Assembly: GCA_026983955.1 (NCBI GenBank)
Contig: JALSTB010000125.1
Location: forward strand, 1-43,421
From: Melioribacteraceae bacterium
GTDB lineage: Bacteria; Bacteroidota; Ignavibacteria; Ignavibacteriales; Melioribacteraceae
Direction: 5' to 3'
Length of the DNA stretch: 43,421 nucleotides
Shown here: positions 1-43,421 of the stretch, in pieces
Layout: the number at the start of each line of letters is the position of its first letter
How positions within the stretch are numbered: position 1 is the first letter of the stretch
Position numbers and translations under genes: made by a program
The notes under the pieces: generated by a model
Database searches by the model: none
What the model was told of the DNA's origin: nothing
What the model saw: the letters and a program-made list of their open reading frames with translations, nothing else

Positions 1-1
1 T

Positions 2-133
2 GCATTGGGAGCATTACTTGTTATTGTTTCTTTAACCGATGATTTTAATCTTTCCGCTTTCGTTATCGAATTGTTCTGGCTGGTGATAAGTTTAATTGGT
101 GTTGTGAAAAACTTCCAACGCGGAACGGCTTAG
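2..133 (+). CDS. C-terminal end of a small integral membrane protein (partial)
   Basis: An open frame runs from the left edge to a TAG stop at 131-133 and gives 43 residues. Two hydrophobic stretches are separated by an acidic turn (LTDDFN), with ELFW-LVISLIGVV as the last membrane segment and a short basic tail (KNFQRGTA). The pattern of a helix, a short polar loop with FNLSAFVIE and a final helix resembles the end of the small CBU_0592-like membrane protein family, but only the tail is present, so that is a guess. The start lies outside the window. No function can be assigned. Confidence 0.5.
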   Translation, partial: ALGALLVIVSLTDDFNLSAFVIELFWLVISLIGVVKNFQRGTA

Positions 134-199
134 AAAAATCCGGCTAATTTTATAAATTGCAACCGGAATAAATTTTTTCAAAAAAAACGGAGAAAAAAC

Positions 200-472
200 A
201 TGGCGGAAAACATACCGATTGAATTTGAAAATATCGGTGAATATAATCAAGCGGTTTTACAGCAATTGATAAATAACAATGCATTGCTTCATGTACTCTT
301 GGATATAGAAGTCAATAAACTTGCACAGAAACTTGCCTCCGATGAAATCTTTTCGGATGAAGATTACGATAAAATTTTGAAGCAGAAAAGAGATGAGTTG
401 AAAAACCAAATAAACGATAAGATAAGGGAATACAAATTGCACGCGCTCGCCAATATAAATTTGCGCAAGTAA
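200..472 (+). CDS. Hypothetical 90-residue helical protein
   Basis: ATG at 200 is preceded by a purine-rich CGGAGAA ribosome-binding stretch at 188-194, which supports this start. The protein has 90 residues, is acidic in the first two thirds and Lys/Arg-rich at the end, has no signal peptide or membrane segment, and residues 50-85 have a strong helical, coiled-coil-like pattern (DYDKILKQKRDELKNQIND). I do not recognise a family. It lies 66 bases after the membrane-protein tail and converges on the DUF4249 gene with only four bases between the two stop codons, so no room exists for a separate terminator. An antisense frame at 257-442 is a shadow. Confidence 0.6.
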   Translation: MAENIPIEFENIGEYNQAVLQQLINNNALLHVLLDIEVNKLAQKLASDEIFSDEDYDKILKQKRDELKNQINDKIREYKLHALANINLRK

Positions 473-476
473 AAAA

Positions 477-1346
477 TTATTTTACCAATCTAAAGTAAAC
501 CGTGTCGCGAATTGCCGAGGCGAAAACACCAATACCGTCTCCGGTAAAGTTGCTTTTCGGTTCGTGAAAGTTTCCGTCAAATTCTTTCACGTTTTTCGCA
601 GTTAATAGATAATCTTTATAATCTCGGTTACAAGCGTAAGCTATAATTCTGTATGGACTGTAAAACCACAAATCGAATTGCTCCAATTCAAACGGATAAG
701 TTATTCCGGCCAAGGAATTAATATTCAGAATAAATCTGAACCGGAAAAGAAACGAATTAAGCCGTTCATCAACTTTTTCCGGAGTGATGTTCGGGAAAAA
801 TTTGTTCTCGTAAATAAAATTGTCCGCACTTGCAGAATCCGCAATTATTGAAAAAGCGTAGGTACTAATTCCGGGTGAAGTGACAAAATTAATACGGACT
901 TTATCTTTTCCGAATTTTACTTCGCCCAAGTTCTTCTCCAAAACGTTAAAACCGCTTTTAGGTGAAACGGTAATCGCTTTAGCAGAATAAATTTTTCCGT
1001 CGATTTCCGCCTCAACGGAAAGTTTATATTCCGTGTTTGTTTCAACGGTTATGTCCTTTGTGTAATAGGTGCGCGATTTTTCATCGAAGAGCAAAGGTGT
1101 ACCGTTTATAGTAACATAAGTTTTATTAGCCGTCGGTGTTAAAATCAAACTGTCGGGATTCACTTCCGTGTTAAGTTTAAAGTTGCGCGATATTTTTATG
1201 TTTGAAATTGTATCCCCGGGATATAAAAATCCTTCCACCACAATTTTGGGGTGATACGGTTCATCGGAAATATCTACCAGCGGATCGCCGCAATTGGTGA
1301 GCAGCAAAAGGAGATTAATGAATAAAATAAATTTAAATAGTTTCAT
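477..1346 (-). CDS. DUF4249-family outer-membrane-associated lipoprotein
   Basis: The protein starts with a lipoprotein signal (MKLFKFILFINLLLLLTNC) whose lipobox LLTNC puts the lipidated cysteine at residue 19. It is followed by a beta-rich body with the DUF4249 pattern: 'PKIVVEGFLYPGD' near the start, an ornament of short strands, and a C-terminal region with aromatic and acidic residues. ATG at 1346 is preferred over an in-frame TTG at 1352. It follows the TonB-dependent receptor by six bases on the same strand, the usual order for DUF4249 partners in Bacteroidota. By family context it should be the surface or periplasmic accessory lipoprotein of that receptor; the ligand is not known. Confidence 0.82.
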   Translation of the reverse strand: MKLFKFILFINLLLLLTNCGDPLVDISDEPYHPKIVVEGFLYPGDTISNIKISRNFKLNTEVNPDSLILTPTANKTYVTINGTPLLFDEKSRTYYTKDITVETNTEYKLSVEAEIDGKIYSAKAITVSPKSGFNVLEKNLGEVKFGKDKVRINFVTSPGISTYAFSIIADSASADNFIYENKFFPNITPEKVDERLNSFLFRFRFILNINSLAGITYPFELEQFDLWFYSPYRIIAYACNRDYKDYLLTAKNVKEFDGNFHEPKSNFTGDGIGVFASAIRDTVYFRLVK

Positions 1347-1352
1347 ATTCAA

Positions 1353-3713
1353 TTAAAATTTTATTTTTACACCCAAACTCGGAATAACCGGAAGCATGCT
1401 TGTTTTGTCCACAGTTTGAATTATTTTATTGTTTTCAAATTTTTCTTCGTAATCAATGAACCAAACATTATGCCGGTTGCCAAGGTTAAAAACTTGAAGA
1501 TACGGAATCAGTTTCCAATTACCGTAATCTATTTCGTAACTCAAACTTAAATCGAGACGGATATACGGAGGCAGCCGGAAGCCGTTAATTTCGCCGGGAT
1601 ATAAATTATAAGCCGGGTCTTGTTTCCCTTCCTTGAACGGAATATCGCTCCAATCCGGAAAAATAGTTGCATAATAAGCCGAGTTGGGTACGGTAATCGG
1701 TTGCCCGCTGGTATAAACAAAACTTAAACCGAGTTTCCAGCTTTTGTCGTACCGCAACGCTTTTCCAAACCAATTACCGGAAAATAAGTTATTAAGGTCG
1801 AAGTTCAAAACTACATTTACAATGTGCGTTCTGTCGTGCCGTGGCGGAAACTTTTTGCCTTGATTAATCCTTGGAAAAGTATATTCCGTTCGCGAGAGTG
1901 AATAAGCTATCCAACCATTGAAGGGTCCTTCTTCTTTTCTTAATAGAAATTCAACTCCGTAAGAAATTCCGTTGCCGCCGATAAATAAATTTTTGGTTGT
2001 GTTGTAAATGCTGTTGCCGTTGTTATCGTAAGCATCCGGTTCGGCTTCCGTATTGAATACTTGGTTGAAGACGAAAATGTTTTTGTAATTCTTATAATAT
2101 GCTTCTGTTGTAAATTCAATTTGAGCACCAAGGTTTTTCTGGAAACCGAAAATCAGATGGTTTGCCGATGAAACATCGGTATATTTGTTTGCCGTTACCC
2201 AAACCGACGAGAAAAACAAGCGCGGAATTCTATCCAAATATTGATGGTACATTCCCGCAGCAAATTTAATATTTGTAGTTTCAGAAGTACGGTATTTTAA
2301 ACTAAAACGCGGTGATAAATTAGTAAATGATTTATCCGAATTAAAATAATTAATTCTTAAACCGGTTTCAATTTCGGTCAGCACGTCGGGCTTCCAAACA
2401 CCGCTTAAATAAACTGTTGAATATTGCCGGCGGTTGTTTATATCAACTCTTCCTTCGTCCCAATTTTGAGTGTATAACAGATATAAAAATTTTTGCTCGA
2501 ACCCAAGCTTGAGATTAAAATTATTCAAATAAAAATAATTAAAAGAACCCTTAAGCGATAAATCGGTCAATTCGTTCCGCTCAACAAAATTGAGAATTTT
2601 GGATAAATTAAAATCGGAACGGAAACGGCTTGAAGTAATCCAAAAATTTCCGAAAAGTTTTTTGCCGAAAATGTGTTTCCAATTTACGCTGGCGGTTGTG
2701 TTGCCCCAACTGTAAAGAAATCCGAATGAATCTTTTACGTTTTTATCGAGCTTGAAATCCAAATCGTCGAATCCGTTGAAAAAACTAACCGATAGTTTGT
2801 CATTAAGTCCGAGATCAAAAAACGCTTTCAAATTAGCATCGTAAAAATAATAGTCCGGAATTTCCTTAATCACTTTGGCATAAACTTGATCGATATATGT
2901 TCTGCGGAACGAACCGGAAACGGAACCGAAATCACCCAGTGGAATTTGCAGTGTTGTTGTTGCCGAAAGCAAACTGATATTAACAATTCCTTCGAAGTGA
3001 TTTCTGTTTCCGTCGAGATTCGTAACGTTTAACACGGAAGATAATCTGCCGCCGTATTCAGCCCCGAAACCTCCTTTTGAAAACTCAACTTTTTTTATTG
3101 CGTTTGTGTTGAAGGTAGAAAAAATACCGAAAGCATGTTCCGGATTGTAAACATCGGTACCGTCGACCAAATATAAATTTTGGTCGGGTGTGCCGCCACG
3201 TACGTAAAGCGCCGAAGAAAAATCGGAGAGGGAAGTAACTCCGGGCAAAGTTTGCAATGTACGCAGCAAATCCGATTCAACCATTTGCGGAATACTTTTA
3301 ATTTGTTGAGGGGTAAGTTCTATTTTGGATACCGGAGCGGAAAATAAACGCTTACTCAAGTTAGCCGATTTATCCGAGACAACAACTTCTTCGGTAACTA
3401 TTCCTGCCGGTTCGAGATAAATTTCCAAAATTTTGCTTGACTCTTTACCAATGTTTACATCAATAACTTTTGTTTCATATCCTATGTAACTTACGGTAAG
3501 CTTGTATTTGCCTTCGGGCACTGAAGGAATCACAAAATAACCCGTGCTGTTTGTCGCTGCGCCCAACGAAAGTTTCTCTATAAATACATTTGCTCCAACC
3601 AAGCTTTCGCCGGACTCTTTGTCTTTTATATACCCTGAAACCGAAAAGAATTTTTTCTGTGCGGATACATTTATAAAAAGTATGATTAGAAAAAATATTA
3701 TCTTAAATTTCAT
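1353..3713 (-). CDS. TonB-dependent receptor with N-terminal carboxypeptidase-regulatory-like domain
   Basis: From ATG 3713 the protein has a clean signal peptide (MKFKIIFFLIILFINVSA, cleavage before QKKFF). Residues about 22-95 form a CarboxypepD_reg-like beta-sandwich (SGYIKDKESGESLVGANVF ... GYFVIPSVPEGKYKLTVSYI). Residues about 120-235 are the plug (YVRGGTPDQNLYLVDGTDVY, GGFGAEYGGRLSSVLNV), and the rest is a 22-strand type barrel ending in a terminal Phe (GVKIKF). It imports an unknown ligand across the outer membrane using TonB energy. The frame is open upstream to a TTG at 3755, but those residues would sit ahead of the signal peptide and inside a likely promoter, so 3713 (or ATG 3731) is the start. 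It forms an operon with the DUF4249 lipoprotein. Confidence 0.9.
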   Translation of the reverse strand: MKFKIIFFLIILFINVSAQKKFFSVSGYIKDKESGESLVGANVFIEKLSLGAATNSTGYFVIPSVPEGKYKLTVSYIGYETKVIDVNIGKESSKILEIYLEPAGIVTEEVVVSDKSANLSKRLFSAPVSKIELTPQQIKSIPQMVESDLLRTLQTLPGVTSLSDFSSALYVRGGTPDQNLYLVDGTDVYNPEHAFGIFSTFNTNAIKKVEFSKGGFGAEYGGRLSSVLNVTNLDGNRNHFEGIVNISLLSATTTLQIPLGDFGSVSGSFRRTYIDQVYAKVIKEIPDYYFYDANLKAFFDLGLNDKLSVSFFNGFDDLDFKLDKNVKDSFGFLYSWGNTTASVNWKHIFGKKLFGNFWITSSRFRSDFNLSKILNFVERNELTDLSLKGSFNYFYLNNFNLKLGFEQKFLYLLYTQNWDEGRVDINNRRQYSTVYLSGVWKPDVLTEIETGLRINYFNSDKSFTNLSPRFSLKYRTSETTNIKFAAGMYHQYLDRIPRLFFSSVWVTANKYTDVSSANHLIFGFQKNLGAQIEFTTEAYYKNYKNIFVFNQVFNTEAEPDAYDNNGNSIYNTTKNLFIGGNGISYGVEFLLRKEEGPFNGWIAYSLSRTEYTFPRINQGKKFPPRHDRTHIVNVVLNFDLNNLFSGNWFGKALRYDKSWKLGLSFVYTSGQPITVPNSAYYATIFPDWSDIPFKEGKQDPAYNLYPGEINGFRLPPYIRLDLSLSYEIDYGNWKLIPYLQVFNLGNRHNVWFIDYEEKFENNKIIQTVDKTSMLPVIPSLGVKIKF

Positions 3714-3752
3714 ATTCACGTTTTTTTGCATAGGACGAACTTTTAATTTCAG

Positions 3753-3783
3753 CAAAAGTATAAATATTTTGATTCAGTTGAAA
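3753..3783 (-). promoter_or_regulatory. Putative Bacteroidota-type promoter for the TonB receptor operon
   Basis: Read on the minus strand, TACTTTTG at 3760-3753 matches the -7 element TAnnTTTG, and TTTC at 3783-3780 is one base off the -33 TTTG, with a 19-base spacer. Transcription would begin near 3747, giving a leader of about 35 bases to ATG 3713. Seen in sequence; activity is inferred. Confidence 0.4.
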
Positions 3784-3820
3784 TGTAAATTTTTCAGTAT
3801 AATCTAAAACAAGGATAACA

Positions 3821-4633
3821 ATGTTATTGAATATTTTATTTATCGGCGATATTGTTGGCAAGCCCGGTTTGGATATGGTACAAATGTGGTTGCCAGGTTT
3901 GGCAAAAAAATACAAAGCCGATTTCATAATTGCAAATGGTGAAAATGCTGCCGACGGGAAAGGCTGCACCGAAAAGGAAGGAAAAATATTGTTCGATTTG
4001 GGTGTGAATGTAATTACCAGCGGTAATCATATTTGGGATAAACATCAATCGCAAGATTATTTGAAAGAAGAGAAAAGAATTTTGCGACCGTTAAATTATC
4101 CCAAGGGAACTTACGGCAGAGGCTACACGATTGTTGAAACCAATAAAGGCAAAGTTGGCGTGCTCAATCTTCAAGGTCGTGCGTTTATGTCTCCCATCGA
4201 TTGTCCGTTCAGAGCTGCCGATTGGGCGTTAAGCAGAATTAAGCAGGAAACCAACGTTGTGTTTTTGGATTTCCACGCCGAAGCAACGGCAGAGAAATTG
4301 GCAATGGCAAATTATCTTGACGGAAAAGTAAGCGTGCTGGTTGGAACGCACACCCATATACAAACCGCAGACGAAAGGATTTTCCCAAATGGGACAGCAT
4401 ACATAACCGATTCGGGTATGACGGGACCATACGATTCCGTAATCGGAATGAAAACCGATGCGGCAATTAACAGATTCGTTTATCAAACACCGCAAAAATA
4501 TCAAACGGCTAAAAACCAAGTTCACCTCTGCGGATTGTTCGTTAAAGTTGAAACGGAATCGGGAAAATCGGTGGAGATTGAAAGAATTTGTTTGCCGGAA
4601 TTCGAACGGAAAAAAGTTCCGGAAAATAGTTAA
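3821..4633 (+). CDS. ymdB: YmdB-like metallophosphoesterase (TIGR00282 family)
   Basis: The 270-residue protein has the full calcineurin-like motif set of the YmdB family: GDIVGKPG at 9-16 (Asp10), NGENAADGKG at 39-48 (Glu41, Asn42), SGNHIWDK at 67-74 (Asn69, His70), DFHAEATAEK at 150-159 (His152) and GTHTHIQTADERI at 175-187 (His177, His179). The Bacillus subtilis member hydrolyses 2',3'-cyclic nucleotides and affects cell fate and biofilm; whether this one does is inferred. Length equals the family norm. It heads a plus-strand run with folD 31 bases downstream. It is divergent from the TonB receptor, and a TATAAT at 3798-3803 could be its -10 element. Confidence 0.88.
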   Translation: MLLNILFIGDIVGKPGLDMVQMWLPGLAKKYKADFIIANGENAADGKGCTEKEGKILFDLGVNVITSGNHIWDKHQSQDYLKEEKRILRPLNYPKGTYGRGYTIVETNKGKVGVLNLQGRAFMSPIDCPFRAADWALSRIKQETNVVFLDFHAEATAEKLAMANYLDGKVSVLVGTHTHIQTADERIFPNGTAYITDSGMTGPYDSVIGMKTDAAINRFVYQTPQKYQTAKNQVHLCGLFVKVETESGKSVEIERICLPEFERKKVPENS

Positions 4634-4664
4634 TTTTTATCAAATTAATTTCAGGTTATGTTCG

Positions 4665-5543
4665 ATGACGATTATTGACGGCAAAAAAGTGGCTCAAGAA
4701 ATTAGAAACGAATTAAAGGAAAAGGTAGCAGGATTGAAATCCGCCTATGGCAAAGTACCGGGGCTCGTTACGATTATAGTTGGTGAAAATCCCGCTTCCA
4801 AAGTTTACGTAAGGATGAAACACAAAGCTTGTGAAGAAGTCGGAATGAATCCGAAAATCGAAGCTTTGCCTGCAACCACTTCCGAAGACGAACTTGTAAG
4901 TTTAATTAAAAAATACAACAATGATGAAAATTTTCACGGGATTTTGGTTCAATTGCCTTTACCGGAACAAATTGATGAAGATAAAATCATCGAAACAATT
5001 TCACCGGAAAAAGATGTTGACGGATTTCACCCGGTTAACGTTGGCAAGTTATTGATTGGACAAGATACGTTTGAGCCATGTACTCCGGCGGGAGTTGTTG
5101 AACTTTTGAAAAGGTATAATATCGAAACGAAAGGCAAACATGTGGTTGTCGTCGGAAGGAGCAATATTGTAGGCAAACCGGTTGCGGCAATGCTTTTGCA
5201 AAAGAAGGAAGGTGCAAACGCAATCGTTACGGTTTGTCATTCGGCGGCTAACAATTTGAGTGATTACACTAAATCCGCGGATATTTTAATTGCTGCAATC
5301 GGTCGCCCCCGCTTCATTACGGGCGAAATGGTAAAAGAAGGCGTTGTGGTAATTGATGTTGGAATTAACAGGGTTGATGCACCGGAAACAAAAAAAGGTT
5401 ACAAACTCGTTGGCGATGTCGATTTCGATGATGTTTCGCAGAAAGCTTCATTCATTACTCCCGTTCCCGGCGGAGTTGGACCGATGACAATAGCAATGTT
5501 GCTAAACAACACATATAAATCATTTCTTAGAAAACAAAAATAA
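4665..5543 (+). CDS. folD: Bifunctional methylenetetrahydrofolate dehydrogenase / methenyltetrahydrofolate cyclohydrolase
   Basis: FolD interconverts 5,10-methylene-, methenyl- and 10-formyl-tetrahydrofolate in the cytosol. From ATG 4665 the protein has 292 residues, the family length. The catalytic segment [13 protein letters not shown] is at 48-60 (Tyr48, Lys52), followed by QLPLP (96-100), DVDGF (117-121), the Rossmann NADP segment [12 protein letters not shown] (about 161-172) and [11 protein letters not shown] (about 265-275). The frame is open much further upstream, to 4458 inside ymdB, but that extension encodes no conserved sequence. The gene lies 31 bases after ymdB and 11 bases before deoC. 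Confidence 0.95.
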
Positions 5544-5554
5544 CTCAGGTGAAT

Positions 5555-6424
5555 ATGTCTGCTCCTAACATCGAAAAAATTGTATCGCAAGTTTTTACCG
5601 AAAAAGCATTGCGCGATTTTTACAAAGTTTCCGAAACATGTCAAGGATGGGAACGCAACGTTGTCGATCAACCGGTGGCAATAAAAAATATAATCGAAAA
5701 CGGTGCGGAACGGATTGCAGCCGGATTGGGTGTTGGCGATGAATTACCCGATAAATCAATTGCGCGAATGATTGATCATACTTTGCTTAAACCCGAAGCA
5801 ACACCGGATGATATAAGAGCATTGTGTAATGAAGCCCAAACATATCACTTCGCTTCGGTTTGCGTTAACCCTTGTTACGTAAGCCTTTGCAGCAATTTGT
5901 TAAGCGGCTCCGATGTTAAAGTTTGCACGGTAATCGGATTTCCTTTGGGAGCGAATACAACCGAAACAAAAAGATTTGAAGCCGAGCAAGCATTGGAGCA
6001 AGGCGCTACAGAAATAGATATGGTTATCAATGTCGGTAAACTTAAAGCCGGCGATTATAAATATGTGTTCCACGATATAAATCAAGTGGTTTTGGCGGCA
6101 AAGAAAAAAGGAGCTGTTGCAAAGGTGATTATTGAAACCGCACTTTTAACAGACGAGGAAAAAGTTAAAGCTTGTTTGATTGCAAAAGAAGCAAAAGCCG
6201 ATTTTGTTAAAACTTCAACCGGTTTTAGCAAAGGTGGAGCAACAGCCGGAGATGTGGCTTTGATGAAATATGTTGTGGGTAGTGCAGTTGGGGTTAAAGC
6301 TTCGGGCGGTGTTAGAACATTGGAAGATGCAGAGTTGATGATTAAAAGCGGCGCCGACAGAATAGGTGCAAGTGCAAGTGTGAAAATCGTTACGGGCGAT
6401 ACATCCGGAGCAAGCGGATATTGA
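5555..6424 (+). CDS. deoC: Deoxyribose-phosphate aldolase with N-terminal extension
   Basis: DeoC cleaves 2-deoxyribose-5-phosphate to acetaldehyde and glyceraldehyde-3-phosphate. The class I aldolase core starts at DHTLLKP (74-80), then [17 protein letters not shown] (123-139), [14 protein letters not shown] (153-166), the Schiff-base lysine Lys219 in FVKTSTGF, and Lys248 in [13 protein letters not shown]. The protein has 289 residues and about 70 residues precede the core; bacterial short forms of roughly 220 residues begin close to this motif, so the extension is extra here. It has a helical pattern and no signal peptide. ATG 5555 has AGGTG just upstream (5547-5551) and is preferred over GTG 5549. 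Confidence 0.93.
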
Positions 6425-6425
6425 T

Positions 6426-6653
6426 ATGGTGATAGATTTAATCACTGTTCGTACAAATGATGGTTACACGGCGGAAGTGCCGTCGATTAACGGTTGCGAA
6501 TCTTGGGCGCATTCCGAAGATGAAGCAATCAAAAATGTAATTGAGTTGGTTCGCTTTTATACAAACCTTCCACCCGGAAACGAAATTAAAATTGACAGGG
6601 CAAGGAAATACCCGGACAAAATTATTTATAAACTAATTTTCGATAAAGATTGA
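6426..6653 (+). CDS. HicB-like small protein without a toxin partner
   Basis: The 75-residue product has the partial RNase-H fold of HicB: a start of short strands, then GYTAEVPSINGCESWAHSED (13-32) and an AIKNVIELVRFY helix. Unlike typical HicB antitoxins it has no C-terminal DNA-binding domain, and no HicA-like ORF lies next to it. ATG 6426 begins one base after the deoC stop, and its own stop overlaps the start of trmH, so it is translated as part of this housekeeping operon. A free-standing HicB-fold protein of unknown role is the most that can be said; toxin neutralisation is not supported by context. Confidence 0.75.
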   Translation: MVIDLITVRTNDGYTAEVPSINGCESWAHSEDEAIKNVIELVRFYTNLPPGNEIKIDRARKYPDKIIYKLIFDKD

Positions 6654-7246
6654 AATCCAAAGATTTTATTACCCCGGAACGGCTCGCAAAAATTACTGCG
6701 GCAGTGAAAGCCCGGCAATTTTCGTTGCGTGTTGTTCTCGAAAATATTCACGATCCGCATAATGTGAGTGCAATATTCAGAACTTGCGATGCCGTTGGCG
6801 TTCCCAAAGTTACTTTATTGTACACAGTTGAAAGCTTTCCGAAAATTAGTAAAACTTCATCGGCTTCTTCCCGTAAATGGGTTGACCATGAAAAATGTGA
6901 TAACACCGAAGAATGTTTTAGAAAATTGAAAAAAGAAGGTTTCAAAATAATTGCAACTGCTTTAAATGAGAAAGCTAAAAATTTATATGATTTGGATTTA
7001 ACGCAAAAGGTGGCAATTGTGATGGGAAACGAACATAGAGGTGTTTCGGATGAAGTGCTGAAACATGCCGACGAAATTTTATATATTCCAATGCGCGGCA
7101 TGATTCAAAGTTTAAATGTTTCCGTCGCCACTGCTGTTATTTTATACGAAGCCCAGCGGCAACGTGCATTAAAAGGAATGTACAGCAAAAGTGAATTGAG
7201 CGAAGATGACTTGGAAAAAATGATAGAAGAATGGGCGGCCAAATGA
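6650..7246 (+). CDS. trmH: tRNA (guanosine-18-2'-O)-methyltransferase, SPOUT/TrmH family
   Basis: The 198-residue protein is close to E. coli TrmH in order and wording: LENIHDPHNVSAIFRTCDAVGV (motif 1, from about residue 30), a middle strand region, IVMGNEHRGVSDEVL (about 123-137, motif 2) and IPMRGMIQSLNVSVATAVIL (about 146-165, motif 3, the trefoil-knot SAM site). TrmH methylates the ribose of G18 in the D-loop of tRNAs. The likely start is TTG at 6650, overlapping the stop of the upstream gene (TTGA), which suggests translational coupling. The C-terminal tail beyond residue 165 is shorter than in E. coli. Related SPOUT enzymes acting on rRNA cannot be fully excluded. Confidence 0.85.
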   Translation: MKSKDFITPERLAKITAAVKARQFSLRVVLENIHDPHNVSAIFRTCDAVGVPKVTLLYTVESFPKISKTSSASSRKWVDHEKCDNTEECFRKLKKEGFKIIATALNEKAKNLYDLDLTQKVAIVMGNEHRGVSDEVLKHADEILYIPMRGMIQSLNVSVATAVILYEAQRQRALKGMYSKSELSEDDLEKMIEEWAAK

Positions 7247-8523
7247 GACAAAGTTTTAACCGCATTGCAGAAGTAAAGGGTGAATTAAATTTACCCGGTG
7301 ATAAATCGATTTCGCACAGGGCTGTGATGTTTGCTTGTTTAGCCGGTGGAATTTCGGAGATTCATAATTTATCCGCTTCAGAAGATGTGAAGTCTACTAT
7401 AAATTGTTTCCGGCAGCTCGGCTGTTCCTTTTCCGGTACGGATAAAACGTTGATTGTTGAGGGAAAGGGATTCAAAAAGTTTACCAGACCCCAAAATGAA
7501 CTGGACGCAGGTAATTCCGGTACAACTGCAAGATTGTTAACCGGCATTTTATCCGCACAAGATTTCACTTCAACTATTATAGGCGACGAATCGTTATCAA
7601 AAAGACCGATGGAGAGAATCACGGAGCCGTTGACAAAAATGGGTGCAGTAATTGAAACGTCGGAAACCGGCACTCTCCCGCTTCGCATTTTTCCTTCGTC
7701 CGGATTGAATGCAATTGAATATGTGTTGCCGGTGCCCAGTGCGCAAGTAAAAAGCGCCGTATTATTAGCCGGCTTGCATCTCGATGAAGAAACAAAAGTG
7801 ATTGAAACTGTTCCGTCAAGAAATCACACTGAAAATATGTTGAACCTTAAAGTAAATAGAGAAGGGAACGGAACGGTTATTTATGCCTCGTCCGCAAACT
7901 ATCCGTTGCCACAAAATTATTTTGTCCCTTCCGATATTTCTTCGGCGGCATTTTTCATTGTCCTTGCATTGTTAACCGGTGCAAGCGAATTAATACTCAA
8001 AAACATTTTGCTTAATGAAACTCGAAGCGGCATTTTGGAAGTATTGCGAAAAATGGGTGGAAAAATTTCGGTGGAAAATATTCGTGAAAGCAACAAAGAA
8101 AAATACGGCGATATTATTGTGAAAAACAGTCAACTTGAAAACGTGAAAATTCCGGGAAATATTATTCCGAATATTATTGATGAAATTCCGGTTCTTTCAC
8201 TTGCGGGTTTGTTTGCCGGAGGTAAGTTTGAAATTAGGAATTGTAAAGAGTTGAGATACAAGGAAAGCGACAGAATAAAAGCATTGTGTGAAAATTATAA
8301 AAGGCTGGGCGTTGATGTTGCTGAGTTTGACGACGGTTTTGAATTAAGCGGAGAACCTTCTGTTGCGAAACCGGTGTTCGATAGTTTTGGCGATCACCGG
8401 ATTGCAATGACTTTTGCAATTGCTTCACTGCTGCTCGAAGAGGGAGGTGAAGTTGAAAATTTTGAATGCGTAAAAATTTCAAACCCGGGTTTTCTTGAAC
8501 AATTAAAACGGGTGGCAAGATAA
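7243..8523 (+). CDS. aroA: 3-phosphoshikimate 1-carboxyvinyltransferase (EPSP synthase)
   Basis: AroA joins shikimate-3-phosphate and phosphoenolpyruvate in the sixth step of the shikimate pathway. Family motifs are all present: LPGDKSISHRA (17-27), LDAGNSGTTARLLTG (87-101), GDESLSKRPMERI (114-126), VPSAQVKSAVLLAGL (164-178), ELRYKESDRIKAL late in the protein and FGDHRIAMTFAIA near the end. ATG 7243 overlaps the trmH stop as ATGA and is preferred over ATG 7231, which would add four residues. Length 426 matches the family. No other aro gene is in the window. The next gene starts on the base after its stop. Confidence 0.95.
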   Translation: MRQSFNRIAEVKGELNLPGDKSISHRAVMFACLAGGISEIHNLSASEDVKSTINCFRQLGCSFSGTDKTLIVEGKGFKKFTRPQNELDAGNSGTTARLLTGILSAQDFTSTIIGDESLSKRPMERITEPLTKMGAVIETSETGTLPLRIFPSSGLNAIEYVLPVPSAQVKSAVLLAGLHLDEETKVIETVPSRNHTENMLNLKVNREGNGTVIYASSANYPLPQNYFVPSDISSAAFFIVLALLTGASELILKNILLNETRSGILEVLRKMGGKISVENIRESNKEKYGDIIVKNSQLENVKIPGNIIPNIIDEIPVLSLAGLFAGGKFEIRNCKELRYKESDRIKALCENYKRLGVDVAEFDDGFELSGEPSVAKPVFDSFGDHRIAMTFAIASLLLEEGGEVENFECVKISNPGFLEQLKRVAR

Positions 8524-8994
8524 ATGAAATTAATACTATTTTTTTTGACGGTTATTTTGCTTTTATTTAGTTGCACCGGAAGAAAGGAGAAAAAACAAAA
8601 CGAAGGTAAAACGGGTGTTGGCACTGAAATTAAAAAACTTACCGCAGAAGAGAAATTCAAAACCATGTGTGGCATTTGCCATTGGCAAGAGATGCCCGGA
8701 AAACCGGTTGCACCGCCGGTCTTCATGGTTCGGAGAAGGTATTTGATGCAATATCCGGGTGAAGAGGAATTTGTTAATGCAGTTGCCGGTTGGGTGGAAA
8801 ACCCAAGTCGCGAAAAAGCATTAATGCACGGGGCTGTGGAAAGATTTAACGTCATGCCCAAGCTCGGTTATGCCAAAGAAGATGTAAAGGAGATAGCAGC
8901 TTACATATACAGAACGGAGTTCCCGATGCCGGAAGGAATGGGAAGGATGCATCGAGGGGAAGGCAGAGGCGAAATGCACAGAATGGGGAAATAA
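8524..8994 (+). CDS. Monohaem c-type cytochrome lipoprotein
   Basis: A lipoprotein signal ends in LLFSC (Cys17), then a charged linker, then one haem-binding motif CGICH at 49-53. The following region (VAPPVFMVRRRYLMQYPG; VNAVAGWVENPS; NVMPKLGYAKEDVKEIAAYIY) follows the small class I cytochrome c plan, with a Met in the NVMP segment as candidate distal ligand. The last 25 residues are rich in Met, Gly, His and Arg (EGMGRMHRGEGRGEMHRMGK), which is unusual and could bind metal. It starts directly after the aroA stop, so it is probably co-transcribed. Electron-transfer partner unknown; ATG 8524 is the only sensible start. Confidence 0.85.
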   Translation: MKLILFFLTVILLLFSCTGRKEKKQNEGKTGVGTEIKKLTAEEKFKTMCGICHWQEMPGKPVAPPVFMVRRRYLMQYPGEEEFVNAVAGWVENPSREKALMHGAVERFNVMPKLGYAKEDVKEIAAYIYRTEFPMPEGMGRMHRGEGRGEMHRMGK

Positions 8995-9010
8995 ATAAAT
9001 TAATTATAAA

Positions 9011-10636
9011 TTAAATTTCTATTATTTGATGTTCAAATTTATTGATTTTTAATTCTGTGAAAATCAATTTCAGTAAATCCAGTCCGTATTTATTCGCAAA
9101 ATAAAAGAAATTCAATTCACGCTCTTGCAATTCACTATTCGGAAAGACGGCATTGCGTAATTTTGTAATTTGACGGAAACTGTCTTTATATTGAATTTCT
9201 TGGGCTTTCCCTGCTTTATTTTTCAGTACTTCGAGATGTGAAAAAATCTTTTCCCTTGTTTTCAGAATGGAATCCTTTAAATTCGGATCAATTGCGAACA
9301 GATGCTCACGCAGTCTGTCCAATGTCAAATCGATTTCTTTTTTCGAATGTTCGAACAAGTCTTCCAAATTCAAATCGCCGACTTCGGCAAGAATTTTTTT
9401 ATTCAACAATTCTTCACCTATAAAAACATCAATGTAATTTAAGTTATACTTATCGATTAATTTCTTTATGTTCTTCTCTATAATTGTAAGCGAAGAACGT
9501 GGATAAATAACCGGACTGGGTATGTTAAAGAAATCGTATAACGGCATAACTTGCGCAAAGTAGCTAACTTCACTCGGTCCGCCAACGTATGCTGCCGTCG
9601 GGAAAAGATAATCTTGACAAATGGGTCTGAGCATTACATTCGGACTGAAATCTTCCGGCTGTTCGTACAAACGGTTTAATACATCTTCTTCGGTGAATTT
9701 TCTGCGTTTACCTTTTAATCTGAATTTATCATCGACCGGCTCAAGCAAATATCTGCCGTCTTTTTCGCGGATGAAAATATTAACCGGTTGGATTTTAACT
9801 TGTGCATGATAAATATCCTCCAGTTCCGCACTTACCTCAAGCAAATCACGTGTGTGAATTCTATAATCCAGTATTTCTTTTTCAAAAACCGGTATTAATA
9901 AATTTTTTACTTTTGCATCCGTCGGATCGAATATTATAAGTCCGTACTCATCGAATAGTTCGAAAATCATGTTTCCGAAAGCTTCGGTGAAAGTTTTACC
10001 CTTAGCAAAATTCCGGCTCAACAAATCTTTGATTGTACCGGTAAATTCGGTTGACCGCATGTTTTCGAAAAAGTCATCCAAAGTTTTTTGAATATTCGAA
10101 TTGAATTTCAGACTGCCGACCGGTCCTCTGTTTACATCAACAGGTTTTCCGTCGCTGTATGTAACTGTTACAATTTTGTTTCCGGGATTCAGAATTTTGA
10201 TATAGCTTACTTCTTCAAAATCGTGGTCGTCTCCGGCTAGCCAGAAAACGGGAACGAATTGATATTGCTCGTACTTTTCGTTCAAGTGTTGTGAAAGTTT
10301 AATTGCGGTAATTATTTTGTAAAATGTGTAAAGAGGTCCGCCGAAAATACCAAGTTGCTGACCCGTAAAAATTGCAAAAGCTTTTCCGTCTTTAAGATTA
10401 CGAATATTTGCTTTTGTCAGTTTCGAAGGTTTTCTCTCTTTGTATTGCTCCTCGATTATTCCGGAAATTTCGGCTGCAGGGTAATTATCCCGTTCCGTTA
10501 TTGATTTTAATGTCGATTCGAAATCGGCTTCATTGCGGAAATTTTTATTGTAGTACTTCCTGACATTTTCAAATTCGTACAGGTAATCCAAAAACAAATT
10601 TTGATGATTGGGCAGATCGGAAAAATTTATGAACAT
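9011..10636 (-). CDS. bshC: Bacillithiol biosynthesis cysteine-adding enzyme
   Basis: The 541-residue protein has the BshC signature segments FTGQQLGIFGGPLYTFYK (90-107) and PVFWLAGDDHDFEEV (129-143), then a Rossmann-like core and a long helical, coiled-coil C-terminal part (about 420-510). BshC adds cysteine to glucosaminyl-malate, the last step of bacillithiol synthesis; Chlorobaculum relatives use N-methyl-bacillithiol. bshA and bshB are not in the window. ATG 10636 has a good AAGGGG ribosome site just upstream, stronger than most here. It is convergent with the cytochrome gene (16 bases apart) and divergent from the outer-membrane-type gene at 10800. Confidence 0.93.
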   Translation of the reverse strand: MFINFSDLPNHQNLFLDYLYEFENVRKYYNKNFRNEADFESTLKSITERDNYPAAEISGIIEEQYKERKPSKLTKANIRNLKDGKAFAIFTGQQLGIFGGPLYTFYKIITAIKLSQHLNEKYEQYQFVPVFWLAGDDHDFEEVSYIKILNPGNKIVTVTYSDGKPVDVNRGPVGSLKFNSNIQKTLDDFFENMRSTEFTGTIKDLLSRNFAKGKTFTEAFGNMIFELFDEYGLIIFDPTDAKVKNLLIPVFEKEILDYRIHTRDLLEVSAELEDIYHAQVKIQPVNIFIREKDGRYLLEPVDDKFRLKGKRRKFTEEDVLNRLYEQPEDFSPNVMLRPICQDYLFPTAAYVGGPSEVSYFAQVMPLYDFFNIPSPVIYPRSSLTIIEKNIKKLIDKYNLNYIDVFIGEELLNKKILAEVGDLNLEDLFEHSKKEIDLTLDRLREHLFAIDPNLKDSILKTREKIFSHLEVLKNKAGKAQEIQYKDSFRQITKLRNAVFPNSELQERELNFFYFANKYGLDLLKLIFTELKINKFEHQIIEI

Positions 10637-10799
10637 GGTTCCCCTTTTATCAATTTAATAATCGAAAAATAGCAATTCCAAAGGAAATAATTTGATAAAT
10701 GTTGGGGAATGTAGTAAAAACGACAAATTATCCGGTAATGCTTTAATAATTCACATCACTTCCGATTATAAACGCAGAAAAAAAATTTAGAGGAATATC

Positions 10800-11663
10800 A
10801 TGAAAAATTTTATAACGGGTTTGCTAATCTTTCTAACATCAACATTTGTAGGTGCCCAGAGTTATCAAACTGAATTCATGCCCAGCAAAATTTCTTTTCT
10901 GCCGTTCCGTGCAAATTTCGAAGAAGCAAGAATAGGCGTGTTGTATTACGCTGAAAATGCAAATCTAAAACTCGATTTGGGTGGCACGACTGAAATTCTC
11001 GGATTCAGTTTTCCGCAGAAAAATCTCAGAATTACACTGGGAATTGAATTCATGGCTTATGCGCTTTCAACAAGTTATTCGGGTAGAAGATTGCAAATAG
11101 ACGCAGTGGACGGATTCTTCGGCGGTCACGCATCATTTGTTAAATTTGCCGCGAACGGGAAATATCTTGCAAGGTTCAGAATTATTCACAACAGCGCTCA
11201 CCTGGTCGATGGTCACTACGACGAGGAGCTGAAACGATGGATGAATAATGATAAGCCGATTCCTTTTACACGGGATTTCGGAGAGCTTACTTTGGCAAGG
11301 GAACAAGCTATCGGGGAATATCAAATAAAATATTATGGTGGAATCGCTTATGCAACACTTGTAAGACCTTCAACATTAAAAAAATACTCTTTTTCCACGG
11401 GTATAGAGGTTCATTCCAATAAAATATATTCAAATATATTTAATCAAGAATTAAACATATTTTTTGCTTATAATTTTGTTTTAAAAGGAATGCCGGTCTA
11501 TACGGGAAACAATCACTTTATGGTTGGGGCTAAATTCGGTGAGTGGTACGGGAAAGGATTGGTGCTTTATCTTTCGTACTTCTCAGGAAAAAACGTATTC
11601 AGTGAATATTATAAAAATTCGATTAAGCGGTTTGGTATAGGATTTTATGTAGATATATTTTAA
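10800..11663 (+). CDS. Outer-membrane-type protein, copy A of a paralogous pair
   Basis: A signal peptide (MKNFITGLLIFLTSTFVGA, cleavage before QSYQ) precedes 267 residues of alternating, aromatic-rich beta strands typical of a small outer-membrane barrel, ending in Phe. A conspicuous motif sits in the middle: HNSAHLVDGHYDEE at 130-143. The copy at 17546 carries the same motif (HISAHFVDGHYDGR), the same YTGNN segment and the same 'SGK...EYY' tail, so the two are paralogs. The H-x-S-x-H-x-x-D pattern is reminiscent of DUF1207-type proteins, a weak match from memory. AGAGGA at 10789-10794 serves ATG 10800. It opens the cluster; the role may be envelope modification or export, not proven. Confidence 0.72.
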   Translation: MKNFITGLLIFLTSTFVGAQSYQTEFMPSKISFLPFRANFEEARIGVLYYAENANLKLDLGGTTEILGFSFPQKNLRITLGIEFMAYALSTSYSGRRLQIDAVDGFFGGHASFVKFAANGKYLARFRIIHNSAHLVDGHYDEELKRWMNNDKPIPFTRDFGELTLAREQAIGEYQIKYYGGIAYATLVRPSTLKKYSFSTGIEVHSNKIYSNIFNQELNIFFAYNFVLKGMPVYTGNNHFMVGAKFGEWYGKGLVLYLSYFSGKNVFSEYYKNSIKRFGIGFYVDIF

Positions 11664-11717
11664 CCAGAATTGTATATTTTCTTTCGTACTTGATTTATTT
11701 AGTGACGAAAGGCCTTT

Positions 11718-12731
11718 TTGGAAATAAATCCTTTAAAATATCTTACCGCAAAGCGATTACTGAACATTGTGAAGGTGGTAGCCTCTTATCAACTTTCAAA
11801 TTTTCTTCACAAGCCGGTTGTGTGGGGAATGCCGGTTTCATATTCAATTGAACCCACTAACCATTGTAATTTGAAATGTCCGGAATGCCCCTCGGGTTTG
11901 GGAGCGCTTACACGTCCCTTGGGTCTGATGAAATTCCAAACTTTCAAGAATATTGTCGATCAAATAAAAGATACCGGTTTTTATATCCAGCTCTATTTTC
12001 AGGGTGAGCCGTTTATTAACAAAGAATTGTTTTCGATGATTGATTATGCGCGCGAAAATAAAATTTACACTTCAATCAGCACAAACGGGATACTCTTGAA
12101 AAAAGAAACGGTAAATAAAATTTTGGAATCACCGCCCGATAAAATTATTTTTTCAATTGACGGTTTGGATGAAGAAACCTATCAAAATTACAGATATGGC
12201 GGAACATTCAAAGAGGCCGACGAGGGATTGCGTTTGTTATTAAGTGAAAAGAAAAAAAGGAAATTAAAAATTCCGTACGTCGAATTCCAGTTTATCGTTA
12301 TGAAGCAAAACGAACATCAGGTTGATGAAGTTAAACGGTACGGTAAAAAAATAGGAGTGGACAAAGTAACTCTGAAAACAATGCAAGTTACTTCATTAGA
12401 AAATGCAAAGTATTTTTTGCCGGAGAACCCGCAATATTCACGTTATAAAATTGAAAACGGGAAATTGATATTGAAGAATAAATTGAAAAACAAATGCTTT
12501 GCTTTGTGGCGGACTTCGGTAATTACTTGGGACGGGAGGGTGGTCCCTTGCTGTTTCGATAAAGATGCTAAATACGAATTAGGAAAACTTAACGGAAAAA
12601 ATTTTGAAGAGATTTGGAAAAACGGAAATTTTCATTTATTTAGAAAACAAATATTAAAAAACAGGAAAGCTGTTGATATTTGCAGAAATTGTACGGAAGG
12701 TATGAAAATTAATATATTTGAAATCGAATGA
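11718..12731 (+). CDS. Radical SAM protein with SPASM-like C-terminal cysteines
   Basis: The radical SAM cluster motif CNLKCPEC gives CxxxCxxC at Cys50, Cys54 and Cys57, preceded by about 45 residues (SYSIEPTNHC). A TIM-barrel core follows (YFQGEPFINKELF, SISTNGILL, FSIDGLDEETYQNYR). The C-terminus has further cysteines, in CFALWRTS, WDGRVVPCCFD and ICRNCTEG, that fit a SPASM domain with auxiliary iron-sulfur clusters. The start is TTG at 11718: an in-frame stop lies at 11703, the next ATG would cut into the core, and AAAGG at 11708-11712 is well placed. Substrate unknown. Its stop overlaps the next gene as ATGA. It could act on a lipid or glycan intermediate, or a peptide. Confidence 0.85.
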   Translation: MEINPLKYLTAKRLLNIVKVVASYQLSNFLHKPVVWGMPVSYSIEPTNHCNLKCPECPSGLGALTRPLGLMKFQTFKNIVDQIKDTGFYIQLYFQGEPFINKELFSMIDYARENKIYTSISTNGILLKKETVNKILESPPDKIIFSIDGLDEETYQNYRYGGTFKEADEGLRLLLSEKKKRKLKIPYVEFQFIVMKQNEHQVDEVKRYGKKIGVDKVTLKTMQVTSLENAKYFLPENPQYSRYKIENGKLILKNKLKNKCFALWRTSVITWDGRVVPCCFDKDAKYELGKLNGKNFEEIWKNGNFHLFRKQILKNRKAVDICRNCTEGMKINIFEIE

Positions 12732-13705
12732 TGGGAACGGTAGCAGCAAAAATATATTCGGGGATAAAAAAGCGACGCAATTTGTTGATTAATATTGCCA
12801 AATTTACAATTGCGGTAACGTTAATTTACTTTTTGGTTACGCACCTAAATCCTTCCCAAATATATTCCGATATGAAAAAGGCGAATAAATTATTGATTTC
12901 ATTTGCCCTTTTGCTTTTGGGCTTGAATGTTTATCTGCAATATGTAAAATGGGAACTAATTTGCAAACAGGTTTTAGGTGTTACGGATAAAAGGAAAATA
13001 TGGCTCTCCCTTTTTTACGGTTTTAGCGCGGGAATATCAACACCAATGCGGTTAGGTGAATATGTAGGCAGGGCGATTCCGTTCAAAGATAAAAATTTAT
13101 TGGAAATTACTTTTGCAACTTTTGTGGATAAAATCTTTCCCATCTTCATGGTCTTGTTTATCGGTTCGGTTGCAACGATTATTTTTCTTCATTATTATTT
13201 TAACGTTGCGGTTTATGTTACCGTTTCCCTTTTTCTTGTAATTTTTATTTCCCTTTATCTCTTATTGTTGATCTTCAGCGATTCCGATTTTTGGGATTCT
13301 TATCTTTACAAAAAAGTTTCAAATATTAAAATTTTTAATAAATATATTGAAAAATTTCAAATATTAAAAAAAGTAAATAAAGTCACTCTCCGGAAGGTAA
13401 CCGTTTATTCCTTTCTGTTCTATCTGACGTATATATTTCAATTTGCAATTTTGTTCTATGCATTTTCCGGTTCATTCGATTTTGTAAATTATATATGGAT
13501 TGGAAGCATGGTAATGTTCGCAAAAAAATTCATTTCTTTTCTTACCTTTGGCGATTTGGGAATCAGGGAAGCCACGGCGGTTTATTTTGCCGGATTGATA
13601 GGCATTTCAGAAACGGCGGCTTTTAATGCATCTATAATTATATTTGTGATTAATCTGGTTTTGCCCTCGTTGGTCGGACTTTTTCTATTTCTCAGGAGAA
13701 ACTGA
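12728..13705 (+). CDS. Flippase-like integral membrane protein (UPF0104 / LPG-synthase TM family)
   Basis: The 325-residue protein has about eight hydrophobic segments (for example near 25-38, 53-70, 128-150, 155-180, 225-245 and 295-320). The family's two landmark segments are visible: STPMRLGEYVGRAIP at about 100-114 and FLTFGDLGIREATAVYF at about 270-286. Relatives such as AglD-neighbour and MprF membrane halves move lipid-linked substrates across the cytoplasmic membrane. Here the soluble transferase half of MprF is missing, so this is a stand-alone membrane unit. ATG 12728 overlaps the radical SAM stop (ATGA) and the stop abuts the GT2 start, implying a shared product. Transport of a glycolipid intermediate is inferred. 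Confidence 0.82.
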   Translation: MMGTVAAKIYSGIKKRRNLLINIAKFTIAVTLIYFLVTHLNPSQIYSDMKKANKLLISFALLLLGLNVYLQYVKWELICKQVLGVTDKRKIWLSLFYGFSAGISTPMRLGEYVGRAIPFKDKNLLEITFATFVDKIFPIFMVLFIGSVATIIFLHYYFNVAVYVTVSLFLVIFISLYLLLLIFSDSDFWDSYLYKKVSNIKIFNKYIEKFQILKKVNKVTLRKVTVYSFLFYLTYIFQFAILFYAFSGSFDFVNYIWIGSMVMFAKKFISFLTFGDLGIREATAVYFAGLIGISETAAFNASIIIFVINLVLPSLVGLFLFLRRN

Positions 13706-14842
13706 ATGCTTACCGCTGCATCGATTGCCTTCGGTATTCTTTTTTTGCATTACGGTTATTTCCTTTTTACGGTTTACAAAGGATTGAACCGTTTAACCCG
13801 TTTTCCGGAAAAAGCGGAATCAAAAAAATATTTCGTAAGTGTGATTGTACCGTTCCGGAATGAGGAAAATGAAATCCTAAACAGTCTGAAAAGTATTGAA
13901 AATCAGAATTACGACGAAAATTTTTTTGAAGTAATTTATGTTGATGATAGTTCAACCGACAATTCCTTGAAAATTCTCAGGGGAAACATTAACCGGAAAA
14001 ATATTAAAGTTATCGAACATAACGACAACTCACAATCACGCGCTCACAAAAAAAAGGTAATAGAGCATGCCATTGAAAAATCGCAAGGTGAAATAATTGT
14101 TACCACCGATGCGGATTGCACTCATGGCAACGACTGGTTGACTTCGATGGTAAATTGTTTTGATGAAGAAACAGGTTTTGTATCCGGACCCGTGGAATTT
14201 CTCCCGGGTGAAAGTTTTTTTGAAAAACTGCAAGCATTGGAATTTGCTGGTTTAATCATAACCGGTGCAGGATTAATTGGAGCCGGAAGGCCGGCAATTT
14301 GCAACGCGGCTAATTTGGCTTTCCGGAAAAGCGCGTTTTACGATGTTGGCGGATATTCCGGTAATCTGAATCTCTCTTCCGGCGATGATGAGTTTTTAAT
14401 GCAAAAAATTCATGCGGATACAAATTACAAAGTGAAATTTTGTGCCGACAAGAGAGCAAAAGTTTTTACAAAACCTGCTCCAGATTTAACGGGTTTTTAT
14501 CAACAACGGAAACGTTGGGCAAGCAAAGGCTTGTTTTATAAAAATAAAAAATTGGTAATTTCTCTGATTCTCATATTTTTGTTCTACTTCGGTTTGTTCT
14601 TGTTTCCTTTATTTGCAATGTTAATGAACGGCAAATTCTGGCTGTTGTTTGCTGCAGGGTTTGTTTTGAAAATTGTTACTGAATTCATAGTAATGAATAA
14701 AGGAATTAAAATTTTATACAACACAAAAATGCTGAAATATTTTCCGGCGGCTGAAATATTTCATATTCCGTATATCGTGATTGCCTCACTCTCCGGGTTA
14801 AAGGGAAATTTCGAATGGAAAGGGAGAGAACTTTCAAGATGA
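13706..14842 (+). CDS. Family 2 glycosyltransferase with C-terminal membrane segments (copy A)
   Basis: A first membrane segment (residues 2-22) is followed by a GT2 domain: SVIVPFRNEENEI (about 46-58), VIYVDDSSTDNS (about 73-84), TTDADC (about 133-138, metal-binding DxD), GDDEF (about 226-230) and QQRKRW (the QxxRW product-site motif, about 262-267). At least two hydrophobic helices follow (ISLILIFLFYFGLFLFPLFA). The plan is that of processive or lipid-linked membrane glycosyltransferases working on nucleotide sugars at the cytoplasmic face. It begins on the base after the upstream stop and ends in an ATGA overlap with the deacetylase. It is paralogous to the GT2 at 15468. Confidence 0.88.
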   Translation: MLTAASIAFGILFLHYGYFLFTVYKGLNRLTRFPEKAESKKYFVSVIVPFRNEENEILNSLKSIENQNYDENFFEVIYVDDSSTDNSLKILRGNINRKNIKVIEHNDNSQSRAHKKKVIEHAIEKSQGEIIVTTDADCTHGNDWLTSMVNCFDEETGFVSGPVEFLPGESFFEKLQALEFAGLIITGAGLIGAGRPAICNAANLAFRKSAFYDVGGYSGNLNLSSGDDEFLMQKIHADTNYKVKFCADKRAKVFTKPAPDLTGFYQQRKRWASKGLFYKNKKLVISLILIFLFYFGLFLFPLFAMLMNGKFWLLFAAGFVLKIVTEFIVMNKGIKILYNTKMLKYFPAAEIFHIPYIVIASLSGLKGNFEWKGRELSR

Positions 14843-15480
14843 TGAGAAAATATAAATATTCACCACCGTTTATTGTAAAGAAGATGTTCGACCGTTTTAT
14901 TTGGGAATCGAAAACCCGGAAAATTCTTTTTACTTTTGATGACGGACCGAATCCGTTTACAACCGAGAGAATTTTAACGGAGTTATCCGGATATGATATC
15001 AAAGCCGTCTTCTTTTGTGTGGGTGAAAATTTAAAAAAACATGAGTCCCTTGTAAAATATATTCTTGAAGAAGGTCACACACTTGCAAATCATACATTGC
15101 AACATTCCAAACTAACACAACTTAAAAAAATAGAAATTAAACAAAATATAATTGAAGTGAATGAATTCGTTGAAAATTCATTCGGGATAAATATGGAATA
15201 TTTCCGCCCGCCTTACGGTAGATTTACCGCAAGTTTGAATAAAATTTTAGTTGACTTGGGAATGCAAAATGTGATGTGGTCACTGCTTACTTACGATTAC
15301 AAAAATGATATAAATATTGTTAAATTTGCGCTTAACAATTATTTAAGGAACAATTCCATAATAGTTTTTCACGACAGTAAAAAATCGGGGAAAATAATTA
15401 TCGATTCGATCCGGTATACAGTTGATGCAATAAAAAAGAAAGGTTATTCAATCGGGACGCCTGCTGAATGCTTGAAATAA
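14839..15480 (+). CDS. Polysaccharide deacetylase (NodB homology domain)
   Basis: The 213-residue protein is a complete NodB domain: FTFDDGPNPFTT at 31-42 (Asp34 catalytic base, Asp35 metal), HTLANHTLQHSKL at 80-92 (metal His85 and His89), RPPYGRF at 123-129 and IVFHDS at 165-170 (His168). No signal peptide is seen, so it probably works in the cytoplasm or at the inner membrane face on a lipid- or nucleotide-linked N-acetyl sugar made by the neighbouring GT2 proteins. ATG 14839 overlaps the GT2 stop (ATGATGA); ATG 14815 would be upstream inside that gene. It overlaps the next gene by 13 bases. Confidence 0.9.
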   Translation: MMRKYKYSPPFIVKKMFDRFIWESKTRKILFTFDDGPNPFTTERILTELSGYDIKAVFFCVGENLKKHESLVKYILEEGHTLANHTLQHSKLTQLKKIEIKQNIIEVNEFVENSFGINMEYFRPPYGRFTASLNKILVDLGMQNVMWSLLTYDYKNDINIVKFALNNYLRNNSIIVFHDSKKSGKIIIDSIRYTVDAIKKKGYSIGTPAECLK

Positions 15481-16559
15481 TTTTCATCATAATTTTTTCA
15501 CTCTACTTTATTCAACTAATTGTGTTCACAATCGGGGCAAGCAAAAAATTCCCCAAATCGAGTGGGAGCGGTTTGCCCGGTATTACCGTTATTGTTGCCG
15601 CCAGAAACGAAGAGCGCAACATAGAGAAGTGTATGATTTCATTAAACAATTTGATTTACCCACGTGAAAAGCTTGAAATTATTATTGTCGATGATCATTC
15701 TACGGATCGTACCGGGGAAATTATAGACCGTTTCATTTCCGGGAAACCGTTTTTCAAAAAGATAATCCCGCAAAAACAGATTGGAAAAGTAAAAGGTAAA
15801 GCCAATGCAATTGCCAATGCAATTGAAGAGGCGAAAGGGGAAATAATTTTAACAACTGATGCCGACTGCGTTGTTTCGCCCACATGGGCAAAAACCATAG
15901 CATCGTATTATACCGAAAACGTTGCCATGGTTTGCGGATACACGAATCAAAAGTTTAATAATTTGTTTACCGGAATGCAGGATGTTGATTTTATATATCT
16001 TTTAACGGTGGCTAGCGGGGCAATGAATTTGGGCAAACCGTTAAGTGCAATCGGCAACAATATGTCATACAGAAAAGATGTTTATCACGAAGTCGGCGGT
16101 TATGAGTCAATTCCGTTTTCCGTAACGGAAGATTTTAGATTGCTAATGGCAATTCATAAATTGAAGAAATACAAAATAATTTATCCTACCGATGCCGGTT
16201 CGCTTGTAACTTCGGAACCTTGTCCCGATGCCAAAACACTTTATTGGCAGAAGAAACGTTGGGGTGTCGGTGGTCTCGATAGCGATTTTGGCGGATATTT
16301 AGTTACCTCCACAGCGTGGTTAACGCATTTGGGAATGTTGCTGGCACCCTTTCTTGTTCCGGCTTCAGCTTTGTACTTAATTGGATTCAAAATTATTGCC
16401 GATTATTTTTTCTTGTGGTCAGTGTACAAAAAACTTAACTTGCGTTTGCCGGTTAAAAATTTCTTGGCATTTGAAATATATTTTATATTTTATGTTTTAA
16501 TTTTACCGATTTTACTTATCTTCACCAAAGAAGTTAAGTGGAAAGGCAGGAAATATTGA
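15468..16559 (+). CDS. Family 2 glycosyltransferase with C-terminal membrane segments (copy B)
   Basis: It has the same plan as copy A: an N-terminal membrane segment (1-22), GITVIVAARNEERNIEKCM (about 38-56), IIIVDDHSTDRT (about 70-81), LTTDADCVV (about 127-135), TEDFRLL (about 221-227), then QKKRWGVGG (QxxRW, about 259-267), and several hydrophobic helices at the end. The two GTs share DADC, the glycine-tyrosine 'VGGY' segment and the membrane tail, so they look like an ancient duplication acting in turn on one glycan. It starts 13 bases before the deacetylase stop; its stop overlaps the start of the second radical SAM gene by one base. Confidence 0.87.
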   Translation: MLEIIFIIIFSLYFIQLIVFTIGASKKFPKSSGSGLPGITVIVAARNEERNIEKCMISLNNLIYPREKLEIIIVDDHSTDRTGEIIDRFISGKPFFKKIIPQKQIGKVKGKANAIANAIEEAKGEIILTTDADCVVSPTWAKTIASYYTENVAMVCGYTNQKFNNLFTGMQDVDFIYLLTVASGAMNLGKPLSAIGNNMSYRKDVYHEVGGYESIPFSVTEDFRLLMAIHKLKKYKIIYPTDAGSLVTSEPCPDAKTLYWQKKRWGVGGLDSDFGGYLVTSTAWLTHLGMLLAPFLVPASALYLIGFKIIADYFFLWSVYKKLNLRLPVKNFLAFEIYFIFYVLILPILLIFTKEVKWKGRKY

Positions 16560-17542
16560 TGTTACTACTTTGTAATTATTATGTAACTTACCGTTGTAAT
16601 GCATATTGCGAATTTTGTCACTTCGCAGTGCATGAAAATTTTAAGAATACTCCGCATGCATCGTTAGGAGATTTCAAAAGTAACGTAAAACAACTTGCGG
16701 AGCTCGGAGTTAAGTTTATCGATTTGACCGGCGGGGAACCGTTGCTAAATCCGCATATCGCCGAAATGGCCGGTTATGCCAGAAGTTTAAAAATGCAAAC
16801 GAGCATAACCACCAATACTCTTCTGTATCCAAAATTTGCCGATGCCCTGAAGGGAAAAGTTAATTTGTTGCATTTTTCTTTGGATTCGCCTGACCGTGAA
16901 GAACATGATAAAATCCGGAAAGTTAAATGTTACGATAAAGTTTTCGAGAGTATTGAAATTGCAAAATCGATTGGGGAGTTTCCCGATATTTTATTCACCG
17001 TTACGAACGAAACGTACAGAAAATTACCCCGTATGCACGAGATAGCAATTAAACACGACTTGATTTTATTGGTCAATCCGGTTTTTTCTTATTTTGGAAA
17101 TCCCGGCTTAAACGATGAAGCACTTGATTTTATTGAAGAATACGTCGACGGGAAAAGTAACATATACTTGAATAAAGGCTTTATTAAACTTAGAAGGAAT
17201 GGCGGAAACGATATTGATAAACCGACTTGCAAAGCTGTATCCCGGGTGATCGTAATTTCGCCGGAAAATGAAATAATTCTGCCGTGTTATCATTTCGGTA
17301 AGGAAACAATAAAAATAGATAAACCAATCAAGGAAATCCGCAATTCCGGAAAAATCAAATATTATAAAAGTATGGAAGGCAAATTTGATTTTTGCCAAGG
17401 TTGCACGGTAAATTGTTATTTTGAACCGTCGTTCGCTTTCCCTTTTAACCAATATGGAATTGCATCGTTGCCCAGCAAATTTAAATACGGATATACGAAA
17501 TTGATTAAACAAAAAATAAAAAAAATTGTAAATGGAAATTAA
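16559..17542 (+). CDS. Second radical SAM protein of the cluster
   Basis: From ATG 16559 the CxxxCxxC motif comes very early (CNAYCEFC, Cys13, Cys17, Cys20), so almost no N-terminal extension exists, unlike the first radical SAM protein. The core shows DLTGGEPLLNPHI, SITTNTLL and LLHFSLDSPDREEHD. C-terminal cysteines (PTCKAV, ILPCYHFG, CQGCTVNCYF) suggest at least one auxiliary cluster. ATG 16559 overlaps the GT2 stop (TGATG) and has AGG eight bases upstream; ATG 16538 lies inside the upstream gene. Reaction unknown. Hopanoid-type radical SAM enzymes (HpnH, HpnJ) are one comparison, since hpnCDE is elsewhere in this window, but nothing specific ties them. Confidence 0.83.
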   Translation: MLLLCNYYVTYRCNAYCEFCHFAVHENFKNTPHASLGDFKSNVKQLAELGVKFIDLTGGEPLLNPHIAEMAGYARSLKMQTSITTNTLLYPKFADALKGKVNLLHFSLDSPDREEHDKIRKVKCYDKVFESIEIAKSIGEFPDILFTVTNETYRKLPRMHEIAIKHDLILLVNPVFSYFGNPGLNDEALDFIEEYVDGKSNIYLNKGFIKLRRNGGNDIDKPTCKAVSRVIVISPENEIILPCYHFGKETIKIDKPIKEIRNSGKIKYYKSMEGKFDFCQGCTVNCYFEPSFAFPFNQYGIASLPSKFKYGYTKLIKQKIKKIVNGN

Positions 17543-17545
17543 TGT

Positions 17546-18370
17546 ATGAGAAAAGTGCTGATTCTATTGTTGTTACTAAGCCCGTTATTGTTTGCACAAA
17601 GTAAAATCGAATACTTTCCCGACAGTTTAAGTATCTCGCCGTTCTCAGCAAAAATGATTGAACCTAAAATTGGCTTTTCTTTCCAGACAGGTGCAAATGA
17701 ATTGGAATTGAATATAGGCAACTCTCTGGATTTAGTTCATTTCAGAAAAGGGAAGTCCGGTATCTTCAGTATCGGAGCCGATTTTTTCACTTTTACTTTA
17801 TTGCGTGGAGAAGCGAATTTTCATTTCCCCGTTGATGCAGTGGATTATTTGTTCGGTATGAATTTCGGCTACAGGACCAAATATGATAATTACGAGTTGG
17901 GTTTGCGTTTCCGGCTCAGCCACATAAGTGCGCACTTTGTTGATGGACATTATGACGGAAGAAACCGGAGTTGGCGTGATAATTTGAACCCGCGGGTTTA
18001 CAGCAGGGAATTTGTGGAAGTTTTGCCTTTTTATAAAGCCGGTTCATTCAGAAGTTATGCCGGGTTTACTTACATTTTTTCAACCGATCCGGAAAACATC
18101 GGCAAAGACAATTTTCACTTAGGATTTGAATATTTTTATCCTGAATTAATATTAAATCTTTTTCATTTTTATTTCGCATACGATTTGAAATTAATTCACC
18201 TTGATAAATATACGGGAAACAACTCGGTGCAAGCCGGTTTGCGCATTGGTAAAACATCGGGGAAGGGATTTTCGGTTTATTACCAATATTATTCCGGCAA
18301 AAGCCATCACGGTGAATATTACAATTTTAATAAAAGTTATTCCGCAATAGGTTTTAATTTGGAACTTTAA
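17546..18370 (+). CDS. Outer-membrane-type protein, copy B of the paralogous pair
   Basis: A signal peptide (MRKVLILLLLLSPLLFA, cleavage before QSK) precedes a beta-rich body of about 257 residues. The central motif is HISAHFVDGHYD (126-137), matching HNSAHLVDGHYD in copy A at 10800. Further shared features are the 'VDAVDYLFG / IDAVDGFFG' strand, YTGNN, and the 'KGFSVYYQYYSGK...GEYY' / 'KGLVLYLSYFSGK...SEYY' tail. It starts four bases after the second radical SAM gene and is followed two bases later by the protease gene. The invariant His/Asp set hints at metal binding or enzyme activity rather than a plain pore, but this is inference. Confidence 0.72.
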   Translation: MRKVLILLLLLSPLLFAQSKIEYFPDSLSISPFSAKMIEPKIGFSFQTGANELELNIGNSLDLVHFRKGKSGIFSIGADFFTFTLLRGEANFHFPVDAVDYLFGMNFGYRTKYDNYELGLRFRLSHISAHFVDGHYDGRNRSWRDNLNPRVYSREFVEVLPFYKAGSFRSYAGFTYIFSTDPENIGKDNFHLGFEYFYPELILNLFHFYFAYDLKLIHLDKYTGNNSVQAGLRIGKTSGKGFSVYYQYYSGKSHHGEYYNFNKSYSAIGFNLEL

Positions 18371-18372
18371 TT

Positions 18373-19371
18373 ATGGAACAATACCCGTATCAACAAACAT
18401 ACTCCACGCATTCACTTCGGAAAAAAAAGAAAAACAGGGTTGCCATTCATATTATTTTATTCTTAATCACATTTGTTACTACGCTGATTGCCGGAACCGA
18501 ATGGACAACCGGAACAATGGGTCCGTATTCCCTTGAAGCGCTTCGGCGCGGTTTGCCGTATGCACTTTCAATTTTATTTATTTTAACATTTCATGAATTC
18601 GGTCATTATTTTGCAGCTATGTATCACAAGGTTAAAGCCACATTGCCGTATTATATTCCCTTTCCGCCTATACCCGGCTTTTTTAATTTCGGAACGATGG
18701 GAGCGGTTATCCGTACCAAGTCACCCGTTCCCGACAATATTGCAATGTTCGATATTGGCGTGGCCGGACCTGTAAGTGGATTTGTTGCATGCTTGATAGT
18801 TTTAATTTACGGTTTTTCGAATCTGCCCGGGGTTGAGTATATATTGCAGATACATCCGGATTATTTTTCGCCGACATACGGCGAGGGTGCCGTAACTCTT
18901 GAATTCGGTAATACATTGCTCTTCTCATTTTTAAGGGAGTTGCTTACTAAACCGGGTCAGTTCGTTCCACCGATGACTGAGGTTTATCATTATCCTTATT
19001 TGATGACGGGGTGGTTCGGCTTGTTTATTACTGCAATGAATATGATTCCGGTCGGGCAGTTGGACGGCGGGCATGTTGTTTACAGTATGTTCGGAGCCAA
19101 AACACACGAAGCAATTGCAAGTGTTTCGATGTTGATATTGGTTTTTCTCGGGTTCATCGGTTTACTTGATTCCACACTTGAATTGAATCTGCACTTCGGG
19201 TGGGGTGGTTGGCTTTTTTGGGCTTTTATTTTGTACTTCATTATAAAAGTGAAGCACCCGCCGGTACGTAACTTCTATCCGCTCGACAAAAAACGGATGG
19301 CGCTGGGTTATTTCGCTTTGTTTATTTTAATTATATCGTTTTCGCCAACGCCTTTCATTATTACTTTTTGA
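18373..19371 (+). CDS. M50-family intramembrane zinc metalloprotease (site-2-protease type)
   Basis: The 332-residue polytopic protein has the zinc motif HEFGH at 74-78 (Glu75 catalytic), a second conserved stretch FGTMGAVIRTKSPVP at 106-120, and the third ligand in NMIPVGQLDGGH at 223-234 (Asp231). About six membrane helices surround these. There is no PDZ domain, which resembles the short bacterial/plastid EGY-like subgroup rather than RseP. Such enzymes cut transmembrane substrates such as anti-sigma factors; none is next to it. It is two bases after copy B of the outer-membrane pair, so co-transcription is likely, and a 220-base gap follows. Confidence 0.87.
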   Translation: MEQYPYQQTYSTHSLRKKKKNRVAIHIILFLITFVTTLIAGTEWTTGTMGPYSLEALRRGLPYALSILFILTFHEFGHYFAAMYHKVKATLPYYIPFPPIPGFFNFGTMGAVIRTKSPVPDNIAMFDIGVAGPVSGFVACLIVLIYGFSNLPGVEYILQIHPDYFSPTYGEGAVTLEFGNTLLFSFLRELLTKPGQFVPPMTEVYHYPYLMTGWFGLFITAMNMIPVGQLDGGHVVYSMFGAKTHEAIASVSMLILVFLGFIGLLDSTLELNLHFGWGGWLFWAFILYFIIKVKHPPVRNFYPLDKKRMALGYFALFILIISFSPTPFIITF

Positions 19372-19394
19372 TTAACGGAGCAAAAATAATTTCC

Positions 19395-19423
19395 TTGACA
19401 AAAGAAAAATCATTACATATTTT
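19395..19423 (+). promoter_or_regulatory. Candidate promoter for the lipoprotein-propeller-PorV operon
   Basis: TTGACA at 19395-19400, a 17-base spacer, then TATTTT at 19418-19423 fits a sigma-70-like promoter. Transcription would begin near 19430, leaving a leader of about 160 bases before ATG 19592 that holds two inverted repeats. The last part of the element also nearly matches the Bacteroidota -7 motif. Confidence 0.45.
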
Positions 19424-19448
19424 GCAACAAAAATTTAATACGGGTTTA

Positions 19449-19530
19449 TTTATTGGTAATTTGCTACGTTTTCTAAAATAAAATTATGATACACGGAATC
19501 TCTTGTATGGAGTTGCAAAATACCAATAAG
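19449..19530. repeat. Imperfect inverted repeat, 16-base arms with a 50-base spacer
   Basis: The arms are at 19449-19464 (tttattggtaatttgc) and 19515-19530 (gcaaaataccaataag). They pair at 14 of 16 positions when folded. The repeat lies in the presumed leader of the 19592 operon, so it could form a long-range stem in the mRNA or bind a dimeric regulator. No T-run follows, so it is not a simple terminator. Confidence 0.5.
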
Positions 19531-19544
19531 TAAATAATAGTTTT

Positions 19545-19559
19545 ACTTCTGAAAGAAGT
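19545..19559. repeat. Short perfect inverted repeat in the same leader
   Basis: ACTTCT-GAA-AGAAGT gives a six-base perfect stem with a three-base loop, 33 bases before ATG 19592. It could be a small hairpin close to the translation start or an operator half-site. Short palindromes occur by chance in AT-rich DNA, so confidence is limited. Confidence 0.35.
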
Positions 19560-19591
19560 CACTCCATCCGGTTCCATCTGTCAATCAAATT

Positions 19592-20425
19592 ATGCTGAAA
19601 AACAAAATTATTTATCCGCTTGTTTTAATGTCTCTCATGATGTTTTTCATAGCTTCGTGTGAAAAAACACCCACCGAAGTTATTGAGCAGCCTCTAATTC
19701 AATTTGTTGTAACAAGTATTTCGGCTCCCGGAACTTATATTTTATCCGGCACGGATTCTTCTTTTGTTACTTCGGTTACCATAGAAAATCCGGAGAATAT
19801 TTCCGGAGTGTGGTTTAATATATCCACGGCAGACGGAATATCCAGAATTGTATCCGGTGTGAAAATGTTGGACAACGGAGATAAAACGAACGGTGATGAA
19901 ATTGCTGGCGACGGAATTTATTCCGGTAAAACGTTTTTGGGCAAAGGAGTAAAAAGTGGTAAATATCAAATCGATTTTTTCGTTTCCGATAAAATTAATC
20001 CCGAACCGGCAAATGTGCACAAAATAGGAATTAAATATTTTGAAGTTAAAGGCGGGGCGGAAAACTATCCGCCTGAAATAATAAATGTGTCGATTCCCGA
20101 TACTGTAATGAAGGAAGAAAAATTCACATTCTCCGTTGAAGTTAAAGATTCGAACGGACTGCAAGATATTCGTGAAGTTTATTATGAATTATTTAATCCG
20201 AACGGCGAGCAGGTGGTTAATAGCAAGGGCATATCACGCTTCCCTTTGTTTGATGACGGTGATACAAATGCAAACGGAGACCAAGCCGCCGGTGATGGCG
20301 TTTATACGGTGTTCTTAACTATACCGGCAAATCAACCAACAGGATTATGGGAGTTCAAGTTTACCGCCGTCGATAAATCGGATGAAAAAAGTAACAAAGT
20401 TTCACATTCGGTGTATGTTAAATGA
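19592..20425 (+). CDS. Surface lipoprotein with two 'choice-of-anchor X'-like repeats
   Basis: A lipoprotein signal ends in FFIASC (Cys23). The 277-residue product then has two beta-sandwich repeats, each ending in an acidic, probably calcium-binding loop: DNGDKTNGDEIAGDGIY at 94-110 and DDGDTNANGDQAAGDGVY at 221-238. This D-x-G-D...GDG-x-Y pattern is seen in extracellular repeats named choice-of-anchor X. It probably sits on the outer membrane or cell surface. Its stop overlaps the start of the propeller gene (ATGA), and two PorV-like genes follow, so the four likely make one surface module. No close functional assignment is possible. ATG 19592 has no clear Shine-Dalgarno site. Confidence 0.75.
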   Translation: MLKNKIIYPLVLMSLMMFFIASCEKTPTEVIEQPLIQFVVTSISAPGTYILSGTDSSFVTSVTIENPENISGVWFNISTADGISRIVSGVKMLDNGDKTNGDEIAGDGIYSGKTFLGKGVKSGKYQIDFFVSDKINPEPANVHKIGIKYFEVKGGAENYPPEIINVSIPDTVMKEEKFTFSVEVKDSNGLQDIREVYYELFNPNGEQVVNSKGISRFPLFDDGDTNANGDQAAGDGVYTVFLTIPANQPTGLWEFKFTAVDKSDEKSNKVSHSVYVK

Positions 20426-21996
20426 TTAAAATTCTAAAGATATTAATTGTGGTTTTCTCTGTTCCGTTGTTTGCACAACAAATACCGTGCAACTTCAGGT
20501 TGGACAAAAAGCCGTTAAACAAACTTGCGGACAATACACCTAAAAGTAATTCTATCGAATACATTAAGATAGATAAAGATACCGTTTGGGTTGGAACAGG
20601 CGGTGGATTAAGCAAATCGACGGACTTCGGTGAAACTTGGCAAACATTTGAATTCGGAGACGAAGGAATTTCCGCTTTGGCAATTAACAACGATACCGTT
20701 TGGGTTGCAACCTGGCATCCGTTCGAAGATCCTTTCGGTGAAATTATACCCGTTGGAAGCGGGTTGCATTATTCGGCAGACGGTGGGCGGAATTGGACGG
20801 ACATCCCGCAACCTGTTGATGCACCGGACGATTCTTCGATTGTTTACGGGATTAATACATTGCGTGCTTTGCCGATTACGGCAGTCGAAAATAATTTTAC
20901 AAGAAGTATAGCTTTTACGGAAAATACAATTTGGATTACTTCTTTCGCGGGTGGAACCAGAAAAAGCACCGATAAAGGTCAAACTTGGCAAAGAGTTGTT
21001 TTGCCACCCGATTATTTGGATGAAATTAAACCGGCGGATACACTTGATTTTACTCTTTCTCCGTCATCCGGGGCATTGGGGTTTGAAGAAAATCTTAATC
21101 ACAGGGCATTCTCGGTTGTGGCGGTTAACGATTCCGTTTTATATGTGGGAACCGCCAACGGAATTAACAAGTCGGTCGACGGTGGGAAAAGTTGGAAAAA
21201 ATTTAATCACCAAAACCAGGAGAACGGAATAAGTGGAAATTTTATTGTTGAAATGAATTTCGACAAATCAAGAAATACACTTTGGGCTGCTACCTGGAAA
21301 GCATTGGGTGAAACCGAATATTATGCGCTCAGCTCAACTTCCGACGGTGGTGAAAACTGGAATATTTTTTTAGTGGGCGAAAGGGTACATTCCGTCGGCT
21401 TTGTATTTGATAAAAACGGAACTGAACTTTTATCGTCAAGCATTTTAGCCGGAACCGAAAACGGAATATTCAGAACCGTTGACTCGGGTGAAACGTGGAT
21501 TGCCGCTCCGCCTATGGTTGATGAAGTTACAAGAAATTCCATTACCACAAAGGAATTCCGTGCGTTCAATAGCCAATTGTTAAGTGATAACACCCATTAT
21601 TTGTGGTTCGGAACAACCCAAGGTTTAACACGTTTTCATGAAACGGGGGGAATTTGGCAAGGTGAATGGAAGGTTTATATAGCTTCTGCCGGTAAACTTC
21701 CTGAAGAAGAAACTTTTGCCTTCCCCAATCCCTTTTCTCCCGATGATGAAGTTTTAAAGATTAAATATTCAACCGGTGAAGATAATGCCAATGTTACAAT
21801 AAGAATTTTTGATTTCGATATGAATCCGGTCAGAACACTTATCCAGAATGTTTCGCGTAACGGAAACACCGAACATATTGAATATTGGGACGGCAGGGAT
21901 GATAACGGAGCAATAGTGCCCAATGGTGTTTACTTTTACCGCATCGAATCCGGTTCATCGAAACCGCTTTACGGAAAAATTATGGTGATGATGTAA
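20422..21996 (+). CDS. Secreted Asp-box beta-propeller protein with FlgD-like C-terminal domain
   Basis: A signal peptide (MIKILKILIVVFSVPLFA before QQIP) leads into a propeller with six visible Asp boxes of the form S-x-D-x-G-x-x-W: STDFGETW, SADGGRNW, STDKGQTW, SVDGGKSW, TSDGGENW and TVDSGETW. Residues 433-524 form a FlgD/Ig-like domain (AFPNPFSPDDE ... YWDGRDDNGAIVPNGVYFYRI) of the kind that serves as C-terminal sorting domain for type IX secretion substrates. Asp-box propellers occur in sialidases and in photosystem assembly factor Ycf48-like proteins; no catalytic signature is seen, so binding is more likely than catalysis. Coupled by overlap to both neighbours. Confidence 0.82.
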   Translation: MIKILKILIVVFSVPLFAQQIPCNFRLDKKPLNKLADNTPKSNSIEYIKIDKDTVWVGTGGGLSKSTDFGETWQTFEFGDEGISALAINNDTVWVATWHPFEDPFGEIIPVGSGLHYSADGGRNWTDIPQPVDAPDDSSIVYGINTLRALPITAVENNFTRSIAFTENTIWITSFAGGTRKSTDKGQTWQRVVLPPDYLDEIKPADTLDFTLSPSSGALGFEENLNHRAFSVVAVNDSVLYVGTANGINKSVDGGKSWKKFNHQNQENGISGNFIVEMNFDKSRNTLWAATWKALGETEYYALSSTSDGGENWNIFLVGERVHSVGFVFDKNGTELLSSSILAGTENGIFRTVDSGETWIAAPPMVDEVTRNSITTKEFRAFNSQLLSDNTHYLWFGTTQGLTRFHETGGIWQGEWKVYIASAGKLPEEETFAFPNPFSPDDEVLKIKYSTGEDNANVTIRIFDFDMNPVRTLIQNVSRNGNTEHIEYWDGRDDNGAIVPNGVYFYRIESGSSKPLYGKIMVMM

Positions 21997-22988
21997 TGAA
22001 ATTACCGGTAAAAATATTGATTTCGATTTTGCTTTTAACTTTTTCATTATCGGCACAGACCGTAAACGAATCGGGTGTACTTCCCGGTGCTTTCAGTAGA
22101 ATCGGCTTCGGTGCACGGGGTATGGGAATGGGAAACGCCGTTTCGGGTGTAACGGTGGGAGAGCTGGTTTCGTACTATAATCCTGCTTTGTCGGTATTTC
22201 AAAAAGGCAATTCGGTGCAAGTGGGATATTCTTTTTTGTCACTTGACAGATCGCTTAATTTTATTAATTATACCCGGAGGTTCAAATTAAACGGTAGAAA
22301 TAATGATGCCGATTCTTCGAGATATGCGGGAATAAGTGCAGGTATAATTAACGCCGGAGTTTCGAATATTGACGGGCGCGACGGTTCCGGCAATAAAATA
22401 GGCGATTTCTCAACTTCAGAAAATCAATTTTTTATCGGATTGGCAAACCGGTTTTCGGAAAAAATTTCAATAGGTGTAAACGTTAAGTTTTATTATTTTA
22501 AACTTTATGAACAAATTAAAGCTAACGGTTTCGGAATCGATCTTGGCATTTTGTACAAGTATAATGATAATTTAACTTTTTCACTTGTAATTTCGGATAT
22601 TAATTCAAAGTATAAATGGAATACCACTCCGGTTTACGGGGAACAAGGAAATACAACCACCGATAAATTCCCGTTGTCAAAAAAAATAGGCGTTACATAT
22701 AAATTTGAAAATCCAAAATTGATTGCGGCTCTTGAATTCGAAAGTCTTTCTAGTAACTTGAATTATTTAAAATTTGGTGCAGAATATAATTTGTTCGATA
22801 ATCTCTTTTTGAGAGGCGGATTCGATAAATTGAACACCGGCAATTTAGATAATCCTTTCAGGCCTTCTCTGGGTTTTTCTTATTTTTACAACACAAAAAA
22901 TTGGCTGGTTGGATTTGATTATGCCTTTGTGGTTGAGCCTTATTCGCCGTACGATAAACATATAATAGGGTTAAACTTTAACTTTTAA
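21996..22988 (+). CDS. PorV/PorQ-family outer-membrane protein (first copy)
   Basis: A signal peptide (MKLPVKILISILLLTFSLSA) is followed by the family's opening signature FSRIGFGARGMGMGNAVSG and ELVSYYNPAL (about residues 31-65), then a 14-strand-like FadL-type barrel ending in GLNFNF. PorV is the shuttle subunit that hands type IX cargo to the attachment complex; PorQ is a relative. Its TAATG overlap with the propeller gene, which has a sorting-like C-terminal domain, suggests that the pair act together. Whether this copy is the general PorV or a cargo-specific version is not decidable from this window. Confidence 0.83.
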   Translation: MKLPVKILISILLLTFSLSAQTVNESGVLPGAFSRIGFGARGMGMGNAVSGVTVGELVSYYNPALSVFQKGNSVQVGYSFLSLDRSLNFINYTRRFKLNGRNNDADSSRYAGISAGIINAGVSNIDGRDGSGNKIGDFSTSENQFFIGLANRFSEKISIGVNVKFYYFKLYEQIKANGFGIDLGILYKYNDNLTFSLVISDINSKYKWNTTPVYGEQGNTTTDKFPLSKKIGVTYKFENPKLIAALEFESLSSNLNYLKFGAEYNLFDNLFLRGGFDKLNTGNLDNPFRPSLGFSYFYNTKNWLVGFDYAFVVEPYSPYDKHIIGLNFNF

Positions 22989-22993
22989 GAATT

Positions 22994-23896
22994 ATGAAAA
23001 ATAAAATAATTATATTATTAATTTTAATCACTGCTGATTTACATGCTCAGGGAACCGGAAGTAACGGATTGTCATTTCTTAAAATTGGTTTCGGAGCGAG
23101 GAATGTTGCAATGGGCGACCTCGGTGTAACCTCTGCCAATGATATTACGTCGGTGAACTATAATCCCGCAATAATCACTAAAATAAAGGGTAACCAGATC
23201 TTTATTTCACATAATCAATGGATACAGGATGCAACCAGTGAAATGTTGGGAGTTAATTTCGGATTGTTCGGCTTACCGTTTGCATTTTCAATTAACACAA
23301 CAAACATATCGGGATTTGAAATAAGAACGAAACCTTCGCTTGAACCGGATGCAACGTTCGATATACATTATTTTTACACGAGCATTTCAACCGGATTTTT
23401 ATTGCTCGAAAATTTAACCTTCGGAACCACTTTAAAATTTTTGTACGAAAATATTCTATCCGATGAAGCAACCGGATACGGAATTGATTTCGGTTTGTTT
23501 TATCAAACGAATGTGAAAGGATTAACCACCGGTCTTTCGTTGAAAAATATTGGTGCTATGAATGAACTGAGGAACAAAGCAACCAAACTTCCGGTGGATT
23601 TGAGATTCGGTGTGGGTTATGAATTTAATGTGGAACAGATTAAATCACAAATAACCTTTACCTCCGGGGTTCAAAAGTATCTTGATTTGGATGATAATCA
23701 TTTTATTTTAGGTAGCGAAATTTTCTATGATAAGATTTTTGCATTAAGGTTTGGTTACATGAGTGGATATGAATCGCGTGGAATTACACTAGGCGCCGGT
23801 TTATTTTGGAATAATTTGAATTTCGATTACGCATTCGCACCCTTTGCTTACGGTTTGGGAAATGCACATTTAATTTCGTTAATTTATACTTTTTGA
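22994..23896 (+). CDS. PorV/PorQ-family outer-membrane protein (second copy)
   Basis: It has a signal peptide (MKNKIIILLILITADLHA before QGTG) and the same signature as its neighbour: FLKIGFGARNVAMGDLGVTSANDITSVNYNPAII at about residues 27-60 (given here only as landmark residues GARNVAMGD and NYNPA). The barrel-like remainder is 300 residues and ends in IYTF. It starts five bases after the first copy. The two are diverged paralogs rather than a recent duplication. It is the last gene of the four-gene unit; a 233-base gap follows. Confidence 0.82.
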   Translation: MKNKIIILLILITADLHAQGTGSNGLSFLKIGFGARNVAMGDLGVTSANDITSVNYNPAIITKIKGNQIFISHNQWIQDATSEMLGVNFGLFGLPFAFSINTTNISGFEIRTKPSLEPDATFDIHYFYTSISTGFLLLENLTFGTTLKFLYENILSDEATGYGIDFGLFYQTNVKGLTTGLSLKNIGAMNELRNKATKLPVDLRFGVGYEFNVEQIKSQITFTSGVQKYLDLDDNHFILGSEIFYDKIFALRFGYMSGYESRGITLGAGLFWNNLNFDYAFAPFAYGLGNAHLISLIYTF

Positions 23897-23905
23897 TCTA
23901 TTCCG

Positions 23906-23933
23906 TTGAAGACCGGTATTAAAAAAATATAAT
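23906..23933 (+). promoter_or_regulatory. Candidate promoter for the lipoprotein at 24130
   Basis: TTGAAG at 23906-23911, 16 bases, then TATAAT at 23928-23933. Transcription from about 23940 would give a leader of roughly 190 bases that includes the perfect inverted repeat at 24023-24045. The rest of the gap (23897-24129) holds nothing else I can name. Confidence 0.35.
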
Positions 23934-24022
23934 GGAATTCCAACCGGCAATTAATTGTCATTGCTGCATTCATACATTCTGATTTTATATCCGGTCTGGG
24001 TTATGTGAAAAGCGGGAACAAC

Positions 24023-24045
24023 ATTTTCATTTGAAAAATGAAAAT
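24023..24045. repeat. Perfect 10-base inverted repeat
   Basis: ATTTTCATTT (24023-24032), loop GAA, AAATGAAAAT (24036-24045). The arms pair at all ten positions. The sequence after it is not a T-run, so a terminator for the PorV operon is unlikely; an operator or mRNA hairpin for the following gene is the alternative. It is AT-rich, which lowers its significance. Confidence 0.5.
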
Positions 24046-24129
24046 ATTTCAATATGATAATAGTTAATAAAGTATATTCTTAGTTATATCTTTATTTAAC
24101 TATGATAATTTAAATATTATGGAGAAAAT

Positions 24130-24717
24130 ATGAAACCCGCAAAAACCTTCCCGTTTTTCTTATTCACTTTAACTATTTTCGTTTTATTATTCGCCGGTTG
24201 TACCGATAAAAGTGTTGATCCGGCGGTATCGGAAGATTACTTTCCGGTTAATCATGATTTCGTTTACACGTACAAATCGAATGTTTTCAACGATAGTCAA
24301 GACTCAATGAGTACTTTCCAGATGAAAATTGATTATTATAATTTCAAGAACGGAAAATTTTTGGCAATATTAATCAAGTTGGAAAATATGAACGATTGGG
24401 CGCCGCTTCTTGGAATTAAAGACAGCAACAATGTTATTTATTCACTCGGGGATTATCCACCCGAGGGTTTATTTCCATTGTTCAAACATAAATATGATGA
24501 CAATGAAGTTACCGGTGATGAAGTCAATATAGGGGGAAAAACATATAATGCCAAAAAATTAACCGTTACACGCGATGGGCGGGAAGCATCCTGGTGGTTT
24601 GTTGACGGCATCGGACTGGTAAAAGAAGAAAGTGTGAACGGCATTTCAATATTTTCGGATAATCACGTCGACCGGAATTTTGTTACAAAAACCGAATTAA
24701 TTAGTTTTACAAAATGA
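24130..24717 (+). CDS. Hypothetical lipoprotein
   Basis: The signal ends in LLFAGC (Cys24) and is followed by 171 residues: acidic, with 'YFPVNHDFVYTYKSN' early, a DYPPEGLFPLFKHKYDD turn in the middle and a 'REASWWFVDGIGLVKEESV' strand pair near the end. This general plan (a lipidated protein reporting on a 'Y...VNHDFVYTY' strand, then a 'GIGLVKEE' strand) is common in Bacteroidota lipoproteins of unknown function. GGAGA at 24120-24124 is a good ribosome site for ATG 24130. It stands alone, between two gaps, so context gives no role. Confidence 0.7.
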   Translation: MKPAKTFPFFLFTLTIFVLLFAGCTDKSVDPAVSEDYFPVNHDFVYTYKSNVFNDSQDSMSTFQMKIDYYNFKNGKFLAILIKLENMNDWAPLLGIKDSNNVIYSLGDYPPEGLFPLFKHKYDDNEVTGDEVNIGGKTYNAKKLTVTRDGREASWWFVDGIGLVKEESVNGISIFSDNHVDRNFVTKTELISFTK

Positions 24718-24785
24718 GTGAATAGTAGTCCGGAAATAAACTTACGGAACTGCATTTAATTTCATGAAAAATTTTATTACACTAT

Positions 24786-24793
24786 TAATTTTG
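24786..24793 (+). promoter_or_regulatory. Bacteroidota-type -7 element ahead of the FemAB/GNAT-like gene
   Basis: TAATTTTG at 24786-24793 is an exact TAnnTTTG. TTTC at 24760-24763, 22 bases upstream, is one base off the -33 TTTG. Transcription would start near 24800, about 28 bases before ATG 24828, and would drive the 24828-27972 surface-glycan genes. Confidence 0.4.
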
Positions 24794-24827
24794 TTACTTT
24801 TACACTTGCCAAAAAATCTGATATTTT

Positions 24828-25793
24828 ATGGAAATTATCAAATATACCGAGGAATGGAAAGACAAGTGGGATGAGTTTGTTTTAAACTCGAGTAACGGAA
24901 CGATGTTCCACATGCAAAAGTTTTTCGATTATCACGAGCCCGGGAAATTTCAATTCAATCATCTGATATTTTTGGAAAAGGGGAAAATTGTTGCATTGCT
25001 TCCCGGTAGCATTGTTGAAAACGGTACCGTCTTCGAATCTCCCATTGGTGCAAGCTACGGTTCCATTGTAGTAAAAGATATCAAATTCCGTAAAGCCCTT
25101 GAAATTGTTGATGTATTGTTGGATTGGGGTAAAAGGAACGGTATTAAAGAATTCATTTTAACTTCCGCTCCAATGATTTACGAAACATATCCCAATCAAA
25201 ATCTCGATTTTGCAATGTTGTGGCGGGGCTTTAAATATCAATTGCATTATATTTCCAGCGCAATAAAACTTGACAAGAAAATAGATATAATCTCAAGGTT
25301 TTCACCGACAATCCGCCGTAATATCAGAAAAACATTTAAGAACCCGGATTTGCGCGTTGAAGTTAACGAAAGGTATGATCACTTTTATCCGATTCTATTG
25401 AAAAACAAAGCGAAGCACAATGTTAAACCGACTCACTCTTATGAAGATTTGTTAAAACTTAAACAATTACTGCCCGACCGCCTTAAACTCTTTATGGTTT
25501 ACTATAAAGATAAACCGATTGGCGGTTCGCTAATGTTTTACCCGAATAAAAACGTTGCTCTTTGCTTTTATAATATGTTGCTCTATGAGTATGCACAACA
25601 TAAACCCATTCAACGTGTAATGTATGAAGTTGTGAAAGATTCCACCGAAAGGGGATTTGCTTATGTCGATATCGGTGTTTCACAAGATACCTCCGCCGAT
25701 AATCCTATGACGCCCAGTATCAGTCTGATCGATTTTAAAGAAAAGTTCGATGCAAAATCGATTATGAGAAATACGTTGCATTATAAATATTAA
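24828..25793 (+). CDS. FemAB/GNAT-fold acyltransferase-like protein
   Basis: The 321-residue cytosolic protein has the arrangement of FemAB-like double-GNAT proteins: an N-terminal half with GTMFHMQKFFDYHEPGKF and LLPGSIVENG, a positively charged linker (SPTIRRNIRKTFKN), and a C-terminal half with PIGGSLMFYPNKNVALCFY and 'GFAYVDIGVSQD'. Such proteins transfer amino-acid or acyl groups and are frequent in surface-polysaccharide loci. The two glycosyltransferases just downstream (12 and 9 bases apart) point the same way. The donor and acceptor are unknown. ATG 24828 matches the position after a likely promoter. Confidence 0.72.
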   Translation: MEIIKYTEEWKDKWDEFVLNSSNGTMFHMQKFFDYHEPGKFQFNHLIFLEKGKIVALLPGSIVENGTVFESPIGASYGSIVVKDIKFRKALEIVDVLLDWGKRNGIKEFILTSAPMIYETYPNQNLDFAMLWRGFKYQLHYISSAIKLDKKIDIISRFSPTIRRNIRKTFKNPDLRVEVNERYDHFYPILLKNKAKHNVKPTHSYEDLLKLKQLLPDRLKLFMVYYKDKPIGGSLMFYPNKNVALCFYNMLLYEYAQHKPIQRVMYEVVKDSTERGFAYVDIGVSQDTSADNPMTPSISLIDFKEKFDAKSIMRNTLHYKY

Positions 25794-25804
25794 ATAATGA
25801 TCTT

Positions 25805-26926
25805 ATGTCAGATTTGAAAACCGCCTGCATCACATTTCTGGGAAATCCCTACTTGGATTCGAGAGTTGTGAATTTAATCGACTCATTAAAAGCAAATAAC
25901 GTAAATGTTAAAGTCATTGCATTCGATTGGCAAACACCGGATTTTGTTACCGTTAAAGGTGATGTTACAATTTATAAATTAACAAAGCAGAAGTTTTCGG
26001 CTTTATTCTACATTAAGTTTTTATTTTTATTATTTAAAGCTCTTAGAAAAGTAAAAGCCGATTATTATTTCGCAGAAGATATTTACGTTCTGCCGGCAAC
26101 CTCTTTCTTCGCAAAAAGAAGGAAAGCAAAACTATATTATAACAGTCGTGAATTGTATTCACATATCGGTGGATTGAAAGATAAAAGGTCGATTCAGATG
26201 TTAATTAGTCTGGTTGAAAAATTTTACATCAACAAGCCGGATTACGTTTTGGTTACAGGAGAACTTGATGCCGAATATCTGACGCATATTTACGGAATAA
26301 CGAATACTTTATTATTAAGAAACCTGCCGAAGTTTAACAAGCAAAGTAAAAAAATCGATTTCCGGTCACGATTCAACATTCCGGAGAAAAGTTTGATTTT
26401 GTTATATCAAGGTGTTTTGCTCAAGGGAAGGGGGATTTCGTTAATGTTGAAAGCGCTCCGGGAATTGGAAGATACCGTTTTTATTGTTATTGGCGAAGGT
26501 GTTTACCGTAAAGATTTTGAAATGGAAGCTGAAGAGCTGGGAGTAACGGACAAGGTGTTTTTTCTTGGCACAGTTGAACACGAAAGGTTGTTGCAATATA
26601 CCGCCGGTGCCGATGTTGGTATCGCATTGATTGAAAATATAAGTTTAAGTTACTTCTATGCATTGCCCAATAAATTGTTCGAATACATTATGGCTGAAGT
26701 TCCGGTGTTGGTGACTAATTTACCGCAAATGAAAGCGATTGTTGATGATTACCGGGTCGGTGAATATATTACGAACGAAGAACCCGGGGAAATTGTTGAA
26801 ATTATAAAAAAATGGCAAACCAATCCCGCTATACTGAAAATTTATAAGGATAATTGCGTGGAAGCTTCGACGGAACTGAATTGGCAAGTTGAGTTCGATA
26901 AAATAAAACATTTATTACTTACCTGA
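25805..26926 (+). CDS. Family 4-type (GT-B) glycosyltransferase
   Basis: The 373-residue protein has a GT-B fold. The N-terminal domain carries YYFAEDIYVLPA and YYNSRELYSH. The C-terminal donor domain contains LYQGVLLKGRGISLML (about 199-214), VIGEGVYRKDFE, KVFFLGTVEHERLLQY and the E-x7-E-like segment IENISLSYFYALPNKLFEYI (about 278-297). It would transfer a sugar from a nucleotide donor to a lipid-linked or LPS acceptor at the inner membrane face. No signal peptide. It is co-directional with the FemAB-like gene and the GT9 gene and probably in one operon. The specific sugar cannot be told. Confidence 0.85.
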   Translation: MSDLKTACITFLGNPYLDSRVVNLIDSLKANNVNVKVIAFDWQTPDFVTVKGDVTIYKLTKQKFSALFYIKFLFLLFKALRKVKADYYFAEDIYVLPATSFFAKRRKAKLYYNSRELYSHIGGLKDKRSIQMLISLVEKFYINKPDYVLVTGELDAEYLTHIYGITNTLLLRNLPKFNKQSKKIDFRSRFNIPEKSLILLYQGVLLKGRGISLMLKALRELEDTVFIVIGEGVYRKDFEMEAEELGVTDKVFFLGTVEHERLLQYTAGADVGIALIENISLSYFYALPNKLFEYIMAEVPVLVTNLPQMKAIVDDYRVGEYITNEEPGEIVEIIKKWQTNPAILKIYKDNCVEASTELNWQVEFDKIKHLLLT

Positions 26927-26934
26927 TATTTAAA

Positions 26935-27972
26935 ATGAAACAAAAACGAATTTTAATTGTCAGACCCGACAGGTTGGGCGACGTGGTTTTGTCAACTCCT
27001 CTTCCGCGCGAAATAAAAAGGGAATTTCCGGATAGTTATGTTGCCGTAATGTTGAGAAAATATACAAAGGATATTTACCGGAACAATCCGCATGTTGACG
27101 ATATAATTTTGATAGATGATATTGAGCCCGGAAGCAAGAATTATTTTTGGAATAAAGTACGTGAAATAAAATCGCACCGGTTTACCCATGCGTTAATGTT
27201 GTTACCGGATGAGAAAATTAACTACATTCTTTTCTTTGCCGGAATTCCCAAAAGATACGGAGTAGGGCACAAATTTTATCAAGCTATTACTTTTGTTAAA
27301 GGAATAAGCAGACACAAATATAATCCACTGCGTCACGAAGCCGATTACTCAATGGATTTGGCAAGGGCAATTGGAGTAAGCCCGGCAAGCCTTGCAACGG
27401 AAATACATCTGACGGACGATGAGCTTGAAAAGTCGAGAGAATTGCGCAATGAATTTCTGGGTGGAAAAAAATACTTGGTCGGCATTCATTCAACCAGTGG
27501 CAATTCGGCTGCAAATTGGTCACCTCAAATGTATTTCGATTTAATCAGAAAATTGGCAAGCATGCCCGGCATACGGTTGATGGTTACCGATGTAAATATA
27601 CCGGAAGAGTTAATCGGAGTTGAAAATGTTATATATCCGGATCCGGATAATAAAAAATCTTTAAGGGAATGGTTTTCCATATTCAAAACCCTTGATTTGC
27701 TTGTTTCGTCCAGTACCGGACCAATGCATATATGTGCAGCGCTAAAAGTAAAAACCGTATCCGTATTTTGTCCCTTGCCGGCAGCATCACCAAAGCTTTG
27801 GGGACCGCTGGGAAATGAAAGCGAAATAGTATTACCGGAAAAACAATATTGCGATTCGTTTTGCCCCGGTGATCCTAAATTGTGCGACTTTGGCGGAGAG
27901 AAAGGTTTGGCTGTTGCTAAAGTTGTGGATGCCGTTAGCAGAATGTTGCGTAAAAATGGTTTATATGATTAA
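26935..27972 (+). CDS. Family 9 glycosyltransferase (heptosyltransferase type)
   Basis: The 345-residue GT-B protein opens with RILIVRPDRLGDVVLSTPL (5-23), the hallmark start of ADP-heptose:LPS heptosyltransferases. The donor-binding half has GIHSTSGNSAANWSP and SSSTGPMHICAALKVKTVSV, then FCPLPAASPKLWGPLG. Four cysteines cluster at the end (CDSFCPGDPKLCDFG), an unusual tail that might hold a metal. It adds heptose or a similar sugar to the LPS core. It follows the GT4 gene by eight bases and precedes the SRP RNA by 38 bases. Confidence 0.87.
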   Translation: MKQKRILIVRPDRLGDVVLSTPLPREIKREFPDSYVAVMLRKYTKDIYRNNPHVDDIILIDDIEPGSKNYFWNKVREIKSHRFTHALMLLPDEKINYILFFAGIPKRYGVGHKFYQAITFVKGISRHKYNPLRHEADYSMDLARAIGVSPASLATEIHLTDDELEKSRELRNEFLGGKKYLVGIHSTSGNSAANWSPQMYFDLIRKLASMPGIRLMVTDVNIPEELIGVENVIYPDPDNKKSLREWFSIFKTLDLLVSSSTGPMHICAALKVKTVSVFCPLPAASPKLWGPLGNESEIVLPEKQYCDSFCPGDPKLCDFGGEKGLAVAKVVDAVSRMLRKNGLYD

Positions 27973-27984
27973 CAAAAATATTTA

Positions 27985-27992
27985 TATATTTG
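27985..27992 (+). promoter_or_regulatory. Bacteroidota-type -7 element for the SRP RNA
   Basis: TATATTTG is an exact TAnnTTTG, 18 bases before the RNA's first paired base. TTTA at 27960-27963 is a one-mismatch -33 element with a 21-base spacer. Transcription should begin near 28000, leaving about ten bases to be trimmed. Confidence 0.45.
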
Positions 27993-28010
27993 TGTCCCCG
28001 TTTAAATTTT

Positions 28011-28100
28011 GCCGGGGCTAATTGACAAACCGGCGCCCAACCCCGTCAGGTCCGGAAGGAAGCAGCGGTAAGCGTCCGGTTTGGGTAGTTAGTTCCCGGC
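28011..28100 (+). ncRNA. ffs: Bacterial small signal recognition particle RNA (4.5S type)
   Basis: The SRP core loop GTCAGGTCCGGAAGGAAGCA is at 28045-28064, followed by GCGGTAAGC. The flanks fold into one long hairpin: GCCGGGG...CTAATT at the 5' end pairs with AGTTAG...TTCCCGGC at the 3' end, and AAACCGG pairs with CCGGTTT nearer the loop. The RNA has no Alu domain, as usual for the short Gram-negative form. It binds Ffh and guides membrane-protein targeting. TTTTTT follows at 28101-28106, so the closing stem probably also acts as terminator. Ends are set by the outermost pairs and may be off by a few bases. Confidence 0.93.
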
Positions 28101-28144
28101 TTTTTTATATTTAAAAATTCTTAATCTTTTAACTTGATTTTTTT

Positions 28145-28152
28145 TATTTTTG
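28145..28152 (+). promoter_or_regulatory. Bacteroidota-type -7 element ahead of nhaC
   Basis: TATTTTTG fits TAnnTTTG and lies 33 bases before TTG 28185. No good -33 element is seen. If it is active, the coding start cannot be as far upstream as 28134, which supports TTG 28185. Confidence 0.3.
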
Positions 28153-28184
28153 GTAAAAGTCAGGTTGAAATTCCACGGGTAATT

Positions 28185-30068
28185 TTGATAAAAAAAATAT
28201 CCATAATATTATTTCTTACTTTCTTTGCCAACTTAACAGCACAGGAAATTCAAATTCCAGGATTTTCTCTTAACGGAATAAAAACCCCGGTTAAAATTTC
28301 GGCTATTCCCGATTCTGTGAATTCGGTCTATTTGACAATCATAAGAAATAATAAAACCGAAAACTTCAAGCTCTTTGTAAAAAATTCAACGGTCGATACC
28401 TCGGTTATATTTCCATCCGCAGGAAATTATAAAGTAAGATTAAATATACCCGGTGAAGTTTATGAGGAAATAAGAATACTTCCGGGATGGTTCAGTGTTA
28501 TCCCGCCGCTAGTTGCAATACTTCTAGCGTTGATTATCCGTCAAGTATTGGTTTCATTGTTCATCGGAATTTACATTGGCACTATACTGATTTATAATTT
28601 TGATCCCGTTGAAGCGCTGCTCCGCTTGGCAGATACTTTAATATTAAATGTTTTAGTTGATTACGATCACATGTACGTCATTGTTTTTACGCTGCTGATT
28701 GGCGGAGTTGTAGGAATTATATCCCAAAACGGAGGAACGGAAGGCTTGGCCAGGCAAATTACAAAATTGGCTAAAACAGCTAAAAGCGGAATGATTGCAA
28801 GTTGGTTAATGGGTTTGGTAATCTTTTTTGATGATTACGCAAATTCACTTATCATCGGAAATATGATGCGACCGATTACCGATAAATTAAAAATATCACG
28901 TGAAAAATTGGCTTACATTGTCGATTCCACAGCCGCACCCGTTGCAAGTCTGGTTATAATAAGTACGTGGATTGGATATGAGCTCGGTTTGATTGCGGAA
29001 GGTTTAAAAACCATAGGGTCGGGAGAAAATGCTTATGATGTATTTTTAAAAACCATTCCGTATAGATTTTATCCAATTGCAGCTATATTTTTTGTCTTTC
29101 TTACTTCTTTCCTGGAAAGGGATTTCGGTCCGATGTTAAAAGCCGAACTACGCGCAAGAAAGGAAGGAAAACTTACAAACGACGATGTGGAAATAAAAAC
29201 ACTCGATTTGGAGAAGAGTAAAATTCCCGGGGAGAAGAAAGCAAATTGGATTAACGGCGCAGTGCCAATATTGATTATATTATTAGGAACAGTTACCGGC
29301 TTGGTTTATACGGGAATGTTAAACCTTGAAGCGGCGGGTTCCACAAATTACTCGCTTCAAAATATCATAAGTCATTCCGATTCGTATAAAGCTTTACTAT
29401 GGTCGAGTTTACTGGCAGGTATTGTTGCGGTTATTATGTCTGTTTCCCAAAGGTTGTTGAATTTACACGATTCGATGAATGCTTGGCACAAAGGCGTTCA
29501 AACAATGTTGTTTGCCGTTATTATTTTGGTTTTCGCTTGGGGAATAAGTAAAATCACGGTTGATTTGAAAACAGCCGATTATTTAATTTCGTTACTAAGC
29601 GAGTCGCTCAATCCGAAACTGTTGCCGGTATTGGTCTTTGTTATTTGCGGAGCGATAAGTTTTGCAACGGGGACAAGTTGGGGAACGATGGCAATTGTAA
29701 TGCCCATTGTAATTCCATTGGCAAGCGAAGTTTCTTCCATTGCAGGTTTAAGTGCTGCCGGAACCACAATTATTATTCATGGAGTTATCAGCTCGGTGCT
29801 GGCGGGTTCGGTTTGGGGCGATCATTGTTCCCCGATTGCGGATACCACAATTTTAAGCTCAATGGCTTCGCAGTGTAACCATATCGATCACGTTAGAACA
29901 CAATTGCCGTATGCTTTATCCGTAGGGGCGGTTAGTATGTTAATCGGCGATTTTTTAACCGCGTACGGATTGAATCCGTTTGTAGCAATTTTTATAATCT
30001 TCGCTTTGTTGTATTTGATTTTAATGTTCTTCGGTAAAAAAGTACGACCGGATAATTTGTATGATTAG
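28185..30068 (+). CDS. NhaC-family Na+/H+ antiporter with N-terminal signal peptide and periplasmic beta domain
   Basis: The antiporter core, from about residue 103, has many membrane helices and the NhaC landmarks FFDDYANSLIIGNMMRPITD, STAAPVASLVIISTWIGYE, GTSWGTMAIVMPI and GSVWGDHCSPIADTTILSS. It exchanges sodium for protons at the inner membrane. Before it lie a signal peptide (residues 1-20, MIKKISIILFLTFFANLTAQ from TTG 28185) and an Ig-like beta domain of about 80 residues, outside the usual NhaC plan. No ATG precedes the signal peptide; the frame is open to TTG 28134, but a promoter-like element sits there. It starts 85 bases after the SRP RNA and ends overlapping the uvrC stop. Confidence 0.85.
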   Translation: MIKKISIILFLTFFANLTAQEIQIPGFSLNGIKTPVKISAIPDSVNSVYLTIIRNNKTENFKLFVKNSTVDTSVIFPSAGNYKVRLNIPGEVYEEIRILPGWFSVIPPLVAILLALIIRQVLVSLFIGIYIGTILIYNFDPVEALLRLADTLILNVLVDYDHMYVIVFTLLIGGVVGIISQNGGTEGLARQITKLAKTAKSGMIASWLMGLVIFFDDYANSLIIGNMMRPITDKLKISREKLAYIVDSTAAPVASLVIISTWIGYELGLIAEGLKTIGSGENAYDVFLKTIPYRFYPIAAIFFVFLTSFLERDFGPMLKAELRARKEGKLTNDDVEIKTLDLEKSKIPGEKKANWINGAVPILIILLGTVTGLVYTGMLNLEAAGSTNYSLQNIISHSDSYKALLWSSLLAGIVAVIMSVSQRLLNLHDSMNAWHKGVQTMLFAVIILVFAWGISKITVDLKTADYLISLLSESLNPKLLPVLVFVICGAISFATGTSWGTMAIVMPIVIPLASEVSSIAGLSAAGTTIIIHGVISSVLAGSVWGDHCSPIADTTILSSMASQCNHIDHVRTQLPYALSVGAVSMLIGDFLTAYGLNPFVAIFIIFALLYLILMFFGKKVRPDNLYD

Positions 30069-31909
30069 GTAGATTCTAATTTATTTAAATTTTTATTTTT
30101 GTAGTAATTTGCAACAACTTTGGCTTTTGCTTTTCCTATTACCTTTGCCAATTCGTCTTCACTTGCGGTTTGAATATCCTTTAAGCTCTTGAAATTTTTC
30201 AGAAGTTTTTCGGCTATCTTTACACCTATTCCTTCAATTTCCAAAAGTTCGGTTGTCAAAGTTCTTTTTGAACGCCTTTGACGGTGAAACGTAATTGCAA
30301 AGCGGTGTGCCTCATCTCGTATTTGTTGAAGAAGCTTTAAACTTGAAGAAGTTTTGGGAATTGTTTGCGGGTCGGATGAACCGGGTAAAAATATTTCTTC
30401 CAGCCTTTTTGCGAGTCCGATTATTTCAAAATTTTTGAACCCCAATTTTTTCAGTACACTTACTGCACTCGATAATTGTCCTTTGCCACCGTCGACCATA
30501 ATCAAATCGGGCAAGGGCTCACCGCTCTCCTTCAGTTTCGTATATCTCCGTTCGATTACTTCACGCATGCTTGCAAAATCGTCCGGACCCTCAACACTTT
30601 TGATAATGAATTTTCTGTATTGGCTCTTTTTAGGTTTGGCATTTTCGAATACTACCATGCTTGCAACCGTATCGGAACCTTGAATATTCGATATATCGAA
30701 ACATTCTATTTTTTTCGGAATTTTTTTCAAAAACAAATCACGTTTAAGAGAAGTTAATACATGGGGAAGAGTGCCTTCGCGTTTCATTCGTTGTAATTGA
30801 ATGTCTTTCAATTGAAGCAATGCATTCTGTTTGCACATTTTCAGAAGTGAAAGGGCATTGCTGCTTTTCTTCGGGATAACAAATTTGGTTTTCCTTTCCG
30901 ATCTTTCATTCAACCATTGCAAAAGTGCGCCGGAATCTTCCGGTTCAACTTCAAGCAATATCTCTTTGGGAATTTCCGCAAATTCATTGTAATAAAATTT
31001 CAGAACTGCATTGTAAATTTTTCCCGGACTGTCATCGAGAGCCGAGGATAATTTCAATTGCCGTTTGCCAACCAGTTTACCTTCTCGGATGTTGAGAACG
31101 GTGGCTGCAACGTCTTTATCTTCAACCGCAACACTTAATACATCCCGGTCTTCAAAATCGTTACTTACCACTTTTTGTTTAGCGGAATAAATTTCCAAAC
31201 GTTTTAATTTATCCCGGATTTCGGAAGCCTTTTCGAAATTCAGTTTTTTTGCTTCCTCTTCCATTTGTTGTTTCAGCTCGGCAATTAACGAGGTTGTTTT
31301 ACCGCGCAGAACCTTAATAACTTCCTGTACCATTTTATTATAGTCTTCTTCGGAAATCAACCCTTCACACGGACCGTCGCATTTTTTAATATGATAGTCG
31401 AGACAAACTTTGATTTTCTTTTTCCTTATCACTTCGTCGTCAATGTAATATTTACAGCTTCTTATTTTGAAAGTTTGGTTAATCATGCGAAGTGAAGCTT
31501 TCATTTTTTTTACATCGGTATAAGGTCCGAAGTAAAGCGAACCGTCGCGGACGATTTGCCGTGTGGAAAATATTTGCGGATAAGGTTCTTTGGTAACACG
31601 GATGTACGGGTAAGATTTATCGTCTTTCAAATTAACATTGTATCGCGGTTTTAGTTTTTTAATTAAGTTATTTTCGAGAACCAGAGCCTCGATTTCATTA
31701 TCGGTAATTATGGTTTCCAAATCTGCAATTTTGGATACTAATGCTTTGGTTTTGGGGGAATCCAAATTACTTTGAAAATACGAACGGATACGGCTCCGTA
31801 AGTCTTTGGCTTTACCTACATAAATTACTTTTCCTTTAGCGTCGATAAATTGATAAACACCGGGTAAAGCCGGAACCGCCTCGAGTTTTACTTTTAATTC
31901 GGGTTTCAT
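30065..31909 (-). CDS. uvrC: Excinuclease ABC subunit C
   Basis: UvrC makes the two incisions of nucleotide excision repair in the UvrBC-DNA complex. The 614-residue protein has an N-terminal GIY-YIG nuclease (GVYQFIDAKGKVIYVGKAKD, residues 17-36), a cysteine-rich stretch (CKYYID ... CLDYHIKKCDGPCEG), a UVR motif (EEEAKKLNFEKASEIRDKLK, about 215-234), the RNase-H-like C-terminal nuclease (FDISNIQGSDTVASMVVF and LIMVDGGKGQLSSA) and a helix-hairpin-helix pair (LEIEGIGVKIAEKLLKNFK). Length is normal. It converges with nhaC, sharing bases 30065-30067 at the stops. No terminator is visible at this junction. Confidence 0.96.
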   Translation of the reverse strand: MKPELKVKLEAVPALPGVYQFIDAKGKVIYVGKAKDLRSRIRSYFQSNLDSPKTKALVSKIADLETIITDNEIEALVLENNLIKKLKPRYNVNLKDDKSYPYIRVTKEPYPQIFSTRQIVRDGSLYFGPYTDVKKMKASLRMINQTFKIRSCKYYIDDEVIRKKKIKVCLDYHIKKCDGPCEGLISEEDYNKMVQEVIKVLRGKTTSLIAELKQQMEEEAKKLNFEKASEIRDKLKRLEIYSAKQKVVSNDFEDRDVLSVAVEDKDVAATVLNIREGKLVGKRQLKLSSALDDSPGKIYNAVLKFYYNEFAEIPKEILLEVEPEDSGALLQWLNERSERKTKFVIPKKSSNALSLLKMCKQNALLQLKDIQLQRMKREGTLPHVLTSLKRDLFLKKIPKKIECFDISNIQGSDTVASMVVFENAKPKKSQYRKFIIKSVEGPDDFASMREVIERRYTKLKESGEPLPDLIMVDGGKGQLSSAVSVLKKLGFKNFEIIGLAKRLEEIFLPGSSDPQTIPKTSSSLKLLQQIRDEAHRFAITFHRQRRSKRTLTTELLEIEGIGVKIAEKLLKNFKSLKDIQTASEDELAKVIGKAKAKVVANYYKNKNLNKLEST

Positions 31910-31989
31910 ACCCCAAAGTATAAAGTATTATTGTATTGTTATCAAGTGGAATTGAAAATTAAGGCAGCGCAAAAAAGTTTAATAATATT

Positions 31990-33228
31990 TTATTTAAATA
32001 CATAATTTTTTGGTACTACAACAATTCCGGTATCGGTAACTTTGAAAAGTTTTCTGTCTTTGTCCGGATCGAACCCGATTTCAATACCTTCGGGAACAAT
32101 TACGTTTTTATCGATAATCGCTCTTCTGATACGGGTATGCCGGCCTATATTGCAGTTATCCATAATTATCGAATCGGTGATATAAGTGTAGGAATTAACC
32201 CGGACATTGGGTCCCAATATTGAACGTTCTACCAGACCGCCGGAAATAATCGTTCCATCGGTTATTAGTGAATTTATCGCTCTTCCTATTCGTTCGCCTT
32301 CGTGCGACAGTGTTTTGGCTGGCGGAGATTGAAGTTGACGGGTACGCAAGGGCCAGTCCACATCATAAAGATTGAATTCTGGATTAACGCTAATCAAATC
32401 CATATTGGCCGTGTAATAACTGTCGAGTGTACCTACATCAACCCAATAAGGTTGTTCTTTTTTGTTTTCATCTTCAAATCTGAAACCGTAAATATCATAC
32501 CCCTCTTTAATCATAAAGGGAATAACATTTTTACCGAAATCTTCATAAGGAATCCCTTGCTCTGTCATTTTGTTCAGCACAGAAATTAAAACCTCGACTG
32601 AGAAAACGTAAATCCCCATATTTATCAGTGAGTAACCGGGGCGTGAAGGAATGACAGGTGGATTTTCAGGTTTTTCAATGAAAGATAAAACTTTATAATC
32701 CTTATCGATTTCAATTACACCGAACCTCGAAGCCTTTTCTTGTTCGGTAACGATGCATGAAATCGAAAGGTCGGCTTTCTTTTCGGTATGGTATTGGATC
32801 ATTTTCAAATAATCCATTTTGTATATATGATCTCCGGATAAGACGAGAACCCATTTATTAAATTCCGGTTCCATCAAATTCAAATTTTGAAATATGGCGT
32901 CGGCCGTACCTTTGTACCATGAACTGCCAAGCTTTTGTTGCGGCGGAATGGTATAAATAAATTCGCGTAATTCAGGATGGAAAATATTCCATGCTTCGTA
33001 AATATGTTTGTTTAACGAATCGGATTTGTATTGAGTTAAAACGTAAATTTTTCTTAAACCCGAATTCAAACAATTGGAAAGCGTAAAATCAATTATCCGG
33101 TATTTCCCTCCGAAAGGAACGGAAGGTTTTGTTCTGTAAGCTGTAAGCGGAAGAAGCCTTTCACCCATTCCGCCTGCAAGTATCATTGTAATGGTATCCC
33201 GAACAATTGACGAGCCGATGAATGCCAT
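31990..33228 (-). CDS. glgC: Glucose-1-phosphate adenylyltransferase
   Basis: GlgC makes ADP-glucose from glucose-1-phosphate and ATP, the committed step of bacterial glycogen synthesis. The 412-residue protein has the nucleotidyltransferase start ILAGGMGERLLPLTAYRTKP (16-35), FGGKYRIIDFTLSNCLNSG, LSGDHIYKMDYLKMIQYH and FIEKPENPP, followed by the C-terminal left-handed beta-helix with hexapeptide repeats (NVRVNSYTYITDSIIMDNCN). Length fits the family. No other glg gene is in the window. On the minus strand it precedes uvrC by 80 bases, and it is divergent from the M1 peptidase across a gap of 102 bases. Confidence 0.95.
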   Translation of the reverse strand: MAFIGSSIVRDTITMILAGGMGERLLPLTAYRTKPSVPFGGKYRIIDFTLSNCLNSGLRKIYVLTQYKSDSLNKHIYEAWNIFHPELREFIYTIPPQQKLGSSWYKGTADAIFQNLNLMEPEFNKWVLVLSGDHIYKMDYLKMIQYHTEKKADLSISCIVTEQEKASRFGVIEIDKDYKVLSFIEKPENPPVIPSRPGYSLINMGIYVFSVEVLISVLNKMTEQGIPYEDFGKNVIPFMIKEGYDIYGFRFEDENKKEQPYWVDVGTLDSYYTANMDLISVNPEFNLYDVDWPLRTRQLQSPPAKTLSHEGERIGRAINSLITDGTIISGGLVERSILGPNVRVNSYTYITDSIIMDNCNIGRHTRIRRAIIDKNVIVPEGIEIGFDPDKDRKLFKVTDTGIVVVPKNYVFK

Positions 33229-33330
33229 TGTTGTACCCTAATTTATAGTATGCTGTTTATCTATTGGATTTATGGTAAATTCACTAAATTAAAGAGCAAA
33301 ATACTTTTTCTATATTTAATTATATAAGAT

Positions 33331-35040
33331 ATGAAAGTCAAGAAAAATAAATTGTTGCTGCGTATTATTTTTTTGTTAGTAATACTTCTTATCCTTTTTA
33401 TTTTATTCAAAAATAAAATCGAATTGGCTTACAATTTGGCACGTGAAAACGATGCAAGCGTGGAGAACTTTACTCTATATTTAAAAAATGCGGACGCCTT
33501 GAAAAATTATTATATCGAAGAACAAAAAAATATAGATATTAAAAAATATAAGTTAAAAATAGATTTGTATCCTGATGAGAAACGCATATCCGGCAAAGCC
33601 GACATAAAACTGAAGTTAAAATCTACCGGGCAGATAATTCTGAATTTTTATGACAATTTGAAGATTGACAGCTTGTTGCTCAATGGCAAACAAAATGATT
33701 ACGAAAGGGATGAAAAACATATTTTTATTGAGACCGGAAATTTAAAACGGGACTCGGTAAGTTTAAGCATTCATTATTCCGGTACACCCGAAAAAATGGG
33801 TTTCGGTTCTTTTGTGTTCGGCGAATACAATGGTTCGCCGGTTGTTTATTCTTTAAGCGAACCGGTGTTTGCTTCAACATGGTTTCCGTGCAACGATCTT
33901 CCATCCGATAAAGCAACTGCGGAAATTTATATTACAAACGATTCCGGTTTCGTATCCATATCCAACGGTAAGTTAATGGGAATAGAAATAAACGGAAAAC
34001 GTAAGACTTACCACTGGCAAACCTTTTACCCGATTTCTACTTATTTAATTGCAATTTATTCTGCAAAGTACAAACATTTTACAGATTTATTTGTCACCCC
34101 GCAAAATGATTCGATGAAATTGGAGTATTTCGTTTTTCCTTCACATTTTGATGAAGCACAAAAAGATTTTGAAATAAACAAGGATGCTTTGAAAATATTT
34201 TCCGGGTTGTTCGGAACTTACCCGTTTATAAAAGAAAAATACGGAGTGGCCGAGTTTTTATGGCAATTGGGAGCAATAGAACATCAAACAATAACGGGAG
34301 TCGGTTCAAATTTTCTTACAGGCAGAAAGTTTTTTGACGATCTTTATATTCATGAATTGGCACATCAATGGTGGGGTGATGCGGTTACCGTAAAATCATG
34401 GAAAGATGTTTGGTTGAGCGAAGGTTTCGCATCTTATTCCGAGGCGCTCTTTTACGAAAAGAAATTCGGGAAGGATGCATTAATTTCAACGATGATGCAA
34501 AAATTCGGAAAATTCGAAAACAAGCGTTTGTATGATCCCGGCAAGAATTTATTCGATAAAGTGGTTTACGACAAAGGTGCGTGGGTTCTGCACATGCTGC
34601 GCAATGAAGTGGGTGACGATAAATTTTTTGAAATATTACGGAACTATTACCGCCTGTTTAAGTATAAAAATGCAACAACCGTTGATTTCCGGAATGTTTG
34701 CGAACAAGTTTCGGGTAAAAACCTGGATGATTTTTTCAATCAATGGGTTTTCAAAGGGAAGGGAATTCCCGTCATCCGTTATGAATTTTCAGCGGATTCT
34801 GTGAGCAGGGATTTTTTTGATGCAACCGTTAAACTGAAACAAGTCCAAAAAGGTTATGAAATTTATAAACTGCCCGTTGTTATTAGGTTCAGGGGAGTTG
34901 CCGGGGAACGCACGGATACAAGTATTGTTTTTTCCGAAAAATCCGGATTGGTGAAAATGAATCTTCATTTCAAACCGATGGATGTTATTTTTGATCCCGA
35001 AAACCAGCTCCTTGCAAAATTTGAAAAGGCGAGGGATTGA
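33331..35040 (+). CDS. Membrane-anchored M1-family zinc aminopeptidase
   Basis: A single N-terminal membrane segment (residues 9-27, LLRIIFLLVILLILFILF) anchors a 569-residue periplasmic M1 peptidase. The gluzincin motif HELAHQWWGD is at 341-350 with the third zinc ligand Glu364 in WLSEGFASY, exactly 19 residues after His345. The exopeptidase segment reads GAIEHQT at 314-320 instead of the textbook GAMEN, a variant seen in other Bacteroidota M1 proteins. It should remove N-terminal amino acids from peptides. The start MKVKKNK is preceded by an AT-rich 102-base divergent region shared with glgC. Downstream, LpxH begins about 94 bases later. Confidence 0.9.
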   Translation: MKVKKNKLLLRIIFLLVILLILFILFKNKIELAYNLARENDASVENFTLYLKNADALKNYYIEEQKNIDIKKYKLKIDLYPDEKRISGKADIKLKLKSTGQIILNFYDNLKIDSLLLNGKQNDYERDEKHIFIETGNLKRDSVSLSIHYSGTPEKMGFGSFVFGEYNGSPVVYSLSEPVFASTWFPCNDLPSDKATAEIYITNDSGFVSISNGKLMGIEINGKRKTYHWQTFYPISTYLIAIYSAKYKHFTDLFVTPQNDSMKLEYFVFPSHFDEAQKDFEINKDALKIFSGLFGTYPFIKEKYGVAEFLWQLGAIEHQTITGVGSNFLTGRKFFDDLYIHELAHQWWGDAVTVKSWKDVWLSEGFASYSEALFYEKKFGKDALISTMMQKFGKFENKRLYDPGKNLFDKVVYDKGAWVLHMLRNEVGDDKFFEILRNYYRLFKYKNATTVDFRNVCEQVSGKNLDDFFNQWVFKGKGIPVIRYEFSADSVSRDFFDATVKLKQVQKGYEIYKLPVVIRFRGVAGERTDTSIVFSEKSGLVKMNLHFKPMDVIFDPENQLLAKFEKARD

Positions 35041-35134
35041 AAATCATCATATAAATTGGAGAAACCGTTTAGTAAAAATATCGTTAAAAATTCTTAACTT
35101 TATAAGTTATTTTCTAATTAATATAAATAAAATA

Positions 35135-35860
35135 TTGAGCAAAACCGTTTTTTTTGTATCGGATTTACATCTTGGACTCGAATCGAAAGAAAAAGAAAGA
35201 GAAAAGGAAAACAGATTCGTCAAGTTTCTAAACTACGCAAAATCCAATTGCGATGAGCTTGTTATTGTAGGTGATTTATTCGATTACTGGTTCGAATACC
35301 GTAAAGTTATTCAAAAAGGGTATCATAAAACTTTTACCGCTTTGGAAAATTTAACCGGTGCCGGCATTCCCGTTCATTATATTATCGGGAACCACGATTT
35401 TATGCACCGGGATTTTTTTGAATCAGAGTTAGGTTTGAAAATTTATTACTCTACTTTTAAAACCGGTTATAACGGGAAAAAGTTTTTTATAGATCACGGT
35501 GATGATTTTGTGGCGAACGATTTGGGGTATAAAATTCTGAAAAAGATTTTGAGGAGCAAAATAGCGCAAGGATTGTACTCGTTAATTCATCCCGATTTAG
35601 GCATTTGGTTGGCAAGTTCAACAAGTAAAACAAGCCGTGAACATACTGGTTCTAAAAATTATAGCGAAGAAGACGGTCTTTTTTCCAAAGCGAAAGAAAT
35701 AATCGATAACGGTTTCGATTATGTTGTTTTCGGTCATACTCACCGAATTAAATACATAGCATATAAAAACGGTTTTTACATCAACTTGGGGGCTTGGTTG
35801 TTCGAACCGGTATACGGAAAATTTTCCGGTGAAGTATTCGAGATAATCAAATGGGAATAA
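35135..35860 (+). CDS. lpxH: UDP-2,3-diacylglucosamine diphosphatase, LpxH type
   Basis: LpxH releases UMP from UDP-2,3-diacylglucosamine to give lipid X in lipid A synthesis. Metal motifs are complete: FFVSDLHLG (6-14, Asp10, His12), VGDLFDYWFEY, IIGNHDFMHRD, FIDHGDDF and FGHTHR. The start is read as TTG at 35135, giving 241 residues, the family length. The frame is open back to 34982 inside the peptidase gene, but those residues are not conserved and the first LpxH strand begins right at the TTG. It is directly followed by PBP1A, one base after the stop. Confidence 0.85.
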   Translation: MSKTVFFVSDLHLGLESKEKEREKENRFVKFLNYAKSNCDELVIVGDLFDYWFEYRKVIQKGYHKTFTALENLTGAGIPVHYIIGNHDFMHRDFFESELGLKIYYSTFKTGYNGKKFFIDHGDDFVANDLGYKILKKILRSKIAQGLYSLIHPDLGIWLASSTSKTSREHTGSKNYSEEDGLFSKAKEIIDNGFDYVVFGHTHRIKYIAYKNGFYINLGAWLFEPVYGKFSGEVFEIIKWE

Positions 35861-35861
35861 T

Positions 35862-38171
35862 ATGCCTGCGGAAGGAAAAGAAAAGAAACAAAGCAAAAAA
35901 ATAAAACTAAATGGTAAAAAAATATTTTGGTCGGTTACCGGATTTTTTGTTATAGCTTTAATCATCGGCGGATATCTTTTTTACCAACACGTTGTAAGTG
36001 GATTACCGTCGCTCGAACAGTTGGAAAATCCGAAACAAAGCTTGGCTACAAATGTTTACAGTTCCGACGGAGTAAAAATCGGGCAGTTTTTCCGGCAGAA
36101 CAGAATTGAAGTTCACATCGACAGTCTGCCCCCTTATGTGATTCAAGCGCTTGTAGCAACCGAAGACCGGAAATTCTATGAGCACTGGGGTGTTGATATC
36201 GAAAGATTCATAAAAGCAATGCTAAAAAACGTTTTCCTTTTCAAACGTGAAGGCGCCAGTACCATCACCCAGCAATTGGCAAAAAATCTATACAAACTTA
36301 AAACTACACGGGAAACGTTGTTTGAAACGGTCGTCCGGAAAATACGGGAATGGATAACGGCGGTTCAAATTGAACAAACATATACGAAAAAAGAAATTTT
36401 GGAAATGTATTTCAATACGTCCTACTTTGGGAACCGGGCGTACGGAATTGAAATGGCATCTCAAATATATTTTAATAAATCAGCTAAAGAATTAACACTT
36501 CCCGAAGCCGCATTGTTCGTGGCATTATTGAAATCTTCGGTCTATTACAATCCGTTTAAACATTATGACAATGCCTTACGGCGTAGAAATCTTGTTATGT
36601 ATAATATGGTTGACGTTGGTTATTTAACCAAAGAAGAATATGATTCATTAAAAACTTTACCAATTAAACTAGAAAAAAATAAATTTGCCGGTGGCGTACA
36701 AAGCGTAATTGCTCCTCACTTTGTTGAATATATCAGAAGGCAACTCGACCGTATGTCCGATAAATACGGATTCGACTTATACGAAGACGGTTTGTCTATT
36801 ACCACAACTTTGGATACCAGAATGCAGCGTATTGCATCCCGGGTAGTGAAAGAACACCTTGACGAATTTCAAAAAGTATTCGATAAACATTGGAACTGGC
36901 GGAAACACCGCGATATTTTGAATGACTTGCTCGATAAAGCCATAAGAGCCAGAAAGGATTATAGAAAAGCAAAAGGTGAAAAGAAAAAGGAAATCTACGA
37001 AACGCTGAAAAAAAATGTGGCATTTGTCGATTCGGTTCAAAAAGCGGCGCAACAAATTGAAGTAGGTTTTGTCGTTTTGGATGTTCCGACGGGTGAAATC
37101 AAAGCTATGGTAGGCGGCAGGAATCAAGAATTCAGCTACGGATTGAACCATGTAACACAAATTAAAAGACAACCGGGGTCGTCGTTCAAACCGATTATTT
37201 ACACAGTTGCATTGGATAACGGTTTGTATCCCGCTTATCCCATTCTGAATCAAGAATTTGAATACGGTCCGGATAATTGGAATCCGAAAAACTTCGACAA
37301 ATCAACCGGGGGCTTTCTTACACTGAGGGATGCGTTGAAAAATTCCGTGAACCTGGTAAGCGCACGTTTAATAATTGAAGGATACGTCCCGCTTTGGCAA
37401 GTTGCAGATTACGCACGCCGTATGGGTATAACAACCAAATTAAATTTAGTGCCTTCTATTGCTTTGGGAACTTCGGAAGTAATTCCGCTCGATCTGGTAA
37501 GCGTTTACGCAACAATAGCCAATCACGGAATTTACAACAAACCGCTTTCCATTTTGCAGATAGAAGACAAGAACGGGATATTAATTGATAACTTTTTTTC
37601 ACAAACCAAAGAAGCGATTTCGGAAGAGACCGCATTTTTAATTACCGATATGCTCAGAACGGTAGTTGACGAAGGGACAGGAATCCGCACCCGCGTAATC
37701 CATCATTTTTACAGACCCGCAGCAGGAAAGACCGGAACCACACAAGACTACGGCGATGCATGGTTTATGGGCTTTACCCCTCAACTTGCCGCCGGTGTTT
37801 GGGTGGGCTTCGACGACAGAAGAATTACATTTACCGGTTCATACGGTCAAGGATCGAAAGCCGCTAATCCCATTTGGTCGAATTTTATGCGGGAGGTTTA
37901 CGATTCCTTGGCTCTGCCCGAAGAAGATTTTGAACTTCCGAAAAGCGGGAACATTGTGCGCGTTAAGTTTTGTAAAGAATCGATTTATGAATTGGGTGAT
38001 CCGAAATTATATTCGCCCGATTGCAAATCCGGTATTGTTGAAGATTATATCAACATAAAAGATATCCCTCGAACATTTAGCGCCGAAAGGGATACGGCTG
38101 TTAAAATTTTTACGAAATATTGGAAACCCGACAGCCTCTCGCACGAAGCGGAAGAAATAATTGATGAATAA
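35862..38171 (+). CDS. Class A penicillin-binding protein 1A
   Basis: This bifunctional peptidoglycan synthase has 769 residues: a lysine-rich cytosolic tail (1-22), one membrane helix (about 23-44), a GT51 glycosyltransferase domain (ATEDRKFYEHWGVD, GASTITQQLAKNLY and 'EILEMYFNTSYFG'), and a transpeptidase domain with the catalytic SSFK (Ser440-Lys443), SVN (in LKNSVNLVS) and KTGTT motifs. A Lys/Arg-rich helical insertion (about residues 345-390) lies between the two catalytic domains. It polymerises and cross-links glycan strands in the periplasm. It follows lpxH with one base between, and tRNA-Leu lies 47 bases downstream. mrcA/pbpF would be the usual names. Confidence 0.94.
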   Translation: MPAEGKEKKQSKKIKLNGKKIFWSVTGFFVIALIIGGYLFYQHVVSGLPSLEQLENPKQSLATNVYSSDGVKIGQFFRQNRIEVHIDSLPPYVIQALVATEDRKFYEHWGVDIERFIKAMLKNVFLFKREGASTITQQLAKNLYKLKTTRETLFETVVRKIREWITAVQIEQTYTKKEILEMYFNTSYFGNRAYGIEMASQIYFNKSAKELTLPEAALFVALLKSSVYYNPFKHYDNALRRRNLVMYNMVDVGYLTKEEYDSLKTLPIKLEKNKFAGGVQSVIAPHFVEYIRRQLDRMSDKYGFDLYEDGLSITTTLDTRMQRIASRVVKEHLDEFQKVFDKHWNWRKHRDILNDLLDKAIRARKDYRKAKGEKKKEIYETLKKNVAFVDSVQKAAQQIEVGFVVLDVPTGEIKAMVGGRNQEFSYGLNHVTQIKRQPGSSFKPIIYTVALDNGLYPAYPILNQEFEYGPDNWNPKNFDKSTGGFLTLRDALKNSVNLVSARLIIEGYVPLWQVADYARRMGITTKLNLVPSIALGTSEVIPLDLVSVYATIANHGIYNKPLSILQIEDKNGILIDNFFSQTKEAISEETAFLITDMLRTVVDEGTGIRTRVIHHFYRPAAGKTGTTQDYGDAWFMGFTPQLAAGVWVGFDDRRITFTGSYGQGSKAANPIWSNFMREVYDSLALPEEDFELPKSGNIVRVKFCKESIYELGDPKLYSPDCKSGIVEDYINIKDIPRTFSAERDTAVKIFTKYWKPDSLSHEAEEIIDE

Positions 38172-38174
38172 TAT

Positions 38175-38205
38175 TTTGTTAAATCTTTGGTTCTGCTTAA
38201 TTTTG
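38175..38205 (+). promoter_or_regulatory. Bacteroidota-type promoter for tRNA-Leu
   Basis: TTTG at 38175-38178, a 19-base spacer, then TAATTTTG at 38198-38205: both elements match the Bacteroidota -33/-7 consensus exactly. Transcription would begin near 38211, about eight bases before the tRNA. This is the best promoter in the window. Confidence 0.55.
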
Positions 38206-38218
38206 AATATATAATTTT

Positions 38219-38302
38219 GCCCGGATGGTGAAACTGGTAGACACGCTAGGTTCAGGGTCTAGTGGGAGTAATCCCGTGCAGGTTCGAGTCCTGTTCCGGG
38301 CA
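38219..38302 (+). tRNA. tRNA-Leu, anticodon CAG
   Basis: The acceptor stem GCCCGGA pairs with TCCGGGC and the discriminator base is A (38302). The anticodon stem CTAGG/TCTAG closes the loop TTCAGGG, giving anticodon CAG (reads CUG). A long variable arm (GTGGGAGTAATCCCGT) marks it as class II, as in tRNA-Leu. The T-arm GCAGGTTCGAGTCCTG is normal. The 3' CCA is not encoded (CAAC follows). Leu identity is set by anticodon plus class II shape. Confidence 0.96.
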
Positions 38303-38393
38303 CAACTTCACCGCCGGTTCGAGAGTAATTTTTAATATTTAACTTCCGTCTGAACCTCTTGATCCGGCTTTTTAATTTCACCGGTAAAACTGG

Positions 38394-39257
38394 ATGAATA
38401 ATTTCAATAAATCGAATGGACTGAGCGGTCAATACAAGCAAGCCCTGAATTATACCTCCGCTCACTACGAAAATTTTCCGGTTGCATCTTTTCTCATTCC
38501 CAAACATTTACGAAAACACGTTGCGGTAATTTATAAATTCGCACGTACCGCCGATGACATAGCCGACGAGGGGGATTTAACAGTTGAACAAAGGCTTGAA
38601 AAACTGGATGAATACGAAAATATGCTGAGGCAAACTCTTGCTTCTGTACCCGTGAACCCGTTTTGGGCGGCGTTGAAAAACACTGTAACTGAATTTAATT
38701 TAAGCTCGAAATATTTATTCGACTTGCTCTCGGCTTTCAAACAAGATGTAATTCAAAATAGATATTCTGATTTCGACGAATTATTGGATTATTGCTCGAG
38801 AAGCGCTAACCCCGTCGGGCGGTTGATACTCGAGCTTTGGCAAATCGAAAATGAAAAAGCAAAATATTATTCCGATAAAATTTGTACGGCGTTACAACTT
38901 ACGAACTTTTACCAAGATGTATCGGTCGATTTAAAAAAAGGACGAATTTACATTCCCTTGGATGAACTTAACCGTTTCGGTATTTCTGAAAATGACTTTT
39001 TCAAATCCGTGATAAATGATAAGTTTAAAAAATTAATGATTTATCAAATTGATAGAACCGAAAAATTATTTAACGAAGGAGAGGGAATATTCGATTATCT
39101 AAGCGGAATGTTGAAATATGAAATTGCGTGGACGGTTCTGGGTGGTAAAAAGATACTTTACAAGATAAAAAAAAATGATTATAATGTATTGAAAAAAAGA
39201 CCCGCATTGCACAAATTCGATTTTATCGGTTTATTCTTTAAGGCGTTTATAAAATGA
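38394..39257 (+). CDS. hpnC: Hydroxysqualene synthase
   Basis: This all-alpha prenyl-synthase-fold protein (287 residues) has the two aspartate-rich motifs: ARTADDIADEG and YQDVSVDLKKGRIYIP. In Zymomonas and other bacteria HpnC turns presqualene diphosphate into hydroxysqualene. The N-terminal wording HYENFPVASFLIPKHLRKHV is characteristic of HpnC rather than HpnD. It is the first of three overlapping genes (its stop overlaps the hpnD start as ATGA). The 91 bases between it and the tRNA hold no clear feature. ATG 38394 has no strong ribosome site. Confidence 0.93.
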   Translation: MNNFNKSNGLSGQYKQALNYTSAHYENFPVASFLIPKHLRKHVAVIYKFARTADDIADEGDLTVEQRLEKLDEYENMLRQTLASVPVNPFWAALKNTVTEFNLSSKYLFDLLSAFKQDVIQNRYSDFDELLDYCSRSANPVGRLILELWQIENEKAKYYSDKICTALQLTNFYQDVSVDLKKGRIYIPLDELNRFGISENDFFKSVINDKFKKLMIYQIDRTEKLFNEGEGIFDYLSGMLKYEIAWTVLGGKKILYKIKKNDYNVLKKRPALHKFDFIGLFFKAFIK

Positions 39258-40102
39258 GTGATTTGAAATCTTCAAAACAAATAGCAAAAGAAAGCCGGAG
39301 CAGTTTTTATTATGCTTTCAGCTTGTTGCCGCCCGAACAAAGGGAAGCGATGAATAATGTTTACGCATTTTGCCGTACCACCGATGATATAATCGATAAC
39401 AGTGACGAAGCCGATGAAGTTAAATATGAAAAGTTGCGAAAATGGAGAAAGGAACTCGAGAAATCCCTTGTTGGAAAATCCGATTATGCGATTCTTAACA
39501 AACTTTCGAATTCAATCAAGCAATTTAACATTCCCCTCGAACCGTTTTATGATTTAATTGCCGGAATGGAAATGGATTTGCAACAAAACAGATTTTTAAA
39601 TTTCGAAGATTTGCGAAAATACTGTTACCACGTTGCTTCAACGGTCGGCTTGATGTGTATTCCGATTTTCGGATATAAAAAAGAATCGACCAAAGATTAC
39701 GCAATATACTTGGGAATGGCGCTCCAGCTCACAAATATTTTACGGGATGTGAAAGTAGATGCGGACCGCGGCAGAATATATTTACCCAAAGAAGATTTGC
39801 AACGGTTTAATTACACCGAAGAAGATTTGTTTAATCATGTTTATAATGCAAATTTCGTTTCACTAATGCGGTTCGAAGCCAAACGCGCTGAAGAATTTTT
39901 CCGCATGGCCGATAATGCGCTCGATAAAACTGATAAACCCGCGTTGTTTCCCGCACGTGCAATGCAGCATATCTACTTTAAACTTCTGAAAAAATTGGAA
40001 GCACAGAATTTTAACGTTTTCGAAAAAGAAATCAAGGTTTCCAAATTCGACAAGGTTTTTATTGCATTGGGTGTTTGGCTTAAATATCGTTTAGTATATT
40101 AA
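39254..40102 (+). CDS. hpnD: Presqualene diphosphate synthase
   Basis: HpnD condenses two farnesyl diphosphates to presqualene diphosphate. The 282-residue protein begins ARESR-like (IAKESRSSFYYAFSLLP) and has both aspartate-rich sites, FCRTTDDIIDNSDE and LRDVKVDADRGRIYLP, and the phytoene/squalene-synthase segment YHVASTVGLMCIPIFG. It is paralogous to hpnC. The ATGA overlap upstream and the TAATG overlap downstream tie it to hpnC and hpnE, so the three proteins make squalene together. Confidence 0.93.
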   Translation: MSDLKSSKQIAKESRSSFYYAFSLLPPEQREAMNNVYAFCRTTDDIIDNSDEADEVKYEKLRKWRKELEKSLVGKSDYAILNKLSNSIKQFNIPLEPFYDLIAGMEMDLQQNRFLNFEDLRKYCYHVASTVGLMCIPIFGYKKESTKDYAIYLGMALQLTNILRDVKVDADRGRIYLPKEDLQRFNYTEEDLFNHVYNANFVSLMRFEAKRAEEFFRMADNALDKTDKPALFPARAMQHIYFKLLKKLEAQNFNVFEKEIKVSKFDKVFIALGVWLKYRLVY

Positions 40103-41391
40103 TGAGTAAAGTTTTAATTATCGGCGGTGGTTTTGCCGGACTTTCCGCAGCGGTTTTCCTCTCCAAAGCAAATCATCAAGTTACGGTATTGGAAGCTTCT
40201 CCCAAATTAGGTGGAAGGGCATATTCTTTTTTAATGCAATCCCAAAACGATTTTGTGGACAACGGTCAGCATATTTTGATGGGATGTTACCGCAACACAC
40301 TTAAATTTCTTTCCGAAATTGGAGCGATGGAAAATTTGTATTTCCAAAAATCGCTTTTGTTAAACTTGATTGAAAAACGCGGCAATACGCTGGTTCTTGG
40401 TGGCAATTCCCGCATTTATCCGTTTAATCTTATATCGGCACTTCTATCTTTTCCTTCATTTACTTTGAATGATAAATTTTCATTATTAAAGTTTTTCGTA
40501 AAACTACCGTTTATTTCAAAAAACGAATTAAAAAATTTAACTGTTGAAGATTGGCTGGTAAAATCAAGTCAAACCGCCAACTCGAGAAAATATTTTTGGG
40601 ATTTGCTGATCGTTGGTGCTTTAAATACGGATCCGCATAAAGCATCCGCCGCAGTTTTTCTCGAAATTTTACGTGAAATATTTTTCCATGGCAATTATGC
40701 GTCAACTTTAATTATTCCCGTAACCGATTTAAGTAATTTATATTGTTCTCCAACTGAAGAATACCTGGAAAAAAACGGTAATAAAATTTCGGTCGGGGAA
40801 AAAGTTATTGAATTCAAAGTTGAAGAAAACAAGGTAGTAAAAGTAGTAACCAATAGGAATGAATACACGGAGTTCGATTACGTTATAGCCGCAGTACCGT
40901 TGCATTCGTTGGTAAAAATAAAGAACAACGGTCTTGCAATTCCAACAGGTTTGAAACCAGGTCATTCTTCGATTTTGTCGGTACATCTATGGATTGAAAA
41001 TTTTTGCATTAAAAAGAAATTTTTCGGATTTATCGGTTCGGATTTTCATTGGGTGTTCAAAAACGGTAAACATTTTACGCTGGTTTCCAGCAATGCAAGT
41101 AAATTTATGCCAATGAGTAACGAAGAAATAATTAAAAAAACAGCGGAAGAATTAAAAATCTATTTTCCGGATTTCAATAAAGCCGATATAAAAAATTCTA
41201 TAGTAATTAAGGAAAAAAGAGCCACATTTATTCCATCGCCTTCTTTTGAAGAAAAACGGAAAAACATAAGGAGCGTTTATTCAAACTTGATTTTAGCCGG
41301 GGATTGGACCGATACCGGATTGCCTTCAACAATCGAATCGGCTGTTAAAAGCGGCTTAACGGCTGCAGAGATTGTTAATCGAAACTCTTAA
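40102..41391 (+). CDS. hpnE: Hydroxysqualene dehydroxylase (FAD-dependent)
   Basis: The 429-residue flavoprotein starts with a classic FAD Rossmann motif (VLIIGGGFAGLSAAVFLSKA, 4-23), followed by VLEASPKLGGRAYSF and VDNGQHILMGCY, the HpnE wording. The C-terminal FAD segment is ILAGDWTDTGLPSTIESAVK. It reduces hydroxysqualene to squalene. No squalene-hopene cyclase gene is within the window, so the downstream product (hopanoid or other) is unknown. Its stop at 41389-41391 is followed by a 157-base gap. Confidence 0.92.
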   Translation: MSKVLIIGGGFAGLSAAVFLSKANHQVTVLEASPKLGGRAYSFLMQSQNDFVDNGQHILMGCYRNTLKFLSEIGAMENLYFQKSLLLNLIEKRGNTLVLGGNSRIYPFNLISALLSFPSFTLNDKFSLLKFFVKLPFISKNELKNLTVEDWLVKSSQTANSRKYFWDLLIVGALNTDPHKASAAVFLEILREIFFHGNYASTLIIPVTDLSNLYCSPTEEYLEKNGNKISVGEKVIEFKVEENKVVKVVTNRNEYTEFDYVIAAVPLHSLVKIKNNGLAIPTGLKPGHSSILSVHLWIENFCIKKKFFGFIGSDFHWVFKNGKHFTLVSSNASKFMPMSNEEIIKKTAEELKIYFPDFNKADIKNSIVIKEKRATFIPSPSFEEKRKNIRSVYSNLILAGDWTDTGLPSTIESAVKSGLTAAEIVNRNS

Positions 41392-41489
41392 ACCCGTGAA
41401 TTTGGTAAAAAATATTTTAGGTTGTCAAATTTTCACTATGATAAAATAAGACAAAATAGTATATTTAGGTCATAAAGCTCTTTTTATAG

Positions 41490-41495
41490 TATAAT
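41490..41495 (+). promoter_or_regulatory. Possible -10 element for citrate synthase
   Basis: TATAAT at 41490-41495 lies 54 bases before the coding start; no good -35 is seen at the right spacing. The 41392-41548 gap otherwise shows only AT-rich sequence and the strong ribosome-binding site AGGAGG at 41538-41543. Confidence 0.3.
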
Positions 41496-41548
41496 TATCT
41501 CGGCTCAAGGTTTAATTAGTAATTCAGATACAATAATAGGAGGTTGCC

Positions 41549-42853
41549 GTGTCAAACTTAAAAGAAAAATTGTACGAAAAAATTGTTGGTTGGCGACCAA
41601 GAACCACAAGGTTGCTAAAAGAATACGGAGACGTTAAAGTATCCGATGTATCCATCAAGCAAGTTATCGGCGGCATGCGCGGTGTAAAATGTTTAACTAC
41701 CGATATTTCTTATCTCGATCCATACGAGGGAATCCGTTTCAGAGGATATACCATTCCCGAAGTTTTGGAAAAATTACCGAAAGTACCGGGTGGGGAAATG
41801 CCTTACGTTGAAGGTTTCTTCTATTTGTTGTTGACCGGCGATATTCCCACCGAAGAAGAAGTGAGTGCGGTTGCCGAAGAGTTCAATAAACGTAAAATGG
41901 TTCCCGAATATGTTTTCGATGTTTTAAGGGCAATGCCGAAAGATTCACATCCCATGGCAATGTTCTCCGCTGCTATTGTTTCTATGGAAAGGGAATCGGT
42001 ATTCGTAAAAAGATATAACGAGGGAATGAGCAAGATGGATTATTGGGATCCGATGTATGAAGATGCATTGAATCTTTTGGCCAAATTACCGCAGATTGCC
42101 GCATTTATTTACAGACATAAATACAAAGACGGCGATATAATTCCACCCGATCCTCATTTGGATATGGGAGGAAACTTTGCCCACATGATGGGAATCGATA
42201 AACCTTACGATGATGTTGCGCGGTTGTATTTTATTTTGCACAGCGATCACGAAAGCGGAAACGTTAGCGCTCATACCGGTCACCTCGTTGCCAGCGCTTT
42301 GTCCGATGTTTATTATTCAATCTCGGCAATGTTAGACGGACTTGCCGGACCTTTGCACGGATTGGCAAATCAAGAAGTATTGCGATGGATTCAAGGAATA
42401 ATGAAAAAAATGGGCGACAAAGTTCCGTCTGAAGAAGAAATGAAAAAATTCGTTTGGGATACGTTGAACTCCGGTCAAGTTATTCCGGGCTTTGGCCATG
42501 CGGTTCTTAGAAAAACCGATCCGCGTTACATGGCACAGCGTGAATTCTGTTTGAAACATTTGCCCGATGACCCGATTTTCAAATATGTTGACATTTTGTA
42601 TAAAGTTGTACCACCGATTCTACAAGAGCACGGTAAAGCTAAAAATCCTTGGCCTAACGTTGATGCTCAATCCGGTGTGATTCAATGGCATTACGGTCTG
42701 AAAGAATATGATTATTACACCGTTCTGTTCGGAGTTGGCAGGGCTCTTGGAGTCTGTGCAAATATTGTTTGGGATCGTGCGCTAGGCTATCCGATTGAAA
42801 GACCCAAATCAATTACAACCGCAATGATGGAAGAAATAGCGGGTATAAAATAA
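41549..42853 (+). CDS. gltA: Citrate synthase, eukaryote-like (mitochondrial type)
   Basis: It condenses acetyl-CoA and oxaloacetate to citrate, the entry to the TCA cycle. The wording matches mitochondrial citrate synthases rather than E. coli GltA: HPMAMFSAAIVSMERES, HSDHESGNVSAHTGHL, GLAGPLHGLANQEVL, NTLNS-like DTLNSGQVIPGFGHAVLR, KTDPRYMAQREF and KNPWPNVDAQSG. The catalytic triad is His270, His317 and Asp372, with the same spacing (47 and 55 residues) as the His274/His320/Asp375 triad of the pig enzyme to within one. The start is GTG 41549, with a full AGGAGG five bases upstream. Length 434. A clear terminator follows. Confidence 0.94.
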   Translation: MSNLKEKLYEKIVGWRPRTTRLLKEYGDVKVSDVSIKQVIGGMRGVKCLTTDISYLDPYEGIRFRGYTIPEVLEKLPKVPGGEMPYVEGFFYLLLTGDIPTEEEVSAVAEEFNKRKMVPEYVFDVLRAMPKDSHPMAMFSAAIVSMERESVFVKRYNEGMSKMDYWDPMYEDALNLLAKLPQIAAFIYRHKYKDGDIIPPDPHLDMGGNFAHMMGIDKPYDDVARLYFILHSDHESGNVSAHTGHLVASALSDVYYSISAMLDGLAGPLHGLANQEVLRWIQGIMKKMGDKVPSEEEMKKFVWDTLNSGQVIPGFGHAVLRKTDPRYMAQREFCLKHLPDDPIFKYVDILYKVVPPILQEHGKAKNPWPNVDAQSGVIQWHYGLKEYDYYTVLFGVGRALGVCANIVWDRALGYPIERPKSITTAMMEEIAGIK

Positions 42854-42877
42854 TTCTGTTCCGCTTTGCAATTATTT

Positions 42878-42900
42878 AAGGGGCTACGCGCCCCTTTTTT
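42878..42900 (+). terminator. Rho-independent terminator after citrate synthase
   Basis: AAGGGGC (42878-42884), loop TACGC, then GCCCCTT (42890-42896) running into TTTTTT at 42895-42900. Seven paired bases with a five-base loop and a T-run make this the clearest terminator in the window. Confidence 0.9.
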
Positions 42901-42959
42901 ATTTGTCCCGCAAATTTTTATCTTTCAACTAATAAAAAATATAATAATTAAAAAATCCA

Positions 42960-43421
42960 ATGGAAACAAAAACAATTACATCAGAAAGTTTAACGGGACT
43001 TAGGAACCGGATACTTTCCGGGAAATCCGCGCTGGATGACAATCAACTGCAAGCAATTGAAAATGAATTTGGAGCTTTGGTTCATTCTTTATATCAAGAT
43101 GACCTTTTGAGCAGTAGTGAAGATTTGAAAAAAGTGGTTTTGGAAATTTTATCCGCTGCAGTTCCAAGTCAAATTGCTCCGTCGTTAATGAAGGAAACCG
43201 CTCCGGAAGATTATTTCAAGCTGGGTGAATATTTACTGGAATTGAATGAACGGAAAGAGGATTCAAATACCAATAACTTAATATATCAATATTTGAATCT
43301 TTTTAGATTGCCGGAATTTCTGGAAAAAATATACAATGATAGAAAATGGGACAGGCTAATTTACGAATTAATCAAATCAAGTAATTATACCATCCGTCAA
43401 TTGTTTGAACAACGGCTTGCC
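42960..43421 (+). CDS. N-terminal part of an unrecognised protein, possibly an AMP-binding (ANL) enzyme (partial)
   Basis: ATG 42960 opens a frame that runs 154 residues to the right edge without a stop. The first 140 or so residues are acidic and helical (LYQDDLLSSSEDLKKVVLEI; ETAPEDYFKLGEYLLELNER) with no signal peptide or membrane segment. The last visible residues, SNYTIRQLFEQRLA, resemble the beginning of an acyl-CoA-synthetase domain ('TIRQLFEQRLA...YPDK'), suggesting a helical extension ahead of such a domain. That is a weak guess from a dozen residues. A TATAAT at 42940-42945 lies just upstream. The gene after the gltA terminator is its own unit. Confidence 0.55.
   Translation, partial: METKTITSESLTGLRNRILSGKSALDDNQLQAIENEFGALVHSLYQDDLLSSSEDLKKVVLEILSAAVPSQIAPSLMKETAPEDYFKLGEYLLELNERKEDSNTNNLIYQYLNLFRLPEFLEKIYNDRKWDRLIYELIKSSNYTIRQLFEQRLA

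What the first reader, a model, noticed from the sequence alone, without database searches (positions are those of the whole stretch)
10800..18370. Envelope-biosynthesis cluster bracketed by two paralogous outer-membrane-type proteins
Eight plus-strand genes run OMP-A, radical SAM, flippase-like membrane protein, GT2, NodB deacetylase, GT2, radical SAM, OMP-B. From the first radical SAM gene on, neighbours overlap or nearly touch, so the enzymes are coupled. Both GT2 genes look paralogous, as do the two outer-membrane proteins at the ends. The order suggests synthesis of a modified, partly de-N-acetylated lipid-linked glycan that is flipped and then handled at the outer membrane. I know no named pathway with this set.
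Basis: partly seen in the sequence, partly recalled or inferred. Interest (0 to 1): 0.75.

Follow-up and report, generated by a model that had tools for sequence, protein, structure and literature searches.

The report
Aminosugar-lipid gene cluster with lipase-like barrels
A conserved block of genes in a little-studied bacterial group looks able to attach a sugar to a membrane lipid, convert it to an aminosugar and modify it by radical chemistry, and it carries two outer-membrane barrel proteins, so far called 'unknown function', that look like lipid-cutting enzymes.

Summary
At 10800-18370 there are eight plus-strand genes in the stated order: DUF1207 barrel, radical SAM (SPASM/twitch), flippase-like protein, GT2, NodB deacetylase, GT2, radical SAM, DUF1207 barrel. 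The operon runs on into an M50 protease 2 bp downstream. The organism is a Melioribacteraceae/Ignavibacteriales MAG.

It is not chance. Across the order it forms two recurring modules: [OmpA]-[rSAM1]-flippase-GT2 beside BshC, and deacetylase-GT2-rSAM2-OmpB-M50-lipoprotein. The window has them fused. A flippase-GT2-deacetylase-GT2 core recurs in other classes of the phylum.

My best reading is cytosolic synthesis of a lipid-linked aminosugar (GlcNAc-type transfer, de-N-acetylation, radical SAM modification), flipped outward. This is the logic of hopanoid HpnI-HpnK-HpnJ, but the genome has no hopene cyclase and the equivalog cut-offs tested fail.

The main correction concerns the barrels. Both are predicted as 12-stranded barrels whose closest solved structures are all the outer-membrane phospholipase OMPLA. 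They carry an invariant H-x-S-x-H-x-x-D-G motif, with His and Ser on the predicted lipid-facing side. In related lineages the family sits directly after LpxC-LpxA. They are probably outer-membrane lipid hydrolases, and ancient paralogues rather than a local duplication. Substrate and product are untested.

The parts
10800..11663 (+). OmpA: DUF1207 (PF06727) 12-strand outer-membrane barrel, predicted OMPLA-like lipid hydrolase; optional upstream member
   Evidence: Pfam DUF1207 30.3 bits; AF2 pLDDT 89.3, 12 strands; six best PDB matches all OMPLA, Z 17.0-17.6, next 15.5; invariant H-x-S-x-H-x-x-D-G
11718..12731 (+). rSAM1: radical SAM with BtrN-like twitch/SPASM domain (auxiliary-cluster Cys 260, 278, 322, 325); optional
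   Evidence: Radical_SAM + SPASM; best solved relative BtrN, E 3e-18, cysteines aligned; Cys invariant in 12 homologues
12728..13705 (+). Flp: LPG_synthase_TM (PF03706) flippase-like membrane protein
   Evidence: 71.5 bits, cut-off 33.4; at least 6 TM segments; in 45/58 relatives, GT2a next in 36/38
13706..14842 (+). GTa: GT2 with 1 N-terminal and 2 or more C-terminal TM segments; DxD and QxxRW; ends WKGR
   Evidence: Glycos_transf_2 86 bits; full-length but sub-cut-off similarity to HpnI/HpnB
14815..15480 (+). Deac: cytosolic NodB/CE4 deacetylase (start more likely at 14839)
   Evidence: Polysacc_deac_1 106 bits; catalytic/metal residues D30 D31 H81 H85 R119 H174 invariant in 23 homologues (A6 numbering); no TM or signal; best solved relative PgdA, E 5e-31
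15468..16559 (+). GTb: GT2, paralogue of GTa; D, DxD, ED, QKKRW and C-terminal WKxR invariant
   Evidence: Glycos_transf_2 89.9 bits; 24-row alignment; solved relatives include ceramide glucosyltransferase and cellulose synthase
16538..17542 (+). rS2: radical SAM, mostly 66-87% identical across the order, extra C-terminal cysteines (C231, C250, C286, C289, C293)
   Evidence: Radical_SAM 83 bits; 12-row alignment 76% mean identity; 80 loci; best solved relative BlsE, E 8e-17; GTb upstream in 73/75 loci
17546..18370 (+). OmpB: DUF1207 12-strand outer-membrane barrel, predicted OMPLA-like lipid hydrolase; candidate catalytic H126, S128, acidic E155
   Evidence: AF2 pLDDT 93.4; best PDB matches all OMPLA, Z 17.5-18.4, rmsd 3.4, about 210 aa; next 15.8; H126 S128 H130 D133 invariant in 122/122; H126/S128/H130 on the hydrophobic face of strand 5, E/D/N155 on that of strand 6
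18373..19371 (+). M50 site-2-protease-like membrane protein, 2 bp downstream, conserved with the cluster
   Evidence: Peptidase_M50 67.6 bits; downstream of rS2 in 60/62 loci
19592..20425 (+). putative lipoprotein conserved after M50; membership uncertain
   Evidence: No Pfam family; N-terminal hydrophobic segment and lipobox-like IASC; present in 54/57 loci

Best explanation
The cluster makes and manages an aminosugar-bearing envelope lipid. GTb (with or after GTa) transfers a HexNAc, most simply GlcNAc, to a membrane lipid on the cytosolic face. The soluble NodB enzyme removes the acetyl group. The twitch/SPASM-type radical SAM enzymes oxidise or otherwise rework the aminosugar where they are present (they are optional). 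The flippase-like protein moves the lipid to the periplasmic leaflet, and it reaches the outer membrane. There the DUF1207 barrels act as OMPLA-like hydrolases, using lipid-facing His126-Ser128 plus an acidic residue (E155), on this lipid, on lipid A or on mislocalised phospholipids. Shown: gene content, synteny, catalytic-residue conservation, predicted fold. Inferred: substrates, order of steps, flipping, hydrolysis. Confidence: a cytosolic lipid-linked aminosugar pathway about 0.6; barrels are lipid hydrolases about 0.55; both as one pathway about 0.4.
For: Synteny: deacetylase-GTb-rS2-OmpB-M50 in almost all rS2 loci, and the Flp-GTa pair in 36/38. A Flp-GTa-Deac-GTb core recurs outside the order in f4, f10, f19 and f37, with rS2 directly after GTb in f19. 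All NodB catalytic positions are invariant, with no export signal. Both GT2s keep DxD/QxxRW and show full-length though sub-threshold similarity to HpnI. rSAM1 aligns with BtrN over the twitch cysteines; BtrN oxidises an aminocyclitol (PMC9012708). rSAM2's best solved relative is the sugar-acting BlsE. The same chemical sequence is established for hopanoids: HpnI adds GlcNAc, HpnK deacetylates, the radical SAM HpnJ finishes (PMC12583986). Barrels: two separate models both rank six OMPLA entries first; HxSxHxxDG is invariant in 122/122; H126/S128/H130 lie on the hydrophobic, lipid-facing side of strand 5 and E/D/N155 on that of strand 6; OMPLA's His142-Ser144-Asn156 triad is on the barrel exterior (PMC5043575). 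In other families the gene directly follows LpxC-LpxA (L079, L081, L083, L084). The genome has LpxC and so probably makes lipid A.
Against: Profile-profile comparison of DUF1207 with OMPLA is not significant, so the OMPLA link rests on predicted fold plus motif; no coordinates were available to superpose the residues. Bacterial barrels resemble each other, and unrelated barrels reach Z 15-16. rSAM1, rSAM2 and OmpA are each missing from many clusters, so they are not essential to the core product. DUF1207 also occurs alone in many genomes, so it need not act on this product. The acceptor lipid and the donor sugar are unknown. 'Flippase-like' is only a family name here. The loci share ancestry.
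Confidence: 0.42

Rival explanations
1. The cluster decorates lipid A or the LPS core: the GT2/deacetylase pair makes a polyprenyl-phosphate-linked aminosugar as in the Arn or galactosamine systems, which is flipped and transferred to lipid A, and the DUF1207 barrels trim lipid A acyl chains.
For: GT2 + NodB + flippase is the enzyme set of ArnC/ArnD/ArnEF-type pathways (general knowledge); DUF1207 follows LpxC-LpxA in several families; LpxC is present; LPS-type glycosyltransferases (GT1, GT9) lie at 25.8-28.0 kb in the window.
Against: ArnC model 34 bits against a cut-off of 529; no ArnT-like final transferase in the cluster; the GT2s with C-terminal TM segments look more like direct lipid glycosylators (HpnI, ceramide glucosyltransferase) than polyprenyl-phosphate transferases.
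Confidence: 0.25
2. The cluster makes an exported, partly de-N-acetylated polysaccharide (PNAG/chitin-like), with the barrels as export pores.
For: PgaC/IcaA is the top NCBIfam model for both GT2s (81 and 84 bits), and both keep the processive QxxRW motif.
Against: PgaC cut-off 422 and PgaB cut-off 322 are missed widely; the deacetylase lacks an export signal, whereas PgaB is periplasmic; no PgaA-type porin in the cluster; the 12-strand barrels have a conserved lipid-facing His/Ser that a pore would not need.
Confidence: 0.1
3. The genes are neighbours of an ancestral gene order without one shared pathway: DUF1207 is general outer-membrane housekeeping, and the two modules merely sit together.
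For: Modules are separate in many relatives; DUF1207 is widespread alone; flanking genes (BshC, EPSPS, M50, lipoprotein) are also syntenic.
Against: The enzyme core stays together in other classes where the flanks differ, OmpB included in f10; overlapping starts; two modules with matching enzyme types fused in several families.
Confidence: 0.2
4. A hopanoid-glucosamine or C30-carotenoid glycoside pathway, fed by the squalene genes 20 kb downstream.
For: HpnC, HpnD and HpnE equivalogs above cut-off at 38394-41391; same GT-deacetylase-rSAM logic as HpnI-K-J.
Against: No hopene cyclase by two models in the own genome; no CrtI-family desaturase in the own genome; HpnI cut-off missed.
Confidence: 0.03

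Closest known systems
HpnI-HpnK-HpnJ (bacteriohopanetetrol glucosamine / cyclitol ether synthesis)
   Same: Membrane GT2 adds a HexNAc to a lipid, a deacetylase frees the amine, a radical SAM enzyme acts on the aminosugar; a flippase-like membrane protein (HpnL) is also part of hpn sets.
   Different: No hopene cyclase; deacetylase is NodB/CE4 rather than YdjC type (the latter from general knowledge); rSAM1 carries a twitch/SPASM domain; HpnI, HpnH and HpnL cut-offs missed.
Outer membrane phospholipase A (OMPLA/PldA, PF02253)
   Same: 12-strand barrel of about 275 aa; H-x-S on the lipid-facing side of a mid-barrel strand; closest solved fold for both paralogues.
   Different: Not matched by the PF02253 model; loop after H-x-S longer; acidic E155 instead of Asn156 as likely third residue; extra invariant H130, D133, D100, R123.
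DUF1207 (PF06727)
   Same: Both barrels are members above the gathering score.
   Different: No paper in the library searched mentions the family, so there is no function to compare with.
BtrN and BlsE (sugar/aminocyclitol radical SAM enzymes)
   Same: Closest solved relatives of rSAM1 and rSAM2; rSAM1 shares the four twitch cysteines.
   Different: Soluble small-molecule substrates there; here probably lipid-linked; similarity too low to infer the same reaction.
PgaABCD/IcaABC poly-N-acetylglucosamine system
   Same: GT2 of the PgaC type plus a NodB-fold deacetylase.
   Different: No export signal on the deacetylase, no PgaA/PgaD in the cluster, PgaC and PgaB cut-offs missed.

Membership tests
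DUF1207 (PF06727) | Pfam gathering score 22 bits | tested here: met
   30.3 (OmpA) and 28.1 (OmpB) bits, C-terminal half of the profile
OMPLA (PF02253) | PF02253 profile match | tested here: not met
   No PF02253 hit for either barrel or anywhere in the own genome; hhalign not significant
OMPLA (PF02253) | 12-strand barrel with OMPLA architecture | tested here: met
   Both AF2 models: OMPLA entries take ranks 1-6, Z 17-18.4, above the next barrels at 15.5-15.8
OMPLA (PF02253) | His-x-Ser-...-Asn triad on barrel exterior | tested here: inconclusive
   H-x-S invariant and on the lipid-facing side; third residue would be E/D/N155, position equivalence to Asn156 not superposed
OMPLA (PF02253) | Calcium-dependent phospholipase activity | not testable with these tools
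   Needs purified protein
NodB/CE4 deacetylase | Metal and catalytic residues of the NodB motifs | tested here: met
   TFDDGP, NHTxxxH, RPPxGR and HD motifs; key residues invariant in 23 sequences; PF01522 106 bits
Hopanoid glucosamine pathway (HpnI/K/J) | Squalene-hopene cyclase in the genome | tested here: not met
   TIGR01507 and PF13243 give no match in the own genome
Hopanoid glucosamine pathway (HpnI/K/J) | HpnI equivalog score 310 | tested here: not met
   48.8 and 46.2 bits
Hopanoid glucosamine pathway (HpnI/K/J) | HpnJ radical SAM | tested here: inconclusive
   HpnJ not among the best 25 models shown for either radical SAM; no B12-binding domain found
PNAG (Pga/Ica) | PgaC 422 and PgaB 322 bits | tested here: not met
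   81/84 and 14 bits
Arn lipid A modification | ArnC 529 bits | tested here: not met
   34 bits for GTa; ArnT not searched genome-wide
BtrN-type twitch radical SAM | CxxxCxxC plus four auxiliary-cluster cysteines | tested here: met
   C50/C54/C57 and C260, C278, C322, C325 invariant, aligned with BtrN

The most novel reading that the evidence does not exclude
DUF1207 is an unrecognised family of outer-membrane lipid hydrolases/acyl-editing enzymes across the Bacteroidota, and in Ignavibacteriales it is built into a new pathway that makes a radical-SAM-modified aminosugar membrane lipid, with one barrel paralogue specialised for each pathway module.
Probability: 0.3. Interest if true: 0.75.

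Novelty: new variant of a known kind. Interest (0 to 1): 0.55.

Why it matters
If right, it gives a testable function to a widespread Pfam family of unknown function, one that sits in the lipid A gene order of several lineages. It also predicts an undescribed aminosugar lipid in a bacterial group for which I found no lipid biochemistry. Radical SAM chemistry on lipid-linked sugars is known mainly from hopanoid cyclitol ethers, so a non-hopanoid case would show that the logic evolved or spread separately.

Tried and rejected
Sequence homology DUF1207-OMPLA by hhalign (single E. coli fragment, then 8 OMPLA sequences against 122 DUF1207): not significant. An apparent C-terminal likeness (YSG...YNFN) is therefore not used as proof. 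PDB sequence search with the DUF1207 profile: only apparently spurious hits. Hopanoid reading: rejected, no cyclase. Carotenoid-glycoside reading: rejected for this genome, no CrtI family. PNAG reading: cut-offs missed. Local duplication of the barrels: rejected by the tree. Literature: no held paper mentions DUF1207 or combines four of five cluster terms; lipid data for Ignavibacteria not found. Promoter/terminator scan is close to background and not used. Flippase: no solved relative by sequence.
Full report
What is there. Searches confirm the eight plus-strand ORFs. Pfam assigns them: DUF1207, Radical_SAM+SPASM, LPG_synthase_TM, GT2, NodB deacetylase, GT2, Radical_SAM, DUF1207. An M50 protease follows 2 bp after the last. 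BshC (minus strand, 9011-10636) flanks on the left. Gene junctions overlap or touch from the first radical SAM gene on. The two barrels, the two GT2s and (weakly) the two radical SAM proteins are paralogous pairs. Close relatives are Melioribacteraceae/Ignavibacteriales MAGs.

Is it more than chance. I extracted 40 flippase-anchored loci and 80 rS2-anchored loci with organism names. Counting only loci with room on the contig, rS2 has GTb upstream in 73/75, the deacetylase in 61/65, OmpB downstream in 62/66, M50 in 60/62 and the lipoprotein in 54/57. The flippase has GTa next in 36/38 but rSAM1 in only 11/38 and OmpA in 15/36. Flp and GTa are near rS2 in less than half of the loci (23/52, 22/56). 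So there are two modules, fused in the window, and rSAM1, rSAM2 and OmpA are optional. Phylum-wide searches and neighbourhoods show Flp-GTa-Deac-GTb in other classes. In f19, rS2 follows GTb. In f10, a GT28-type glycosyltransferase and a protein with a PHP-like metal motif (my reading of the sequence, no Pfam hit) stand in the place of rS2, and OmpB follows. These loci are related by descent; I did not correct for phylogeny.

The enzymes. The deacetylase keeps all NodB catalytic residues in 23 homologues and lacks any TM segment or signal peptide, so it probably works in the cytosol. Both GT2s have one N-terminal and two or more C-terminal membrane segments, DxD and QxxRW, and a C-terminal WKGR. 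Their best NCBIfam models are PgaC and others far below cut-off, with full-length alignments to HpnI. Solved relatives of GTb include ceramide glucosyltransferase. rSAM1 aligns with BtrN including all four auxiliary-cluster cysteines; rSAM2's closest solved relative is BlsE. Both of these known enzymes act on sugar-like molecules. The inference is a lipid-linked aminosugar that is then modified by radical chemistry. The sugar, the lipid and the radical reaction are not identified.

The outer-membrane proteins. No paper in the library mentions DUF1207. AlphaFold2 gives confident 12-strand barrels for OmpB (pLDDT 93.4) and OmpA (89.3). In both, the six best PDB matches by VIA-align are OMPLA entries (Z 17.5-18.4 and 17.0-17.6; next 15.8 and 15.5). 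Across 122 sequences from the phylum, H126, S128, H130, D133, G134, R123 and D100 are invariant. On strand 5, the positions in register with H126/S128/H130 further down the strand (118, 120, 122, 124) are hydrophobic (mean Kyte-Doolittle 1.5 to 3.6) while the other face carries R121 and R123; on strand 6, E/D/N155 lies in register with hydrophobic 157 and 159. Conserved polar residues on the lipid-facing side are hard to explain except by catalysis at the membrane surface, and OMPLA's triad lies on the barrel exterior (PMC5043575). Sequence profiles do not connect the two families, so I claim 'works like OMPLA', not membership. In L079, L081, L083 and L084 the DUF1207 gene directly follows LpxC/FabZ and LpxA, which puts the family in lipid A gene order. 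The tree groups OmpA with proteins of families f5 and f14 outside the order (100/100), so OmpA and OmpB are old paralogues.

Known systems. The closest logic is HpnI-HpnK-HpnJ: GlcNAc transfer to bacteriohopanetetrol, deacetylation, radical SAM step (PMC12583986). The own genome lacks hopene cyclase by two models, and the HpnI cut-off fails. PNAG and ArnC models also fail. The genome has LpxC and so probably makes lipid A, which leaves lipid A modification as the main rival.

Verdict. The new points are the two-module structure, the deacetylase without export signal, the sugar-acting radical SAM relatives and, above all, the OMPLA-like reading of DUF1207. The mechanism is inference from anatomy; no activity was shown.

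Noticed in passing
window 38394-41391: HpnC, HpnD and HpnE equivalogs (squalene synthesis) above cut-off in a genome without a detectable hopene cyclase or CrtI-family desaturase: the use of the squalene is unexplained.
   Followed up: partly
L079, L081, L083, L084 (L090 with one gene between): DUF1207 barrel gene directly downstream of LpxC/FabZ-LpxA in several families of the same class.
   Followed up: yes
L082, L085, L209, L211: In other families the cluster carries a roughly 500-545-aa protein without Pfam match but with a PHP-like HTHS...TDHS...DD motif, next to or near a GT28-like glycosyltransferase in f10.
   Followed up: partly
window 9011-10636 and L195, L198, L199: BshC (bacillithiol) flanks the flippase-GT2 module in Ignavibacteriales and lies near it again in family f19, perhaps old gene order.
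   Followed up: no
window 24828-27972: FemAB/GNAT-like, GT1 and GT9 (heptosyltransferase) genes resembling an LPS-core cluster.
   Followed up: no
L175: An rS2 homologue, 59% identical, on a contig labelled Ectothiorhodospiraceae MAG NAT122; possible mis-binning or transfer.
   Followed up: no
L092, L093 (family f24): Single DUF1207 genes occur in many genomes of two genera of family f24 with no cluster; in L092 next to a carbamoyltransferase gene.
   Followed up: no
L097 (G007): A true PF02253 OMPLA occurs in one relative that also has the cluster, so the two families coexist.
   Followed up: partly
window 477-3755 (-): TonB-dependent receptor-like protein followed by a DUF4249 protein, a common Bacteroidota pairing.
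   Followed up: no
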